A DNA stretch of 64,000 bases from assembly GCA_021413845.1 (NCBI GenBank), contig JAIOPP010000056.1, positions 1-64,000 of the forward strand, given 5' to 3'. The position numbers and the translations under genes were made by a program. The notes under the pieces were generated by a model. The model had not been told where the DNA came from and made no database searches. It saw only the letters and a program-made list of their open reading frames with translations. This DNA comes from Planctomycetia bacterium (GTDB lineage: Bacteria > Planctomycetota > Planctomycetia > Pirellulales > PNKZ01). Of the stretch, positions 1-64,000 are shown one piece after another (position 1 is the stretch's first letter; each line of letters opens with the position of its first letter).

Positions 1-1114
1 CGACCTTCACCACCTGGAAGCGGCGTGCCAGGGCGGGGTCGCGTTCCACGTATTTCTTGTACTCGGCCCAGGTGGTGGCCGCGATGGTCCGCATCTCGCC
101 GCGCGCCAGGGCGGGCTTCAGCAGATTGGCTGCGTCCCCCTGGCCCTCGGTCCCCCCCGCGCCGATCAGGGTGTGGGCCTCGTCGATGAACATGATGATC
201 GGCTTCTCGGACGACTGCACTTCTTCGATCACCTGCTTCAAGCGATTCTCGAATTCTCCCTTCATGCTCGCGCCGGCTTGCAGCAAGCCGACGTCGAGCG
301 TGCGCAAGCTGACGTCGCGCAACGACGGGGGCACGTCGCCGGCGGCGATCCGCAGCGCGAAGCCCTCGACGACGGCCGTCTTGCCGACGCCGGCCTCGCC
401 CGTCAGGATCGGGTTGTTCTGCTTGCGGCGCATGAGGATATCGACGACTTGCCGAATCTCCTCGTCGCGACCGACGATCGGGTCGATCTCTCCCTTGCGG
501 GCCTGCTCGGTCAGGTCGACCGTGAACTGCGCGAGTGCTTGTTGTTTCCCCATTTGCGCCGGCGACATCGCCCCGGAAGCTTCTCCCGGCGCCGCTCCGC
601 CGCTGAGGCCCGAGCCGTCGGTGGCCTTCAGGCCCGACTCCGGCGAGCCGCCGACGACTTCGTCGAACTTCTCGGCCAGCGTTTCGACCTTGATCTTGTC
701 GAACTCCTTCGAGATGCCGACGAGCGCGTTGCGCAGATGCTTCGTCTTCAACATGCCGAGAATCAGGTGACCGGTGCGAACTTGGCTATCGCCTAAGAGG
801 AGCGTGGCGTAGACCCAACCCCGCTCGACCGCTTCATCGACATGCGACGAAAGATCGGAGATCGACGAAGCGCCGCGCGGCAGCCGATCGAGGCTGTCGG
901 TGAAGTCTTTCACGATCCGAGACGGATCGAGATTGAACTGCCGGATGATCCGGTGCAAGTCGGAGTCTTGCAGCTGCAGCACTTGATGCAGCCAATGCAC
1001 GAGCTCGACATAAGGGTTGCCGCGCAGCTTGCAGAACGTCGTCGCGCTCTCGATCGCGCGGTAGCCGACGCTGTTTAATTTGCCGAACAGTTTCGATCGA
1101 CTGATTTCACTCAC
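1..1114 (-). CDS. tssH: T6SS AAA+ ATPase TssH (ClpV), 3' end outside window
   Basis: TssH/ClpV disassembles the contracted TssB-TssC sheath in the cytoplasm so that subunits are reused. Only the first 371 codons are present. I read a GTG start (VSEISRSKLFGKLNS) with a GAGAGG Shine-Dalgarno just upstream; no ATG fits. Residues about 1-160 are the Clp N-domain region. The first AAA module starts near 200, with Walker A GEAGVGKT at about 239-246, Walker B IIMFIDEAHT at about 306-314 and an arginine-finger region ALARRFQVVKV at the edge. It lies 159 bp downstream of tssG and is last in the visible T6SS operon. A housekeeping ClpB is the alternative, but the locus and the divergent N-domain favour ClpV. 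Confidence 0.93.
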   Translation of the reverse strand, partial: MSEISRSKLFGKLNSVGYRAIESATTFCKLRGNPYVELVHWLHQVLQLQDSDLHRIIRQFNLDPSRIVKDFTDSLDRLPRGASSISDLSSHVDEAVERGWVYATLLLGDSQVRTGHLILGMLKTKHLRNALVGISKEFDKIKVETLAEKFDEVVGGSPESGLKATDGSGLSGGAAPGEASGAMSPAQMGKQQALAQFTVDLTEQARKGEIDPIVGRDEEIRQVVDILMRRKQNNPILTGEAGVGKTAVVEGFALRIAAGDVPPSLRDVSLRTLDVGLLQAGASMKGEFENRLKQVIEEVQSSEKPIIMFIDEAHTLIGAGGTEGQGDAANLLKPALARGEMRTIAATTWAEYKKYVERDPALARRFQVVKV

Positions 1115-1273
1115 GGGACGGACCTCTCGGATTTATCGGAACGGTATTTCGGATAAGGGCGTATTTAGACTTCGCAGTTAGGTTTCGTAGCTTGGCTTCT
1201 TAGCTGGACATCGCGGATAGTTTTAGAGCGGATAGTTTAGAATTGTTTCGGATCGCTAGCGAGCGGGGCGGCG

Positions 1274-2305
1274 TTAGGCGGCGTCGAGCCCTCGGCTGAG
1301 GACGAGGTCGCGGGCATCTTCGCCCGGCTTGCGACGGCCGAGCCAAGTGGTCCAGCCGAGTTTGCCTTGCCGGCCGAGCGTCAGCCGCGGAATTTCCTCG
1401 CTCTTGAGCGTGAGCCGCACGTCCCAACGCAGCGTCAGGCCGACGTAGTTGCGGATCACGTCTTTCAGGCGCGTGAGCGTGGCCCCGCCGGGGAGCAAGC
1501 GGTTGTAGTCGGCGAAGTTCATCGGGCCGAGATCCAAGCGAAACGTCTGCCGCCGATCCCACACGCGCGTCCCGAGGATCGCGCTCGAGCCGAGCGTGGC
1601 GCAGGCGCGATCGACCCCGAGCTTGAGCCGACAATCGGCCGGCAAGTCGAGCCAATGGCCGACGAACTCTTCGAGCTTGGCCGGCACGCGCAGAAACGAG
1701 CCGACGATCGCGCACAGGCCGACTGCGTGGCGCGTTTGCGCGGAAAGATGGCCGACGAAATGGAGCTTCGTATGGTCGGGCATCGCATCGCGATTGCGGA
1801 GCGACGGCACGCCGATCCCCATCAGCGAACCGGCGTACGTGGCGAAGCGATCGCTTTCCGGACGATCGAACTGCACTGTCGGCTGGGAATCGGCCCAAGC
1901 GCGATAGAAGTACGTGGCGAAGCGATGATGAAAGACGTCGAAGAAGCGGGCGATCGTTTGGTCGCGATTGCGGAGGATCCGTTCGTAAGCGAACTCGGTG
2001 AGATGCAGCGGCAGCGGGCCGTTGGCGCCGAGCAGACCGAAGAAATAGGTCTGCAAGCGCCACACCTCGGCATCGCCGAGCTTCTGGAACGACGCCAAGG
2101 TCGAGGGGGCGAAAGCCATCGTCGGCACTTGGCCGATGCGCAGCGACTCGTCGCGCGGGCGCGCAGAGTAGCCGATCCGCGGTTGATTGCGGAACGTCGC
2201 TTCCAGGCGGCGCAAAGTCTGGTAGAAGCCGAATCGAAAAGGCTCGGCTTCGAGGCTTTGCAACCAACCTAGATCAGGTGCTTTCGTCCGATGCTCGCCG
2301 GCCAT
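1274..2305 (-). CDS. tssG: T6SS baseplate protein TssG
   Basis: TssG (ImpH/VasB family) forms the baseplate wedge with TssF and TssE. The protein is 343 aa from the ATG at 2305 (MAGEHRTKAPDLGWLQSL), a normal length. Typical family stretches are visible: EAEPFRFGFYQTLRRLE near the start, then PLPLHLTEFAYERI and the FFDVFHHRFATYFYRAW segment in the first half. A longer upstream open frame exists but only runs antiparallel-style through tssF in another frame, so the ATG inside the tssF tail is the real start. The 37-bp overlap with the tssF end suggests translational coupling. Confidence 0.93.
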   Translation of the reverse strand: MAGEHRTKAPDLGWLQSLEAEPFRFGFYQTLRRLEATFRNQPRIGYSARPRDESLRIGQVPTMAFAPSTLASFQKLGDAEVWRLQTYFFGLLGANGPLPLHLTEFAYERILRNRDQTIARFFDVFHHRFATYFYRAWADSQPTVQFDRPESDRFATYAGSLMGIGVPSLRNRDAMPDHTKLHFVGHLSAQTRHAVGLCAIVGSFLRVPAKLEEFVGHWLDLPADCRLKLGVDRACATLGSSAILGTRVWDRRQTFRLDLGPMNFADYNRLLPGGATLTRLKDVIRNYVGLTLRWDVRLTLKSEEIPRLTLGRQGKLGWTTWLGRRKPGEDARDLVLSRGLDAA

Positions 2306-4149
2306 CGCATGATCTCGCCACGTTCCGTGGTGCGCAGAATCGTTTCGGTGAATGAATTGATCGAGACGTACTTCGTGAAAAACTCCGCCAACACGCCCCC
2401 CAACAAGAACACGCCCGCTCCGGCGTAGTTCGACTCGTCGCAAGTGAGCGTGATTTCCAAACCTCGGCCGAACGTCATCGGGCCCGGCATCGGCAACCGC
2501 CGCGTGACGGGCTTCGACTCGACCTTCTGCAACCCTTCGACTTGCTTCAACTGGTCCGCTTCGTAAATGTCGGCATAGAGCTTCAGCAACTCGCGCAGCG
2601 CGGTCGCTCCCCCTTGTCCCTCGTTGCCGACGAGCGACAAGTAGTTCAACGACAGATGGTTGATGAGCCGCCAAATGTGCGCGCCGGAGACGAAGTCGTG
2701 GGCGGGAATCGGCTCGGTCGGGCCCGCGACGCAACGGATCGACTTCACCGGAGCGCCGATCTCGAGCGTGAAATCGGTCGCCCCTTTGCCGACCGACATC
2801 ATCAGCGGCAAGTCGCGATTCGTGCAGAGCAGCATCAGATCGAGCTGATTGAGCCCGTGGCCGTGAGGCGCTTGCCGACCATCGACGAGCGACAGATACA
2901 ACTCGCTGCCGATATAGCTGGTGCGAGGGCCGGCGCGCTTTTGCTTCGACGACAACGGCCGGGGGACCCGACGCTGCGCGTAGTACGCCGTTTGCGATTC
3001 GGCCGGCTCCGTAGCGACGTCGCTCATCGAGTAAAACGAACGAAACGCCATGGGCTTCGGATCGTCTTCGGAATAGCCGGTCGCCTTCGTGACGCGGAAG
3101 ACCTCGAGATCCATCGGCCGCGTTCGATCCGGCACGACTTGATACTCGTGATCTTGACGATTCAGATGAATGCGATCGGCCCGATGCGGAAACAGATTGA
3201 TTGCCGGAGTGCAGAACAGGCCGAAGTTGGACGGATCGACGACGTTCTCCAACATCGGCTCGGCCCGGTTGAAGAGCACCACGATTTCCAACATCGACTC
3301 TTTGCACTTGCGCACGGCCGGCGCCAGGCCGGTGAGCTCGAAGAACATGAACCGCTGGAAGAACGCGAAGTATTCCTGCAGCAGGCGATAGCCCTGAAAC
3401 GATTCGGCCGTAACCGGGAGGAGCGCTTGCGCGTCGTCGAAGCCGAGCCGGCGGATCGACGACTTATCGAGGATCTCATGCCAGGCATTGCCGACCGGCC
3501 GGACGAGCACGGCGTCGCAAGCGGCGAAGATCTGTTCATAGAGCCGCATGGCCCGTTGCTCGCCGCCGCGCACGAAGATCGGCAGCCGATCTAAGGCGAG
3601 CTTATCGAACGTCAGGCCGGCGGTCGTGCGGAGGCGAAGGCGAACCCCGGCCTTCGCCTTTTGCAGCTTGCTCGGCAGCGAGATGTTGGAAACGTCGCGG
3701 CTGAAGTAGTCGGCCTGCGTGAGCTCGATGGGCCACAAGGTCGTGTCGTGCGCGGTGCGGTATTCGCAGGCCGTTTGATCTCCCTTGCCGAGCACGCTGC
3801 GTAGCGCGGTCGCGCGCGGCACGACATACCCTTCCGCCAACGCCCCTTCCGTCAGATCCGGCCGCATCTCGACGACCGTCATCGACGGCGTCGGGCAGAG
3901 GTAATGCGGATACGTCATCTCCAGCAAGTGCTGCGTGAAGCGCGGGAACTCGCCGTCGAGCTTGAGCTGCACGCGGGCCGAAAGGAACGCGAAGCCTTCG
4001 AGCAAGCGCTCGACGTAGGGATCGGCACACTCAAACGCTTCGAGCCCGAGCCGGCCGGCGATCTTCGGGAACTCGCGCGCAAACTCGCTTCCCATCTCAC
4101 GGATGTATTGGAGTTCGCTGTTGTAGAATTTGAGAAACTGCGGATCCAT
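2269..4149 (-). CDS. tssF: T6SS baseplate protein TssF
   Basis: TssF (ImpG/VasA family) is the largest baseplate wedge subunit and partners TssG. The protein is 626 aa from the ATG at 4149 (MDPQFLKFYNSELQYIREMG), matching the family start and length. Family hallmarks include FAREFPKIAGRLGLE, the segment DPYVERLLEGFAFLSARVQ and HYLCPTPSMTVVEM in the first 130 residues. The open frame continues upstream to 4539 without family similarity, so I rejected the longer start. It overlaps tssG by 37 bp and follows tssE after 35 bp. Confidence 0.95.
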   Translation of the reverse strand: MDPQFLKFYNSELQYIREMGSEFAREFPKIAGRLGLEAFECADPYVERLLEGFAFLSARVQLKLDGEFPRFTQHLLEMTYPHYLCPTPSMTVVEMRPDLTEGALAEGYVVPRATALRSVLGKGDQTACEYRTAHDTTLWPIELTQADYFSRDVSNISLPSKLQKAKAGVRLRLRTTAGLTFDKLALDRLPIFVRGGEQRAMRLYEQIFAACDAVLVRPVGNAWHEILDKSSIRRLGFDDAQALLPVTAESFQGYRLLQEYFAFFQRFMFFELTGLAPAVRKCKESMLEIVVLFNRAEPMLENVVDPSNFGLFCTPAINLFPHRADRIHLNRQDHEYQVVPDRTRPMDLEVFRVTKATGYSEDDPKPMAFRSFYSMSDVATEPAESQTAYYAQRRVPRPLSSKQKRAGPRTSYIGSELYLSLVDGRQAPHGHGLNQLDLMLLCTNRDLPLMMSVGKGATDFTLEIGAPVKSIRCVAGPTEPIPAHDFVSGAHIWRLINHLSLNYLSLVGNEGQGGATALRELLKLYADIYEADQLKQVEGLQKVESKPVTRRLPMPGPMTFGRGLEITLTCDESNYAGAGVFLLGGVLAEFFTKYVSINSFTETILRTTERGEIMRWPASIGRKHLI

Positions 4150-4184
4150 CGGCTCATCGCAACCTCGCGCGCTCGGCGCGACCG

Positions 4185-4685
4185 TTACTTCTGCTCCTTC
4201 ACGGTGACGGTGCCGGTATCCAGATCGACTTCGGTGCGCAAATACAATCGCAAGGGAATCGGCTGCGCCCAAAGCTCCCCTTCGATTTCGATCGCGAGCG
4301 ACTTCTTGCTCATTTCCGAATCGCTTTTCGCGGCCCGCACGACGACCGAATCGTGCAAGATGCGCGGCTCGAAATCGTAGACCGCTTGCCTCACGCGCTT
4401 CTCGAGCTTCGCGAGGTTCGTGCCCGAGAGGGTCGTGCCGGAAAGGGCCGGCACGCCGAAGTTGACGACCGAGCGCTTGACGTGCGGATACGCATCGAGG
4501 TCTTCGAGGTTTTCCAAACTCTCGCAATTGAGCAACCACGCGAGATCGCGCAGCACCAACTCGCGCAGCTTCTGCATGGCGAACACGCGCTGCTCCCGCG
4601 ACTCGACGCGCGACGTCGGATCGTCGTCGATCAGGCGATCGAGCAACGAGGGTTGCAGACGTTCTTTTTGCGTGAGTTCGGCCAT
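4185..4685 (-). CDS. tssE: T6SS baseplate protein TssE (gp25-like)
   Basis: TssE is the gp25/GPW lysozyme-like baseplate protein that seeds sheath assembly. The chosen start is the ATG at 4685, giving 166 aa; the frame is open further upstream but the protein family begins around here (MAELTQKERLQPSLLDRLID). Family features are the SLLDRLIDDDP segment, LRDLAWLLN, the VNFGVPALSG segment and the C-terminal IEGELWAQPIPLRLYLRTEVD, typical of gp25-like folds. It lies between tagJ (38 bp) and tssF (35 bp), in line with one polycistronic message. Confidence 0.92.
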   Translation of the reverse strand: MAELTQKERLQPSLLDRLIDDDPTSRVESREQRVFAMQKLRELVLRDLAWLLNCESLENLEDLDAYPHVKRSVVNFGVPALSGTTLSGTNLAKLEKRVRQAVYDFEPRILHDSVVVRAAKSDSEMSKKSLAIEIEGELWAQPIPLRLYLRTEVDLDTGTVTVKEQK

Positions 4686-4723
4686 GAGATGCGATCCGTC
4701 ATGCTCTCGGTCGCCCGCCTGCG

Positions 4724-5581
4724 CTAGGAGGTCTTGGCGGGAGCGTCGAAGAGAATTTGTTCGACATCGAACAAGGAGTATTCGTTTTCGTCGGTCGAGA
4801 GAAGTCGTTGTCCGAGCCCGTAGAAGATTTCCGGGGCTTGTTCTTGCCATTCGGTTTTACGCGCGAGGCGAATCAGATCGTCGGCCGCGGATTCCGAGCC
4901 CGGATAACGGGCCGGGACGAAGCCGACCGCTTCGCCGCCGTTCGTCCATTGGAAATGCGCCGGCAACCAAACGACGTCGCGCAGATCGGTCGGCTTTTCG
5001 AAATCGACCCGCATCAGCCGCAGCATCGGGATCCAATAATACTTCCCGTTCACGACCGCTTCGAGAATCGGCCCGAGCCGCGAATCGGCATCGGCGATCC
5101 ACTCGAACGGCACCTTCGGGTTCACGTCGGAATCCTTCGCCGTGGTCTTTTCGTCCGTCGGCTTGCGAACCTTGAGCTTGCCGGGCGAGGCGGGGACGTC
5201 TTCGAGCGCTTGGTTGCGAAGCTGCTGAGCTTCGGCATGCTTGCCGGCTCCGGCCAGCCGCGCCGCTTCCATGACGAGCGCCATCCACGGCTCCGGCTCG
5301 CCGAAGAACAGCGGCGAGCGCTCGCCGGCGAACACCTGCTTGCGCAGCGCTTCGCATTGAATCAACTCTTGATAGGTCTGCCCGAGCGAGAGACACTCCG
5401 GGTCCATATCGCGCGCGACGTTGAGCTGCGTCAGCGCGCGGTCCCAATCTCCCATCACGGCGGCCAGCTGGAACATGTAGACGCGATGCTTCGCTTGGGC
5501 CGGTTCTTTACGAACTTCGGCCTTGAGCGCTTCGAGGGCGCGAGCGAGATCGGCGTTGCGAAGCGCTTCCTGCGACGACAT
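4724..5581 (-). CDS. tagJ: T6SS accessory protein TagJ (ImpE family)
   Basis: The protein is 285 aa and matches the ImpE/TagJ family. In other bacteria TagJ binds TssB and is linked to ClpV recruitment in one T6SS subclass. The N-terminal half is TPR-like helical (LARALEALKAEVRKEPAQ, LAAVMGDWDRALTQL). The C-terminal half holds the family signature with FEWIADADSRLGP, NGKYYWIPM and DLVWLPAHFQWT-like sequence (here DVVWLPAHFQWTNGGEA). A GGAAGGA Shine-Dalgarno precedes the ATG. Its presence between hcp and tssE is a clue to the T6SS subtype, since many systems lack tagJ. Confidence 0.9.
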   Translation of the reverse strand: MSSQEALRNADLARALEALKAEVRKEPAQAKHRVYMFQLAAVMGDWDRALTQLNVARDMDPECLSLGQTYQELIQCEALRKQVFAGERSPLFFGEPEPWMALVMEAARLAGAGKHAEAQQLRNQALEDVPASPGKLKVRKPTDEKTTAKDSDVNPKVPFEWIADADSRLGPILEAVVNGKYYWIPMLRLMRVDFEKPTDLRDVVWLPAHFQWTNGGEAVGFVPARYPGSESAADDLIRLARKTEWQEQAPEIFYGLGQRLLSTDENEYSLFDVEQILFDAPAKTS

Positions 5582-5662
5582 ACGGCGAGTCCTTCCCGAT
5601 GGTTGCGAAGCCGAAGCCGGCTACGGCGAAGCGAGATCGAATCCAATCAGTCGAGCGGGCCG

Positions 5663-6202
5663 TTACTTCCAGCCGCTCGGCGTCCAGTCTTTGCTTTCTT
5701 GCTGGTCCCAACCGCGCGGACCGTACGTCTGATACGTCTTGCCGTCGGTCGAGGAATCGTAGGCCATCGCGATCTGGTTGTACCAGAAACTCAGCGACTC
5801 CGAGGCCCGATCGGACGCGCTGCCGTCGATGCTCCACGACTTCAACAGGGCCTTGCCGAAGCGAATCTTGAGATACGCCTTGATCGTTCCTTTGGAATCC
5901 TGATCGCCGTAGGCCCGGGGCTCGACGAACGCGATGTCGACGACGAACGGCGTGTTCGCCTCGCCGCTGGCGCGCTGCTTGATGGCCGTATACATTAGAT
6001 CGACGGTCGAGATGTCGGCCGTCTTGGTGCAAGTGAACTCTTGCGTGTCCCCTTTGCCGGTCTCGATGTCGTTGCCGCCGCCCCGCTTGGCTTGCTCGAT
6101 CTTCCGCTCGGTGCCGAAACTGAAGTTTTCGAGCGTGATCCAATTCTCGTAGCCGGGAAATTTGCAGTCTCCCTTGATCTCGTTGATTTTCATCAAGATC
6201 AT
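5663..6202 (-). CDS. hcp: Hcp tube protein, copy 1 (TssD family)
   Basis: Hcp stacks as hexameric rings into the inner T6SS tube and carries small effectors. This copy is 179 aa and begins MILMKINEIKGDCKFPGYENW; the KGDCKFPG element, the ENFSFGTER strand and the C-terminal WYNQIAMAYD are typical. A good Shine-Dalgarno (AGAGGGAT) precedes the ATG at 6202. It sits 142 bp downstream of a second, divergent hcp copy, with a perfect hairpin between them, and upstream of tagJ. The two copies share the fold but are far from identical, so they may form different tubes or one may be a specialised carrier. Confidence 0.92.
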   Translation of the reverse strand: MILMKINEIKGDCKFPGYENWITLENFSFGTERKIEQAKRGGGNDIETGKGDTQEFTCTKTADISTVDLMYTAIKQRASGEANTPFVVDIAFVEPRAYGDQDSKGTIKAYLKIRFGKALLKSWSIDGSASDRASESLSFWYNQIAMAYDSSTDGKTYQTYGPRGWDQQESKDWTPSGWK

Positions 6203-6274
6203 CGGATCGAATCCCTCTTTCCGAAAGAGACGGCGACGTCACGACGTAGGGGTCGGCCGCGAAATGAAACGCGA

Positions 6275-6309
6275 GGCGCAGCGTCGAAACGGTTTTTCGA
6301 CGCTGCGCC
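6275..6309 (-). terminator. Perfect 15-bp hairpin between the two hcp genes
   Basis: Arms GGCGCAGCGTCGAAA (6275-6289) and its exact complement (6295-6309) enclose a 5-base loop, 36 bp after the hcp copy 2 stop. There is no strong T-run; a stabilising or terminating function for the hcp message is inferred. Confidence 0.55.
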
Positions 6310-6344
6310 CGCGATGATGTCGAACGAAAACTTCCGCCCGAAGC

Positions 6345-6941
6345 TTACTTGATCAGCTTCCCGCCCTTGGAGTCGTAGCTTTCGACCGAGCCCGGGAGAC
6401 CAGGTCCGTCGTCGCCGGTGTCTTTGACCCACGGACGGCTTTGGACGTGATCCCAGCAGCACTCTTGTTGCTTGGTGAAGATCTTGCCGTCGGTCGTGGC
6501 GAAATAGGTGAAGGCGATCTTGTTGTACCACAGCGCGACGTCTTCGGTCGGGCGACCGTCGGCATCGCCGCTCATCGTCCAGCTCTTGATGAAGGTGTTG
6601 TGCAGCTTGAACATCAAGAACACGACGTTCCCTTGCTCTTCGCCGATCGTGATCGCTTCGACGAACTTGATTTCGACCGTGCCGACCGAGGAGCCGCTGA
6701 TCGCCTTACGAGCCAAGAAGGTCGAGATCGCGTCCATGCTCTTGCTGATCGTGCACTCTTGCAACTCGCCGACGCCGAGCGTCACGTCCGCAGTGCCCGA
6801 CTTGGCGCTGTCGGAAAGTTCGCGCTGCACGCCGAAGCTGAAGCTCTCGGCCGTGAAGTAGCCTTTCTTCTCGCCGGAATCGGAAGTGAATCCCGGGATC
6901 TGGCAGTCGCCCTTGTGGTTTTCGATAGTGATGAGAATCAT
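6345..6941 (-). CDS. hcp: Hcp tube protein, copy 2 (TssD family, longer C-terminus)
   Basis: This is the first hcp after tssC. It is 198 aa, longer than usual for Hcp, begins MILITIENHKGDCQIPGF and shares KGDC-x-IPG, ESFSFGVQRE and WYNKIAFTYFATTDGK with copy 1. The extra length is a C-terminal tail after about residue 160 containing CCWDHVQSRPWVKD, which is absent from minimal Hcp proteins and could be an interaction segment; that is inference. A clear AAAGGA Shine-Dalgarno precedes the ATG, and a candidate promoter lies about 90-115 bp upstream, so hcp expression may be partly independent of tssC. Confidence 0.92.
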   Translation of the reverse strand: MILITIENHKGDCQIPGFTSDSGEKKGYFTAESFSFGVQRELSDSAKSGTADVTLGVGELQECTISKSMDAISTFLARKAISGSSVGTVEIKFVEAITIGEEQGNVVFLMFKLHNTFIKSWTMSGDADGRPTEDVALWYNKIAFTYFATTDGKIFTKQQECCWDHVQSRPWVKDTGDDGPGLPGSVESYDSKGGKLIK

Positions 6942-7027
6942 CGTTAATCCTTTGCTGTACTAAAAGACCGATCGCTCGGATCCCGCTACCCTTAATAAAC
7001 CGATTTCTCGACTCGCGCAACGGAATT

Positions 7028-7057
7028 AAAATAGAGTGTCGAAAAACATCTCGTCAA
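7028..7057 (-). promoter_or_regulatory. Candidate promoter of the hcp genes inside the T6SS operon
   Basis: On the minus strand TTGACG (7057-7052) and TATTTT (7033-7028) lie 18 bp apart. It sits between the tssC hairpin and hcp copy 2, with about 80 nt of leader to the ATG at 6941, so hcp may be transcribed separately from tssABC. Confidence 0.42.
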
Positions 7058-7069
7058 CTTGCGGCGGCC

Positions 7070-7100
7070 CTCGGCGCTCGGATTTTTCCCGAACGCCGAG
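7070..7100 (-). terminator. Hairpin after tssC (transcript-processing or partial terminator)
   Basis: A 12-bp stem (7070-7081 with 7089-7100, one G-U) and 7-base loop begin 10 bp after the tssC stop. No T-run follows on the minus strand, so it is not a classic terminator; it may stabilise or process the mRNA. Confidence 0.5.
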
Positions 7101-7109
7101 GTGCCGGCA

Positions 7110-8600
7110 TTAACCCGCCGGAAGCTTCGACGTGAGTCGGAGCGAGACGGTGAGACCTTCCAATTGGTAGTGCGGACGAAGGAAGAACTTCGACGCGTAA
7201 TAGCCGGGATTCGCCGGATCCGGCTCGACGACGACCTTCGCCTCGGCCAACGGACGACGAGCCTTATCTTCTTGGCTGGCAACGCCCGGGTTCGGTTCCA
7301 CATAGCGGTTGATCCAGCTTTGCAGCCAGTTCGCCAGCGAAGTCTGATCTTGGAACGAGCCGATTTTGTCTCGCACCATGCACTTCAGATAGTGCGCGAA
7401 ACGGCAAGTGGCGAACAAGTACGGCAGCCGGGCCGAAAGCTGAGCGTTGGCCGAAGCATCCGGGTTGTCGTATTCCTGCGGCTTCTGCAACGACTGCGCG
7501 CCGATGAAGGCCGCGAAATCGCTGTTCTTCTTGTGGATCAAAGGCATGAACCCGGCCTTCGCTAGTTCCGCTTCGCGACGATCGGCGATCGCGATTTCCG
7601 TCGGGCACTTCATATCGACGCCGCCGTCGTCGGACGGGAACGTGTGCGTCGGCAAGCCTTCGACCGCTCCGCCCGACTCGATGCCGCGAATCGTCGTACA
7701 CCAGCCGTAGAGTTTGAACGCGCGGGTAATGTTCGTCGCCATCGCATAGGCGGCGTTCGTCCAACAATACTTCGAGTGATCGCCCCCTTCGGTCTCTTCT
7801 TCGAAGTTGAACTCTTCGACAGGGCTGGTCTTCGAACCGTACGGCACGCGCGATAAGAACCGCGGCATGCACAGGCCGAGGTAGCGCGCGTCGTCCGACT
7901 CGCGCAGCGAGCGCCACGAGGCATACTCGGCCGTCGAGAAGATCTTCGTCAGATCGCGCGGGTTGCTAAGCTCTTGCCAGCTTTCCATCTGCATCACGCT
8001 CGGTGCGGCGCCGGTGATCATCGGCGTATGCGCGGCCGCGCAAACCTGCATCATTTCGGTCAGCAAAGCGACGTCGGGCGGGCTGTGGTCGAAGTGGTAA
8101 TCGGCCGTGAGGCAGCCGTAGGGCTCGCCGCCGAACTGGCCGTATTCTTCTTCATAGACGCGTTTGAAGATCGGGCTCTGATCCCAGGCCGTCCCCTTGA
8201 ACTTCTTCATCGTCTTGCCGAGTTCCTTCTTCGAGATGTTGAAGACCTTGATCTTCAACAGTTCGTCGGTCTCGGTGTTGGTCACCAAGTGGTGCAGACC
8301 GCGCCAGGCGCTTTCGAGTTGTTGAAAGTCGGCGTGGTGCAGCACGAGGTTGACTTGTTCGGTCAACTTCTTGTCGATCGCGGCGATCATCGCCGTGATC
8401 GAAGCGATCGCGTCGTCGGAGACTACGCCGGATTTTTCCAAGGCTTGTTGAGCCAAGGTCTTCACGGCGTTCTCGATCGCTTCCTTAGCCTGAGTCGATT
8501 GCGGCTTGAACTCTTTGCTTAAGAGCGAAGAGAACTCGCTCGTTTCCGTCGTCGTGGTCGTCGTCGTTTGACCAACTGCCTGATTCGCATCCGTTGACAT
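7110..8600 (-). CDS. tssC: T6SS contractile sheath large subunit TssC
   Basis: TssC (VipB/ImpD) forms the contractile sheath with TssB around the Hcp tube. It is 496 aa, a standard length. Recognisable family segments are LESAWRGLHHLV, the DWGGDPYG-like EYGQFGGEPYGCLTADY, AHTPMITGAAPSV and the C-terminal RPHYQLEGLTVSLRLTSKLP. The N-terminus has a run of seven threonines around residues 12-18, a low-complexity feature not seen in most homologues. AGAGGTAA precedes the ATG at 8600. The gene is 54 bp downstream of tssB; a 12-bp stem hairpin follows its stop codon. Confidence 0.96.
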   Translation of the reverse strand: MSTDANQAVGQTTTTTTTETSEFSSLLSKEFKPQSTQAKEAIENAVKTLAQQALEKSGVVSDDAIASITAMIAAIDKKLTEQVNLVLHHADFQQLESAWRGLHHLVTNTETDELLKIKVFNISKKELGKTMKKFKGTAWDQSPIFKRVYEEEYGQFGGEPYGCLTADYHFDHSPPDVALLTEMMQVCAAAHTPMITGAAPSVMQMESWQELSNPRDLTKIFSTAEYASWRSLRESDDARYLGLCMPRFLSRVPYGSKTSPVEEFNFEEETEGGDHSKYCWTNAAYAMATNITRAFKLYGWCTTIRGIESGGAVEGLPTHTFPSDDGGVDMKCPTEIAIADRREAELAKAGFMPLIHKKNSDFAAFIGAQSLQKPQEYDNPDASANAQLSARLPYLFATCRFAHYLKCMVRDKIGSFQDQTSLANWLQSWINRYVEPNPGVASQEDKARRPLAEAKVVVEPDPANPGYYASKFFLRPHYQLEGLTVSLRLTSKLPAG

Positions 8601-8654
8601 TCGGTTACCTCTTCCCGATTAGAATTTCTGGTGTTTCGTGGGACGAACGCGAGA

Positions 8655-9167
8655 CTATTTCGCCTCAGCGTCACCCGGCTTCGCGCCTGCGACGAGCGAT
8701 TGCAACAAGGCGGGATCTTGCAGCGCCTTGGAGATGAGTTGCTCGGCGCCGGCCTTGCCGTCCATATACGTGAGCAAGTTGGCGAGTTGCGTGCGGGTTT
8801 CGAGCAGCTTGCGGAGCGGCTCGACCTTCCGCGCGACCGCGGCCGGCGAGAAGTCGTCCATGCTGTCGAACGTCACGTCGACCATCAGATTGCCTTCGCC
8901 CGTCAATGTGTTCGGCACGGTGAACGCGGCCCGCGGCTTCATCGACTTCATCCGATCGTCGAAGTTGTCGACGTCGATCTCGAGGAACTTCCGATCGGCC
9001 ACGGCCGGCATTTCGTCCGCCGACTTGCCCGACAGATCCGACAACACGCCCATCACGAACGGGAGCTGGATCACCTTCTGCGCACCGTACACTTCCACGT
9101 CGTACTCGATCTGCACGCGAGGGGCCCGATTGCGTGCGACGAACTTCTGGCCGCTACCTTTTCCCAT
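8655..9167 (-). CDS. tssB: T6SS contractile sheath small subunit TssB
   Basis: TssB (VipA/ImpB) is the small sheath subunit. It is 170 aa and begins MGKGSGQKFVARNRAPRVQI; the RVQIEYDVE segment, the LPFVMGVLSDLSG motif and FLEIDVDNFDDRMKSMKPR are diagnostic. The N-terminal region is the site that ClpV recognises in other systems. TTAGGAGC is a strong Shine-Dalgarno. It follows tssA by 112 bp and precedes tssC by 54 bp, the canonical tssBC pair. Confidence 0.96.
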   Translation of the reverse strand: MGKGSGQKFVARNRAPRVQIEYDVEVYGAQKVIQLPFVMGVLSDLSGKSADEMPAVADRKFLEIDVDNFDDRMKSMKPRAAFTVPNTLTGEGNLMVDVTFDSMDDFSPAAVARKVEPLRKLLETRTQLANLLTYMDGKAGAEQLISKALQDPALLQSLVAGAKPGDAEAK

Positions 9168-9279
9168 AACACTTAGCTCCTAAGAGGCATTCATCGAAGG
9201 GATCGAACCGAATCGTCGGGCTTCGAGTGAACGTGAAAGACGGTCTGTATCGAAACGATAGGGATATGTATCGAGGCTG

Positions 9280-10509
9280 CTAATAGTCGTTGGCGGAATT
9301 GTGAAACACCGGCGGCGGCGGTGGCGGAGGAGCCGACGCGGCGGCCGGGGCCTTCGCCGATTGCTTGGCGGCCGAAGCGGCTGCGGCAGCCGATGCAGCG
9401 ACCGATGCCGCCGCGATCTGCGTGTATTCGTCGCTCGTCATGCCGCCCAAGCTCTCGGCTTGGCTGAGCCCGTCGGGAGAAATGTCGCGCAAGATTTCTA
9501 AGAAGCTCTTCGTCGAGAGCCGCATCGCCCGACGGAGCAACAACGGCAACGGGCTCGACGGCTCGTAGCGCTCGAAATACTTACAGACTTTCTCGATGGC
9601 CCGAATCGCGTCGTCGCGAGTCGCGATGTCCGCGTCCCAGTTCTGCACGACGACTCGCGTTTCTCGGCCGCTGCCGCTCGGCGCCGAGTCCTCGTCGTCC
9701 GACGAGCCATCGATGTCGGCATCCACATCGGCCGCCGGTTCGTCGGCATCGAGCGAAGCGCCTCGTCGGCCGAGGCGTTCGACGAGGATCTTCCGAATGC
9801 CGTCGAGTTCTTTCACGGCGGCATCGAGACTGCGCGAGTTTCCCGCGCCGACTTGCTTCGTCAGCGCGACTTCGATCGCTTTGACGTATTCGACGGCGTC
9901 GGTCACCGCTTGCGTGTTCTTTTTCAGTTGTTCGAGATCGCAATCGGCGAACGCCGCGTCGATGAGCGCCGGTTTCGGCTTCGTTTCGGACGGGCCGACG
10001 TGCGGGATTTCGCCCGTCGCAACCGCGAGATCGCGGCGCGAGAACTGCCCGGCGGCTCGCGAAGAGACGAGCGGCACGGTGCGCACGATGTTCAACATTG
10101 CGCCGTTGTCGCACAGCGTCGCGATCGTGTTGACGCGCATCGTCGGGTCGAGGTCGTCGTCGGGATCGAGCTGAGGATGCACCGAGTCCCAAAACTTTTC
10201 GATGAAGCTTTGCAACACGGCGAGGCTATCGCGAAACGCCGGCCAGCCGCTCGTTTTCAAAGCGGCCCGCGTCAGATATAAGCCGATGCGCAGATCGTGG
10301 GTTCGTTTGAGCAAGCCCACGGCCGCTTTGCCGACGTCGTCCCACTCGGGCTCTTTCGCTTCGATGATCGTCGAGCCGTACTGCTGCTCAGGCGTTCCCT
10401 GCGCGGCGCGCTCCATCTCGGCAAAGTCCGGATCGTATTCCAGATTTTCGCCCGACGGCGCATCCGGTGAAATCGGTCCCGTGAGGCTCTCGAGATCTAT
10501 GGCGATCAA
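9280..10509 (-). CDS. tssA: T6SS cap/baseplate protein TssA
   Basis: TssA proteins share the ImpA N-terminal domain and coordinate sheath priming and elongation. The protein is 409 aa. The ImpA_N signature is clear: GPISPDAPSGENLEYDPDF, PEWDDVGKAAVGLLKRT, then LRIGLYLTRA and HPQLDPDDDLDPTMRVN within residues 10-115. The C-terminal half has an acidic linker around 250-280, a helical segment SPLPLLLRRAMRL, and an Ala-rich, Pro-rich end. The start is TTG at 10509; an in-frame TAG lies two codons upstream and the ImpA motif begins at once, so no ATG start is possible. It heads the minus-strand T6SS operon. Confidence 0.93.
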   Translation of the reverse strand: MIAIDLESLTGPISPDAPSGENLEYDPDFAEMERAAQGTPEQQYGSTIIEAKEPEWDDVGKAAVGLLKRTHDLRIGLYLTRAALKTSGWPAFRDSLAVLQSFIEKFWDSVHPQLDPDDDLDPTMRVNTIATLCDNGAMLNIVRTVPLVSSRAAGQFSRRDLAVATGEIPHVGPSETKPKPALIDAAFADCDLEQLKKNTQAVTDAVEYVKAIEVALTKQVGAGNSRSLDAAVKELDGIRKILVERLGRRGASLDADEPAADVDADIDGSSDDEDSAPSGSGRETRVVVQNWDADIATRDDAIRAIEKVCKYFERYEPSSPLPLLLRRAMRLSTKSFLEILRDISPDGLSQAESLGGMTSDEYTQIAAASVAASAAAAASAAKQSAKAPAAASAPPPPPPPVFHNSANDY

Positions 10510-10688
10510 TCCCTACGACCCTTTCAATAGAGTGTTCCGGCGCGCAATCGCCCGGTGGCTCGGGTGAGCCATGAGACCGCAAAGCTACCTTATCGGAAGG
10601 GCTGAGGCAAAGCAAACAAGCCGAATTCGCGGTCCAGGCGATTTTTCGGCTTTTGGGTTCCGCCTTGCCTGTCGCGCCCCTCGAATAG

Positions 10689-10717
10689 GTAATAACACCA
10701 TCTGCGGAATGGCGCAA
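10689..10717 (-). promoter_or_regulatory. Candidate promoter of the tssA operon
   Basis: On the minus strand TTGCGC (10717-10712) and TATTAC (10694-10689) are separated by 17 bp, a weak sigma70-type match. It would give a leader of about 175 nt before tssA. It was found by eye only. Confidence 0.28.
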
Positions 10718-10776
10718 CGGACCTATGTGAAAAAATCATCTCGATCTAAGTTGTTCGATGGATGCTCACGATCAAA

Positions 10777-10805
10777 TTGACGGTAAGCTTCACGGCATCT
10801 AAATT
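10777..10805 (+). promoter_or_regulatory. Candidate sigma70-type promoter for the vgrG-side genes
   Basis: TTGACG (10777-10782) and TAAATT (10800-10805) are spaced by exactly 17 bp, a good match to the sigma70 consensus in a GC-rich genome. Transcription would begin near 10812, about 110 nt before the small gene at 10923, and could run into vgrG. Confidence 0.45.
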
Positions 10806-10922
10806 CAAAAATCCCTCCCGCGACGATTCGGCCCGACCAGCCCCGGCGGCAATTGATGCACATCCCGCCGGGCGAACTGCCGATCATAGGGAAGCTCCGA
10901 AACTCATTGAGGCAGCCGGATC

Positions 10923-11144
10923 ATGATCAACTTCCTGCTCAATATCTTGTTTCAACTCAAAGACTTGCCCGGATTCCGTTTCCTGGGTCCCTACTATTCC
11001 AACCTGTTCGGCAAAGTGCAGAGTGTTTTGGATAAGAAGGGGGATATGGAAGAAGAAATGGGGGGCATGCTGACCGGCGTAAAAGTCTTGAAGAACGCCC
11101 CGAAAGCCGCCATGGGGGCCAAAGGCTCGAAGAAACGGAACTAG
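10923..11144 (+). CDS. Small hypothetical protein, hydrophobic N-terminus (73 aa)
   Basis: I do not recognise this protein. It is 73 aa with a hydrophobic/aromatic N-terminal half (MINFLLNILFQLKDLPGF, then FLGPYYSNLF), a short acidic stretch (DMEEEMGG) and a Lys/Gly-rich basic end (AKGSKKRN). It lies between the divergent tssA and vgrG genes and has a promoter-like sequence upstream, so it is probably translated. The Shine-Dalgarno is weak (GAGG about 12 bp upstream). Position suggests a T6SS-linked accessory, immunity or membrane-associated peptide, but nothing in the sequence proves it. Confidence 0.5.
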   Translation: MINFLLNILFQLKDLPGFRFLGPYYSNLFGKVQSVLDKKGDMEEEMGGMLTGVKVLKNAPKAAMGAKGSKKRN

Positions 11145-11228
11145 CCGCGGCGACCTCGAACGACCCAAGGACGGATCCGTACGGTCGAGTTTCTTTGCAT
11201 CTCTTCCGAATACCGTCTCCGAATATCG

Positions 11229-11600
11229 ATGTTCGGCAGTGCCATGAAGTTAGAGCCGCCACTCGCAAACTTGATTGCCCGATGCCAGACGATTTGTGTG
11301 GCCGAGTGCTGTGGAGTGGATGCGTATGACTTTTCACCCATCCAGATCGCGTCATATCTGACGATGTATCGAGGAGCGCCGGATGACTCAGATGTTCAGA
11401 CGTTACGCGGCCAAATCGACGCGTTGCGGGCGAATTACGGAGTTGCGGGTGCAAGTAGCCAAGGGGTGAGCCTTGAGGAGATGAATCAGGGATTTAGCGG
11501 CGAGCAGATAGAGGGACTTGCAAGCGAACTGTTGGCAAATCTAGACGTTGCCTTGAGCTTGATTGAGAAGAGTGAAGGACTACGATACAGAACCGCTTAA
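11229..11600 (+). CDS. Small Cys-rich hypothetical protein (possible DUF6331-like)
   Basis: The protein is 123 aa. Its most distinctive feature is CQTICVAECCGVDAYDFSP at about residues 19-37, with Cys pairs followed by an aromatic/acidic stretch; this resembles small bacterial proteins annotated DUF6331, but I hold that loosely. The rest is predicted helical (GFSGEQIEGLASELLANLDV). An alternative start is the ATG at 11244 (MKLEPPLANL). Codon use is less GC-biased than in the flanking T6SS genes, hinting at separate acquisition. It lies upstream of vgrG on the same strand, where adaptor, effector or immunity genes are often found. Confidence 0.6.
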   Translation: MFGSAMKLEPPLANLIARCQTICVAECCGVDAYDFSPIQIASYLTMYRGAPDDSDVQTLRGQIDALRANYGVAGASSQGVSLEEMNQGFSGEQIEGLASELLANLDVALSLIEKSEGLRYRTA

Positions 11601-11830
11601 CCATGCGCTGCAGCCAACGACGGCATCGCGTCACTTTTGCATCAGTGCGTCACCTGGCGGCCGCCGTTGAGTGTGGGGTGGCCGCTCCGCCTGGACGATC
11701 CCGTTCGACAGCCGAGCGAATTCCTGTCATCTTCTCTCCTGAATCGGTTTCTCTATATCATCGGGCCGAATGTCGAACAGAGATCGCCGGCGATATACCG
11801 TCGAAACCAACTTGGACGTGGGACGACTGA

Positions 11831-13876
11831 ATGAGCGTGCATGAAATCACCACGGCCGTCTCAGGCACGACCTTTTTCTTTTGGCGCATGCACGTTCGCG
11901 AGGAATTGGGTCGGCCGTTCCAGCTCGATCTGGAAATGTTCTGCGAAAAGGCCGACGTCTCGGCCGAGAAAATGCTCGGCACCACGGCGACCTTGAAGAT
12001 CACGAAGCCCGGCGGCGGCGAGCGCTATTTCAACGGTCTCGTCAGTCGCTTCGCCTATGCCGGCAACCGAGGCCGATACCAAGTCTATCACCTCACGCTC
12101 CGCCCCTGGCTCTGGTTCCTCACCCGCACCAGCGACTGCCGCATCTTCCAACAGATGAAGGTGCCCGACATTATCGAGAAGGTGTTTCGCGATAAGAACG
12201 GCTTCACCGACTTCAAACGTTCGCTGAGCGGCACCTATCGCAACTGGGAGTATTGCGTCCAGTATCGCGAAAGCGATTTCGACTTCGTTAGCCGGTTGAT
12301 GGAGCAAGAAGGGATCTACTACTACTTCGAGCATGTGGACGGCAAACACACGCTCGTGCTCGCCGACTCTCCAAACGCCCACTCCACGATGGACGGCGGC
12401 GGCGAGCTCCCGTATCGGGGCGGCGGCGACGGCCGGATCGGCCAAGACCATCTCCACGAATGGCTCCGGTACCAAGAAGTGCAAACGGCAGCGTACGTCA
12501 TTCAAGACTACGACTTCAAGAAACCCAAGGCCGACCTCGAAGTTCGTTCGCAGGTGACGCGGCAACATGCCTTAGCGTCGTACGAAGCCTACGACTATCC
12601 CGGCGAATACGTCGAGACGGCAGAAGGAACGGAATACGTCAAGGCACGGATCGAAGAACTGCAATCGCAACATCTGCGCGGCGTCGGCGTCGGCTCTTCC
12701 TACGATGTTGCGGTCGGCAAAAAGTTTAAGCTCGTCGACTTCGCCCGCGCCTCGGAAAACATCGAGTATCTCGTCGTCGCGGCCGACTACCAGATCGAGT
12801 CGGGCGAGGTCGAGCAGTTCTCCGCCGATTCGCAAAACCGCTTCGATGTGAAGCTCGAAACCATCGACGCCGCGCAGTCGTTTCGCGCGCGCCGCACCAC
12901 GCAAAAGCCGGTCGTCGCCGGGCCGCAAACGGCCGTCGTCGTCGGCAAGTCGGGCGAAGAAATCTGGACCGATAATTACGGCCGCGTGAAGGTCCAGTTC
13001 TATTGGGACCGCGAAGGGAAGAACGACGAAAATAGTTCCTGCTGGATTCGGGTCGCGCAAGTTTGGGCCGGGAAAACCTGGGGCGCCATCCACATCCCGC
13101 GCATGGGCCAAGAGGTGATCGTCGAGTTTCTCGAAGGAGATCCCGACCGCCCGATCATCACCGGCCGAGTGTACAACAACGACGAGATGCCCCCTTACGC
13201 GCTCCCCGACAACGCCACGCAAAGCGGCATCAAGAGCCGATCGTCGAAGGAAGGGACCGCCGAAAACTTCAACGAGCTCCGCTTCGAAGATAAGAAGGGA
13301 GAAGAAGAGGTCTACTTCCACGCCGAGAAGAACTTCAATCGGGTCGTCGAAAACAACGACACCTTGAAAGTCGGCTTCATCAAGAAAGATAAGGGCGACC
13401 AGACGGTCGAGATTCACAACAACCAGAAGACGGTCATCGGCAACAGCGAATCGGAAGACGGCAGCCAAACGATCGAAGTCTGGAAGAACCGCACCGAGAC
13501 CGTAAAAGAAGGGGACGAAACCGTCACCGTCTCGAAGGGGAATCGGGTCGTCACGATCAGCAAGGGAAACGAGACCCTGCTGGTTTCCGAAGGGAACCGC
13601 GAGGCGACCGTCAGCAAGGGGAACGACACCCTCACCGTGAGCACGGGCAACCTGACGATCAAGGTCGCCGCCGGCAAGGTGGAGATGGAAGCCGCGGTCT
13701 CGATCGAACTGAAGTGCGGCGCGAGCTCGATCAAGATCGAGCCGGCGAAGATTACGCTCCATGCGGCCGAGATCGCCGTAACGGGCGACGCTAAGGTCGC
13801 CGTCGCCGCCGCGATGGTCGACGTCAGCGGCTCGGGCATGGTGAAGATTGCGGGGGGCATCGTCAAAATCAACTGA
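11831..13876 (+). CDS. vgrG: T6SS spike protein VgrG (TssI)
   Basis: VgrG forms the trimeric spike tip on the Hcp tube. The protein is 681 aa. Residues about 1-380 are the gp27-like part (YQVYHLTLRPWLWFLTRTSD and QYRESDFDFVSRLMEQEGIY are diagnostic). About 385-480 is the gp5 OB-fold (DNYGRVKVQFYWDREGK, WGAIHIPRMGQEVIVEFLEG, DPDRPIITGRVYN). The C-terminal needle holds a repeat of roughly ten residues built on KGN/EGN/TGN from about 555 to 615, then a Val/Ala-rich beta-helical end. No catalytic effector domain is fused. PAAR is not seen nearby. The FHA gene follows 8 bp later, likely cotranscribed. Confidence 0.96.
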   Translation: MSVHEITTAVSGTTFFFWRMHVREELGRPFQLDLEMFCEKADVSAEKMLGTTATLKITKPGGGERYFNGLVSRFAYAGNRGRYQVYHLTLRPWLWFLTRTSDCRIFQQMKVPDIIEKVFRDKNGFTDFKRSLSGTYRNWEYCVQYRESDFDFVSRLMEQEGIYYYFEHVDGKHTLVLADSPNAHSTMDGGGELPYRGGGDGRIGQDHLHEWLRYQEVQTAAYVIQDYDFKKPKADLEVRSQVTRQHALASYEAYDYPGEYVETAEGTEYVKARIEELQSQHLRGVGVGSSYDVAVGKKFKLVDFARASENIEYLVVAADYQIESGEVEQFSADSQNRFDVKLETIDAAQSFRARRTTQKPVVAGPQTAVVVGKSGEEIWTDNYGRVKVQFYWDREGKNDENSSCWIRVAQVWAGKTWGAIHIPRMGQEVIVEFLEGDPDRPIITGRVYNNDEMPPYALPDNATQSGIKSRSSKEGTAENFNELRFEDKKGEEEVYFHAEKNFNRVVENNDTLKVGFIKKDKGDQTVEIHNNQKTVIGNSESEDGSQTIEVWKNRTETVKEGDETVTVSKGNRVVTISKGNETLLVSEGNREATVSKGNDTLTVSTGNLTIKVAAGKVEMEAAVSIELKCGASSIKIEPAKITLHAAEIAVTGDAKVAVAAAMVDVSGSGMVKIAGGIVKIN

Positions 13877-13884
13877 CGCGCACT

Positions 13885-14799
13885 ATGAAAGCCTCGCTCG
13901 AAGTCCTTATCGCCGATCGAGTCGTGCGGCGCATTGAATTGCGCGAAGGACAGGTCGTGCAATTCGGCCGAACCGATTGGGCCGATTTCAGCTTCCGCGA
14001 CGATGCCGCGATGGCCGACGTCCACTTCGCGATCGAATGCCGCCACGACGCCTGCCGCCTCAAAGCCCTCGTCACCGATCGCGACACGCTCGTGAACGGC
14101 GAAAAGGTCGAAGAGGCCGTGCTCCACACCGCCGACCGCATCAGCGCCGGTCTGTCGACTTTCCTCGTCACGATCGAAGGCGAAGCCGCTCCGCTCGGCG
14201 CGATCGTCGCCGGTGCGGCCATCGCCGCCACGCCGCCGGCAACCGACTTCGTGAACCTTTGCAGATACCTCGGGCTCGACGAAGCGCTGCCGTTTGCCGA
14301 GACCAAGCCGCATCAATCGCGCGACGAGTTGCTGCAAGCTTTGATCGCCGCGCAACAATATTCCGCCGCCGCGCGGCTCTATGCCCACTGGTTGCCGAAG
14401 CCCGCGGCCGTCTGGTGGGGCTGCCTCTGTGTGCGCGAATCGTGCGGCAACGCGCTCCCGAAGCCACAAGAGTCGGCCTGGGAAGCGGCTAAGAATTGGG
14501 TCGGCAAGCAAGACGAGGCGACCCGTCGCGAAGCCGAAAATGCCCTGGAAATGGCCGCCTATTCGGGCCCCGGCGGCATGCTGGCATCGGCAGCATTCGC
14601 CACCGGCGGCAGTATCGCTCCGGCAGGCTTGGAAGATCTCCCGCCCGACCCGCGCATGACGGGCCATGCCGTGCGCACGGCCTTGATCTTCGCTTCGGTC
14701 TTCGGCGACGCACGGCAAGCGCCGGCCCGTTGGCGCTGGTTTTTGGTATTGGCAGCGGAAGTGACCGCCGGGAAAATCACGCTGCCCGAAGCCCGCTGA
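13885..14799 (+). CDS. FHA-domain protein with DUF6931-like C-terminus, T6SS-linked
   Basis: The protein is 304 aa. Residues about 1-95 read as a forkhead-associated fold: VVQFGRTDWADFSF has the conserved GR, followed by an AMADVHFAIE strand (an S-x-x-H site with Ser replaced) and LVNGEKV. FHA domains bind phosphothreonine. Residues about 115-300 are an Ala-rich helical domain with WWGCLCVRES, AWEAAKNWV and AFATGGSIAP, similar to the DUF6931 proteins found next to T6SS spike genes; that match is from memory. It starts 8 bp after vgrG. Function is unproven; a phospho-controlled T6SS adaptor is a reasonable inference because kinases are encoded nearby. Confidence 0.75.
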   Translation: MKASLEVLIADRVVRRIELREGQVVQFGRTDWADFSFRDDAAMADVHFAIECRHDACRLKALVTDRDTLVNGEKVEEAVLHTADRISAGLSTFLVTIEGEAAPLGAIVAGAAIAATPPATDFVNLCRYLGLDEALPFAETKPHQSRDELLQALIAAQQYSAAARLYAHWLPKPAAVWWGCLCVRESCGNALPKPQESAWEAAKNWVGKQDEATRREAENALEMAAYSGPGGMLASAAFATGGSIAPAGLEDLPPDPRMTGHAVRTALIFASVFGDARQAPARWRWFLVLAAEVTAGKITLPEAR

Positions 14800-14891
14800 G
14801 CCTATCGCTTGCCGTGGCTGAGAGCGAATCCGCGCCGCAACCGGCGCGCCTCGCTGTGCCTCGCCTTCTCTCTCGGAAACCGAATTTTCGC

Positions 14892-15350
14892 ATGGCCCGT
14901 GCCCTGAAGAAGCCCGCCGAACTGCGCGACTCCTGGCGGCCGCGCCTCGGAACCGACCGGCAAGGACGCTGGCTCCGCTTCGGCCGCCGGCTCGGCATGA
15001 CGTTTCTCGTCGGGCTCCTGTTCGCCGCGATGTACTACGCCCTCTTCAGCCCCTTCTGGCATCCGCACACGCACCTGATCACTGCCGGCGTCGAACGCTT
15101 TCGCGACACAGCCTCGCCGGCGCTCGAGTTCGTGCGCGAAGATGCCGCGGCGATGCAGGTCCCGCTCGATGCGGTTTTGTTTCACTCTTCGGCCGACGAT
15201 CGAACTCCGCGCCACCTCGAAACGGCCGACGACTTCGCCGGCCTCGCCGCGCGGCTGAATGCCGACGACGTCCGGCCCGAAGACGTTCTCGTACTCTACC
15301 TGCAAACGCACGGCGTCGGCCTCGACGGTGATCGGCGTGGTCGTGAATGA
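14892..15350 (+). pseudogene. 5' fragment of a caspase-like membrane protein gene, broken by a frame change
   Basis: This is the N-terminal part (152 aa) of the gene continued by the next entry. The start is the ATG at 14892 (MARALKKPAELRDSWRPR). A single TM helix lies at about 36-56. Residues about 85-141 form the first half of a peptidase C14/caspase-like fold ending in VLVLYLQTHGV, where His140 would be the catalytic His. After GLDG the frame ends in RRGRE. The related gene at 22245 has about 60 residues from its catalytic His to the point where similarity resumes; here only about 7 remain. About 50 codons, including the expected catalytic Cys segment, are lost and the frame moves by one base. 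Confidence 0.75.
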
Positions 15351-18300
15351 GTTTCCCCGTTTACTGCGCGACGAGGTCGAGCGCACCGACGACCCGAACC
15401 TGTGGGTCCTAAGCGATTGCGCTCCGCTCGAGCGCGGGCACCTTGCCACCCTGGTGCGGCAAACGATCTTCGGCCATTTTTCGTCGCGCGCTCTGCAAGG
15501 CGAAGCCGACTCGAACGCCGACCGCTTGCTCGACATCGGCGAACTGTTTCGCTTCGTGCAAGCCAACGTCGCCCACTGGGTCGCCGATGCGACGGCCGGC
15601 GTGGCACGCCAAACGCCGATGTTGCTGTGCGGCCGAGCGTTGAAGGAGCCGCCGAGTTCGTACCCGGTGCTGCTCGCAGTCGCGGCGTTGCAACAGAACG
15701 AGCCGAAGGATGCGGCGAAAGATGCGGCAAAGCCGGCCGAGCCGGTAGCCGCCGCGCCGGCTCCTGCGCCCCCGATTGCCGAGCCGACGGCCACCGCAAC
15801 ACCCGCGCCTACGATAGCCTCTCCCACGGCGGCAGCCACGGCCGACGCGAAGCCCGCTGCGCCGGCCGCACCCCTCGACCCCAACGCGCTGCCGACGATC
15901 AAACTCCCCGACCCCGCGCTCACGGCCGCGCCGCTGCCGCCGGCGATCAAGCCCCTCACGGTCGAGATGCCGAAGCAGGAAATGAAGAGCGAGGCTTTGC
16001 TCGCGCTCGGCCGGCAGATGCAAGTCGCGATCGAAGATCGCAGCCGCGGGGCTGCGGTTCCCGTCGACTTCGGGCCGCAATGGTGGCGCGCCGCGCGCTC
16101 GGAGTTCCGCAGCCTCGAACGAATGCAAGCCGACCCGAGCGTCGATGCGCGCGTGAAGGAAATCTCGATCCGCCGCGCGGTCACGTCGCTCGGCGAGTTC
16201 GCCAACGGCCGACCGCTGACGACCGGCGATGAAGCCCTGCGCAAGCTCGAAGCGCTCCGCGGTTCGGTCGCGCCGCCGACGGAAGAGTTGCGAACCTGGG
16301 CTCTGGTCGAACGAGCCGTTTCCGAAGGGGCCGCGCAACCGTCGGCCGACTTGAAAGAGTTGATCACCGCGCTCGACGCAGCCTTTGCCGCCGACACCTC
16401 GACCGCATTCGACGCGCTGGCCGCAAAGGCTTGGTCGCCGGTCGCCGAGCGCTATGAAGAATTCCATTTCGCCCGACGACTGGGACGCGCCGCAGATGTC
16501 TCTTGGACGACACGCCGCCTCGCTTGGCATACCTGCCGCGAAGGGGAACGGGCCGGGGCCGAAGACCAACCGCGCACGTCGCTCCAAAATGCCGATCGAC
16601 TCCGCGAAACGGCCCGGCGCGAAATGTTCGACCAAGTCGACGACGATTGGATTCGCCAAGCCGATCGCGCTTTTCGCGACGCTTTAGAACTCTATCGCCT
16701 GGCGCAACGGGCGGCCGACGAACGCCGCCGCTCGTCGCAAGTGCGCAACGACGCGCTCTACCGCGCCTCCGAGTACGTTCGCTGGGTTCACGACGGCGAG
16801 GGAGACACGATCTGCGCGCCGCGCCACGACGACGTCCTTCGCTTTCTCCTGTTACTGGCCGAATTCACCGAGCTCTTGGAACAGGGGCCCGAGGCTTCGT
16901 ACGACGATCTCCTGCCGCGCCGCGAACGGCTGGAAGCTCTCGTCGCGGCGATCGAAGCCCCGCTCGGTCCGCCGGCGGTCGACGCTCTCGTCCGGCCGGG
17001 CTCGCCCGTTCCTGCACTGCGGCATCGGATCGAAGTGTTGCTCAGGTCGGGCCTAGCGAGCATCACTGCCCGCACACGATTGGAAGAAGCGCTCCTGCGA
17101 CTCGATGCCGACGCGCCGAAGATCGCGGCGGTGCGCGAGCTGCCGACGACGTTCGACTTCGCCCGCAACCCGACGCCGCACGACTGGCGCTCGGCGCTGC
17201 GCTTTTGCGTTCTGGTCACGAGGCTCTCGCGGCTGACGCTCATTGACGGCAAATCCACCGCGAAGCTGTTCGAAGTGGTGAGTGAAAAGAAGTGGGAGCT
17301 GGCTTGGAAGCGTGCGCCGCAAGAGGGAGACCAACATGCGAAGAAAGAGCCGACGCACGAAACCGACGAATCGAGCCTCGAACATTTCGCGCAAAGCAAC
17401 TCGCCCGACGGTTACGACCTGCGCGCGATCGAGCGCGAAGTGCGCCGGCGTTATGCGGAGCTGACGCATACGATTGAGCAAGCCGCGCAACTTGCCGGCG
17501 ACCTGACCGACCCGCTCGAGCGCACCCGTCGCCTCACGACTCTTCGTGCCGCAAGACGCGCAAGCTACTTGCTCGATCCGCGCGACGTCGCCAGGCTCGC
17601 CGGAGCAGATGTCGGCCGCATGCTCCAGCGTGCCGAATGGTACGATCTGCTCGTCGAAGCTCGCGATCGGGCCTTGCTGGCTCGGCAAGATTCCTCGAAC
17701 ATCGAAGCGGCCTATCTCGCGGCCGTGGCCGAAGACGATCGCGAGCTCGCGCAAAAGATCCCTTCGCAACCGCCGATCGCCCCGCGGCCGCTCGATCCGG
17801 TCAGGCTGCTCGGCCCGGCGGAGCTCTCGCTCACCGACGAACCGACGCGCGATCTGAAAGCGACGGTCGAATACATCGGCCCGACCGCCGGACCGGTGTG
17901 GTTGATCGTGCATTACGACCCGGACCTGTTCGAAGTGAAGCTCCCTCCCGGCTCGGGCATCTACGAGCAGCACGAGCTCAAGCTTGAGATCGCAAAGATC
18001 GCGGCCGACGCGGAAGCGAAGCGGATGAAGTTGGCGAGCGCCGAGAAGATCGACGAACCGGCTTTCATAGAGGCGAACAAGAAGGCGCTCGCCGCGCGCA
18101 ACGCCGGCCGCTTCCCGCTCGAGCCCGCCGGCGCCGGCCTCCCCGCTACTTGGTCGCTGAGCCCGGGCGAGCGGAAGGAGGTCGTCGTTCAATTGCGCCG
18201 CAAAGGAACCGCGGCGCGGCGGACGAAAGTCGTCGTCAACGCCGTCACGCGCGAATCGTACGTCCGCGTCGAAACGGCCACGACGCTGCCTTCGCTCGAA

Positions 18301-20130
18301 ACGATCTCTTTCGCACCGGTCGGCGGCAGCGGCAGTTGGTCGCGCGCGGCCGACGGCGTCGTGCTACACCCGCTGCCGAATCGCACGACCGACTATGAGT
18401 TCCAAGTCGCGAACCTCGGCACGGCCGACAAGGTCGTCGATGTCGAGTTCATCGCACCCGAAAAACGCCTCGCGACGACCCTCCCGAACTCCGTCCGGAC
18501 GCTCGCGATCAGCGAAGTTCTCGCCATGGTCGGGCCCGCACAAACGCTCGTGAAGATCGACGATCTCAAACTTCCCGGCGGGGCCAAGCCGGTCTCGCTG
18601 GCCGCTCCGAAACCGAAAGAAAAGGGAGAGCCGCCGCCGAAGGAAGCAGATAAGAACAATGCCGAGAGCACGGTCGGCACCGGCCCGAAAACCGGCGACG
18701 AGCCGCCGCCGATTCCCGTGCGCCAAGGGATACTGATGATCTTGCGCGAGCGCGAGACCGGCAACACGCTCTTGCGCCGCATCGACTTCCGCCCGCAGCG
18801 CCCGCGCCGCTATATGGATGCCGTCGTCGGCTACAACCTCGGGCTCGAGCGGATCGAGGTTCGGGTCGTGGCGTCCGATCGTGCCGCCGTTCCGCCGGCA
18901 GGGGTCAAAGTGAAGTTGAACTTCCCCGAGCCCCTTGCGCGCGGCACCGAAGCGCAGCTCGAAGGGATCGTCAACGCGCCCGACTACACCGCTCTGCTCT
19001 ACGTGCAAGCCCCGCCGAGCGACAGCCGGGTGCAAACCGTGTATCTCAACGTCGACGACTATCCTCGCGCCTTTACCTACCACGTTCCTTGCGGCCCTCC
19101 GGCAACGAATATTCCCGAAGTCGCCGACGCGCTCGAGCTTCGCATCCTCGCGCCGGCGAACGGTTCGATGTTCAAGGCACCGGCCTCGGTCATTCCGGTC
19201 GAGCTTCAGGTCGACGCGCCGATCGGCTCGTTCGACAACGACCGCGACGTGCTCGAAGTCGGCATCGACCGCGACCGCGACCGCGACTTCCGCGACGAAG
19301 CGCCGCTAGTCCTCTATGCCGATCGCCAAGCCGAAGTGTTTCTCAATCGCTGGGGAACCAACGGCATCGTCGTCATCAAGACCGACGTCCACGACTTCAA
19401 GCTTGAAGTGCCGGGAGGCGCGTTGCAAAACTTGCGCGCCAACCTCGTCGCGAAAGCGCAAGTCGGGTCGCGGATCGCCTACAGCGCTCCGCTCGAAATC
19501 GGCCTCGACGGCGCAGCCCCGCAAATCAGCCGACTCGAACTCAAGCCGGGCCGCACCGTGGCCGTCGGCGGCGAGCTTGTCGTCGACGCCTGGTCGACCG
19601 ATGCCGAAATGAGCGGCACCGGAAAAATCGAGATCGGCTTCGACGTCGACGGCAGCGGCAAGTTCTCCGAGAAGGAACCACCGCTCCCCGCACTCTCCGT
19701 CGCACCGACCCGTTGGTCGCTCAAGCTGCCGACCGATAAGCTCGTGCCCGGCAAAGCGACGGTGCTCGTTCGCGCGACCGATCGGGTCGGCAACGTCGGC
19801 GAATATAGCAAGCTCGCGCTCACGGTCGTCTCGGCCGCCGATGCCGCTGCGCTGGCCCGCGCGGCCGGTTCGCGCCTGACCGGCACCGTCCGCTATGGTA
19901 CGGATCCGTTGGAGAAAGCGGTCGTCAGCCTGCTGGGAGCGGAAGATAAGCAGATCGCGACGGCGGAGAGCGACGCCGCCGGCTTCTTCGCGCTGGAAGC
20001 AGTGCCGGCGGGAACCTATAAGCTCACCGCTCGCGGACTTGCGAAGAACAAGCCCCGCAAGTACGAGCAGCCGCTTACGGTCCCTGCTCCGCCGGCGAAG
20101 GTTCCGCGGCTCGATCTGCAGGTGGAATAA
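15259..20130 (+). CDS. Giant caspase-like surface protein, C-terminal part (frameshifted from 14892)
   Basis: The first ~23 residues of this open frame (to 15328) are out-of-frame reading of the previous entry; real similarity starts at GVVVNEFPRLLRDEVERTDD, matching the post-catalytic part of the caspase domain at 22245. An Ala/Pro-rich linker (about residues 145-240) is followed by a long helical body of about 650 residues, then an extracellular-type beta region: PAGVKVKLNFPEPLARGTE, a region rich in D-R-D residues (GIDRDRDRDFRDEAP), Ig-like segments and a C-terminal carboxypeptidase-regulatory-like domain (GTVRYGTDPLEKAVVSLLG, AAGFFALEAVPAGTYKLTA). Likely membrane-anchored and facing out of the cytoplasm. 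An intrinsic terminator follows at 20201. Confidence 0.75.
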   Translation: MPTTSGPKTFSYSTCKRTASASTVIGVVVNEFPRLLRDEVERTDDPNLWVLSDCAPLERGHLATLVRQTIFGHFSSRALQGEADSNADRLLDIGELFRFVQANVAHWVADATAGVARQTPMLLCGRALKEPPSSYPVLLAVAALQQNEPKDAAKDAAKPAEPVAAAPAPAPPIAEPTATATPAPTIASPTAAATADAKPAAPAAPLDPNALPTIKLPDPALTAAPLPPAIKPLTVEMPKQEMKSEALLALGRQMQVAIEDRSRGAAVPVDFGPQWWRAARSEFRSLERMQADPSVDARVKEISIRRAVTSLGEFANGRPLTTGDEALRKLEALRGSVAPPTEELRTWALVERAVSEGAAQPSADLKELITALDAAFAADTSTAFDALAAKAWSPVAERYEEFHFARRLGRAADVSWTTRRLAWHTCREGERAGAEDQPRTSLQNADRLRETARREMFDQVDDDWIRQADRAFRDALELYRLAQRAADERRRSSQVRNDALYRASEYVRWVHDGEGDTICAPRHDDVLRFLLLLAEFTELLEQGPEASYDDLLPRRERLEALVAAIEAPLGPPAVDALVRPGSPVPALRHRIEVLLRSGLASITARTRLEEALLRLDADAPKIAAVRELPTTFDFARNPTPHDWRSALRFCVLVTRLSRLTLIDGKSTAKLFEVVSEKKWELAWKRAPQEGDQHAKKEPTHETDESSLEHFAQSNSPDGYDLRAIEREVRRRYAELTHTIEQAAQLAGDLTDPLERTRRLTTLRAARRASYLLDPRDVARLAGADVGRMLQRAEWYDLLVEARDRALLARQDSSNIEAAYLAAVAEDDRELAQKIPSQPPIAPRPLDPVRLLGPAELSLTDEPTRDLKATVEYIGPTAGPVWLIVHYDPDLFEVKLPPGSGIYEQHELKLEIAKIAADAEAKRMKLASAEKIDEPAFIEANKKALAARNAGRFPLEPAGAGLPATWSLSPGERKEVVVQLRRKGTAARRTKVVVNAVTRESYVRVETATTLPSLETISFAPVGGSGSWSRAADGVVLHPLPNRTTDYEFQVANLGTADKVVDVEFIAPEKRLATTLPNSVRTLAISEVLAMVGPAQTLVKIDDLKLPGGAKPVSLAAPKPKEKGEPPPKEADKNNAESTVGTGPKTGDEPPPIPVRQGILMILRERETGNTLLRRIDFRPQRPRRYMDAVVGYNLGLERIEVRVVASDRAAVPPAGVKVKLNFPEPLARGTEAQLEGIVNAPDYTALLYVQAPPSDSRVQTVYLNVDDYPRAFTYHVPCGPPATNIPEVADALELRILAPANGSMFKAPASVIPVELQVDAPIGSFDNDRDVLEVGIDRDRDRDFRDEAPLVLYADRQAEVFLNRWGTNGIVVIKTDVHDFKLEVPGGALQNLRANLVAKAQVGSRIAYSAPLEIGLDGAAPQISRLELKPGRTVAVGGELVVDAWSTDAEMSGTGKIEIGFDVDGSGKFSEKEPPLPALSVAPTRWSLKLPTDKLVPGKATVLVRATDRVGNVGEYSKLALTVVSAADAAALARAAGSRLTGTVRYGTDPLEKAVVSLLGAEDKQIATAESDAAGFFALEAVPAGTYKLTARGLAKNKPRKYEQPLTVPAPPAKVPRLDLQVE

Positions 20131-20200
20131 CCCGACGATTCGTTAAAATCTCCCCAAACCCTCAAGACGACACGCGACGATTGCCGATTTTGCAGACGAG

Positions 20201-20219
20201 AGACCGTCCGGTCTTTTTT
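20201..20219 (+). terminator. Rho-independent terminator after the giant caspase-like gene
   Basis: A five-base stem AGACC/GGTCT with loop GTCC runs directly into six T residues, 70 bp after the stop at 20130. The stem is short and the lipoprotein gene starts only 30 bp later, so read-through or attenuation is likely. Confidence 0.5.
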
Positions 20220-20248
20220 GTTTGCGTGGCTTTTCGGAATCGCGGTCG

Positions 20249-22153
20249 ATGCCTTCCTGGCGTGTCACAATCACGTTGCTCTTGGTGACGATGCAATGCA
20301 TCGGTTGCGCCGGCGCAGGCAAACCGCCGACCCCTCCGGCCCTGCCCGCTGCGCCTAGCTCGGCGACGGCCGGCGCCACGACGATCGTGGCGATCGCGCC
20401 TCCTCCGGCACCCGCCGGTCCTTCTTGCACGCTCGCCGGTTTCCTCGGGCTCGACAAGCTCGGAGCCGGCATCGGCGGCCTTTTCCAGCGGGCATTTAGC
20501 CGCATCAAGAACGCGCTCGGTCTTACCGGTAAGTTTCCGGGCCTGCAAGCGCAGCCGCCGGTGTTGCCGATCACCGATCCCGCGAACCTCGGACCCAATG
20601 CGCCGCCGGCGGTCAAAGCGGCAGCCGCAGCGAAGATGGAAGAAGATCAGGCGGGGCAAAAGATCCAAGCGCTCCGCTACCTCGCGACCCTCGGTTGCGG
20701 CGGCTGCTATCCGGCGGTCGAAGATGCGATGCTCGCCGGCCTCGACGACTGCACGGAAGCCGTGCGCTATGAAGCGGCCCTTGCGCTGCGCGGCAAAGAC
20801 GGCCAAACGCGCTGCTGCAACTATTGCAAATGCGGCGACTGTTGCAGCGACAAGATCCGCAAGAAGCTCGACGAAATCGCGAACAAGATGGACGACAAGA
20901 ACTGCTATAAGGAACCATCGGAACGTGTGCGCCGCGTGGCCCGCGAAGCCCTCGCGGCTTGCGGCGGTTTCTCGAGTTCGCAATCGCCGACTCCGACGGA
21001 AGGCCCGACGGAAGCGCCGCTCCCCGATCCCGCCGTGTCGGGCCCTGCCGCAGGGGTTGTGCCCGAGGCACCGGCTCCGGCCGCGATCGTGCCCGGCTCT
21101 TCGGCCGGCGCCGCTGTGCCGAATCCGTTCTCCGGCGTGCAGCTCGCGTCGTTCGAGCAACCGACCGCCGAACCGCAGACGGCCGGCAACCCCGTCCTCG
21201 CGACCGTCGACGGCGAGCCGATTCACGAAAGCAAAGTCTTCCGTTCACTCGACGTCGAGCTGCAACGGGCGAAAGCGCAAGGCACGACCGTCGGGCCCGA
21301 GCGGTTTCAAGCCTTGTTGATCGAGCAGATCCAGCGCTCGGTCGATTGCCGCCTGTTGTTGCGAGAAGCGCATCGCGAGCAAGCTCGTTCGACCGGCTAT
21401 ATGTCGGCGCGTCCGCTGGATGCCGCCGAGATCGACGCTTGGCTCGCGCAAGCGCTGAAAGTCGACTCGCGGATCTCGCTGCTCGAGCTCAACGCCCGCT
21501 ATCAAGCCGAGGCCGCGCGCTACCGCACGGCTCCGCAAGTGAAATGGGAACAAGTCTCCGTACCGGTCGCGCGGCTGAAGTCGCGTGACGAAGCGCGACT
21601 CCTCATTACCTATCTGCACAATCGGGCTCAAGGCGTGCGCTGCGAAGCCCCCGATGTGAACCTGCACGCCGTCGATACGCGCATCATCGATTGGACCCCG
21701 CGCGATCGGATCGGGTCGAAGTTGCTCGCGCAAACCTTGTCGCGGCTTCCGGCCGGAGCGACGAGCCCGATCTTGGAAGAGAACGGTGCGTTTCAAATCG
21801 TGCGCGTGCTGGAACATCGGGCCGGCGGAGTCGTGCCGTTCGAGCAAGCGGTCGACGCGATGCGCAAGGAAATTCTGGCCGAACGTCGCACGCAAGCGGA
21901 GCGGCAATTGCTCGAAAAGCTCAGGGCCGAAGCGAAGATCTGGACCGCCTTCGACCCGGCAGTGAAGACGGCCGACTACTCCGTCGACACGGCGAGCTTC
22001 TCCCCTTCTCCGTTCGGAGCCGAGGCTGCCGGGGTCGTGCCGGTCGGGCATTCTTCGACCGCCCCGCGCTTTCAGCCGGGAGCGCCGCGCGCCGCGAGCC
22101 CGTCCGAAATTCCCCCGGGAACTTACATGCGTCCCCCTTTCCCCGCTCCCTAA
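20249..22153 (+). CDS. Cys-rich HEAT-repeat lipoprotein with SurA/parvulin-like C-terminal half
   Basis: I chose the ATG at 20249 (MPSWRVTITLLLVTMQCIGC), giving 634 aa with a lipoprotein-type signal and candidate lipidated Cys20; an in-frame TTG at 20222 is possible. Residues about 135-240 are HEAT-like helices (YPAVEDAMLAGLDDCTEAVR, RVRRVAREALAACGG) carrying eleven Cys in 90 residues, including RCCNYCKCGDCC. This module recurs in planctomycetes. Residues about 310-620 look like a SurA/PpiC chaperone: NPVLATVDGEPIHESKVFRS, a helical body, then a degenerate parvulin-like region (DWTPRDRIGSKLLAQTLSRL). Likely an extracytoplasmic folding factor, lying between the two giant caspase-like genes. 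Confidence 0.75.
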   Translation: MPSWRVTITLLLVTMQCIGCAGAGKPPTPPALPAAPSSATAGATTIVAIAPPPAPAGPSCTLAGFLGLDKLGAGIGGLFQRAFSRIKNALGLTGKFPGLQAQPPVLPITDPANLGPNAPPAVKAAAAAKMEEDQAGQKIQALRYLATLGCGGCYPAVEDAMLAGLDDCTEAVRYEAALALRGKDGQTRCCNYCKCGDCCSDKIRKKLDEIANKMDDKNCYKEPSERVRRVAREALAACGGFSSSQSPTPTEGPTEAPLPDPAVSGPAAGVVPEAPAPAAIVPGSSAGAAVPNPFSGVQLASFEQPTAEPQTAGNPVLATVDGEPIHESKVFRSLDVELQRAKAQGTTVGPERFQALLIEQIQRSVDCRLLLREAHREQARSTGYMSARPLDAAEIDAWLAQALKVDSRISLLELNARYQAEAARYRTAPQVKWEQVSVPVARLKSRDEARLLITYLHNRAQGVRCEAPDVNLHAVDTRIIDWTPRDRIGSKLLAQTLSRLPAGATSPILEENGAFQIVRVLEHRAGGVVPFEQAVDAMRKEILAERRTQAERQLLEKLRAEAKIWTAFDPAVKTADYSVDTASFSPSPFGAEAAGVVPVGHSSTAPRFQPGAPRAASPSEIPPGTYMRPPFPAP

Positions 22154-22191
22154 CTCGTAAACCTAGGGTGCTTCGATCGGCGCGATCGAGT

Positions 22192-22197
22192 TATAAT
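22192..22197 (+). promoter_or_regulatory. Candidate -10 element for the caspase/vWA gene
   Basis: A perfect TATAAT lies in the short gap before the gene at 22245; the -35 region is poor. The predicted start near 22204 would leave a leader of about 40 nt. Confidence 0.35.
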
Positions 22198-22244
22198 GCG
22201 TTGCCGCAGCGGCGGCCCGCATAGTTCAGGATGCAAGGTTCGCT

Positions 22245-25200
22245 ATGGCAAGCCACTCTTCACGAGAACCGACGCCGCCGCCGAGCTGGAGCGATCGGCG
22301 CGATGAGTACGTCGACGATCGCAAGCACCGTTGGCAAGGGGCCGGCGATGCGGCCCGAGCCACGCGCGTCGCCGCGGTCAAGCGCAGCTCCGGGCGGCGC
22401 GTTTTCGTCATGCTCTTGTTGCTGCTGGCGCTGTTCGGCCTGTTCGTCTACGTGCTGTTGTTCTCGCCTGCCAAGACGCCGCTCATCGTGATCTCGGCGA
22501 CCGACTATGCTTGGCCCGTCCCGCCGAACGCCTGGGTTCGCGAAGACATCGCCGGTCTCGAAGAGCTCGACGGCCGCACCCTGCACGTAGTCGATACCTC
22601 GACCGCTTGGCGCTCGAAGTCGACGGGGCTCGCCGAGCTCGATCGGCGCTTGCGCGAGCTCGGCCACGCGCGCGGCAACGACGGATCGATCTTGTTCTAC
22701 GTCGCGCTGCACGGCTTGGTCGACGAAAAGGGAATGCCCTGCCTGCTGCTTCCCGGCGCGTCTCCTTTGAACTCCGCACAATGGCTTCCCTGCGATGAAT
22801 TGCTCCGGCATCTCGGCTCGGAGCTGCCGGCCGAAGTCAACAAAGTGCTCATCCTCGATTGCACGCGGATTCGCACGAACTGGAATCTCGGACTCGTTCG
22901 CAATACGTTCGTCGAACGGCTCGAAGAACTCGTCGGGCGCGGCGACGTGCCGAACCTGCAAGTCCTCACGTCGTCGGGTCTCGATGAAACCTCGTGGGCC
23001 TCGGCCGATTTGCGCGGCTCGGCCTTCGGGCGCGCCGTGCGCCTCGGGCTCGCCGGAGCGGCCGATCGAAGCGAACGAGGCGAAAAAATCGGCAACCGCA
23101 ACGGCCGGGTTTCGATCGCGGAATTGCATCGCTACGTCGGGTCGTATGTCGAGCGCTGGGCCAAGAAGAATCGCGGGGTCGAGCAAACGCCGCGCTTGCT
23201 GTTGAACGAAAAGACGCCGCTCACCGACTTTCGTCTAACCTGGTCGCTCGATCGCTCCGGGTTGAAACGGATGCTCGAAAGTGAAGAGACCGCCGGACGC
23301 GCCGCAGACACGATCCCGCTCGACGACGTCGCCGAACTCTGGCGCAAGCTTGATGCGCTTCGTGCGGCCCGCGCTTATCAGGCCGATCCGCTCGCATGGC
23401 GCGAGCTCGAACAACGCCTGTTGCAGCTCGAACAACTGGCCTCGGCGGGCGAAGCCTATCGCGAGCCGGCCGAGCGGTTGAACGCCGAACTCCGCGAACG
23501 ACTCACGATCTCCGTGGCTCGCGCAACGCAAACCGCGGCCGGCGAAAACGGGATGGCGAAGGCCGCGCTGCTCGCGCCGACCGACAACGACGTTGCGGCG
23601 AACTTCAAGCTCCACTCGCTCCCGCTTTGCGAATACTTCGGCACGCTGGACGCCGGCACGATCGCTTCGACGCGCGGACGCCTCGACCTCGCGACCGCGG
23701 CGAACGATCCCGAAAGCTTGGAAGCGATATGGTTGAAATCAACCCGACCCGAGCAAGTGCGCGAGCTGGCTGAAGTGCAATTCATCAAGCTCGCGCGGCG
23801 CTACGAAGCCTCGACTCTGTGGAAGCAAGGAGATTCGGTTCGCAAAGGTTTGCAGCTCTACGAGCTCGCCGAGCGCACCGCGATCTTCGGCGATGCCCGC
23901 GCCCACTACTGGCTCCGCCCGACGCTCGAAGCGGCCGACGCGGCACGTCGCGCGGCGGAAGATCGGTACTATCTCGGTCCGCGCAAGGCCGCCGAAACGG
24001 CCCCGTGGGACGCGCCGCTGGCGCTCTACGAAGCGATCGGCGCTGCAAATTCGGGCCTCCGGCCTCGCATCGAAACGGCCCTGCTCGCGTACGATCGGAC
24101 TTGCTCCGCGGCGCCGTATCTGGCCGAGTGGTATTCGCGCCCCGGGTTGAAGCTCACGAAGCGCATCGAGGTCGAGAGTGAGAAAAGCAACGACGGAACG
24201 AAGGTCAACAAACCTGCGACTCCCTCACCCGACGATCCCGTCAACGGGCGTCTTGCGCCGCTGTTTCGCAATGCGAAGAAGCTCGGCGAGTTGCTCGACG
24301 AACGGAGCGCGACGCCGTCGACCGATGCTCCGCCGTTCTTGGAATCGGCCCGCATCGTGGGAGAAGAACTCGAGGCGCTCGACCGCGACTTTCGCAACAC
24401 GGTCGAAGAGCGCCTGAACGAGTCGGGCTCCGACGGCGCAACGCTCCGCGAACTGCAAGCCGCGCTCGACGTTCCGCTGTTGCCGGCTGATAAACGAGCG
24501 GCCGTAATGAAGAAGGCGAACGAGCTGGCCGTGCGCCTGCATGCCGCAGGGCTCGAAGATGCCGCACCCGCCGCAAAACCTGCCGACAAGCCGGCGAGCG
24601 ATCTGGTCGCGATCGGTTTCGCGGAGCGGATCTCCGGTTGGCCGACCCATCCTTTGGCGATGATCCTCGACTTCGACGAACCGTCGAAGACACCGGAAGC
24701 GGCTGGAACGAAACCGGCCGATCCGCCCGCCGGCGACGTGAACGAAAAACATGCGGCGGCCGAACGTGTGGAACGGCTCGGCACGCTCGCCCGCGAACGG
24801 TTGCGACTGCTGCCGACGTTGCCGCTGGCCGACGATGCCGCCGTGGGAGATGCACCGCGTGTCGCATACGCGCGTACGGCCCGAGCGCTACGGAGCGCCG
24901 CACCGATTTGGTTCACAATGCCGACGGTCGATCCGATCGCGCGGCTGCGGCGCTTCGACATGCAGCAGCTCCTGCTGTGGGATTGTCGCCGTACGCTCGA
25001 CGACTTCTGGGGCTCCGGCGGCGACAAGCCCGGCGCGATCGAGCGCTCGAAGCCGTTCTTCGATACGGCGGCGAGCGACCATCTCGCCGCCGCGCGCGAG
25101 TTGTTGCCGCCGACGTCGGCCGTCGATAAGGAGTTCGACGCTTTGCGTCGTCTCTTGAACTTGCGCCGGCTCGCGAGTCGTCGCGGAGCGGTCGCCGCCG

Positions 25201-27305
25201 TCGAGACCGGGCTGCCCGACGGCGCCGGCGATTCGATCACGCTCACGGTCGACATCGAACCGGGAGACGATTCCGCTCAGGCAGCCGTCCAGGGGGCGTT
25301 CCCCGCCGGCGAAGGAGCCGCCTTCGCCCGCAATGCCGAGACGATCTTGCCGCTCGTTCGGGAACCATGGAAGACGCCGCTCGCCGGCAAAGGGGCCGAG
25401 TTACGGCTGGCCGGGTCGGTGCCCGAGACGTTCGGTTCGGCCTTCCAAGCGGTCGCGATGTTTCGCGGCAACGAATACACGGTGCCGTTCATGCGGCCGG
25501 GGCTCGGGGGCGTGGTCGTCGACTTCGTCCCGACGCTGCCCGACACGGCGCAAGTCACGCTCTTCGGCGACCGACCGCAGCAATCGTCGGTCGTTTTCAT
25601 TCTCGACTGTTCGGCGAGCATGGCGACCGACATGCCGGTCGAATTGATCGACGCGCAGAAGTTGCCGCGCCTCGAGATCGCCAAGAGCGTGCTGGAATCG
25701 CTCTTGGAACAGCTCGCGATCCGCGGCGATACGCGCGTCGGTGTCCGCTTCTTCGGGCATCGGGCCGGCTGGGCCAAAGAACAACTCTCGAAGATGCTCA
25801 CGCAAAACGACTACGCGGGCTCGATCCCCGACGACGTGAGCCCGAGCTCCGACGTGGAGTTGGTGTTGCCGCTCGGTCGGTTCTCGTCGGTCGAGGCGGG
25901 CTTGGTGACGTCGCGTTTGAAGAGCGTGAAGCCGTGGGGACAGTCGCCGCTGTTTCTTTCGCTGCAAGATGCGCTGCGCGATTTCGACGCCGACAAGGGA
26001 GATACGGACAAGAGCATCGTCGTGATCACCGATGGCGCAAACTACCAATTCACTCCGGCCGGCGGCGGCGTGGCGGCACCGGCGCATCGCACGCTCAACG
26101 ATGTCGCAACGAGCTGGCAAGGGAAGAACGTGCCGATCTATATTCTCGGCTTCGGCACGGCTCAGGCCGGCGATGCCGCGGCCGAGCGCGAGTTCACCGA
26201 GCTGGCCCGACGAACGCAAGGCCGGTACTTCCCGATCGGCAACGGTCGCGATCTGTTGACGACGCTGCGCGAGCGGCTCGGCCTCGGCAGTTACGAAGTC
26301 GACCCGTCGGGCGCGGCCGCGCTCGGCAACCAAGCGGCGACGAAGCTCAACAGCCCGGTCACGGTCTCCGGCCTGCGCAAACAACCGGCCGACTACACGG
26401 TCCGCTTCGAAGCGACCTCGCGGCAAGTCTTGCTCGAAGGGGGGGAGGCGTTGCAGCTCTATGCCTCGCGCGGCGGCGAGATCTCGGCCCGAGCCTACGA
26501 CCAAGGGGTCCCGGTCGAAGACCTGTTGGTGAACGACAACGAGCGGCTACGTCTGACGGTGCGCGCTCATCGACCGCGGCGCATCGCGGCGGGGGTCGAG
26601 TTTCCGATCTCGGTGCAAGACGCCGATTCGTACTTCACGCGCCGGCCGACCGAGATGTGGATCGAGATCACGCCGACGACGAAGAACGGTGCGAAGAACG
26701 AAACCGAACCGCTGCCGACCTATATTTTCTACGATCGCAACTACACGCTCGGCACGCCGGTGCCCGTCGAGACCTGGACGGCCGATCGTTGGCCGGCCGG
26801 CAGCGCGCAGGCGAAGGTGCAAGTCTGGTGCAAGTATTCGCCGACCGAGCCGGGCGGAGCGACGCCGCTGCGCGAAATCGTCGAAGACCGCGCGCGGTTT
26901 CTCACCGGCACCCCGATCGCGCTCGTCGACGGCGCGACGTTCCGCGTGCAGCTTCCCGAGCGGATCGACGGCGACACGCCTTACGAGATCAAGATCATCG
27001 AAGAGCATGGTCCGGCCTCGCCGGGAGTCGGCGCGCTCAAGGTCCTCTTGGAGACCGAGAAGTCGCTGCTCCCGAAACGGATCGTGCGTCGGTTCGACGC
27101 GAAGCATCGCGTGGCGATCCATTCCTACTGGTTCGACCCGGACACGGCGCGGAAGGTGCTCGACTCCGCCGCCTCGCGCATCACGTTCACGACGCGCAAC
27201 GCCACGCGCGACGGAGCCTGGCGCATCGAAAACCGATCGCTGACGGTCGACATCTTCGGCGCCGGCGAGACCCTGCCGCTCGACGCCGCGACCGGCGTGC
27301 GCTAA
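22245..27305 (+). CDS. Giant membrane-anchored caspase-like protein with vWA domain
   Basis: The protein is 1686 aa. A basic cytoplasmic tail is followed by one TM helix at about 53-73. Residues about 78-310 form a C14/caspase-like domain; His156 (FYVALHGLVDEKG) and Cys206 (VLILDCTRIR) fit the catalytic dyad. A long helical region with internal Pro/Ala linkers follows. A von Willebrand A domain occupies about 1115-1310, with the MIDAS motif DCSAS near 1121, a later VVITDGANY strand, and RTQGRYFPIGNG. The C-terminal ~350 residues are beta-rich. It is a paralogue in layout of the broken gene at 14892. The stop is 16 bp from the stop of the convergent kinase gene. Confidence 0.85.
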   Translation: MASHSSREPTPPPSWSDRRDEYVDDRKHRWQGAGDAARATRVAAVKRSSGRRVFVMLLLLLALFGLFVYVLLFSPAKTPLIVISATDYAWPVPPNAWVREDIAGLEELDGRTLHVVDTSTAWRSKSTGLAELDRRLRELGHARGNDGSILFYVALHGLVDEKGMPCLLLPGASPLNSAQWLPCDELLRHLGSELPAEVNKVLILDCTRIRTNWNLGLVRNTFVERLEELVGRGDVPNLQVLTSSGLDETSWASADLRGSAFGRAVRLGLAGAADRSERGEKIGNRNGRVSIAELHRYVGSYVERWAKKNRGVEQTPRLLLNEKTPLTDFRLTWSLDRSGLKRMLESEETAGRAADTIPLDDVAELWRKLDALRAARAYQADPLAWRELEQRLLQLEQLASAGEAYREPAERLNAELRERLTISVARATQTAAGENGMAKAALLAPTDNDVAANFKLHSLPLCEYFGTLDAGTIASTRGRLDLATAANDPESLEAIWLKSTRPEQVRELAEVQFIKLARRYEASTLWKQGDSVRKGLQLYELAERTAIFGDARAHYWLRPTLEAADAARRAAEDRYYLGPRKAAETAPWDAPLALYEAIGAANSGLRPRIETALLAYDRTCSAAPYLAEWYSRPGLKLTKRIEVESEKSNDGTKVNKPATPSPDDPVNGRLAPLFRNAKKLGELLDERSATPSTDAPPFLESARIVGEELEALDRDFRNTVEERLNESGSDGATLRELQAALDVPLLPADKRAAVMKKANELAVRLHAAGLEDAAPAAKPADKPASDLVAIGFAERISGWPTHPLAMILDFDEPSKTPEAAGTKPADPPAGDVNEKHAAAERVERLGTLARERLRLLPTLPLADDAAVGDAPRVAYARTARALRSAAPIWFTMPTVDPIARLRRFDMQQLLLWDCRRTLDDFWGSGGDKPGAIERSKPFFDTAASDHLAAARELLPPTSAVDKEFDALRRLLNLRRLASRRGAVAAVETGLPDGAGDSITLTVDIEPGDDSAQAAVQGAFPAGEGAAFARNAETILPLVREPWKTPLAGKGAELRLAGSVPETFGSAFQAVAMFRGNEYTVPFMRPGLGGVVVDFVPTLPDTAQVTLFGDRPQQSSVVFILDCSASMATDMPVELIDAQKLPRLEIAKSVLESLLEQLAIRGDTRVGVRFFGHRAGWAKEQLSKMLTQNDYAGSIPDDVSPSSDVELVLPLGRFSSVEAGLVTSRLKSVKPWGQSPLFLSLQDALRDFDADKGDTDKSIVVITDGANYQFTPAGGGVAAPAHRTLNDVATSWQGKNVPIYILGFGTAQAGDAAAEREFTELARRTQGRYFPIGNGRDLLTTLRERLGLGSYEVDPSGAAALGNQAATKLNSPVTVSGLRKQPADYTVRFEATSRQVLLEGGEALQLYASRGGEISARAYDQGVPVEDLLVNDNERLRLTVRAHRPRRIAAGVEFPISVQDADSYFTRRPTEMWIEITPTTKNGAKNETEPLPTYIFYDRNYTLGTPVPVETWTADRWPAGSAQAKVQVWCKYSPTEPGGATPLREIVEDRARFLTGTPIALVDGATFRVQLPERIDGDTPYEIKIIEEHGPASPGVGALKVLLETEKSLLPKRIVRRFDAKHRVAIHSYWFDPDTARKVLDSAASRITFTTRNATRDGAWRIENRSLTVDIFGAGETLPLDAATGVR

Positions 27306-27321
27306 CCGCGCGGGCCGCTTA

Positions 27322-28422
27322 CTACGAGCCGCCCTTCAAGGCGACCGCGATCGCGACGACCAGGGCCAGCAGCACGCACACGCCGATCAGCACCGCCCGG
27401 CTCGGGCCGCGGCGGACAGGGCCCGACGCGGAGGAGTCGTCGTCGCCGTTCCAGCCGCGCATGATCGTCGAGAGGCGGACGGCGATCGTCGTCGGGGCGC
27501 CGGCCTCGGGATTCTTCGCCGGATCGGACTTCGCCTCGGGCTGCGGAGTCGATTCGCCAGCTTGCCCCGGCGGCATCGCCGACAGCGCGGCGGCGAACTC
27601 CGCGGCCGATTGAAAACGAAGCTCGGGATCTTTCTCCAAGGCCCTCAACGTGGCCGCGCCGATCGGCAGCCGCGCGACGTCGCTCGGCAGCGGCGGCACC
27701 GCTTCCGTGTTGTGCTTCACCAACACTTGCACCGGATTCGGGTCGTCGAACGGGGGCTTTCCCGCGAGCATTTCGTAGAGCACGACCCCCAGCGAATAAA
27801 TGTCCGACGTCGGCGCGGGGAAATCGCCGCGGCATTGCTCGGGGCTCATATAGGTCGGCGTGCCGAGCACGTTGCCGTGTACCGTGAGGCGGGCCGATTC
27901 GGAGAGGCCGCCGCCGTCGGCACGTCCGGCGACTTTCGCGATGCCGAAGTCGAGCACTTTGACGTCGAGCGGCGCGCCGTTGCCGCCGCACAGAAAAATA
28001 TTATGCGGCTTGAGATCGCGATGAACGACGCCGAGCTCGTGCGCCTCACCGACCGCCTCTAAGACCTGGCTCGCGATCTCCACGGCCGCGGCCGGAGCGA
28101 CGCGTCCTTCGCGCGCCATGCGGAGCGTAAGCTCCTCCCCTGCGAGCAGCTCCATCACGACGTACGTTCGCCCTTCGCCGGTTTCCGCCACGTCGAGCAC
28201 GCGGATGCAATGCGTGCTCCGCATCTCGTTGGCGAGCTTCGCCTCGCGCCGCAGGCGATGGCGGAGCGTCGGGTCGGCATCGGCTTCCGGCAGCAGCACC
28301 TTCAGAGCGACGCTCCGCTCCGTCTCGCAATCGAGCACGCGATAGACGATGCCGAACGAGCCGCGACCGATCTCCTGATCGATGCGGTATCGGCCGGCGA
28401 ACAAGGTTCCGAGTGCGAGCAT
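27322..28422 (-). CDS. TM-anchored Ser/Thr protein kinase (PknB type)
   Basis: The protein is 366 aa. The kinase domain spans about 12-280: glycine loop GRGSFGIVYR at 19-28, catalytic Lys41 (VALKV), HRDLKPHN with Asp136, DFG at 158-160, activation segment ending GTPTYMSPEQ. All key residues are present, so it should be active. A Pro/Glu-rich linker leads to one TM helix at about 343-362 (AVLIGVCVLLALVVAIAVAL) with almost nothing outside, so no sensor domain is attached. It follows the WD40 kinase by 30 bp, last of a three-gene operon. Confidence 0.93.
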   Translation of the reverse strand: MLALGTLFAGRYRIDQEIGRGSFGIVYRVLDCETERSVALKVLLPEADADPTLRHRLRREAKLANEMRSTHCIRVLDVAETGEGRTYVVMELLAGEELTLRMAREGRVAPAAAVEIASQVLEAVGEAHELGVVHRDLKPHNIFLCGGNGAPLDVKVLDFGIAKVAGRADGGGLSESARLTVHGNVLGTPTYMSPEQCRGDFPAPTSDIYSLGVVLYEMLAGKPPFDDPNPVQVLVKHNTEAVPPLPSDVARLPIGAATLRALEKDPELRFQSAAEFAAALSAMPPGQAGESTPQPEAKSDPAKNPEAGAPTTIAVRLSTIMRGWNGDDDSSASGPVRRGPSRAVLIGVCVLLALVVAIAVALKGGS

Positions 28423-28452
28423 GAACGAATGATCCGAGAGATCCCGACGCGT

Positions 28453-31400
28453 TTACGGCCGGCCGCTAGTTTGCGGCGTCTTCGCGTCCGGTGCAAGCGG
28501 TGATTTGTCGTTCTTGCCCCCTCCCCAATCGACGGCCGGCCAAATAATCGCCCTGCCGTCTCTGCCGGTCGTGAGCGCGTTCAGTCCGTCGTGCGAGAAG
28601 GTCGTGCTGGAGACCGCTTGCTTATGTTCCTTCAACGTTAGGATTTCCTTGCCGGTGGTCGTGTCCCAGAGCTTGGCGAGGTTATCTTGCGAACCGGTAA
28701 GCACTCGTTCGCCGTCGACGGTAAACGCGACCGATGTCACGCCGGCCGTGTGCCCTCGAAGCACATATAAGTTTTCGCCGGTTTCGGCATTCCACACGAT
28801 CGCCGTAGTGTCTTCGCTGCCGGTGGCGATGAACCTGCCGTCTTTCGATACGGCCACGGCGCGAACCGCCATCGTGTGCCCTTCCAGCGGAGGCAACTGT
28901 CGGCCGTCGGCGACGACCCAGCGGTGCGCGGTAATCTCTTCGCCGCCGGTAATGATGCGCTTGCCGTCGGCGGCGAACTCGGCGACGTACATCGCCCCTA
29001 CCTGAGCGAACGACTTCCCTTCGAGCTCTCCGGTCTCGGCGTTCCAGAGGCGGGCCTGGCCGTCTTCCGAAGCGGTGAGCACTTGCTTGCCGTCGGACGA
29101 GAAGCGAACGGAATTGACGTTGCCCGTGCCGGCCGCCGCCAGACGCCGGATGGCGAGGCCGGTGACGGAATCCCAAATCTTCGCCGATTGATCCCAGCTG
29201 CCGGTCACGACGCGCGCGCCGTCTTTATCGGGAGAGAATCCCACCGAAGCGACCGCTCCTTGCGGGCTGAAGCTTTTCAACTCCGCGGCGGTCGCGGCAT
29301 CCCATAGCCTGGCACCGTCGCCGCCGACGGTGAGCAGGCTTTTGTCGTCTTCGGAAAACATCGCGCACCAAACCAAAAAGTCGCGCGCCTCGAGATCCAA
29401 AAAGGGAGCGGCTTGGGCAAGCCGTTCGTTGCCCGCGGCCGGCGAAGGAATCTCGTCGCCGGTTTTGAGATCGAACATGCGGACCGTGCGGCGCACGGCA
29501 TCCGTCGAAACGATCCGACGTTCGTCGTGCGACAAAGCGACCAACTGCGGCGACTTCTCCGTGCGCAACTCGTGCAAGACTCGGGCCGACTGGACGTCCC
29601 ACACGCGGACCTTGCCGTCGTTGCAACCGGTGACGGCCGTTCGACCGTCGGCGGTTGCGGCGAGCGACGACACGGCCTGCGGATGCTTCAAGATCCGATC
29701 GCGCAGCGGCCGGCCCGTAACCAAGTCCCACTGCTCGACGGAATTGTCGGCCGAAGAAGTGAGCAGTAGCTTGCCGTCGTCCGAGAAGACGGCGCCGGTG
29801 ATTCGATCGGTATGCGAGGAGAGTTCGCGCAGCAGGCTGCCGTCGGCCCGGCTCCACAGGCAACATCGCCCGCCGGAGTCGCCGGTGAAAAGTTGCAAGT
29901 CGTCGGCCGAGAAGGCGGTCCACACGATTTCATCGCCGCGGTTGGCGAGTCGGAACAAATTTTCCCCCGTCTCGGCGTACCACAACGTGGCCCCATCCTG
30001 CTCGTTGCCGGTCAGCACGACCGAGCCGTCGCGCGAGGCCGAGAGGGCTCCGGCTCGGCCGGCGGGTTTCAAGCGCAAAATCTCGACGCCGCGCGCGACG
30101 TCCCAAATGCGCGCCGTGTTGTCGATGCCCGCCGTCACGACGCGCCCCTGCGGGTGCTCATCGTCCATGCCCGGCAGGTTCGGAATAAACGCGGCCTGCG
30201 AGACCAAGAACGAATGCCCTTCGGAGATTTGCATCGACGACCCATCGGCGACGTTCCAAACGCGGGCCGTGTGGTCGCGGCCGCCGGTGACGATGCGCTG
30301 ATCGTCGGGCGAGAACTCGGCATGCAGCACGGCGTCGGAATGCTTATGCAAGACGAGCTTGCCGAGCACTTTTTCTTCGGCGTACTTATCGAAGTCCCAG
30401 AGGATCGCGCTCCGATCGTGGCTCCCCGAGAGAAGCCGCTTGCCGTCGGCGGATAAGACGCACGATCGGATCCAACCGGCATGGCCGCGGAGTGTCTTTT
30501 CGAGCCGACGATTCTTAGCGTCCCACACTTTGACTGTGTTATCGTTCCCGGCGCTGACGATGCGCAAACCATCGGCGGAGAAGCCGACCGAGCGGACGGC
30601 GGCATCGTGCCCCTGGAGCGCGTCGAACTTCACTGGAATTTGCGGCTTTTTGTCGATCAGTTTCTCGAAGTCGAAAGCGCGAATATCGGCCGGGTCCCAA
30701 AGCATCACGCGCTTGTCGTCTCCGGCCGTAGCGACATACTTGCCGTCGGGCGAAAAGGCCGCCGCGTAGACCGGGCCTTCGTGGCCCCTGAACGGCTCGC
30801 TCGGTTTCTCCGTTTCGATATCCCAAACGAACGCGTTGCCGTCTTGGCCGGCGGTGACGATGCGCGTTTCGGGAACATCGGGACCGAGAGGCGGGGCAAA
30901 CGCCGCGGACCAGACCCACCAGTTATGCCCTTGAAAGATATGGAGCTGTTTCTTGGTTTCGATTTCCCACAGCCGTGCGGTTTTGTCGTAGGAACAGGTG
31001 AGCAAGCGCAGCCCGTCGCGCGAGAAAGCGACGCCGAGCACGCCGTCTTCGTGGCCCGAGAACGTCCGCTTCAACTCGCCGGTAGCGGCATCGCGAATCT
31101 GCACATAAGCGTCGGGATCGCTACCGCCGATCGCGATGTCTTTTCCGTTCGGAGAAAAAGCGACGGCATGCACGTATTTGGAACCGTAACGGATGACGGT
31201 CGGCGGCGCCGAGCCTTCGACCGACCAGATGCGCACGCTGTTGTCCCAACTCCCGGCGGCGAAACGTTTGCCGTCGGGCGAGAACGCGACGCAATCGATC
31301 GGGCCGACGGTGCGGAACGTCTGTTTGTTTTGCCCGCAGAGGTACATCAACCGACCCCATTCCCACCGGCGTAGGCTCGCCTCGCATTGATCGAGCAAGG

Positions 31401-33738
31401 CTTCGGCGGTGCCGAACGAGTTTTCCTCGATCTTCGCCGCCGCGAGTCCGATTCGTGCGACATACGCTTCGTAGGTCTTGGCCGTCTGTGCCGCTTTGGC
31501 GTCGGCCGCGGCTTTGATAGCCGCAGCTTCGGCCGTTTTCGCCAGCGCGGCCGCTTCGCGCGCACGCTGCTCGGCGAGCGTGGCGTCGTTGAGGCGTTGG
31601 GTGGCGAGAGTTTCCGCGGTGCGAGCCTTACCGGCTTCGGTCGTTGCCGTGTCGGCGGCGGTTTGCGCTAGTGCTTCCGCATCGACGGCAAGCTGACGAT
31701 CGGCTTTGGCCGTTTGTTCGGCGATCAGAGCGAGCTTGCGATCGCGATTGATCTGAAAGAACGCGCCGGTTACGACGACGATCACGAGCGCCGCCAGCCC
31801 GATCGCCATACGCTTCGCGGCGGTGAGGCGCTGCTGACGTTGTTCCCGTTCGTCGCGGCCGGCCGTGGCGCGGATGCGAATGTCGTCGTCGCGCAAGTCG
31901 CCGGCGTCGAGCAGCGAAAGAGCGAGATCGAAGTCGGCCTTCGTGACCGCCGCCTCGGCGTAAGCTTCCTTCGTCGCGCGGACCCCCGCCTGCGCTTGTT
32001 CGCTGCCGCTCCACAAGCCGAGCGCTTGCTGAAACCCGAACAGCGCGCGGGCGAAGTCTTGATAGTCTTTCGACTCGCTCGCGCGCGTCAGATCTTCTTG
32101 CGCTCGCACCGCGAGCACGATGCTCTCGGCGTGCGATTGGTACTCGCGAATCTCGTTTTGGAAGTCCTTCACCGTCGCCGGGCGTTCTTCCCGCGACGAC
32201 GCCATCGAGCGCCGCGCGATCTTGATCAATTCGCCGTCGTGATCCGTCGGCACGATCTCGTTGCGCGCCGCCGCGAACAAGCAGCCCATCACGTTCGGGC
32301 CCGTATGCGGCGGCCGGCCGACGACGATCTCGAACAAGATCGCGCCGAGTAGATACACATCGCTGCGGGCGTCGATATGCGCAATCGGGCCGGTCGCCAT
32401 CTCGGGAGCCATGTAGGCCGGGGTGCCTCCCATGCCGGGATCGTAAGCGGCGACGCTGATCTTGCGCGACTCGGCAGTGAGCAGCGCGAGCCCCCAGTCC
32501 ATGAGCAGCACTTCGCCGTAGTTGCCGAGCATCACGTTTTCGGGCTTCAAATCGCGATGGACGACGCTGCGCGAGTGGGCGAAGGCGACGGCGTCGGCCA
32601 CCTTCATCAAGATTTCGATGTTCTCCGCGAGCGACTTCTTCGCGAGCACTTTGTTCCACGGCGTGCCGACGACCCGCTTCATCGAATAGAAGTAAGAGCC
32701 TTGCTGACTGGAGCCGAGATCGTAGATCGGCACGATGTTCGGATGGTCGAGCTCGCCCGTGATGACCGCTTCGGAAAGAAACTTCGCGCGCTGATGTTGG
32801 TCGGTCGTCTTGTCCGACTTCAACATCTTCACGGCGACCGTGCGATCGATCGAGGCTTGCCGCGCCGCATAGACGACGCCGATCCCGCCTTCTCCGATCA
32901 TGTCGAGCAGCTGATAGTCGGCATCGGCCGCGCGGCCGCCGCTGATGGCTTGCAGCACGCGCCGGCCGACCATCAGCGATGGAATTTCTTCCACTTCATC
33001 GGCGGCTTGAAGCGTCTTTCGCTTATGGGCCGAGCCGGTGACGGTGCCCGACCAGAGATCGCTCATCCGCGCGACGTCGGCCGGATCGAGCTTCGGGCCC
33101 GAGCCGATGAGTGAAGACGGCAGAGCGATCTCGTCTTCGGGAAGTTGGAGCGGCGCAGAAAACGTTTGCGTATTCAGCAACTGCGTCGGGCTTTCGCGCT
33201 TCGCGTCCGTGGCACCGAGACTTCGGTCGGTCGTCTTGTAATGATCGACTTCCGGCGGCGGCGGGGCGGCGGCAGGCGCCGGCGGAGCCGTCGCCGCTAC
33301 GACCTCGGGCGGCGAGGCTGAAGGAGGCGAAACAACATCGGGCGAAGCGGCTTCAGGCGAAGTAGCTGCGGCAGGCTGTGCGACGAGCGATCCGCCGAGC
33401 GACTCGAAATCCTTCGACGACACCATCAGGGTGCCCGTGATCTCGACGGGATGAGCCGCGACGGGCATGACGCCGCCCGGGCCGACGTATGCCGTGGCAC
33501 CGAGCGCGCCCTCTTGTGCGCCGACGGCAGGGGTCGCCGGTGCGGCGAGCGCCGCTTCGGCCGCGCGAGCGACGATGCGCTCGAACGTATCGATGAGCGA
33601 CGGCTGCACCTCGGGCGGGGGTGGCGGGCCTTTCCGTTTGCGCGTACCGCCGGCGATCAGCCCATCGCAACAGGGGCAGACCGGCGACGTCGCGAAGGCG
33701 GCGCCCAGTTCACGGCCGCAGGAGGCGCATTTCCGCAT
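28453..33738 (-). CDS. WD40-repeat Ser/Thr protein kinase
   Basis: The protein is 1761 aa from the ATG at 33738 (a GTG one codon earlier also fits). The N-terminus is a zinc-ribbon with two Cys pairs (CASC near 5, CPCC near 22). A Pro/Ala-rich linker precedes the kinase domain at about 275-535: MIGEGGIGVVY, Lys about 305 (VAVKML), HRDLKPEN, GGTPAYMAPEM. The DFG motif reads DWG. One TM helix lies at about 645-663, then an Ala-rich coiled coil, then about 14 WD40 blades from about 810 to the end. Its start overlaps the stop of the giant repeat protein in TGATG, implying coupled translation. Confidence 0.95.
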   Translation of the reverse strand: MRKCASCGRELGAAFATSPVCPCCDGLIAGGTRKRKGPPPPPEVQPSLIDTFERIVARAAEAALAAPATPAVGAQEGALGATAYVGPGGVMPVAAHPVEITGTLMVSSKDFESLGGSLVAQPAAATSPEAASPDVVSPPSASPPEVVAATAPPAPAAAPPPPEVDHYKTTDRSLGATDAKRESPTQLLNTQTFSAPLQLPEDEIALPSSLIGSGPKLDPADVARMSDLWSGTVTGSAHKRKTLQAADEVEEIPSLMVGRRVLQAISGGRAADADYQLLDMIGEGGIGVVYAARQASIDRTVAVKMLKSDKTTDQHQRAKFLSEAVITGELDHPNIVPIYDLGSSQQGSYFYSMKRVVGTPWNKVLAKKSLAENIEILMKVADAVAFAHSRSVVHRDLKPENVMLGNYGEVLLMDWGLALLTAESRKISVAAYDPGMGGTPAYMAPEMATGPIAHIDARSDVYLLGAILFEIVVGRPPHTGPNVMGCLFAAARNEIVPTDHDGELIKIARRSMASSREERPATVKDFQNEIREYQSHAESIVLAVRAQEDLTRASESKDYQDFARALFGFQQALGLWSGSEQAQAGVRATKEAYAEAAVTKADFDLALSLLDAGDLRDDDIRIRATAGRDEREQRQQRLTAAKRMAIGLAALVIVVVTGAFFQINRDRKLALIAEQTAKADRQLAVDAEALAQTAADTATTEAGKARTAETLATQRLNDATLAEQRAREAAALAKTAEAAAIKAAADAKAAQTAKTYEAYVARIGLAAAKIEENSFGTAEALLDQCEASLRRWEWGRLMYLCGQNKQTFRTVGPIDCVAFSPDGKRFAAGSWDNSVRIWSVEGSAPPTVIRYGSKYVHAVAFSPNGKDIAIGGSDPDAYVQIRDAATGELKRTFSGHEDGVLGVAFSRDGLRLLTCSYDKTARLWEIETKKQLHIFQGHNWWVWSAAFAPPLGPDVPETRIVTAGQDGNAFVWDIETEKPSEPFRGHEGPVYAAAFSPDGKYVATAGDDKRVMLWDPADIRAFDFEKLIDKKPQIPVKFDALQGHDAAVRSVGFSADGLRIVSAGNDNTVKVWDAKNRRLEKTLRGHAGWIRSCVLSADGKRLLSGSHDRSAILWDFDKYAEEKVLGKLVLHKHSDAVLHAEFSPDDQRIVTGGRDHTARVWNVADGSSMQISEGHSFLVSQAAFIPNLPGMDDEHPQGRVVTAGIDNTARIWDVARGVEILRLKPAGRAGALSASRDGSVVLTGNEQDGATLWYAETGENLFRLANRGDEIVWTAFSADDLQLFTGDSGGRCCLWSRADGSLLRELSSHTDRITGAVFSDDGKLLLTSSADNSVEQWDLVTGRPLRDRILKHPQAVSSLAATADGRTAVTGCNDGKVRVWDVQSARVLHELRTEKSPQLVALSHDERRIVSTDAVRRTVRMFDLKTGDEIPSPAAGNERLAQAAPFLDLEARDFLVWCAMFSEDDKSLLTVGGDGARLWDAATAAELKSFSPQGAVASVGFSPDKDGARVVTGSWDQSAKIWDSVTGLAIRRLAAAGTGNVNSVRFSSDGKQVLTASEDGQARLWNAETGELEGKSFAQVGAMYVAEFAADGKRIITGGEEITAHRWVVADGRQLPPLEGHTMAVRAVAVSKDGRFIATGSEDTTAIVWNAETGENLYVLRGHTAGVTSVAFTVDGERVLTGSQDNLAKLWDTTTGKEILTLKEHKQAVSSTTFSHDGLNALTTGRDGRAIIWPAVDWGGGKNDKSPLAPDAKTPQTSGRP

Positions 33739-36700
33739 CACGGAACGGGACCTCGCAGCTCATTGAATTCGGGAGTCGAAGCGGCGGGAGAACCGACACC
33801 GCGCACACCCTGCGGCGGCACCGACAGGTTCGGCCCGACGATGCCCGGGCCCGCGCCGTCGCGCTCTTCCGGCGATGCGTTGGAGGAGTTGTCCGTCGCG
33901 GCGGGAGTCTTTGCGATCGGCGGCACGTTCTGCACTTCGGAGGAAGGCAGGCGGAACTGCTTCGGCGGACGATCGGCTTGCAGATCGCCGGGAGAAACGG
34001 CGAGCCCGCGGAACATGATCACGTCGGCCAGCATGCGCGGCATCGTGAAATCGTTTTCCTTTAAGTACAGCCGATAGTGCCCGTCCGGAAGCGTTTTTAG
34101 GAACTCGGGGAGATCGTCGAGCACGGCCAGCTTCAGCCTGTATCCGGTCGACGCCTCGACGCCGCGCGACACTTTGCGCAACTCGACCGTGCGCTCGACG
34201 GCCGCCACCTGCTGCGCGACGGCCCGACGATCGTTGATCGCCGTCGGTGCGGTCGGGATGGTCGTGCGCACTTCGGGCGTTTCCGGAATGATGTACGCGC
34301 GCAACAACGAAGGGGTGTCGATGATTCCCAAATCGCGCACGATCGGGGTCGGAATGCCGGTGCCGGGAACTTCGATCGTCACGTCGCTCGTCGACACGCC
34401 GCCGTCTTTGTCGATCGCCGTCACTTCGATTTTGATCGGGGCCGCCGCATTGCTCGGATCCGGAGCGATGAGGAACGTAAACGCCTGCGCGAGAGCCGTG
34501 CCCGGCAGCACGTGCGGCAGGAAGGTCTGTTGCGGGAAGCCGGTCTTCGAGATCCCCCAGGTGATCAAGACGCTGAAGTAATCCTTCGGAGCGTCGTTGA
34601 TGACGCTCGTCAACGACGTCGACGCGGCGGCATCGACGTTCGAGGCGAACAGCTTGGTGATCTCCGGAGGAACGTTGATCACGTCGACGTCGATGTCCTT
34701 CACGGTCGACGCGTTGCGGTAGGTGTAGCCTAGCGCGGTTCCGACTTCGGTCGACGTCGCCGTGATCTTGAACTTCGTATCGAGGTTGTCGTCGGCGTAG
34801 ATCGTCATCCCGAGGAATTGGGCCCAAGTGAGCACGTAGGTCTTGATGCCGCTCATGTCGGTCGCGGTCGGCGCGATCAACGTCACGCCGTCGGACCCGC
34901 GCAGTTGAACCTGCGGTATGACCCCTTCGATCTTAACCGACGTGATCTCTTCGGAGCCGTCCGTGTCGGTCAGAGAGATTACGAGGCCGGATGCGAAGGG
35001 GGTGTTCTCTTTGCCCGAGATCGTGAATCCGACGGGAAACGTCGGGGCATCGGCAACCGGATCGACCGTGATCGAGAAGATCGCGAGGCTGCTCGTGAGC
35101 GGGCCGCCGCCGGCCGTGGCGTCGTCGGTGACGACGAACGTAAACGAATCGGTCCCGGCGTAATTTGCGGCGGGCCTATACTTGTAATTGCCGTTCGAGA
35201 CGAACTCGAGAACGCCATGCACGGGCGGATTGATGATGGTGTAGGTCAGCGTTTGGACAAAGTCGTCGTCGCCGTCGTTGCCCGCCAACACAACCGCCTT
35301 CGGAGTATCTTCGAGCGTCGTGATCCCTAGTCCGGCGGCGGCCGTCGGTTGATCGTTCACCGGATTGATGTGGAGTAGGTAGTCGGTCGTGACGAACGAG
35401 CCGCCGGGATCCTTCACCTTGATCGTGATAATGACGTCGCCCGAAAGGTTCGGCGCGGTCAGAGCGAGGATCGTGCGAGCTCCGCTCGACGGACCGTTGA
35501 AATTGTAGACGAAGATGTCGGAGTCTTTGACGAGCGTCTGATTGTTCGACGTCGCGGTCACGTCCAACATCCCGAGATTCGGCGCCGTTTCGGCGTCGGT
35601 GACGGAGACGACGAAGGCCACACCGCCGGCATCTTCATTGATCGTCGAGCCGCTCGGCGCCGTGACGAACGACGGGGGGTTGTTTACGTCCACGTTCAGC
35701 TTAACGAAGTTGGTCGCACCCGACGCGTCTCGAACGGTCAGCGTGATCTCGACGTGGCCGAAAGCGCCCCCGACCGGCGTAAACTTCACGTTGCGCGATG
35801 TGCCGCTGCCGCCGAAGACGATGCCGCCGTCGGCGATGATCCCCTGAGCGTTCGACGTGCCGATCATCGTCAACGTGGCGGGATCGTTGTCGACGTCGCC
35901 GATCGTAAACGCAAAGGTTCCGCTCGTCACGGTTTGCAGAATCGTGATGCTCGTCGGGGGCGGATACGAGATCGTCGGCGCATCGTTGATCGGGTTGACC
36001 GTCACGATCTGCGACGCCGCGGCGCTGTCGACAAAGCCGTCGTTCACCGTAAACACGATCGTCCGATCGCCGCCGGTCGGATTTTGGCTCGTGTTGGAAT
36101 ACGTGATCGATTGCAGCGCTAGAATATAGTTCGCGATGCTCGTCGTACCGGTCAGCGTGAGCGTCCCCGCGCTGTAAATTCCGCTGATGCCGTTCTGGTT
36201 TACGAACGACAACTGATCTTGAATTCCCGCATAGGTGTCAGGCCTGATTTTAATCGTCGCCGAAGAGACCGTTGCGCCGACGTCGACATCGCTCACGGAG
36301 ACGCCCGAATCGATGACGACCGGCGCGGCGTTCTCGTTATAGATCGTCGCGATGCCGGTGGTCGTCACTACCGGCGCGTCGTTCACGGAGTTAACGAGAA
36401 TGCTCGCCGACGCCGTCGCGATGCTGAACGCAGTCGTGCCGCCGTTGGTCGAGGCATCGGCCGTGTTGCCGGCGGTGCCGCTCGTCGTGTCCCACGCGCG
36501 GAACGTGAGGCCGGGGGTCACGGTGCCGTTGAAGTTCAAGTTCGGCACGAACCGGACCCGCATCTCGCTATCCGACAGCAAGAGGAGAGCCGTGGAGTCG
36601 GAGAGGGCGCCGAATGCCGTCCATGTTCCGGCGTTCGTCGTGCGGTATTCCCAACTGCCGTTCGTGGTCGTCGCACCGGTAACCGCGATCCCTTTCGCTA

Positions 36701-39700
36701 CGCCTACGCCGTCCGCGTCGGTCACTTGGCCGGAGATCAACGCGCTGACCAGCGTCCCCGTGTTCGCGGCCGAGGTCACGTCTTCGTTGATCGCCGTTAA
36801 GCTGTTCGCGCCTGTGAGAACCGGAGCGTCGTTGATGGGGTTGACCGTAACGCTCGCCGAAAAAGCAGCGGTGCTGTAAGCCGTCGTGCCGCCGGTGGCC
36901 GAGGCGTCTCCTACGCCGCCGGCCGTGCCGCTCGTGGTGTCCCAGGCACGGAACGTGAGGCCGGGAGTCACGGTGCCGTTGTAGTTCAAGTTCGGTACGA
37001 ATCGCACCCGCATCTCGCTGTCGGATAGCAACAGCCGAGCCGCGGCATCGGAGACCGAGCCGAACGCCGTCCAAGTTCCGGCGTCCGTCGTGCGAAATTC
37101 CCAAGTGCCATTCGTAGTCGTCGCACCTGTGACCGCGATCCCCTTCGCCACTCCCACGCCGTCGATATCGCTCACCTGTCCGGCGATCAACGCGCTGACG
37201 AGCGTTCCCGTATTTGCCGCCGTGGTTACGTCTTCGTCGATGGCCGTTAAGTTGTTCGCCCCCGCCAGAACCGGCGCGTCGTTCACGGCGTTGACCGTGA
37301 TGCTCGCCGAAGCGGTGTCGACGCTGTAGGCCGTCGTGCCGCCGTTGAGCGTTGCCACGCCGACCCCGCCCGGCGTGCCGGTCGTCGCGTCCCAGGCGCG
37401 GAACGTGAGGCCGGGAGTGATGACGCCGTTGAAGTTCGCGTTCGGCACGAACCGCACCCGCATCTCGCTGTCGGCCAGCAACAGCCGAGCCGCGGCATCG
37501 GAAACGACGCCGAACGCCGTCCAGGTTCCGGCGTTCGTCGTGCGATATTCCCAGGTGCCGTTCGCGCTCGTCGTTCCCGTCACGGCGATTCCCTTCGCCA
37601 CGCTTGCGCCGTCCGGATCGGTTACGTTGGTGCCGGAGATGAGCGCGCTGACCAACGTCCCGGTATTCGCACCCGTGGTCACGTCTTCGTTGATGGCCGT
37701 CAAATTGTTCGTGCCCGTCAGAATCGGGGCGTCGTTCACGGCCGTAATCGTGATCGTGCGCGTATCGGCGGCGCTCGTATCTTCGCCATCGGTAACGGTG
37801 AACGTCAGGGTGCGATTCTGCGTTTGCGGCTTGTCGCTCGTGTTGCGATAGGTGATCGATTTGATCGCGTCTCTGTATTGGTCTTTGGTCGCATTGCCGG
37901 TGAGCGTCAGAATGAGTTTGCCGCCGGCCGTCGACAAAGCGCCCGTGATTTCAGGCGTGTTCGTGAATTCGAGCACGTCTTCGTTCGTGACAAGGGGCGG
38001 CAACGTCAGCGAAATCGTCGCTCCCTTGATGTTGGGGTCGTCGCCGTCGGTGACCGTCGTAATCCCGGAAGCAATCGCCACCGAACCGTCTCCCTCGGTA
38101 TAAACGATCGGAGGATTCGGGATGGAAACCACGGGGACCTGATTCGGCCCGACTTGGATCGTGCGCGAGACGAGCACGCTGTCGATGACCTTGTCAATCG
38201 CCCGGTCGCTGACGCCGAACGTGACGATGCGGTCGGCCGTATTCGGCGTTCCACCCGAGTTTTGAAATTTGACCGATTGCAACGCGGCTTCGTACTCCGC
38301 TCGCGTCGCCGTTCCGCTGAGCGTAATGACGTACGTCGAGCCGGGAGCCGTGGCGACGCCGGAGATACCGTTTTGATTCGTGAACGTCAGCGAGTCGTTC
38401 GTCTTCCGGTTCGTCAGCGTAATGACTGCGCCGTAAAGAAAATCGTTGTCGGGATCGGTGATCGTGATCGTCGCATCGATCACCTTCTCACCGTCGTTCT
38501 TCTGATAGATCAGATCGGGCCCGGTCGGCGAAAGCACCGGCACGTCGTTCACGGCCGCGACCGAGACGGTTTTCGTCGCCGCCGGTCCGTTGCCGTCGCC
38601 GTCGTTGAGCGTGAAGGAAATCGTTCGGTCGCCTTCGGTCGGCTTATCGCTTCCGTTGTGATACTTCACCGAGCGGAGCGCAAGCAGGAAGTTCGCCTTG
38701 GTCGTCGGCCCGGTCAACGTAAGCGTCCCCGCGCTATAACCTCCGGTGATGCCGAAGTTATTCGCGAAGACGAGCTGGTCTTCGACACCGGCATAGTTCG
38801 TGATGGTCACCGTGGCCGATTGCAGATCGGTGTCGTCGACGTCGACGAGGGTAATGCCTGCGTCGATGACGAGCGCCGTATCCCCTTCCACGTAAGCGGT
38901 CGTGCCGCCGGTCGTGGTCACGACCGGCAGATCGTTCACGGCGTTGACCAAGATGCTCGCCGACGCGGTCGTGGAGCTGAAGGCCGTCGCGTTGCCGTTC
39001 GTCGAGGCGTTTCCTATGCCGCCGGCCGTGCCGGTCGTGGCGTCCCAGGCACGGAACGTCAGGCCGGGAGTTACGGTGCCGTTGTAGTTCAAGTTCGGCA
39101 CGAACCGGACCCGCATCTCAGCGTCGGCCAATAACAGCCGTGCCGTGGTATCGGAGACGGAGCCGAACGTCGTCCAAGTCCCGGCGTTCGTCGTCCGATA
39201 TTCCCAGGTGCCGTTCGTGGTCGTCGTCCCCGTGACGGCGATTCCTTTCGCCACTCCCACGCCGTCCGCATCGGTCACCTGACCGGCGATCAGCGCGCTC
39301 ACCAGCGTCCCCGTATTCGCCGCCGTGGTCACATCTTCATCGATGGCGGTTAAGTTGTTCACGCCGGTCAGATCCGGCGCGTCGTTCACGGCGTTGACCG
39401 TGATGCTTGCCGACGCGGTATCGACGCTGAAAGCCGTCGCGTCGCCGTTGGTCGAGGCATCGGCCGTGGTGCCGGCCGTGCCGCTCGTCGTGTCCCAGGC
39501 GCGGAACGTAAGGCCGGGAGTTACCGTGCCGTTGAAGTTCAAGTTCGGCACGAACCGCACGCGCATCTCGCTGTTGGAGAGCAGCAGCAAAGCGGTTGAG
39601 TCGGAGAGCGCGCCGAACGCCGTCCACGTTCCGGCGTTGGTCGTGCGGTATTCCCACGTGCCGTTCGTAGTCGTCGCCCCGGTGACCGCGATCCCCTTCG

Positions 39701-40895
39701 CCACGCCCGTGCCGTCCGCATCGGTGATCTGCCCCGCGATCAACGCGCTGACGAGCGTTCCCGTGTTCGCACCCGAAGTCACGTCTTCATTGATCGCCGT
39801 GAAGTCGATCGCCCCCGCGAGCACCGGAGCGTCGTTCACGGCCGCGACGACCAACGTCCGCGTTCCGATGGCGCTCAGGTTCAACCCATCGTTCACCTGA
39901 AAGCCGATCGTCCGATTCGCGGCCGACGGATTCTCGCTCGTGTTCTGATACTGAATCGAGCGGAGCGCCGTCTGGTATTGCGCCAGCGTCGCGGTTCCGC
40001 TGAGCGTCAGCGTGAGCGTGCCGGCGTTGATACTCGAAGAACCGAGGATGGTCCCCTGATCGGTAAAGAGCAGGTCTTCCGCACCGGTATCGAGAATCGT
40101 GAGGGTGACGGTCGCGCCGGTCAACGTTCCGGCGCCATCGGTGTCGGCGACCTGGACCGCGCCATCGAGCAGTTTCGGTCCTTCTTGTTCATCGTACGTG
40201 AGGTTCGCCACGGTCGGCGTTACCGTCGGCGGGGCGTTGAAGCGCACTTGGAAAGCCCGCAGCGCGGTTTCGCCGTTGCCGTCCGTCACCGTGATCGTAA
40301 TCGTCGTCGTGCCGACCCCGTTAGCGACCGGCGTGACGATGAGAGTTCGATTGGCTCCGGAGCCGCCGAACGTAAAACTCCCCGGCACGTTCGTAACGAC
40401 TCCGGTGTTCGACGAAGCCGCGCTCAGCGTCAGCGAGCCCGGCGCAGTTTCCGTATCGCCGATCGTGAACGCGATCGCACCCGTAGCCGTTCCTTTCGGT
40501 CGGGCGACGTCGGCGATGGCGAGCCGTCGAAAATCGGTGACGGGCCAAGCGTCTCGAACGTTCCGTTGTCGTCGAGATCCCAACTGTAGGTGAGCGTGTC
40601 GTTGATGCCCACATCGGTCGCGGTGCCGGTGAGCGTCACCATGGCGTTCGCGCCGGTCGTGTAGGGCCCATGCGCGTTGGCCGTCGGCGCGACGTTGTTG
40701 ACGACCACCTGCATCGCGGCCGAGGTCAGCGTCGATGCATCCGCCCCGACGACCGTGATCCGCACGTTGTAATGGCCGACTTGGTTGTTCGCATACACGT
40801 GCGAACCGACGATCGTGGTGTTCGTGTTCGCAGCGGTCGGTTCCGAAGTCGCCAACGTGCCGTTCGACGTGCTCGACTGCGTTCCGTCTCCCCAA
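33738..40895 (-). CDS. Giant cadherin-like tandem-repeat surface protein, main part (frameshifted)
   Basis: This is the bulk of a roughly 2,460-residue secreted or surface protein. The first ~120 codons of this open frame are out-of-frame reading; the meaningful sequence begins near 40525 (IADVARPKGTATGAIAFTIG). It consists of Ig/cadherin-like units. Type A (about 143 aa, NEDVT... GVAKGIAVTG ... EYRTTNAGTW) occurs five times. Type B (about 125 aa, ending VNDAPV) occurs five times in the order B-AA-BBB-AAA-B. VCBS/cadherin-like units follow (LEDTPKAVVLAGNDGDDDF, AGTDSFTFVVTDD). The tail is Pro/Thr-rich without a clear anchor. No enzyme motif was seen; adhesin or cell-surface layer role is inferred. 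Confidence 0.85.
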   Translation of the reverse strand: MGRRNAVEHVERHVGDFGTDRCEHEHHDRRFARVCEQPSRPLQRADHGRRGGCIDADLGRDAGGRQQRRADGQRAWALHDRRERHGDAHRHRDRCGHQRHAHLQLGSRRQRNVRDAWPVTDFRRLAIADVARPKGTATGAIAFTIGDTETAPGSLTLSAASSNTGVVTNVPGSFTFGGSGANRTLIVTPVANGVGTTTITITVTDGNGETALRAFQVRFNAPPTVTPTVANLTYDEQEGPKLLDGAVQVADTDGAGTLTGATVTLTILDTGAEDLLFTDQGTILGSSSINAGTLTLTLSGTATLAQYQTALRSIQYQNTSENPSAANRTIGFQVNDGLNLSAIGTRTLVVAAVNDAPVLAGAIDFTAINEDVTSGANTGTLVSALIAGQITDADGTGVAKGIAVTGATTTNGTWEYRTTNAGTWTAFGALSDSTALLLLSNSEMRVRFVPNLNFNGTVTPGLTFRAWDTTSGTAGTTADASTNGDATAFSVDTASASITVNAVNDAPDLTGVNNLTAIDEDVTTAANTGTLVSALIAGQVTDADGVGVAKGIAVTGTTTTNGTWEYRTTNAGTWTTFGSVSDTTARLLLADAEMRVRFVPNLNYNGTVTPGLTFRAWDATTGTAGGIGNASTNGNATAFSSTTASASILVNAVNDLPVVTTTGGTTAYVEGDTALVIDAGITLVDVDDTDLQSATVTITNYAGVEDQLVFANNFGITGGYSAGTLTLTGPTTKANFLLALRSVKYHNGSDKPTEGDRTISFTLNDGDGNGPAATKTVSVAAVNDVPVLSPTGPDLIYQKNDGEKVIDATITITDPDNDFLYGAVITLTNRKTNDSLTFTNQNGISGVATAPGSTYVITLSGTATRAEYEAALQSVKFQNSGGTPNTADRIVTFGVSDRAIDKVIDSVLVSRTIQVGPNQVPVVSIPNPPIVYTEGDGSVAIASGITTVTDGDDPNIKGATISLTLPPLVTNEDVLEFTNTPEITGALSTAGGKLILTLTGNATKDQYRDAIKSITYRNTSDKPQTQNRTLTFTVTDGEDTSAADTRTITITAVNDAPILTGTNNLTAINEDVTTGANTGTLVSALISGTNVTDPDGASVAKGIAVTGTTSANGTWEYRTTNAGTWTAFGVVSDAAARLLLADSEMRVRFVPNANFNGVITPGLTFRAWDATTGTPGGVGVATLNGGTTAYSVDTASASITVNAVNDAPVLAGANNLTAIDEDVTTAANTGTLVSALIAGQVSDIDGVGVAKGIAVTGATTTNGTWEFRTTDAGTWTAFGSVSDAAARLLLSDSEMRVRFVPNLNYNGTVTPGLTFRAWDTTSGTAGGVGDASATGGTTAYSTAAFSASVTVNPINDAPVLTGANSLTAINEDVTSAANTGTLVSALISGQVTDADGVGVAKGIAVTGATTTNGSWEYRTTNAGTWTAFGALSDSTALLLLSDSEMRVRFVPNLNFNGTVTPGLTFRAWDTTSGTAGNTADASTNGGTTAFSIATASASILVNSVNDAPVVTTTGIATIYNENAAPVVIDSGVSVSDVDVGATVSSATIKIRPDTYAGIQDQLSFVNQNGISGIYSAGTLTLTGTTSIANYILALQSITYSNTSQNPTGGDRTIVFTVNDGFVDSAAASQIVTVNPINDAPTISYPPPTSITILQTVTSGTFAFTIGDVDNDPATLTMIGTSNAQGIIADGGIVFGGSGTSRNVKFTPVGGAFGHVEITLTVRDASGATNFVKLNVDVNNPPSFVTAPSGSTINEDAGGVAFVVSVTDAETAPNLGMLDVTATSNNQTLVKDSDIFVYNFNGPSSGARTILALTAPNLSGDVIITIKVKDPGGSFVTTDYLLHINPVNDQPTAAAGLGITTLEDTPKAVVLAGNDGDDDFVQTLTYTIINPPVHGVLEFVSNGNYKYRPAANYAGTDSFTFVVTDDATAGGGPLTSSLAIFSITVDPVADAPTFPVGFTISGKENTPFASGLVISLTDTDGSEEITSVKIEGVIPQVQLRGSDGVTLIAPTATDMSGIKTYVLTWAQFLGMTIYADDNLDTKFKITATSTEVGTALGYTYRNASTVKDIDVDVINVPPEITKLFASNVDAAASTSLTSVINDAPKDYFSVLITWGISKTGFPQQTFLPHVLPGTALAQAFTFLIAPDPSNAAAPIKIEVTAIDKDGGVSTSDVTIEVPGTGIPTPIVRDLGIIDTPSLLRAYIIPETPEVRTTIPTAPTAINDRRAVAQQVAAVERTVELRKVSRGVEASTGYRLKLAVLDDLPEFLKTLPDGHYRLYLKENDFTMPRMLADVIMFRGLAVSPGDLQADRPPKQFRLPSSEVQNVPPIAKTPAATDNSSNASPEERDGAGPGIVGPNLSVPPQGVRGVGSPAASTPEFNELRGPVP
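36390..37745. repeat. Three tandem copies of a ~430-470-bp coding repeat (type A)
   Basis: Three type A units of the giant repeat protein lie head to tail here, with very similar DNA (long shared stretches around the AEWRTT/EYRTTNAGTW coding part and the FVPNLN coding part). They match two further copies at 38940-39840. Confidence 0.7.
38940..39840. repeat. Two tandem copies of the same coding repeat (type A)
   Basis: Two more type A units lie here, separated from the triplet by three type B units. High DNA similarity across copies suggests recent duplication or gene conversion and makes the locus prone to misassembly. Confidence 0.7.
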
Positions 40896-41146
40896 TCGAC
40901 CGTGATCGTGTGGTTCTTATTCAACCCTGCGGCGTTGTCTTGATAGCTCGCCCCGCTAAGCGAGAAGAGCGAGCCTTCGTTTACCGGGCTGCTCGTTCCC
41001 GCCGTGACCGCGGAGACGGCGAAGACACGCCGCTCTTCCATCCGTCGGACGCGGAGTTGCACGAAGTCGTCCGGTCGACGAGCGGCCTCCTGTCCGCGGC
41101 TCGGCTTCGAGCGAAACAGCCTGCGGACCCAATCTGAAAGCGGCAT
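40430..41146 (-). pseudogene. 5' part of the giant repeat protein gene, before a frame change
   Basis: The start is the ATG at 41146 (MPLSDWVRRLFRSKPSRG). Near residue 35 is RRMEERRVFAVSAV, like the LEPR-type N-terminal motif of many giant planctomycetal proteins. Residues about 55-150 are a PKD-like domain (TVDWGDGTQ, VGSHVYANNQVGHYNVRIT). A second such unit begins at APTANAHGPYTTGANAMVTL and stops at TFETLGPSPIFDG. After that the frame is wrong; coding continues in another frame at about 40525. The remaining part of the second unit is missing, so this looks like an internal deletion rather than a single-base slip. Confidence 0.7.
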
Positions 41147-41673
41147 AGGACTTTACTCGTTCACTAGAACGTAGAGACCCTGAAGCGCACGTGAGTCGCG
41201 GCAGGCCCGACTCCGCGGCGCAAGCCCCTCCATTTTACGCGATCGGAATATCCGGCAAGGTAAGATAATTATAGTCCTGCGAACCGCTTTCAAACCGCTT
41301 AGTTATAACGACTTAAGTCGCAAACACGCTCCTTCTCCGCCGACCTCGACACCTGCATCTGTTGTATCGGTCGTTCCGAGCCGACAATCCGCCGCGCCGC
41401 CGAGCGACCGGCATCTCTTCTCCAACCGCTGCCGTGAGCCTGTCGGAAGCGCAGCCGGAGCGCTGCAATCGTGCCCCCGATCTCTGCGGCGGGGTTCTTG
41501 TCGTACGGCTCCTAGCGGATGTGTTGCTCACGCCGGTTCTAGCGCAGCTACCGCCTATTCGGACTGGAAGCATTTCTCTGATAGCTCTCGAACATCCGCG
41601 CCGAAACAATCGGTACGAACGGCCCTCGGCTCGATCAGTTCGGACCGTCCGTTCTTCCCTGTCGGAAAGCCTC
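41147..41673. other. Divergent intergenic region, no gene seen
   Basis: These 527 bp separate the repeat-protein operon from the proline-rich lipoprotein gene. An AT-rich patch around 41230-41320 holds the promoter-like sequence noted separately. The open frame that precedes the lipoprotein start (41362-41673) has no protein-like composition and I treat it as leader. Confidence 0.6.
41268..41293 (-). promoter_or_regulatory. Candidate promoter of the giant repeat protein/kinase operon
   Basis: On the minus strand TTGAAA (41293-41288) and a perfect TATAAT (41273-41268) are 14 bp apart. That spacing is shorter than optimal. It would give a leader of about 115 nt before the ATG at 41146. Confidence 0.3.
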
Positions 41674-42657
41674 ATGACCCCGTTCTTCCGTCGCCGACGA
41701 ACGCTGCTCGCGCTGCTGACCTTGCTCGGCGGCGCGGCGAGTTGCTTTTCGTGCTCGACGGCCGGCGAGCTCTCGGCCTTTAAGAACTACGAGCGCGATG
41801 CGCAGCGGAACGACGGGAAGCAGAGCCCCAAGCAGCCGGTCGCGAAGCAGCCGGTCGTCGCGGCTGCCCCTCGCCGCGCGTCGACCGGAAAGACTTCGTA
41901 CCTGCCGCAGAACATTCCGCGTCCGAACACTACCCGCTCGACCAGCGCTCCGGTAGCGCCGCTCCCTGGCGCCCAAGCTCCGCAATTGCTCGAAGCGCCG
42001 CCGGAACTTCCCCGCGCGACGATCGTGCCGCTCGACTCGATCGTCAGCGATGCAGCAGCGCAACCGATCGCGCCGCTCGTCGCCATGCAACAACCGCCCG
42101 AACCGCAGCAAACCGAGCCGCAGCGCAATGCCGCGCCGCCGATCATCGTTCCTCCGCAAGCCTCGGAACTCGTTCCCCCTCCGGCCGGCACCGAAGAGCT
42201 CGCGCCGTTCGTTCCTCCGCCGCTCACGGGCATCGGCGCAGCGACGACTTCGATCGCGCTTCCCAAAGGGGAAATGCCCCGCAACTTCGCGAAGCTGACG
42301 CATGGCAACGAAACCCAACTCCTCGCCCCGCCGGATCAAGCCCCGCAGGTCAGTGCGCCGTTCTATTCGACGCCCCGCGCTCCCGACTTCACCTATCGCC
42401 CGCTCTACTTCGAAGAGCGCGGCCTGGAGCGCAACGGTCGGACGATCGGTTTGCTGCAGCCGGGCCTTTCCGCAGCGCACTTCTTCGGCACGATTCCGAT
42501 TCTCCCCTACAAAATGGGTGCGCAACCTCCGTCGCGCCCGATGTACACCGGCAACGGCGTCAACGTCCCGAGCGATCGGCTCACCTGGCGCGATCGCGTG
42601 CGCGGCGTCATGGCCGAAGCGCTCGTCGTGCTCGGCTTCAACTACGCGATGCCGTAA
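41674..42657 (+). CDS. Proline/glutamine-rich putative lipoprotein, unknown function
   Basis: I do not recognise this protein. I chose the ATG at 41674 (MTPFFRRRRTLLALLTLL), preceded by GGAAAG, giving 327 aa; the frame is open back to 41362 but that part does not look like protein. The start is a signal sequence ending ASCFSC, consistent with a lipoprotein or exported protein. Residues about 35-220 are disordered, rich in Pro, Ala and Gln. The C-terminal 110 residues are more ordered (RAPDFTYRPLYFEERGLERN, HFFGTIPILPYKMG), probably a small folded domain. Convergent with the M50 fusion gene, 30 bp between stops. Confidence 0.75.
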   Translation: MTPFFRRRRTLLALLTLLGGAASCFSCSTAGELSAFKNYERDAQRNDGKQSPKQPVAKQPVVAAAPRRASTGKTSYLPQNIPRPNTTRSTSAPVAPLPGAQAPQLLEAPPELPRATIVPLDSIVSDAAAQPIAPLVAMQQPPEPQQTEPQRNAAPPIIVPPQASELVPPPAGTEELAPFVPPPLTGIGAATTSIALPKGEMPRNFAKLTHGNETQLLAPPDQAPQVSAPFYSTPRAPDFTYRPLYFEERGLERNGRTIGLLQPGLSAAHFFGTIPILPYKMGAQPPSRPMYTGNGVNVPSDRLTWRDRVRGVMAEALVVLGFNYAMP

Positions 42658-42687
42658 ACGAGAGGCGGCATAAACCGCGCCGGCTCG

Positions 42688-44928
42688 CTACTCGAAACGA
42701 AACGTCTGCGCGAGCCGCCGCGCAAGCGTCGCCGCGAGCGATTCGGGATCGACGTGAATCTTCGTCGGCACGAGCGTGTCGAACGTCGCGTCGTCGACCG
42801 GCCCGTCGATCTCGATCTGCACCTGATACTTCGTCGTCGCGCCGTCGCGTGCCCCGCGCCCCTGCTCCGTCCGACCGAGCGCGAGCGCTTCATCCTCGGG
42901 CTCCCATTCGCGCTGCGCGACTTCACGCACAGTGCCGTATAACACGGTCCCAGCAAGGGTCGTCGCGCCGCTTCGGCCGCCGTTGCCCGCCTCGATCAAC
43001 AGCTCGACTTTGCAGCCCGGCCGAATCGCCAGCACATCGGCTTGATCGATGATCGCCGTCGCTTCGACGCGGCGCGGATCTCCGACAAGACAAATCGGCG
43101 CACCGGCTTCGAGCGTCGCTCCGAGGTTTTCCCGCGCCGAAACGGCTCCGCTCCAATCGTTCAACACGCGCGGATCGGCTTGCTCATTGATTTTGCGCCG
43201 CGCGGGAATGATCGTCCCTGCAATGGGGGCTTTGAGCGTTAGGCGTTCTTCATCACTTGTGCGCTGGGCCAGTTGCCGTTCGGCATCGACGAGCGCTTGC
43301 CGCGCCGTCGGCAGATCGACCTTGACGCTCGGGTCGGCCTGTTGCCGTAGCTCCAAGTTGCGCAATGCCGCCGCGAGTCGTCGGCGCTCGCTTTCCAACT
43401 TCAACACTTCGCGCCGTAACGCGGCGTCGCGCAGCACCGCGATCGTATCTCCCGCGCGCACGTTGCCCGACGGCACGATCGACTCCAACGTGCCGGGCTG
43501 CGTCACGTACACCGTCTCGGCCCCCGCCGGCCTTAAGATGCCGTCGACTTCGATCGACCGCGGCAGAGGGATCGCCAATGCCGTGGCAATGATCCCGACG
43601 ACGAGTAAGCTGACCAGCCAAAACCTCGGCTGCCGAAACAAACTGCGCGAGCTCGGCTCGGCCAAGCGGCGACCGATACGCATCGCCGGCGACATCGCCA
43701 ACCCGACGACGGAGAGCACCGTAACGAGCTGCGCCGCGAGTTGCAGACCGTACGTCGCGGCCCAAGCGTTTAAGATCCGCAACGCGCCGAACATGACGAA
43801 CCACAGAAAGAGGGTCGACGCGAGCGAATACGCAGCGAGCGCGACGGTGCGCAACGGCGCATGCTCGTTGCCTCGCAAGTCGCGCCGCCGCGGATCGTCG
43901 CCGAACCAGAGCCGTTCGGCCCAGCGCCGCCACACGTCGCCCCCCTCTTGCGCCAAGTGCGGGATCTCGACGAAGTCGGCCAACACGTGATAGCCGTCGT
44001 AGCGCATCAACGGATTGCCGTTAAGCATGAGCGTGTTCACGGTGCAGACGAACATCAGCGCGAGGCACAAGGTATGAAAGCCTCCCGGCTCGCTGAACCA
44101 CCAGAGAAACGTCGCCCCGGCCGCGATCACGAGCTCGACTCCGATCCCCGCCGCGCTCACGGCCATGCGCGACCGTTTATCCGCGAGCATCCACACATCG
44201 CTCACGTTGCAATACAAGCTCGGCGTGAACAAGAACAGCATCACTCCCATCTCATGGCATTCGCCGCCGAAATGCTTGCAGACCAGCGCGTGGCCGATCT
44301 CATGCAGCAGCTTCGTAAGCCCGATGGCCGCGGCGAACCAGAGCGCGTTCTGCGGTTGAAAGAAGTCTTGTTGCGTCGGCAAGCGCGCGATCAATTCGCG
44401 CCAATGCGTAAACACCAGCACGAGCGCGCCGAGGATCAAGAGCCCGTAGCCTGTCAGCGCGACGGGCGAAAGCAACGCGCGGACTTCCGGATAAATCCGC
44501 CGCAGCGTTTGCTCCGGGTCGAACCCGCGAAAGCGAATCATCAACGGGTTCAGCCAAGTCGAACGGCGCTCGTTGCGGCGTGCGGCGGCGCGGCGCGTCG
44601 TGAGCACTTCCCCCTGCCCCGGCGCATCGGAAAGAATCAACCCTTCGCCGTGCAATTGCCGCACGAAGCCTTGCAGCATGTCGAGGCTGAGCCGTTTCGG
44701 TGCGAACGCCGCCTCGAACTCCGCTTGAATCTGCAGGAGCCCGAGCCGGCCGTCGAGGCGCTCGAAGATCCAAAACTCTTCTTCTTCCAACTGGAAGTAG
44801 CGCATCGCGACGGGATCTTTCAAGCCCCACACGCGTCGTCGTTCGTAGCGCAACGCGCGCACTTCGAGATCGCGCCGACGACGGAGCGGCCAGGCTCGCG
44901 AGTTTCCGCCGACGGCGAACGTCGCCAT
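42688..44928 (-). CDS. PqqD-like/M50 zinc protease/HlyD fusion protein
   Basis: The protein is 746 aa. Residues about 38-100 look like a PqqD-type winged-helix (FQLEEEEFWIFERLDGR, GFVRQLHGEGLIL), the fold that binds leader peptides in RiPP pathways. Residues about 150-440 are a multi-TM M50 protease: HEIGH at 209-213 and NPLMRYDGY at 305-313 provide the zinc ligands. From about 455 follow a TM helix and a HlyD-type adaptor part with lipoyl/barrel sequence (TVYVTQPGTLESIVPSGNVRAGD) and a coiled coil. Such fusions resemble YydH-type peptide export proteins. It is 3 bp downstream of the HlyD gene and in one transcript with it. Confidence 0.88.
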   Translation of the reverse strand: MATFAVGGNSRAWPLRRRRDLEVRALRYERRRVWGLKDPVAMRYFQLEEEEFWIFERLDGRLGLLQIQAEFEAAFAPKRLSLDMLQGFVRQLHGEGLILSDAPGQGEVLTTRRAAARRNERRSTWLNPLMIRFRGFDPEQTLRRIYPEVRALLSPVALTGYGLLILGALVLVFTHWRELIARLPTQQDFFQPQNALWFAAAIGLTKLLHEIGHALVCKHFGGECHEMGVMLFLFTPSLYCNVSDVWMLADKRSRMAVSAAGIGVELVIAAGATFLWWFSEPGGFHTLCLALMFVCTVNTLMLNGNPLMRYDGYHVLADFVEIPHLAQEGGDVWRRWAERLWFGDDPRRRDLRGNEHAPLRTVALAAYSLASTLFLWFVMFGALRILNAWAATYGLQLAAQLVTVLSVVGLAMSPAMRIGRRLAEPSSRSLFRQPRFWLVSLLVVGIIATALAIPLPRSIEVDGILRPAGAETVYVTQPGTLESIVPSGNVRAGDTIAVLRDAALRREVLKLESERRRLAAALRNLELRQQADPSVKVDLPTARQALVDAERQLAQRTSDEERLTLKAPIAGTIIPARRKINEQADPRVLNDWSGAVSARENLGATLEAGAPICLVGDPRRVEATAIIDQADVLAIRPGCKVELLIEAGNGGRSGATTLAGTVLYGTVREVAQREWEPEDEALALGRTEQGRGARDGATTKYQVQIEIDGPVDDATFDTLVPTKIHVDPESLAATLARRLAQTFRFE

Positions 44929-44931
44929 GGA

Positions 44932-45855
44932 TTACGACCCTTTCACCGCGCTCGCAGCGGTCGGCGGCGCGAGCTCCAGCGTTCCCCGTTCGCCGGGGCG
45001 AAGCTCGTGGTTCCGGTTTTCGATCTCCGCCCAGACCCGAATCTGCCCGTTCACCGGATCGATCTCGGGACTGACGAACACGAGCTTGCCGACGAACGGC
45101 GCGCGCTCGACGCCGGCCGAGTCGGCAATGAACCGCACGCTGCGTCCCGTCCAACTTCCGACCGCCTGACCGGCGGGCACGAACGCCTCGGCCCGCATCC
45201 GATCGATCCGGACGACGCGCAACACGGGATCTCCCGGCTTGACCCATTCCCCTCGCCGACGATGCAGCTGCACGACTACGCCGTCGAGCGGCGACATGAT
45301 CTGCCGTCGATCGACGACTTGCTGCGCGACGGCGAGCTCCGCTTGCTTCAAGTCGCGCGTCTGGCGGGCCACTTGCAGATCGTGTTGCGCTTCCTCGACG
45401 GACAGCTCGCCTCGTTCGGCTTCGAGTTGCAATTTCTCGAGCTCGGTCTTCGAGATGCTCCGCTCGACTCTTTCCATCGACACCTGCGAGCGCTTCAATT
45501 CCGACATCGCGACCTTCGCGGCTTTGTCGGCGAAGCGCACCTTCACATCGTTCGCGGCGGTCGTCGCGGCGATCTTCACTTCGGCCGCGGCTTTCGCGAG
45601 CGCGAGTCGCGCGTCTTCGTCGTCGACCTTGCCGACGATTTGCCCTTTCTTAACGACGTCCCCTTCGTTGACCTTCAGTTCCGTCAGCAAGCCGGCATCG
45701 CGCGCGGGAATCTCGGCCTGTTCGATCAACGTCACTAAGGCGTCGGCGATGCGCAACTGCGACGGCTGCGCTTCGTCGGCTTCGGCGCGCGCGGCGAATA
45801 GGCCCTGCGCTGCCAACAGCGAGATCGCGAGCAGATGTCGAACGGATGACCTCAT
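44932..45855 (-). CDS. HlyD/RND-type periplasmic adaptor protein
   Basis: The start is the ATG at 45855, preceded by a strong GGAGGG Shine-Dalgarno; the frame is open further upstream but this choice gives a clear signal peptide (MRSSVRHLLAISLLAAQG) and 307 aa. A lipoyl half-motif (AGLLTELKVNEGDVVKKGQI) is followed by a coiled-coil hairpin at about 65-165, the second half-motif (SPLDGVVVQLHRRRGEWVKPGD) and a beta-barrel. It should bridge inner-membrane proteins to a TolC channel, here with the M50 fusion and the GAF-HlyD gene of the same operon and the divergent TolC-like gene. Confidence 0.9.
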   Translation of the reverse strand: MRSSVRHLLAISLLAAQGLFAARAEADEAQPSQLRIADALVTLIEQAEIPARDAGLLTELKVNEGDVVKKGQIVGKVDDEDARLALAKAAAEVKIAATTAANDVKVRFADKAAKVAMSELKRSQVSMERVERSISKTELEKLQLEAERGELSVEEAQHDLQVARQTRDLKQAELAVAQQVVDRRQIMSPLDGVVVQLHRRRGEWVKPGDPVLRVVRIDRMRAEAFVPAGQAVGSWTGRSVRFIADSAGVERAPFVGKLVFVSPEIDPVNGQIRVWAEIENRNHELRPGERGTLELAPPTAASAVKGS

Positions 45856-45931
45856 GACGACCCTCCGGAATTCAACTCCGCTCCCGCGTTCGCAACGCCG
45901 CGAACGTCCTACCAGCCTACTGCGACACGGA

Positions 45932-47455
45932 TCAGAACAATAGCTGCGTCCGGACGACATGAATCAAATCGAGCAACCAACTGCGGGCCAGCGACGTCTC
46001 GCCGCAACGCAACTTCGCCACGACCGCAGCACCGGGCCGGAGCTCGTCGCGCGGCATCGCGCCGATGTCGGCCGTCACCCGCACGGTCGCCTCGCCGTCG
46101 ACGGGGGCTTCGCTCCGCCGGGCCGTTTCACGAACCTGCGCCGTGTACGTCGTTTGCGGCGCAGCAGCGGAAACGAACTCCACTTCGAGCGGCGTCTTCT
46201 GCTCGCGCTGCGCTTCATGGACGTAGCCGATCCGATCGTCGGGCACCAGCAACTCCAGCTCCCAAGGACCGGCCACGTCGCCGATCGAAAGCAAGAGTTG
46301 CCCCTTCCGCACCGGTCTTGCGGCGAGCGATTGCTCGACGTCCCACGTCAGCACTTGGCCCGCGAGCGGACTCGTCACGACCAGCGCTTGGCGTTGTCGC
46401 AGCAGCTCGGCGTGTTGTTCGCGAAGCCCGATGAGTTGCTGCTTCATCTCTTCTTCTTCCGCCGTGAGACGAAACCGCTCGCTCGTATCGCTCGTCCCGG
46501 CCGGCGAGCCGCGCAAGCGGGTCGCTTGCACCGAAGCGAGCCGCTTCTCCGAAGTTTGAATTTCGCCCGAGACGCGCGTCAGCTCGAAATCGAGTTCCGG
46601 GCTGTGCAGCGTAAGGAGCGTTTCCTCCGCACCGACGTCGGTGCCGTGGCGAACGCGCACCGAAGTCACGATCCCATCGACCGGCGCGAAGACATTGCGC
46701 CGCCGCGCCGGTTGCAACTTGCCGCGGGCTTCGATCTTCAGCTCGGCGGGAATCAGCAGCGAGGCCGCGACGAGCGCGAGCGGAATCGCACCCCACTTCC
46801 ACCAGCGCGAAGCGAACCGCCCGCGGGCGACATTCCGTAGCTGCTCCCCGACGCGCCGCAGCGGCAGTCGTTCGTATTGTCCGGAGTTGTCGAGCGCGGC
46901 TCCGACATGCGGCGCGATCATCGACAACCGCTCGCGCAACATGGCCGGCGATGCCGTCGCTATGCCCGATGCTTGCTCGAAGCGTTCGACGATCAGCCAA
47001 CCGACATGGTCGGGCAAGCGTTCGCCCGGCCGCGCTTCCGCTTCGCCGGCGGCCGGCTTCGACGCTCGCAACGGCACGACTGCGCAGAAGCGCGCGGGGG
47101 AAACATCGAGCAAGTGTTGCAGCGCCGTTTCGATCTGCGGCGCGCGACTCACCGGAGTTTCGTCGTACCAAAGCGGTTCGCCTAAGGCCGCGACCGCTTC
47201 CGTAAAATCTTCCCAAGCTCGGGCGACGTTCGAGCGCCGATCGAACGACTCTTGTCCGCTCGCGGCGATCAGCTTGGCGCGACCGCGCGAGACGAGCGCG
47301 AGCCCGACCCGATCGCACGCGAGGAGGCGGCGCAGCTCGTTGACGATCGCCGAGGCGACGTCGTCGAGATCCAAGCTCGCATGAATTCGAGCGAGGAAAT
47401 CAAACCATTCGGCGTGCGGGGCGAGCTGCGGCGGCGGAACTTCGGACCTATGCAT
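45932..47455 (-). CDS. GAF-domain HlyD-type membrane adaptor
   Basis: The protein is 507 aa from the ATG at 47455 (MHRSEVPPPQLAPHAEW). Residues about 15-190 form a cytoplasmic GAF-like domain (LDDVASAIVNELRRLLACDR, ARFCAVVPLRA, PHVGAALDNS). A TM helix lies at about 222-236, followed by a HlyD adaptor: FAPVDGIVTSVRVRHGTDVG, a coiled coil at about 290-350, SPLAGQVLTWDVEQ and a barrel. GAF domains bind small ligands, so the exporter may be sensing a cytoplasmic signal. No Shine-Dalgarno is visible and a TATAAT lies 6 bp upstream of the ATG, which fits a leaderless mRNA. It heads the three-gene transport operon. Confidence 0.88.
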   Translation of the reverse strand: MHRSEVPPPQLAPHAEWFDFLARIHASLDLDDVASAIVNELRRLLACDRVGLALVSRGRAKLIAASGQESFDRRSNVARAWEDFTEAVAALGEPLWYDETPVSRAPQIETALQHLLDVSPARFCAVVPLRASKPAAGEAEARPGERLPDHVGWLIVERFEQASGIATASPAMLRERLSMIAPHVGAALDNSGQYERLPLRRVGEQLRNVARGRFASRWWKWGAIPLALVAASLLIPAELKIEARGKLQPARRRNVFAPVDGIVTSVRVRHGTDVGAEETLLTLHSPELDFELTRVSGEIQTSEKRLASVQATRLRGSPAGTSDTSERFRLTAEEEEMKQQLIGLREQHAELLRQRQALVVTSPLAGQVLTWDVEQSLAARPVRKGQLLLSIGDVAGPWELELLVPDDRIGYVHEAQREQKTPLEVEFVSAAAPQTTYTAQVRETARRSEAPVDGEATVRVTADIGAMPRDELRPGAAVVAKLRCGETSLARSWLLDLIHVVRTQLLF

Positions 47456-47828
47456 GGCTCGATTATACCCACACGACGCGCCGGCATTGCGGGCGACTTC
47501 TTCCCGCTTTCCAGGTCTTCGCACCACCGCCGGCGTCGGAAACTCGATCTCTTTCCCTACGCCTCCGGACAAGAAAAGGGGAAAGCGGCGCAAACAGCGT
47601 GAAGAATGCCGCTTTTTCCGATTGCGTCGAAAAAACCGCTCATGCCGATTGTAGCGGCTCGCCGAATTTATCCCATACGACAGCTTGGGCTTTCGTATGC
47701 GCGTGTCTGCGCATTCATCACGCCGGTGCTAGCGAAGCAGAGCAAGCCGAAACGTCTTCATGCCGGTTCCTTTCCGAGATCCGAACGACCGACTTACCTC
47801 TCCGCTCACGGCACATTGCCGGGGGCTG
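47456..47828. other. Divergent intergenic region between GAF-HlyD and TolC-like genes
   Basis: The only recognisable element in these 373 bp is the TATAAT at 47462-47467. Open frames here lack protein-like composition. A distinct promoter for the TolC-like gene was not found by eye. Confidence 0.55.
47462..47467 (-). promoter_or_regulatory. Perfect -10 element directly before the GAF-HlyD gene
   Basis: TATAAT on the minus strand ends 6 bp before the ATG at 47455, so transcription could start at or next to the first base of the start codon. No good -35 hexamer was found. Confidence 0.4.
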
Positions 47829-50138
47829 ATGGGGCGGATCGTCGTTTGCCTCGTGCCGGTGCTGGTCGCGTCGCTTGGGTGCGGCACCACGCCGCGGCAA
47901 GTGTTGGAGAACCACCGACCCAACTCCGGGAACTTCTATCGCAACCTCGCGAAGCAGGTCGACTATGCCGACCCGCAGTTGCACGCGATGCAGCAAGAGC
48001 CGTCGCTGGAGCCGTTTACGATCGAACAAAACATACCGCGGGAGTATTGGAACCTGCCGCTCGAAGAAGCGATTCTTCTCTCGCTGACCAACTCGACGGT
48101 GCTCCGCGACCTCGGCGGCCAGGTGCTCCGCTCGCCGGCGACCGCCCCTTCGATCCACAACCCGGGCATCGTGGAAACCGATCCGCGGTTCGGCATCGAG
48201 AACGCCTTGAGCGCGTTCGACACTTCGTTCAACACGCGGCTCTTCTACGAGAAGAACGATCGGGCCTTGAACAACGCCTTCTTCGGCGGCGGCACGCGGC
48301 TCTTGCAGCAAGACTTGCTCGTCGCGCAATCGAGCCTCACGAAGCAAGCCGCGACCGGCACGCAATTCATCGTGCGCCATAACACGAACTACGACGCGAA
48401 CAACGCGCCGGGCAACCTCTTCCCGAGCGCTTGGGACACGAACGTCGAAGCCGAATTCCGCCATCCGTTGTTGCAAGGAAGCGGCGTCGAGTTCAATCGG
48501 ATCGCAGGGCCCGGCGGTCAACTCGGGCTCTTCAACGGCGTCGTGCTCGCGCGTATGAACACCGACATCAGCTTGGCGGAGTTCGAGACGGCCGTGCGCA
48601 ACATGGTGGCCGACGTCGAGAACGGCTACTGGGACCTCTACTACGCTTATCGCGACTTGCAAACGAAGCTCGTCGCGCGCGACAACGCGTTAGACACTTG
48701 GCGACGCATCAACGCGCTCTACATAGCACAGAAGCGCGGCGGCGAAGCCGATAAGGAGGCCCAAGCGCGCGAGCAGTATTATCGGTTCCAAGAAGAAGTC
48801 GAGAATTCGCTGACGGGCCAAGTCGTCGAAGGGACGCACACGAACAACGGCAGCTCCGGCGGCACGTTCCGCGGCACGACCGGCGTGCAACTCGCCGAGC
48901 GCCGCCTCCGGCTCGTCTGCGGATTGCCGATCTCCGACGGCCGAATGATTCGTCCGAGCGACGAGCCGATCGTGACGAAGGTGACGCTGGATTGGACGCA
49001 AACTTCGCAAGAAGCGCTGGCCCGCCGACCGGAGTTGCGGCGGCAGCGTTGGGTCGTGAAACGTCGTGAAATGGAGCTGTTCGCGAGCCGCAACTACTTG
49101 ATGCCGCGCCTCGATGCGACCGGCCGCTACCGCTTCCGCGGGTTCGGCAACCAGCTGCTCAACAGCGACGGCAACACCGACGGCAACCGCTTCGACAACG
49201 CTTACGACAACCTGCTGACCGGCGACTTCCAAGAGTGGCAACTCGGCGTCGATATGACCGTGCCGATCGGATTCCGACGGGCCCATTCGGCCGTTCGCAA
49301 CGGCCAGCTGTTGTTGGCGCGCGAGCGGGCGTTGCTGCATGAGCAAGAGCGTTCGGTGCTGCACGACCTGAGTAACTCGGTCGCCGATTTGCAGCGTGCG
49401 TTCGCCATCACGCAAACGAGCTACAATCGCTTGGTCGCCGCGCGCGATCAGTTGAACGCCGTGCAATCGACCTACGATGCCGACAAAGCGCCGCTCGACT
49501 TGCTGCTCGAAGCGCAGCGCCGCAACGCCGAAGCGGAGGGGCGCTACTATCGAGCCCTGGTCGAACATGCGACCTCGCTGCGCAACGTCCATTTCGAGAA
49601 GGGGACTTCGCTCGAATACCACAACGTCTATCTCAACGACGATCGCCAAGAATACGGCGCGAAGCGCGCTCGCCGCGGCAATGAGTTGCCGCTGAATTAC
49701 GCCTTCGATAAGAGCATCGTCCACCCGGAAGCGAACGGGCCGCTAACGGCTGCTCCGATGGTTGCCGGCCAAGCTGCTCCGGCAGCGACTCCGACGTTAG
49801 CCCCGACATTGGCACCTGCACCGACTCAAGCAGTATCGAATCCGATTGCATCGACTCCGACTGTGCCTATTCAGGCCGTGCCTATTCAGACCATGCCGGG
49901 TCAGCCGACTCTCGCGCCACCATTAGCACCGCCGATCACCGCACCGGTGCAAACGTGGATGCCGTTGCCGGCTCCTTCCGAACGCCCGACGACGCCGGCC
50001 TCGTTCGACGGCTCGGCGGCTCCGAAGTTCGTGCCGATGACGCTGCCGCCGACCACGACGCCGGAAACGGCACCTAATGCCGGCCAACCCGTAGAACCGA
50101 TCTTCGACCGGATCGTGCTCCCGCCGACGGGCCCCTAA
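47829..50138 (+). CDS. TolC-family outer membrane efflux protein with proline-rich tail
   Basis: I chose the ATG at 47829 (MGRIVVCLVPVLVASLGC), giving a lipoprotein-type signal with lipidated Cys at 18 and 769 aa; an upstream in-frame ATG at 47760 adds 23 residues. Two TolC/OEP repeats are visible (LPLEEAILLSLTNSTVLRD; TAYANLAR-like helices around FETAVRNMVADVENGYWDLY; later LSNSVADLQRAFAITQTSYN, then STYDADKAPLDLLLEAQRRN). The protein begins with a non-typical N-terminal extension of about 70 residues and ends in 150 residues rich in Pro, Thr and Ala. It is divergent from the HlyD operon, which it probably serves as outer-membrane channel. Confidence 0.9.
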   Translation: MGRIVVCLVPVLVASLGCGTTPRQVLENHRPNSGNFYRNLAKQVDYADPQLHAMQQEPSLEPFTIEQNIPREYWNLPLEEAILLSLTNSTVLRDLGGQVLRSPATAPSIHNPGIVETDPRFGIENALSAFDTSFNTRLFYEKNDRALNNAFFGGGTRLLQQDLLVAQSSLTKQAATGTQFIVRHNTNYDANNAPGNLFPSAWDTNVEAEFRHPLLQGSGVEFNRIAGPGGQLGLFNGVVLARMNTDISLAEFETAVRNMVADVENGYWDLYYAYRDLQTKLVARDNALDTWRRINALYIAQKRGGEADKEAQAREQYYRFQEEVENSLTGQVVEGTHTNNGSSGGTFRGTTGVQLAERRLRLVCGLPISDGRMIRPSDEPIVTKVTLDWTQTSQEALARRPELRRQRWVVKRREMELFASRNYLMPRLDATGRYRFRGFGNQLLNSDGNTDGNRFDNAYDNLLTGDFQEWQLGVDMTVPIGFRRAHSAVRNGQLLLARERALLHEQERSVLHDLSNSVADLQRAFAITQTSYNRLVAARDQLNAVQSTYDADKAPLDLLLEAQRRNAEAEGRYYRALVEHATSLRNVHFEKGTSLEYHNVYLNDDRQEYGAKRARRGNELPLNYAFDKSIVHPEANGPLTAAPMVAGQAAPAATPTLAPTLAPAPTQAVSNPIASTPTVPIQAVPIQTMPGQPTLAPPLAPPITAPVQTWMPLPAPSERPTTPASFDGSAAPKFVPMTLPPTTTPETAPNAGQPVEPIFDRIVLPPTGP

Positions 50139-50193
50139 TCCTCGGCGTGCGACGCTGATAAGCTCGCCGCCTGCGCTCGACGAGAAATTAGAA

Positions 50194-50222
50194 TTGTACG
50201 GCCCGATGCATCGGTCTATATT
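50194..50222 (+). promoter_or_regulatory. Candidate promoter of the first DUF1501 gene
   Basis: TTGTAC (50194-50199) and TATATT (50217-50222) are 17 bp apart. Transcription would begin near 50229, about 45 nt before the ATG at 50274. Confidence 0.42.
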
Positions 50223-50273
50223 GATCGATGCTCCCTCCTTCCTCTCCCGCCTCCCCCCGCACGAGGAAATCCC

Positions 50274-51674
50274 ATGTCGCGCCTCTCGTCAGTTCCTGCC
50301 GCGCATGCCGCCGAGCATCATCTGCACTCGCGGGCGAACCCGATGTTGCCTCCCGCGCGCGATACGATCCGTGTCGGCTCGAGGCGTTGGTTCTTGCAGA
50401 CGGGCACCGCCGGACTCGCCGGGCTTTCGACGATCGACCTGTTGCGCGTCCGCGCTCAAGCTGCGGCGGCCGGCAAGTCGAGCGGCAAGAAATCGGTGAT
50501 CTTGTTCTGGCTCTCGGGCGGACCGAGCCATCTCGACATGTGGGACCCAAAGCCGGATGCTCCGCGCGAGATTCGCGGCCCTTACTCGACGATCGCAACG
50601 AAGCTTCCGGGCGTCCGCTTCTCCGAGCATCTGCCTTTGCAAGCGCAGATGATGGACAAGCTCACCGTGATTCGCTCGGTCGATACTTCTTCGAGCAATC
50701 ATACTCCGATCACGATGCAAGCCGGCAACTCGCTCGCGCGTCGCACGAACGACGGCAAAGACGGCGGCGGCTATCCCTCGATGGGTTCCATCGCCGCGAA
50801 GTACCACGGACCGAACGTGCCGGGCATGCCGGGCTTCGTCGGCCTCGCCGATAAATGGACGTCCGACGTCTGGGGGACCGGCGAACTGGGACGCGACTAC
50901 GATCCCGTCAAAGGGTTGGAAGTCGCCGATAAGCTCAAGATGGCCGAAGGGCTGACGCTCGATCGGTTGCGCGACCGGCATGAGCTACGTCGCAAACTCG
51001 ACGACTTCGAGCGCCTCTTCGAGCGCCGCAGCGATGCCGTCGAGTTCGATCGCTATCAGCAGATCGCGCACGAGATGATGCTCACCGGCAAGATGCGCGA
51101 AGCGTTCGACATTGCGCGCGAGCCCGACGCGATGTTCGACGCTTACGGTCGCGGCAGCGTCGGCGAAAAGACGTTGCTCGCGCGGCGGCTCGTCGAGGCC
51201 GGCGTCGGCTTCGTGCTCGTCAGCGGAGCCTGGGGCTACTTCGATCATCACGGCGACGAAGTGAAATGGGGGGGCATCGAGAAAGGTCTCACCCCGCTCT
51301 TGCCGACGATCGATCGCGCGCTCACGACCCTCATTCGCGATCTCGAAGACCGCGGCCTGCTCGACTCGACCCTGATTCTGATGATGGGCGAATTCGGACG
51401 CTCCCCCGTCATGACCCCTACGGCCGGGCGCGGGCACTGGGTCAACGTCATGTCGATGGTCATGGCCGGCGGCGGCTTGCAGCATGGGCAGGTGATCGGC
51501 AGCACCGACGATAAGGGGTACGGAATCGCGACAAATCGCGTCACGCCCGAGGATTTAGCGGCTACGGTCTTCCGCCACCTCGACATTCCGCTCGGCACGC
51601 ACTGGACGAACCCGCAAGGCAGGCCGATCGCGATCGTTCAAAATGGCGGCCGGCCGATCCCCGAGTTATCATAA
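50274..51674 (+). CDS. DUF1501 family protein, Tat-exported (first copy)
   Basis: The protein is 466 aa. The N-terminus holds a Tat-type signal (SRRWFLQTGTAGLAGLS, twin Arg at 37-38). The DUF1501 body has the alkaline-phosphatase-like fold features VILFWLSGGPSHLDMWDPKP, VIRSVDTSSSNHTPIT, MMGEFGRSP and GRGHWVNVMSM. Members occur in large numbers in planctomycetes and are usually encoded beside DUF1549/DUF1553 cytochrome proteins, as here (117 bp upstream of one). The substrate is unknown; a sulfatase/phosphatase-like role in polymer breakdown is inferred from the fold only. Confidence 0.93.
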   Translation: MSRLSSVPAAHAAEHHLHSRANPMLPPARDTIRVGSRRWFLQTGTAGLAGLSTIDLLRVRAQAAAAGKSSGKKSVILFWLSGGPSHLDMWDPKPDAPREIRGPYSTIATKLPGVRFSEHLPLQAQMMDKLTVIRSVDTSSSNHTPITMQAGNSLARRTNDGKDGGGYPSMGSIAAKYHGPNVPGMPGFVGLADKWTSDVWGTGELGRDYDPVKGLEVADKLKMAEGLTLDRLRDRHELRRKLDDFERLFERRSDAVEFDRYQQIAHEMMLTGKMREAFDIAREPDAMFDAYGRGSVGEKTLLARRLVEAGVGFVLVSGAWGYFDHHGDEVKWGGIEKGLTPLLPTIDRALTTLIRDLEDRGLLDSTLILMMGEFGRSPVMTPTAGRGHWVNVMSMVMAGGGLQHGQVIGSTDDKGYGIATNRVTPEDLAATVFRHLDIPLGTHWTNPQGRPIAIVQNGGRPIPELS

Positions 51675-51791
51675 GAGGATCGTAGCGCGACGGCCGGGGC
51701 TTTCCGACACAGCGGAAGTTCGTGGAGCGTGCTCCGATCGATGGCTGCGTCTTCGCGGCTTTCGCCGGCATCCACCCCACCGAGCCCGAGT

Positions 51792-54700
51792 ATGTTCGCC
51801 CGACCGAGTCGCCGGCCCGTCGCTTTCGTTCTCCAACCGTTGTCGGTTGTCATGGCGTTGCTGTTCGCCGGCGCGCCGGCCGGGGCCGCCGCGCCGCAAG
51901 ATGCCGGCCTCGCGTTCTTCGAGCAGAAGATTCGGCCGGTGCTCGTCGAGCATTGTTATTCCTGCCACTCGCAAGCAGCCAAGACGCAAAAGAAACTCCA
52001 AGCCGAGCTGTTCCTCGATTCGCAAGAAGGAATGCTCTACGGCGGCGAGAGCGGCCCGACGATCGTGAAAGGAAAATCGGCGGAGAGCCTGCTCATCAAG
52101 GCGCTCCTCTACGACGGCTTCGAGATGCCGCCGACGGGTAAGCTCCCGGCCGGCGTCGTCGACGACTTCAAGAAGTGGGTCGACATGGGTGCGCCCGATC
52201 CGCGCGTCGGAAACGCGACTGCCGTACCGGCGAAGCGCGTGATCGACGTCGCCGCGGGCCGGAAGTTCTGGTCGTTTCAGCCGCTCCACACCGCTGCGCC
52301 TCCGGAAGTGAAAGACGCCGCTTGGGGTCGCACGCCGATCGATCGCTTCGTCCGCGCTGCGCAAGAGCAGCAAGGGATCGTTCCCAACGGCCCGACCTCG
52401 CCCGAGACGCTCGTTCGTCGGGCCTACTACGACTTGATCGGCCTTCCGCCGTCGCCGGAAGAGGTGGCGCTGTTCTTAAACGATAAGTCGCCCGATGCCT
52501 ATGCGAAGCTGCTCGACCGGCTGCTCGCGAGCCCGCGCTACGGCGAGCGCTGGGGCCGCCACTGGCTCGATGTCGCCCGCTATGCCGAAAGCGGCGGCTA
52601 CGAATTCGACGGCTTCCGCCCGGGAGCGTATCACTATCGCGATTGGGTGATTCGCGCCTTGAACGACGATCTCCCTTACGACGAGTTCGTGCGGATGCAG
52701 ATCGCCGGCGACAAGCTCAAGCCGGGGGACTATCAAGCCGTCTCCGCGGCCGGGTTCTTCGTCGCGGGCCCTTACCCGGGCCAGATCACGTCGAAGACCG
52801 TCGAGCGATTCCGCTACGACCAGCTCGATGACATGCTGATGACCATGGGAGGCTCGATGCTCGGGCTCACGCTCGGCTGCGTGCGGTGCCACGATCATAA
52901 GTACGACCCGATTCCCGCGACCGACTACTACGCCTTGGCCGCTTCGTTGGAGCGGACCGCGCAAGGCACTTCGGCACTCGATCCCGACGTCGCCGCCTCG
53001 CGACAAGCGCTGGTGAACTACGAGCAGCAGCGAAAAACGCTCGACGCCGCGCTGGCGAAGTTCGCGGAAAGCGAGCTGCCCGCGCGATTCACGAAGTGGC
53101 AGCAACAAGAATTGCCGAAGCTCACCGAAGAGCCGCGCTGGCAAGTGCTCGCACCGCTCTCGACGTCGAGCGGCGACACTTGGCTGACGATGCACGACGG
53201 CGGCCTCGTCGCCACCACGGCCGGCGGACGAATCAAGCAGAGCGATATCTACGTCGTCGCGACCGAGACGTATCAAGAGAAGCTCACCGCGCTGCGGCTC
53301 GATGCCCTGACGGATAAAGCGCTGCCGAAGAAAGGGCCGGGCCTTGCCGGCGACGGGAGCTTCGCGCTCGCCGATTTCAAAGTGACCGCGCGGCCGCTCG
53401 ACCCGACGAACAAGACAGCTCCGATCGTCTTGAAGCTCAAGGCCGTGCAAGCGGCGCACGAAGCGAAGATGGCGCTCCTCGCAGCGGCCGTCGATCAAGA
53501 TGCCAATACGAATTGGAAAGGGGAAGCCGGCGGACGGGATAACTCCGGCGTCTTCGAGATCGAAGGGGGCTTACCCGGTTTTCCCGGAGGGACAGGGCTC
53601 ACCTTCGAACTCAAGTTCGCCGGCGCGGGCCTAGGGCGATTCCGCATCGCGATGAGCACGGAACCGAACCCCGCCACTTGGGCCGGCGAGATCGCACCGC
53701 AAAACCTCGGCGAGATCCGGGCGATCGTGGCGGCCGGGAAGAATCAACTCACGGCCCCGCTCCGAACGCCGATGGTCCGCTGGTTCGCCCGCTACGACGA
53801 CACCGCGCAGAAAGCTTATGCGGCGCTCGAAACGCATTTGCGGCAGCCGCCGCGCGTGCAACTGGTCGACATCTATACGGCGGTTGCCGGCGGGCAAGAT
53901 GTGTACCTGCTTCGCCGCGGCGAAGTCGACAACAAGCAAGGCCGCGCCGCGCCCGGCTTTATTCAAGTGCTCGCGACGGCCGACGACGGCAACGCGCACT
54001 GGCTCGCGAAACCGGCGGACGCGAAGGCGCTGGCCGTAAAGACGCCCGCCGCCAAGACACCCGTCGACCCGCGATTGGCGCTGGCCGAGTGGATCACGGA
54101 CGCGAAGCTCGGCGCCGGGCAGTTGCTCGCGCGCGTGATCGTCAATCGCCTCTGGAAGCATCACTTCGGCGAAGGACTCGTCGGCACGCCGAACGACTTC
54201 GGCGCGCAAGGGGAACGGCCGAGTCATCCGGAACTGCTGGATTGGCTCGCCGGCGAATTGATCCGCGGCGGCTGGAAGCTCAAGCCGCTGCATAAGCTGA
54301 TGATGACGAGCGCCGCCTACATGCAAGACGGCATCGTCGCGGAGACCAATCGGAAGCTCGATCCCGAGAATCGCCTGCTCTGGCATCGCCGCCCGCAACG
54401 GCTCGAAGCCGAGATCCTGCGCGACGCGCTCTTAGCGGTCGGCGGCGCGCTCGACGTGAAAATGTATGGGCCGAGCGTGCTCGATGATTCTCTGCGGCGC
54501 AGCGTTTATCTGCGCGTGAAGCGGAGCGAGCTCATTCCGCTGATGACGATGTTCGACGCCCCGGAACCGACGCAGAGCATCGGCGAACGCGCCAACACGA
54601 CGGTGCCGACGCAAGCCCTGACGCTGATGAACTCGCCGTTCGTGCGGAAGATGGCCGAAGGGTTGGCCCGCCGCGTGAACACGCCCGCTCCCCTTCCGAG

Positions 54701-54947
54701 CGGAGTCACGACGAGCAGCGCGACTGTGACCAGTGCAACGGCCAGCACCGTCGAAGCCGCGATCGTGCGGGCCTACGAGATCGCGCTGTGCCGCAAGCCC
54801 ATGCCGCATGAGCTGACGCAGATGCGCGAGTTCGTCCTGGCTCAGGCCGCGGCGCTCGGCGGCGCGTCGCCGGCAAACGTGGAACGAGCGCTGACCGAGA
54901 TGTGCCAAGTGATGCTGTGCGTGAACGAGTTCGTGTATGTAGACTAA
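51792..54947 (+). CDS. DUF1549/DUF1553 protein with planctomycete cytochrome c domain (PSCyt/PSD)
   Basis: From the ATG at 51792 (MFARPSRRPVAFVLQPLSVV) the protein has a signal peptide and 1051 aa; a GTG frame extension to 51729 is less likely. The PSCyt1 cytochrome part holds the heme motif CYSCH at about 55-59. DUF1549/PSCyt2 follows (IDRFVRAAQEQQGI, LVRRAYYDLIGLPPSPEE, YGERWGRHWLDVARYAES, CVRCHDHKYDPI). A carbohydrate-binding-like insert precedes the C-terminal DUF1553 (LARVIVNRLWKHHFGEGLV, WHRRPQRLEAEILRDALL, FDAPEPTQSIGERANTTVPT). It is flanked by two DUF1501 genes on the same strand. Confidence 0.95.
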   Translation: MFARPSRRPVAFVLQPLSVVMALLFAGAPAGAAAPQDAGLAFFEQKIRPVLVEHCYSCHSQAAKTQKKLQAELFLDSQEGMLYGGESGPTIVKGKSAESLLIKALLYDGFEMPPTGKLPAGVVDDFKKWVDMGAPDPRVGNATAVPAKRVIDVAAGRKFWSFQPLHTAAPPEVKDAAWGRTPIDRFVRAAQEQQGIVPNGPTSPETLVRRAYYDLIGLPPSPEEVALFLNDKSPDAYAKLLDRLLASPRYGERWGRHWLDVARYAESGGYEFDGFRPGAYHYRDWVIRALNDDLPYDEFVRMQIAGDKLKPGDYQAVSAAGFFVAGPYPGQITSKTVERFRYDQLDDMLMTMGGSMLGLTLGCVRCHDHKYDPIPATDYYALAASLERTAQGTSALDPDVAASRQALVNYEQQRKTLDAALAKFAESELPARFTKWQQQELPKLTEEPRWQVLAPLSTSSGDTWLTMHDGGLVATTAGGRIKQSDIYVVATETYQEKLTALRLDALTDKALPKKGPGLAGDGSFALADFKVTARPLDPTNKTAPIVLKLKAVQAAHEAKMALLAAAVDQDANTNWKGEAGGRDNSGVFEIEGGLPGFPGGTGLTFELKFAGAGLGRFRIAMSTEPNPATWAGEIAPQNLGEIRAIVAAGKNQLTAPLRTPMVRWFARYDDTAQKAYAALETHLRQPPRVQLVDIYTAVAGGQDVYLLRRGEVDNKQGRAAPGFIQVLATADDGNAHWLAKPADAKALAVKTPAAKTPVDPRLALAEWITDAKLGAGQLLARVIVNRLWKHHFGEGLVGTPNDFGAQGERPSHPELLDWLAGELIRGGWKLKPLHKLMMTSAAYMQDGIVAETNRKLDPENRLLWHRRPQRLEAEILRDALLAVGGALDVKMYGPSVLDDSLRRSVYLRVKRSELIPLMTMFDAPEPTQSIGERANTTVPTQALTLMNSPFVRKMAEGLARRVNTPAPLPSGVTTSSATVTSATASTVEAAIVRAYEIALCRKPMPHELTQMREFVLAQAAALGGASPANVERALTEMCQVMLCVNEFVYVD

Positions 54948-55084
54948 ACCCTTCTCCCGTCGGGAGAAGGTGGCCGAAGGCCGGATGAGGGGAACCGGAC
55001 GATCGATCGAACCGACGAACGCTTGACGGATGCGCCCCTCATCCGTCGGCTGCGCCGCCACCTTCTCCCGCCGGGAGAAGGGTT
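54947..55084. repeat. Inverted-repeat element (MITE- or REP-like) between cytochrome and DUF1501 genes
   Basis: Two arms of about 45-50 bp face each other (54947-54992 and 55035-55084), each reading AACCCTTCTCCCG and ending in GATGAGGGG; each arm also folds on itself (CTTCTCCCGTCGGGAGAAG). The arms differ slightly where the left is shorter. No transposase is encoded. Confidence 0.8.
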
Positions 55085-55116
55085 ACCGACCGTTTTCGAT
55101 TTAAGAGACTGCTTGT

Positions 55117-56592
55117 ATGTACGACCATTTTCCATTCGGCGACGTTTCGCTCCCGTCGCGGCGGCGGTTTCTGCAACAGGCCGGGCTCGGCTTCGGTTCG
55201 TTGGCGCTGGCCTCGATGTTGCATGAAGATTCGCGCGGCGCAGCGCTCCCCGCGGCGCCGGCCTTGCCTGCGTCGATCGATCCGCTGGCGCTGAAGACGC
55301 CGAACTTCGCCCCCAAGGCGAAGCGCGTCATCTGGCTCTTCATGACCGGCGCGCCGTCGCAAGTCGACACCTGGGACTACAAGCCCGAGCTGCAAAAGCG
55401 CGACGGCCAAGCGCTTGCCGGCGCCGATCCGAAAACCGGCTTCTTCACCACCAGCGGCAAGTGCTTGAAGTCCCCCTTCGCGTGGAAGCAATACGGCGAG
55501 TCGGGCTCGTGGGTCTCCAGTTTGTTTCCGCACCTCTCGAAGCATGTCGACGAGATGACGTTCATCCACTCGATGCACTTGCGGGCCAACAATCACGCGC
55601 CGGCTTCGATGGAGCTGATGTGCGGCGAAGACCGGCCCGGCTTGCCGAGCATGGGGGCTTGGCTCACCTACGGCCTAGGCGCGATGAACCAAGATCTGCC
55701 GGCGTTCGTCGTGATGCACGGCACCCGGCCGCGCGGCGACGACCAGATCTGGTCGTCCGGCTTCTTGCCGAAGACGTATCAAGCGATCGCGCTCGACGCG
55801 CGCCGCAAGGAAACGATCGACAACCTCACGCGCGTCGCCGCGCAGACCGACGGGCAGCAGCGCTCGCAGCTCGACCTCATGCGGCGCATGAACATGGAGC
55901 ACGCGCAAGAACGCCCGACGCAAGTCGATCTCGCCGCCCGCATCAACTCGTTCGAGCTCGCCTATCGGATGCAGATGGCCGCGCCGGAAGCCCTCGACAT
56001 CGCCAAGGAATCGAAAGCCGTCCACGACCTCTACGGCGTCGATAGTCCCGATTGCGGGACGTTCGGACGGCAATGTCTCATCGCGCGGCGGATGCTCGAG
56101 CGCGGAGTGCGGTTCATTCAGATCTTCGCGGGCCAAGGGGTCGGCGGCGACGGCAGCGTGAACGACGTGCCGTGGGACGGCCACAGCGACGTCGAAGCGA
56201 ACCATCGTTCGTGCGGCAAGTACGTCGATCAACCGTGCGCGGCGTTGCTTGCCGATTTAAAGGCCCGCGGGATGCTGGAAGACACGCTCGTAATTTGGGG
56301 GGGCGAATTCGGCCGGACTTCCGACTCGCAAGGAGCCAAAGGGCGCGACCACAACCCGAACGGCTTCACGATGTGGCTGGCCGGCGGGGGCGTGAAGCGC
56401 GGCTACCACCACGGCAGCACCGACGACTTCGGCTACAAGGCCGTGGAGAATAAGGTCCACGTAAACGATCTCCACGCCACGCTCTTACACCTGCTCGGCT
56501 TGGAACACGAAAAGCTCACCTACCGCTTCAACGGCCGCGACTTCCGGTTGACGGGAGTGGCAGGGAACATCATCAAACCGATCTTGGCGTAG
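55117..56592 (+). CDS. DUF1501 family protein, Tat-exported (second copy)
   Basis: The protein is 491 aa. The Tat-like start has three Arg at about 15-17 (SLPSRRRFLQQAGLGFGSLA). The DUF1501 body has VIWLFMTGAPSQVDTWDYKP, FIHSMHLRANNHAPASMELM, RFIQIFAGQGVGGDGSVND, VIWGGEFGRTSDSQ and GRDHNPNGFTMWLAGGGVKR. It lacks close identity to the first copy (which has a different tail and lacks the GRDHNPN block) so this is not a recent duplicate. It probably works with the upstream cytochrome protein, to which it is separated only by the inverted repeat. Confidence 0.93.
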   Translation: MYDHFPFGDVSLPSRRRFLQQAGLGFGSLALASMLHEDSRGAALPAAPALPASIDPLALKTPNFAPKAKRVIWLFMTGAPSQVDTWDYKPELQKRDGQALAGADPKTGFFTTSGKCLKSPFAWKQYGESGSWVSSLFPHLSKHVDEMTFIHSMHLRANNHAPASMELMCGEDRPGLPSMGAWLTYGLGAMNQDLPAFVVMHGTRPRGDDQIWSSGFLPKTYQAIALDARRKETIDNLTRVAAQTDGQQRSQLDLMRRMNMEHAQERPTQVDLAARINSFELAYRMQMAAPEALDIAKESKAVHDLYGVDSPDCGTFGRQCLIARRMLERGVRFIQIFAGQGVGGDGSVNDVPWDGHSDVEANHRSCGKYVDQPCAALLADLKARGMLEDTLVIWGGEFGRTSDSQGAKGRDHNPNGFTMWLAGGGVKRGYHHGSTDDFGYKAVENKVHVNDLHATLLHLLGLEHEKLTYRFNGRDFRLTGVAGNIIKPILA

Positions 56593-56616
56593 CCGCGCGA
56601 CGACGACCTCTGCAAA

Positions 56617-56725
56617 GTAGCAGGCACGTTCCACGTGCCGTCCGCCACGCGGGCCTTCACGCAACCAACGCGGCTTCGTCCATAAACGACGCATGTGGCT
56701 ACGGCACGTGGAACGTGCCTGCTAC
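56617..56725. repeat. MITE-like inverted repeat, copy 1
   Basis: The arms are 25-bp perfect inverted repeats beginning GTAGCAGGCACGTTCCACGT and ending ...CCTGCTAC; the element is 109 bp. The same arms bound a 168-bp element at 58165. No coding capacity or clear target-site duplication was seen. Confidence 0.85.
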
Positions 56726-56753
56726 CGTAACCGCCGGCGTGATGGGCGAAGTC

Positions 56754-58016
56754 TTACTTCTCCCCGATGCAGTACAGATGCTCGAACGTGCGGATCAAGA
56801 TTCGGCCGTCGGAGATCGCCGGGGTCGAGTTGCTGTGCTCGCCCAGTTTGTTTTCCGCGATCAGTTCGAACTTCTCCGGGCTCGGCTTGAACACGATCGT
56901 CGTGCCGGCTTGCGTCGTGACGTACGCGCGTCCTTCGGCCATGACGATCGAGCCCCAATACGCCCCGTCGCCGATGCGCTCGCTCCACGCTTCCTTGCCC
57001 GTCAACAGCTCGAGGCAGCGGATCGTATTCGGCCCGGCGTCGGGAACGTAGAGATAGCCGCCGACGACGACGCCGGTGCCGATGCTTTGCGGATTGCGAG
57101 GCTTGTACCAGAGCCGATCCTTCTCGCCGATGTCTCCTTTGGCGCCGAGCTTGAAAGCGATGCCGCTACCGTTGTAGCCACCTAAGGCGACGCAGACACC
57201 GTCGGCGATCATCGGCGACGAGTAAGCCAAATCTCCCTTGGGATTCACGAGCGTGCTTTCCCAGATGATCTTGCCGTCGGCCGGTTGATAGGCGACGACG
57301 CGCCGCGGCTGGAAGCAAACGATCTGATCCTGCCCTTGCTGCGCGACGACGATCGGAGTCGTGAACGTTCCCATCGGTGCGCCGTCTTTGCGCTTCTCGC
57401 CGTTTCCTTCGGTCGGCTCGTCGACGCGCCACAGATCTTTCCCGGTCTTGAGGTCGAACGCTGCCAAGAAAGCCTTGACGCCCGGCGCGCAGTTTTGGAT
57501 GACCCGATCTTGGTAGATGATCGGCGAGGCGGCGTAGCCCCACACATGGCGAAACTCGCCGAGGTCGCGCTGCCAAAGCTCCTTCCCCTCGAGATCGTAA
57601 CAGAACAGGCCGGCCGAGCCGTGCCACACGACGACATGCTTGCCGTCGCTCGCCGGAGTGGGAGAGCAATAAGGATTGGTGGCGTGCGTCGGCAGCACCT
57701 TATCGAAGTCGACGATCCGCGACCAAAGCAAAGAGCCGTCGTCGCGATCGAGACAATAGAGCCCGCGCTTCCGCCCTTGGTTTTGCCCGCAGGTGATGAA
57801 GACGCGCTTACCGACGACGATCGGCGAGCTATTCCCTTCGTCGGGCAGCTTGAACTTCCACCGAATGTTTTGTTCTTTGCTCCACTTCGTCGGCACGTTC
57901 GTTTCTTCCGACCAACCGTTGCCGTGCGGCCCGCGAAACGCCGGCCAGTCTCCGGCGCTGGCAACGGCCGACCCTGCGAGCCCAACGACACCGGCGAGGA
58001 GGCACTTATAAAACAT
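56754..58016 (-). CDS. PQQ-like beta-propeller (outer membrane assembly BamB-like) secreted protein
   Basis: The start is the ATG at 58016 (MFYKCLLAGVVGLAGSAV), giving a signal peptide and 420 aa. The frame is open upstream into the flanking repeat, which is not credible protein. The mature part starts GDWPAFRGPHGNGWSEE, the standard planctomycetal opening, followed by PQQ-like blades with W/G-rich repeats (RGLYCLDRDDGSLLWSRI, FDLKTGKDLWRVDEP, YQPADGKIIWESTL, CLELLTGKEAWSERI). Not an enzyme by any visible catalytic motif; probably a periplasmic/surface binding or scaffold protein. It is bracketed by two MITE copies. Confidence 0.93.
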   Translation of the reverse strand: MFYKCLLAGVVGLAGSAVASAGDWPAFRGPHGNGWSEETNVPTKWSKEQNIRWKFKLPDEGNSSPIVVGKRVFITCGQNQGRKRGLYCLDRDDGSLLWSRIVDFDKVLPTHATNPYCSPTPASDGKHVVVWHGSAGLFCYDLEGKELWQRDLGEFRHVWGYAASPIIYQDRVIQNCAPGVKAFLAAFDLKTGKDLWRVDEPTEGNGEKRKDGAPMGTFTTPIVVAQQGQDQIVCFQPRRVVAYQPADGKIIWESTLVNPKGDLAYSSPMIADGVCVALGGYNGSGIAFKLGAKGDIGEKDRLWYKPRNPQSIGTGVVVGGYLYVPDAGPNTIRCLELLTGKEAWSERIGDGAYWGSIVMAEGRAYVTTQAGTTIVFKPSPEKFELIAENKLGEHSNSTPAISDGRILIRTFEHLYCIGEK

Positions 58017-58062
58017 GGCGGAATCTCTCGCAAACGACCAAGGGGCGACACGACCAACCGGG

Positions 58063-58068
58063 ATTATA
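58063..58068 (-). promoter_or_regulatory. Candidate -10 element of the PQQ-propeller gene
   Basis: A perfect TATAAT on the minus strand lies 47 bp upstream of the ATG at 58016; the -35 hexamer is weak. Confidence 0.35.
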
Positions 58069-58164
58069 AGCGCATGGCGGCGACGAATCGAATGACGCCT
58101 TCCCGATTCCCACACGGCTTCGGGCCTCGTTGCGATATACGTCAGATCGTCGATAGCCGATAAC

Positions 58165-58332
58165 GTAGCAGGCACGTTCCACGTGCCGTCCGCCACAGTC
58201 GGCTTTGAGCTACGAACAGAGATCGTCCTCAGATATGCATCTGAGGCTATTGAAAGACGCTGAACGTGTCGCGATCGTGCCTCGCGCTCGAACGACGCAC
58301 GTGGCTGACGGCACGTGGAACGTGCCTGCTAC
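58165..58332. repeat. MITE-like inverted repeat, copy 2
   Basis: The same 25-bp terminal arms as the copy at 56617, starting GTAGCAGGCACGTTCCACGT; the interior is 59 bp longer and different. Together with copy 1 it flanks the PQQ-propeller gene. Confidence 0.85.
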
Positions 58333-58346
58333 TTTGGACGAACGGA

Positions 58347-59009
58347 CTACAGCACGCCGTACTTCTCATACGCGGCCGCTGCTCCCATGCCGCCGCGGAT
58401 CGCATCGCGGGTGATGTTTTCGGCGTGGACCTTTTCCCACGCGCGGCGCACCACTTCCGCCTCGACCGCTCGCGGCACCACGACGACGCCGTCGACGTCC
58501 GCCACGACCAGATCGCCCGGCTCGAAGCGGACGCCATCGATTTCGACTGGGACATCGAGATCGATCACGCGCTGGCGGTCTTTCGAGTCGTAGAGGCAAG
58601 TCCCTTTCGCATAGACGGCGAAGCCCATCGCCCGCATCTGCTGCACGTCGCGCACTCCGCCGTCGACGATCGTGCCGATGCAGCCCCGATTGCGGGCCGC
58701 GGTCGAAAGCAGCTCGCCCCAGATGCCCGAACGAAGCGAGCCGCCGGCCGCCGCGATGATCACATCGTCGGGCCGGCAACCGTCGACGGCCTGCAGCTCC
58801 AACTCGTAGGGCTTGGGATCGGCATGGCTCATGTCGGCCCAGAGGGTACATTTCGCACGGCCGATCAGCACGCCGTCGGTCGTCCAAGGGCGGAGCGGCG
58901 TGCGCGGCGATTGGTGCGTCCGCCCGACGGCATCCAAAGCATCGCACACAACGGCAGAAGTAAACTTCTCGCGCATCATCGCAAGCGTGATCGTCGAAGG
59001 TTGGGTCAT
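58347..59009 (-). CDS. RraA family protein (aldolase/regulator-like)
   Basis: From the ATG at 59009 (MTQPSTITLAMMREKFTS) the protein is 220 aa. The RraA/dimethylmenaquinone-methyltransferase-like fold shows the conserved VCDALDAVGR near 21-30, AAAGGSLRSGIWGELLSTAA at about 86-105 and IGTIVDGGVRDVQQM near 111-125, which hold metal and substrate residues in 4-hydroxy-4-methyl-2-oxoglutarate aldolases of this family. The sequence does not tell a true aldolase from an RNase E regulator; planctomycetal members are mostly annotated as RraA family. A MITE copy lies directly downstream of its stop codon. Confidence 0.88.
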   Translation of the reverse strand: MTQPSTITLAMMREKFTSAVVCDALDAVGRTHQSPRTPLRPWTTDGVLIGRAKCTLWADMSHADPKPYELELQAVDGCRPDDVIIAAAGGSLRSGIWGELLSTAARNRGCIGTIVDGGVRDVQQMRAMGFAVYAKGTCLYDSKDRQRVIDLDVPVEIDGVRFEPGDLVVADVDGVVVVPRAVEAEVVRRAWEKVHAENITRDAIRGGMGAAAAYEKYGVL

Positions 59010-59285
59010 ACGTTGGGCTCCCTCATCATCGGCGGACGAAACGGACGGGATAGTGCTCCGGCGACGCCCTACTTTCGGCATGGCGAAGCTCGAAACCAGA
59101 CCCCATCGTAAGACCTAAGATGATAACGAACGACGAGCCGCGATGCTGGAGCGAGGCGCGAAGAATTACGTTGTCCTACCGGATTCGGTGAAAATCGGCA
59201 CGCCCCCCCCGCGCGCCGCGACTGTTAAAATAACGGAGCGATACCTGAGTCGATCCGCGCAAACGTGAATTGCAAGGGGGGAATC

Positions 59286-61010
59286 ATGCCTCTACGAATG
59301 CTCGCCCTCTTCGTCGCGATTTCGTTCGGGCCGATCGCTCGGGCCGACGAGCCGGCGAAGTCGACCATCGCGTTCGGCACCCCGGCGTTTAAGCAATGGG
59401 AGCAGGAAGTCGCGAAGCTCTCCGCCGACGAACGGATCGCGGCCGTGACTCGGAAGTTGACGGAGCTCAATCCCGGCTACGACGGAAAGTATTTTCGAAT
59501 TGTCGCCGAACGGGATGTGTGCGCATTTGTCGGAGTTTCCAATCGGTTGAAAGACATCTCCCCGCTCGCAGCGTTGAGAAATCTGCGATCGGTGCGAATC
59601 GAGGACGATCTTTTTCTTCCGTCCGACAAGCCGAACAGGCTTTCCGATCTCTCGCCGCTCCGCGGGCTGCCGCTGACGTATCTAAGTATCGAAGACTTGC
59701 CGGTGTCCGATCTGTCGGCCCTTCGAGGCATGCCCTTGGAAGAGATCGAATTGATTCAGACGAAAGTCGCCGATCTTTCTCCGCTGCGCGGAATGCCGCT
59801 CACGAGTCTGCAGTGCCCGGGCGCGCCGGTTTCCGATCTCTCGCCGTTGTACGGTTGCGAGAAACTCTACGACGTGAATCTTTATGGAACGAAAGTTACC
59901 GGAGTCGATGTCGCAGGCTTGCAAAAAGCACTACCCCAGTGCGCCATCGATTGGGACGAGCCCCTTCGGCCGATCACGACGCTCGCCGACCCTGCCTTTC
60001 AAAAATGGCTGAAGGAAGTTGCCGCACTCCCGCCGGCTCGGCAAATGGCAGCGTTCACGCATAAGATCGCCGAACTCAATCCCAACCTCGGTTATGACAA
60101 GGAACTTCGCGATATTTACGAAGATTCCGCGATCTCTCTCGACGGCCTAAGTCCTTGGAAACCAGATGGCGTCGTAATTGATTTAGGATTTTTCACGCAT
60201 CGCATCACCGATCTTTCGCCGGTTCGTGCTTTCCCCGGACTCAAGACCCTTCGTGCTTACGGCTGCACGTTGGAGAAGCGGTTCGCGCTGCAGGATCTCT
60301 CACCGCTCAAAGGGTTGCCCCTCACCTATCTCGACATTAACTACACCCGAGTTGCCGATCTCGCTCCCTTGGCCGGCATGCCGTTGACGACGTTGGACTG
60401 CTCCATAACGGGGGTCTCGGACCTCGCGCCGCTCAAAGGGGCGCCGCTCGTCGTGCTCGATTGCGGCAGCACGAAAGTCGCCGATCTTTCCCCGTTGAAA
60501 GGGATGCGGCTAGAGCGATTCCATTGCGGCTACACTCCGGTCGCCGACTTGTCTCCCTTGAAGGGGATGAAACTGACGGCCGTTTCCTGCGGTCGAAACG
60601 TCTCCGATCTCACGCCGCTCGCCGGCATGCCCCTCACCGAGATCGACTTTGTTGGATCGAAAATATCGGACTTGTCGCCGCTCAGAGGAATGACGTTAAC
60701 GAAGGTGTGTGGCGATTATACGTTCGTCGTCGATCTCTCCCCGTTACGAGGAATGCCGCTCACCGAAGTTTCATTTAGCAACACACGCGTGTCGGACCTT
60801 TCGCCGCTGCGGGGGATGGATCGCTTGGAGAACGTGAATTTCTCGCAAAGTGCGGTGGTCGACGTTTCTCCCTTGAAAGACTGCAAGAGCCTGAAGATGG
60901 TGAGGCTCGATTCGACGAAAGTAACCGCCGCCGACATCGACGAGTTGCACAAAGCGCTCCCGCAATGCGACATCTATTGGGACGGCCCGACCGTGCATGG
61001 GGCGAAATAA
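59286..61010 (+). CDS. Secreted leucine-rich-repeat protein
   Basis: The ATG at 59286 (MPLRMLALFVAISFGPIARA) has AAGGGGG upstream and gives a signal peptide; 574 aa. There are two parts with similar openings: residues about 28-75 (FGTPAFKQWEQEVAKL) and about 234-282 (LADPAFQKWLKEVAAL), each followed by short LRR units of about 23 aa of the form VADLSPLRGMPLT. The repeats are unusually regular (six or more in the second half). Both halves end with a similar ALPQC-D-x-x-W motif (ALPQCAIDWDE and ALPQCDIYWDG). A binding or surface-recognition role is likely; target unknown. Confidence 0.85.
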   Translation: MPLRMLALFVAISFGPIARADEPAKSTIAFGTPAFKQWEQEVAKLSADERIAAVTRKLTELNPGYDGKYFRIVAERDVCAFVGVSNRLKDISPLAALRNLRSVRIEDDLFLPSDKPNRLSDLSPLRGLPLTYLSIEDLPVSDLSALRGMPLEEIELIQTKVADLSPLRGMPLTSLQCPGAPVSDLSPLYGCEKLYDVNLYGTKVTGVDVAGLQKALPQCAIDWDEPLRPITTLADPAFQKWLKEVAALPPARQMAAFTHKIAELNPNLGYDKELRDIYEDSAISLDGLSPWKPDGVVIDLGFFTHRITDLSPVRAFPGLKTLRAYGCTLEKRFALQDLSPLKGLPLTYLDINYTRVADLAPLAGMPLTTLDCSITGVSDLAPLKGAPLVVLDCGSTKVADLSPLKGMRLERFHCGYTPVADLSPLKGMKLTAVSCGRNVSDLTPLAGMPLTEIDFVGSKISDLSPLRGMTLTKVCGDYTFVVDLSPLRGMPLTEVSFSNTRVSDLSPLRGMDRLENVNFSQSAVVDVSPLKDCKSLKMVRLDSTKVTAADIDELHKALPQCDIYWDGPTVHGAK

Positions 61011-61031
61011 CCCGACCACGGCTTCGCGTTC

Positions 61032-62447
61032 TTACGGCTTCAGCGCCTTCTCGCGTTCGGCGGCGCGGGCTTTTTCTTCCGCTTCCCGTTTCATCACGTC
61101 TTTCGGATGTTTCGAGAACGACTCGAAGACGTCGCCGTTTACTAAGTCGGCCAGTTTGCCGAGCTCTTTGAGGATGATCGGTTCGGCTTCGGGAGCCAGT
61201 TTCGAGGTGTTCGACTCGTAGCCGCCGACCGCGTAAGCGGCCGTCGTGGCGATGTAGCCGATGTTGCCGTTGGCATAGCCGACGATGATCGGAATCGCGC
61301 GATCGGTGATCGCCGCTTCGAGCTTGAAGCCGAACTCGACCATCGGTTCGCCCGGCATCGTGAGAAACAGATACGGCCCGATCTTCAGCGCTTGCAGTTC
61401 CGTGCGCACAGGCTGCTCTTTGCCGGGAAGCTCGATCACGCTGCTCGCCGACTTGATGGCGTAGTAGTCGCGCCGCTCCTTGAGCTTCTCGCGCGTCACG
61501 TTCGCGGCCAGCGAGCGCACGACGGCGCTGCCGAGATCGCGTCCGGCCCATTGAATGTCGGCCTCGTCGGCACAGCGATAGGGATAGCCCGGCAAGTTCG
61601 GACGAATATCTCCCGCGCAACCTTGGAGGAACAGCGCGTGAGTCTTGCCGCCGTAGCACATCTCGACGAACGACTGCGCCTCGCCGGGAAAGTCGGCGCT
61701 CATCTTCGGATAGCCGCCCGGATAAGGGACCGAGCCCTTATCGCCCCAGGTGAAGAAGCAGGGATGACACACGGCATGCATCACGACCGCGACCGGCGTG
61801 AGCGACTTGCCGTCGTCGAAGCGGAGCACCTTCACGCGCGGGTCGTTCGGACCGTCGGGATTGAGCCGGAAGACCACGCGGCCGTCGATCGTTTTGCGGC
61901 GATTGATGCCGAACCCGATCTTGTCTTCGCCGTAGCCGACGGTGACGGGCCGCAGTTCGCCGAACGCTTGCTTCGTCGCGGCCGCGAGCTTTTCGATCAG
62001 CTCGGCACCCCACTCCGGATTTTCCTTGAAGCCGGGGGCCGAGTGATTGTGCGAAGCGGCGACCATGATGTTGGCTGCGGGAATGCCGGTCTCGGTTTCG
62101 ATCTTCGCGCGAACCGGACGGACGAGCTCTTCCCACGCGCCGATCACGTCGAGCGTGATGATCGCGGCTTTCGTTTCGCCGTCGTCGAGCACAAGGACGC
62201 CGGCCCTGAGCGGATCGCGCACGCCGGTGACTTTGCGACGATGCCCGACGACGGAAAAATCTTCGACCTTCGCCGGCGTGATGTCGACCTTCGCCGATCC
62301 GGCCCGCAGGTTCGATTGGACGGGAAAGGTGCCGTCGGCCGGCGCTTGGGCCGCGGCCTGGCCTGCGAGCAGCGCAAAACCGCAAGCGAGGAGCAAGCTC
62401 GGCATGAGGCGGAAGATTCGGCGAACGAGTCGGAGTGAAATCGGCAT
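61032..62447 (-). CDS. Neutral/alkaline ceramidase-like hydrolase, secreted
   Basis: The protein is 471 aa with a signal peptide (MPISLRLVRRIFRLMPSLLL). The N-terminal ceramidase-type domain starts LRAGSAKVDITPAKVEDF. The zinc/active-site motif ASHNHSAPG has His133 and His135; a second His cluster MHAVCHPC lies near 224-230. The LFLQGCAGDIRPN loop and IVGYANGNIGYIATTAAY block are typical of neutral ceramidase-like enzymes. The C-terminal Ig-like domain of true ceramidases is not evident, so substrate could differ. Divergent from the desaturase gene. Confidence 0.85.
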   Translation of the reverse strand: MPISLRLVRRIFRLMPSLLLACGFALLAGQAAAQAPADGTFPVQSNLRAGSAKVDITPAKVEDFSVVGHRRKVTGVRDPLRAGVLVLDDGETKAAIITLDVIGAWEELVRPVRAKIETETGIPAANIMVAASHNHSAPGFKENPEWGAELIEKLAAATKQAFGELRPVTVGYGEDKIGFGINRRKTIDGRVVFRLNPDGPNDPRVKVLRFDDGKSLTPVAVVMHAVCHPCFFTWGDKGSVPYPGGYPKMSADFPGEAQSFVEMCYGGKTHALFLQGCAGDIRPNLPGYPYRCADEADIQWAGRDLGSAVVRSLAANVTREKLKERRDYYAIKSASSVIELPGKEQPVRTELQALKIGPYLFLTMPGEPMVEFGFKLEAAITDRAIPIIVGYANGNIGYIATTAAYAVGGYESNTSKLAPEAEPIILKELGKLADLVNGDVFESFSKHPKDVMKREAEEKARAAEREKALKP

Positions 62448-62780
62448 GGCGGGTCGTCCTTCGAGTCGGGCAAGGAGCCGTTACGGCGGGTTGGTGGGAG
62501 CTGCTATCGTCGTCGAGCGCTCGGCCGCTTGCAACGGTCATCTTCCGAGGGCCAAACATTGCAATCGCGCGGCGCATGATTTAATCTGAAGCCTCGATAC
62601 GCGACCGTTTCGCACACCCCGGTCGACGTATCCGTAGTTCGCGACTTCGCCCACCGCGAACGTTGGTGATTCCTTATCTGCTCCTCTGCGGAGTGTTCGT
62701 CGTGGTGCGCGCGTCTTCTGCGCAAACCGCGACGCACGCCCCCGAGCGAGCGATTCCTTCGGCGGAAGCGAGACTGTGCG
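62448..62780. other. Divergent intergenic region between ceramidase-like and desaturase genes
   Basis: These 333 bp hold no recognisable gene. The open frames across it do not match protein-like composition, and no clear promoter was found by eye; it presumably carries control elements for both flanking genes. Confidence 0.5.
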
Positions 62781-63809
62781 ATGTCGGCAGCAAATGGGGC
62801 GGCGGGAAACGGCGCGAATCTCGATGCGGCCGATATGGGCACCTCGGGCCTCGCGGGTCGGGCGGTGCTTGAGATCGGCATCGTACGAACGCTCAGCCGG
62901 CGCTCCGATGCCCGCGGCCTCGGGCGCTTCGCCGTGCATCTCGGCGTGATGACGCTGACCGGCCTGCTCGTTTACGAATGTCTGCTGCATGCCCGTTGGC
63001 TGCTGCTGCCGGCACTCGTCGTGCATGGGTTCACGATTGTGACGATGTTCGCGCCGATGCACGAATGCGTCCATCGGACTGCGTTCGCCGCACCGATCTT
63101 AAACGAAATCTTCGGCTGGCTCGCCGGCTTGTTGGGTTTCTACAACTTTCATTACTACCGCTATTACCACACGTGGCACCATCGCTACACGCAAGACACC
63201 GCGCGCGACCCGGAGCTGATGACCCCGAAGCCGCGTAATCGGTGGGAGTATTTCGTCGAAGTCAGCGGCCTCTCGTTTTGGCTGAATCGACCGGCGCTGT
63301 TTCTTAAGCTCGCCACCGGCCGGCTGGAGGGCTACGCGTTCATTCCCGTCGCGGGCCGGCGCAAGGTCGCCCTCTCGGCGGCTTGCCAACTCGCGGTGTA
63401 TCTCCTCGCGCTCGGCTCCATCGCGGCGGGCTACTACTACGCGTGGTGGTTCTGGTTTCTCCCGGCGATCGTCGCGCAGCCGCTGTTGCGGATGATCTTG
63501 ATCGTCGAGCACACCGGTTGCACGAGCGACGAAAACGGACTGACGAACACCCGGACGACGCTCGCTTCGTGGCCGGTCCGGCTCTTGATGTGGAACATGT
63601 CGTTTCACGCCGAGCATCATTTGTATCCCTCGATCTCGTTCCACCAGCTGCCGCAAGCCCATCGGGAGCTGAGTTCTAAGCTCACGCACATCGCACCGAG
63701 CTACGTGTCGGCGAATCGGACTGTGCTGGAAGTCGTCGATGCGCTGGCCGTCGCGGATCGGTCGCCGGCGTCAACGCCTTCCTCGCCGACACAGCCGAGC
63801 GAGCGATAA
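62781..63809 (+). CDS. Membrane fatty acid desaturase
   Basis: The protein is 342 aa from the ATG at 62781. The three His boxes of membrane-bound desaturases are present: HECVH at 94-98, HTWHH at 130-134 and HAEHH at 276-280. The TM segments cluster at about 50-90, 105-125 and 200-240. Histidines bind the di-iron center. A C-terminal Ser/Pro-rich tail follows. The chain-length and position specificity cannot be told from the sequence. The stop codon precedes the MetX-like gene by 53 bp. Confidence 0.92.
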   Translation: MSAANGAAGNGANLDAADMGTSGLAGRAVLEIGIVRTLSRRSDARGLGRFAVHLGVMTLTGLLVYECLLHARWLLLPALVVHGFTIVTMFAPMHECVHRTAFAAPILNEIFGWLAGLLGFYNFHYYRYYHTWHHRYTQDTARDPELMTPKPRNRWEYFVEVSGLSFWLNRPALFLKLATGRLEGYAFIPVAGRRKVALSAACQLAVYLLALGSIAAGYYYAWWFWFLPAIVAQPLLRMILIVEHTGCTSDENGLTNTRTTLASWPVRLLMWNMSFHAEHHLYPSISFHQLPQAHRELSSKLTHIAPSYVSANRTVLEVVDALAVADRSPASTPSSPTQPSER

Positions 63810-63816
63810 CCTTGGC

Positions 63817-63876
63817 TCTGCCGACCGAAACTCTGCCGACCGAAACTCTGCCGACCGCAACCATGTCGACCGCAAC
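63817..63876. repeat. Four tandem 15-bp units upstream of and across the MetX-like start
   Basis: Two identical units TCTGCCGACCGAAAC are followed by two related ones (one base change, then several). They lie in frame with the start of the MetX-like gene; the ATG at 63863 is in the fourth unit, so unit number could change the length of an in-frame leader read from TTG at 63812. Confidence 0.65.
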
Positions 63877-64000
63877 CGTGCCCGCCGCCGCCGGCGATCC
63901 GCTCGCCGAGTCGTTTGCGTTGCCGCAGTTTCGTTTGCAGAGCGGGCCGACGCTGCCGCTGGCGCATGTGGTTTACAAAACCTTCGGCACGCTCAACGCC
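63863..64000 (+). CDS. Homoserine O-acetyltransferase family (MetX-like), 5' part only
   Basis: Only 46 codons are inside the window. The protein begins MSTATVPAAAGDPLAESF and continues with PQFRLQSGPTLPLAHVVYK and TFGTLNA, the standard N-terminal strand-turn of MetX-type alpha/beta hydrolases. Whether the enzyme is a homoserine or serine acetyltransferase or an unrelated esterase cannot be decided without the rest. An in-frame TTG at 63812 would add a repeat-encoded leader. Confidence 0.8.
   Translation, partial: MSTATVPAAAGDPLAESFALPQFRLQSGPTLPLAHVVYKTFGTLNA

What the first reader, a model, noticed from the sequence alone, without database searches (positions are those of the whole stretch)
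14892..27305. Pair of giant caspase-like membrane proteins flanking a Cys-rich chaperone-type lipoprotein
Seen: two plus-strand genes (14892 and 22245) encode >1,600-residue proteins, each with a short basic tail, one TM helix, a C14/caspase-like domain (THG and HGLV; LILDC in the second), a long helical body and a beta-rich end. One carries a vWA domain with DCSAS MIDAS, the other a carboxypeptidase-regulatory-like domain. A HEAT/parvulin lipoprotein lies between. Known: bacterial caspase homologues often act in defence or stress suicide, and vWA proteins bind partners through metal. Inference: this could be a surface proteolysis or contact-triggered system, placed directly after a T6SS spike module.
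Basis: partly seen in the sequence, partly recalled or inferred. Interest (0 to 1): 0.78.

Follow-up and report, generated by a model that had tools for sequence, protein, structure and literature searches.

The report
Giant pseudo-caspases of planctomycete secretion system
Two giant membrane proteins with a caspase-shaped but probably non-cutting domain appear to be structural parts of a bacterial toxin-injecting machine (type VI secretion) in planctomycetes, where they probably replace a missing piece of the machine's envelope channel.

Summary
The paired giants and the Cys-rich exported protein between them are real, but the 14892 gene is broken inside its caspase-like domain (frameshift, about 48 residues missing against two intact relatives). 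A caspase fold is predicted for the 22245 protein (Z 19.9), but the caspase Cys position holds Cys in only 7 of 99 long frames, against 8 of 8 small control caspases. Proteolysis or suicide is therefore not supported. Context is the stronger result. In 40 order-level genomes, giants and the T6SS sheath gene tssC occur in the same 16 (plus one weak giant hit). In 323 phylum genomes, all 23 in-class tssC+ genomes carry a giant frame and a TssM cut off just after its last membrane helix, with no TssJ detected; the other 37 tssC+ genomes carry long TssM and no listed giant frame. Giants often sit beside short TssM. Best reading: the giants, perhaps with the exported protein, form the periplasmic half of a new kind of T6SS membrane complex, replacing the TssM arm and TssJ. 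Position, co-occurrence and truncation are shown; assembly and function are inferred. The literature searches made here listed no description of this.

The parts
2..1114 (-). TssH/ClpV N-terminal part (Clp_N + AAA), cut by the window edge
   Evidence: Pfam Clp_N 7e-5 and AAA 7e-10; similar to ~900-aa proteins in relatives' T6SS loci
1274..3307 (-). TssG (real gene is the C-terminal part of this frame)
   Evidence: Pfam T6SS_TssG 6e-105 at residues 355-657
2269..4539 (-). TssF
   Evidence: Pfam T6SS_TssF 5e-227
6345..6941 (-). Hcp
   Evidence: Pfam T6SS_HCP 4e-16
7110..8600 (-). TssC (VipB) sheath
   Evidence: Pfam VipB 2e-134
9280..10509 (-). TssA (ImpA_N)
   Evidence: Pfam ImpA_N 4e-32
11831..13876 (+). 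VgrG spike
   Evidence: Pfam Phage_GPD 3e-103, Phage_base_V, Gp5_trimer_C
13885..14799 (+). FHA + DUF6931 protein
   Evidence: Pfam FHA 2e-5 and DUF6931 3e-37
14892..15350 (+). Giant 1 (G1), N-terminal piece: basic tail, TM helix, first part of caspase-like domain; frame then stops
   Evidence: aligned with intact relatives
15340..20130 (+). Giant 1 (G1), remainder in another frame: end of caspase-like domain, helical body, Ig-like and carboxypeptidase-regulatory-like end
   Evidence: Pfam CarboxypepD_reg 1e-8, Big_13 0.013 below cut-off; profile homology to G2 over 678 columns, probability 99.9%
20222..22153 (+).
   Evidence: Pfam Rotamase_2 0.0017, below cut-off; homologues near the giants in 15 of 20 long loci
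22245..27305 (+). Giant 2 (G2), 1686 aa: N-tail, TM 53-71, caspase fold 73-336, helical body ~337-1000, vWA 1106-1346, beta-rich end
   Evidence: residue ranges converted from model numbering
27322..28422 (-). Ser/Thr protein kinase
   Evidence: Pfam Pkinase 3e-45
28453..33741 (-). Ser/Thr kinase fused to WD40 repeats (link to the T6SS not tested)
   Evidence: Pfam Pkinase 6e-37, WD40 5e-132

Best explanation
The two giants (G1, G2), probably with the parvulin-like exported protein, are core envelope parts of the T6SS in the class to which the window belongs (Planctomycetia, judging from named relatives). In these bacteria TssM stops just after its last membrane helix, so the machine keeps TssL and the cytoplasmic NTPase part of TssM but lacks the periplasmic TssM arm, and no TssJ is detected. 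Each giant puts a short basic tail into the cytoplasm, crosses the inner membrane once next to short TssM, and sends about 1,600 residues into the periplasm: a non-catalytic caspase fold used as a binding scaffold, a long helical body, then a vWA (G2) or Ig/carboxypeptidase-regulatory-like (G1) end. These ends would bridge to the cell wall or outer membrane, perhaps through the parvulin-like protein, giving the channel through which the tail tube passes. Shown: co-occurrence, gene adjacency, TssM truncation, predicted caspase and vWA folds, loss of the Cys position, one predicted TM. Inferred: topology, physical assembly with TssL/TssM, outer-membrane bridging, absence of protease activity.
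For: Order sample of 40 genomes: TssC in 16; TssL/DotU in the same 16 plus G024; TssM NTPase domain in the same 16 plus G024 and a sub-threshold hit in G017; G2 query in the same 16 plus G013, an 87-residue match with a stop in the frame. Fisher p = 2.7e-10 with G013 counted as positive; 4 families hold both T6SS+ and T6SS- genomes and still match. Phylum sample of 323: 60 TssC+. All 23 in-class ones have a caspase-like domain match in a frame of 1,450 aa or more and a TssM frame of 542-631 aa (G349 822 as an open frame, 626 from its first start). All 37 outside the class have TssM frames of 1133-1683 aa and no such giant frame among the listed rows. TssJ: 0 of 23 against 18 of 37. 30 of 30 distinct complete short TssM ORFs end 0-53 residues after the last TM, 28 of them within 29; 20 long TssMs (of 39 genomes) have 652-1099 residues after it (18, 2). 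Adjacency: TssK-TssL-TssM-G2 in L128; giant-TssM-giant in L132 and L136; VgrG-G1-parvulin-G2-TssK-TssL-TssM-TssA in L150. Of 20 loci of 20 kb or more: two giants 18, parvulin-like 15, core T6SS gene or VgrG 17, short TssM 9; of all 40 loci: 24, 22, 23, 13. 7 of 9 single-contig in-class TssC+ genomes show exactly two listed giant frames and one short TssM.
Against: No physical or genetic data. The short/long TssM contrast follows the class boundary, so it may be a single evolutionary event and its p-value overstates independence. hhalign finds no homology between the giants and the TssM periplasmic arm, so replacement rests on topology and distribution. TssJ detection is weak: 19 of 37 long-TssM TssC+ genomes also lack a hit. 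One search's match table was cut and scored at most 8 candidates per genome, so divergent giants outside the class could be missed. In G343 (in class) a TssL-short TssM-730-aa 'mini-giant' cassette occurs with no TssC detected. In the window's own genome TssKLM lie on another contig and G1 is broken. Three of 99 long frames keep both His and Cys, two of them family members. 3 of 20 long loci show no core T6SS gene within about 10 kb.
Confidence: 0.7

Rival explanations
1. The giants are T6SS-linked regulators or contact sensors (vWA/caspase scaffold, FHA and kinase nearby) that trigger firing, comparable in role to the TagQRST/PpkA/Fha pathway (TagQRST recalled, from no call), rather than part of the channel.
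For: An FHA + DUF6931 protein and Ser/Thr kinases flank the set. vWA MIDAS residues are conserved in unselected sequences. Fha and kinase act on TssL in Agrobacterium (PMC3953482, abstract).
Against: Giant frames are found in all 23 in-class TssC+ genomes sampled, which are also those whose TssM lacks its periplasmic arm. A regulator would not explain how these machines cross the periplasm. Size and the two-per-system copy number look structural.
Confidence: 0.17
2. Active caspase-type proteases for surface proteolysis, effector processing or suicide.
For: Caspase fold at Z 19.9; His156 kept in the window G2; NCBIfam caspase model at E 1.7e-8 (34 bits, below its cut-off of 140).
Against: Cys position is Cys in 7 of 99 long frames, while 8 of 8 small control frames keep it; His kept in 58 of 99. 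No Pfam C14 hit in the window giant; no PADLOC hit.
Confidence: 0.05
3. The giants are T6SS cargo or adhesins delivered with VgrG.
For: They lie next to vgrG in the window and several loci; vWA plus beta domains resemble pilus tip adhesins (PitA, SpaC, RrgA).
Against: Predicted single-pass membrane anchor; found in all 23 in-class TssC+ genomes sampled; several loci place them next to tssKLM rather than vgrG.
Confidence: 0.05

Closest known systems
T6SS membrane complex TssJ-TssL-TssM (Pseudomonadota T6SSi)
   Same: TssL and the cytoplasmic NTPase part of TssM are present, with TssK-TssL-TssM gene order.
   Different: TssM ends just after its last TM; no TssJ detected; two giant single-TM proteins and a parvulin-like protein accompany it.
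Bacteroidota T6SSiii membrane complex TssNQOPR
   Same: Works like it: single-TM periplasmic proteins, a vWA-bearing lipoprotein (TssR) and PKD-type folds (TssP) stand in for the canonical complex (PMC10781749, passages).
   Different: T6SSiii lacks TssJ, TssL and TssM orthologues; here TssL and a short TssM are kept and the added parts are pseudo-caspase giants. Homology to TssNQOPR was not tested.
Acinetobacter non-canonical membrane complex (TsmK)
   Same: A T6SS lacking TssJ that recruits lineage-specific envelope proteins (PMC10564176, abstract).
   Different: The abstract reports a new domain evolved in TssM and mentions no truncation; no caspase-like giants are mentioned there.
Raptor (mTORC1)
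   Same: A catalytically inactive caspase-like domain followed by a helical solenoid, used for substrate binding (PMC6325617, passages); Foldseek rank 3 for the G2 half-model, but as a loose match (rmsd 34 over 933 columns).
   Different: Eukaryotic, cytosolic, WD40 end; only an analogy of design.
Caspase / C14 peptidases
   Same: Fold (Z 18.6-19.9, rmsd 2.4-5.9 over 189-226 residues among the 50 rows listed).
   Different: Catalytic Cys position not kept in most giants.

Membership tests
Peptidase C14 (caspase) active enzyme | caspase fold | tested here: met
   G2 residues 73-336: VIA Z 19.9, rmsd 3.1, 218 aligned against procaspase-6 4n7j_A; model pLDDT mostly above 90 there
Peptidase C14 (caspase) active enzyme | His-Cys dyad | tested here: not met
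   Cys position is Thr207 in the window G2; Cys in 7 of 99 long frames (5 of the other 92 are gaps), both residues in 3 of 99 (one, L127, matches no GIANT profile); controls 8 of 8 Cys. The register is from a sequence profile, not from superposed coordinates
Peptidase C14 (caspase) active enzyme | Pfam PF00656 match | tested here: not met
   6 other proteins of this genome match, the window giant does not; no C14 at E up to 1
vWA domain protein | vWA fold and MIDAS residues | tested here: met
   VIA Z up to 22.2; D1121, S1123 and D1263 invariant and S1125 nearly so in 11 sequences not selected by that motif; D1263 in 38 of 38. Pfam VWA models score just below cut-off
TssM/IcmF family | IcmF NTPase or periplasmic domains in the giants | tested here: not met
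   No IcmF model in the Pfam scan; hhalign of giants against 20 TssM periplasmic parts: probability 0.0-0.1 (2 of the 20 rows were a wrong frame)
T6SS core component | co-inherited with tss core genes | tested here: met
   16 of 16 TssC+ order genomes and 23 of 23 in-class phylum genomes
T6SS core component | gene linkage to tss genes | tested here: met
   17 of 20 loci of 20 kb or more hold a core tss gene or vgrG within about 10 kb
T6SS core component | required for firing | not testable with these tools
   needs deletion mutants
T6SSiii membrane complex (TssNQOPR) | absence of TssL and TssM | tested here: not met
   TssL and short TssM present in all 16 TssC+ order genomes
T6SSiii membrane complex (TssNQOPR) | homologues of TssN/O/P/Q/R | not tested
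   sequences were not fetched
Anti-phage defence system with caspase effector | match to known defence models | tested here: not met
   PADLOC: 0 families at E up to 0.01 for 4 proteins

The most novel reading that the evidence does not exclude
Planctomycetia invented a further kind of T6SS envelope channel: the TssM arm was discarded after the last membrane helix and its job passed to a duplicated pair of membrane-anchored pseudo-caspases with vWA and Ig-type ends, so that a caspase fold became a structural or load-bearing part of an injection machine.
Probability: 0.55. Interest if true: 0.88.

Novelty: new variant of a known kind. Interest (0 to 1): 0.8.

Why it matters
T6SS membrane complexes are described in a TssJLM form and, for Bacteroidota, a TssNQOPR form (PMC10781749, passages). 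A planctomycete form with a truncated TssM and two pseudo-caspase giants would show that the envelope half of the machine is replaceable piece by piece. It would make the question of what crosses the periplasm directly testable by deletion, pull-down and cryo-tomography. It would also give a prokaryotic case of a caspase fold kept as a scaffold in a large machine, as Raptor keeps one in mTORC1.

Tried and rejected
Active protease: rejected because of the lost Cys position, with a positive control. Homology of the giants to the TssM periplasmic arm: hhalign gave nothing. PDB sequence search with the caspase-like domain: nothing significant. PADLOC: nothing. IcmF_C (PF06744) proved a poor marker of long TssM, hitting 9 of the 39 long-TssM genomes, so frame length was used instead. 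G351 (a 1574-aa caspase-bearing ORF, no TssC) was considered as an exception and set aside because no GIANT profile matches it. A separate survey of G1 across genomes was not obtained. Cytoplasmic-tail motif: W followed by R or K occurs before the TM in 37 of 53 giants of L143-L182 against about 18 expected from shuffled tails; the window G1 has it, the window G2 does not (W-S, W-Q), so it is a lead only. Literature: 8 searches gave listings of which I opened few papers; T6SS is noted in Rhodopirellula baltica (PMC2660368, passages; PMC5394234, passage) and in freshwater Planctomycetes (PMC6461901, passage), and Planctomycetota are named in PMC13373197 (one passage). PMC9515649 was opened for one passage, a reference-list line. 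No listing or passage seen described short TssM or these giants. bioRxiv and most subscription papers are not in that library.
Full report
What is in the window. The left part of the window is a T6SS cluster: ClpV/TssH N-part, TssG, TssF, Hcp, TssC and TssA on the minus strand, then VgrG and an FHA/DUF6931 protein on the plus strand. G2 is an intact 1686-aa frame. G1 is not: the 14892 frame stops at 15350, and the protein resumes in another frame, lacking about 48 residues that two intact relatives have between the HG motif and NEFPRLL. Complete G1 genes exist in many relatives (29 ORFs of 1463-1902 aa, duplicates not removed). A real lesion and an assembly error cannot be told apart here.

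Anatomy of G2. AlphaFold half-models have mean pLDDT 83.8 (residues 40-1000, pTM 0.85) and 83.5 (985-1686, pTM 0.69). Residues 73-336 take a caspase fold: VIA Z 19.9, rmsd 3.1 over 218 residues against procaspase-6. The best Foldseek hit is CED-3 at 3.6e-5; Raptor is third, as a loose match. Residues about 1106-1346 form a vWA domain, Z up to 22. A single TM helix lies near residues 53-71. G1 and G2 are paralogues over the caspase-like domain and the helical body (profile probability 99.9%, 678 columns); they differ at the end, vWA in G2 and Ig/carboxypeptidase-regulatory-like in G1.

Pseudo-caspase. Aligned to a profile of the domain, the 8 small control frames have D-x-C with Cys in 8 of 8. 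In 99 long frames the same position is Gly 35, Asn 15, Ala 11, Thr 10, Cys 7, a gap in 5 and other residues in 16; His is kept in 58 and both residues in 3. In the window G2 the motif is L-D-C-T-R, so Thr207 stands at the Cys position. One of the three frames with both residues is L127, which no GIANT profile matches. The register comes from sequence, not from superposed coordinates. An unusual use of the neighbouring Cys206 is not excluded, but that position is also variable (Cys in 25 of 99).

Co-occurrence. In the order-level sample of 40 genomes, TssC is in 16. The G2 query hits exactly these plus G013, where the match is 87 residues with a stop in the frame. Four families (f1, f2, f5, f7) contain both TssC+ and TssC- genomes and the giants follow TssC in each. 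In 323 phylum genomes, 60 carry TssC, 23 in the window's class and 37 outside. All 23 have a domain match in a frame of 1,450 aa or more. None of the 37 has such a frame among the rows listed; that table was cut at about E 5e-13 and at most 8 candidates per genome were scored, so very divergent giants could be missed. Frames of 1369-1576 aa with a domain match also occur in G099, G321 and G351, which have no TssC; the G351 protein matches no GIANT profile, the other two were not examined.

Truncated TssM. The TssM NTPase domain is found in all 60 TssC+ genomes. In-class frames are 542-631 aa (G349 822 as an open frame, 626 from its first start); outside the class they are 1133-1683 aa. 30 of 30 distinct complete short TssM ORFs end 0-53 residues after the last TM window. 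The 20 long TssMs fetched have 652-1099 residues beyond it (18, two after a wrong frame choice). Short TssM is homologous to the cytoplasmic part of long TssM (hhalign 99.0%, 211 columns). TssJ was detected in 0 of 23 in-class and 18 of 37 other TssC+ genomes. G024, in the same order, has a canonical 1357-aa TssM with an OmpA-type TssL, no giants and no detected TssC.

Gene order. Giants are often directly beside short TssM: TssK-TssL-TssM-G2 with G1 divergent (L128), VgrG-(weak FHA hit)-giant-TssM-G2-kinase (L132), giant-TssM-G2 (L136), long unmatched ORF-TssM-giant (L140), VgrG-G1-parvulin-G2-TssK-TssL-TssM-TssA on one strand (L150). The triad of G1, parvulin-like protein and G2 recurs in Rhodopirellula, Stieleria, Schlesneria and other planctomycetes (L144-L148, L150, L151, L153, L158-L160, L166, L168; in L148 and L158-L160 not all on one strand). 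Of 20 loci of 20 kb or more, 18 hold two giants, 15 a parvulin-like homologue, 17 a core tss gene or vgrG and 9 a short TssM; over all 40 loci, many of them short contigs, the counts are 24, 22, 23 and 13.

Mechanism. The simplest account is that these machines lost the periplasmic TssM arm and that the giants, perhaps with the parvulin-like protein, took over the trans-periplasmic part. The Bacteroidota precedent, where non-canonical periplasmic proteins including a vWA lipoprotein form the membrane complex (PMC10781749, passages), shows such replacement is possible. The caspase fold would be a scaffold, as in Raptor (PMC6325617, passages). The vWA MIDAS, kept across the family, suggests a metal-dependent contact. 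FHA and kinase neighbours fit the known phospho-control of TssL (PMC3953482, abstract). All steps from assembly onwards are inference.

Limits. No experiment; the class boundary confounds the short-TssM association; G1 was not surveyed on its own; TssJ is hard to detect; G343 keeps TssL, short TssM and a 730-aa giant-like protein without detected TssC. The loci were selected by the pattern DCSxSM, so conservation of those letters there is by construction.

Noticed in passing
L101:14778-16796 (own genome, contig C122): A 672-aa protein joins VipA (TssB) and VipB (TssC) sheath domains in one chain; related second sheath proteins occur in several relatives.
   Followed up: partly
L124:8312-13234 (G343): A TssL, short TssM and 730-aa 'mini-giant' (one TM, weak caspase-like start, no Pfam hit) cassette in a genome without detected TssC.
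   Followed up: partly
Giants in L143-L182, residues before the TM: W followed by R or K occurs in 37 of 53 cytoplasmic tails against about 18 expected from shuffled tails, a candidate docking motif; absent in the window G2.
   Followed up: partly
L095, L107, L129, L162: These relatives carry two adjacent TssC-type sheath genes in one T6SS cluster.
   Followed up: no
window 33738-40895 (-): A 2385-aa cadherin/Big-domain protein beside the kinase-WD40 gene.
   Followed up: no
window 42688-50138: HlyD-type genes, a weak M50-type match and an OEP (TolC-like) gene that look like a type I-like export unit.
   Followed up: no
L141 (G024): Canonical TssM (1357 aa) and OmpA-type TssL with two DUF6708 proteins in a genome with no TssC detected.
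   Followed up: partly
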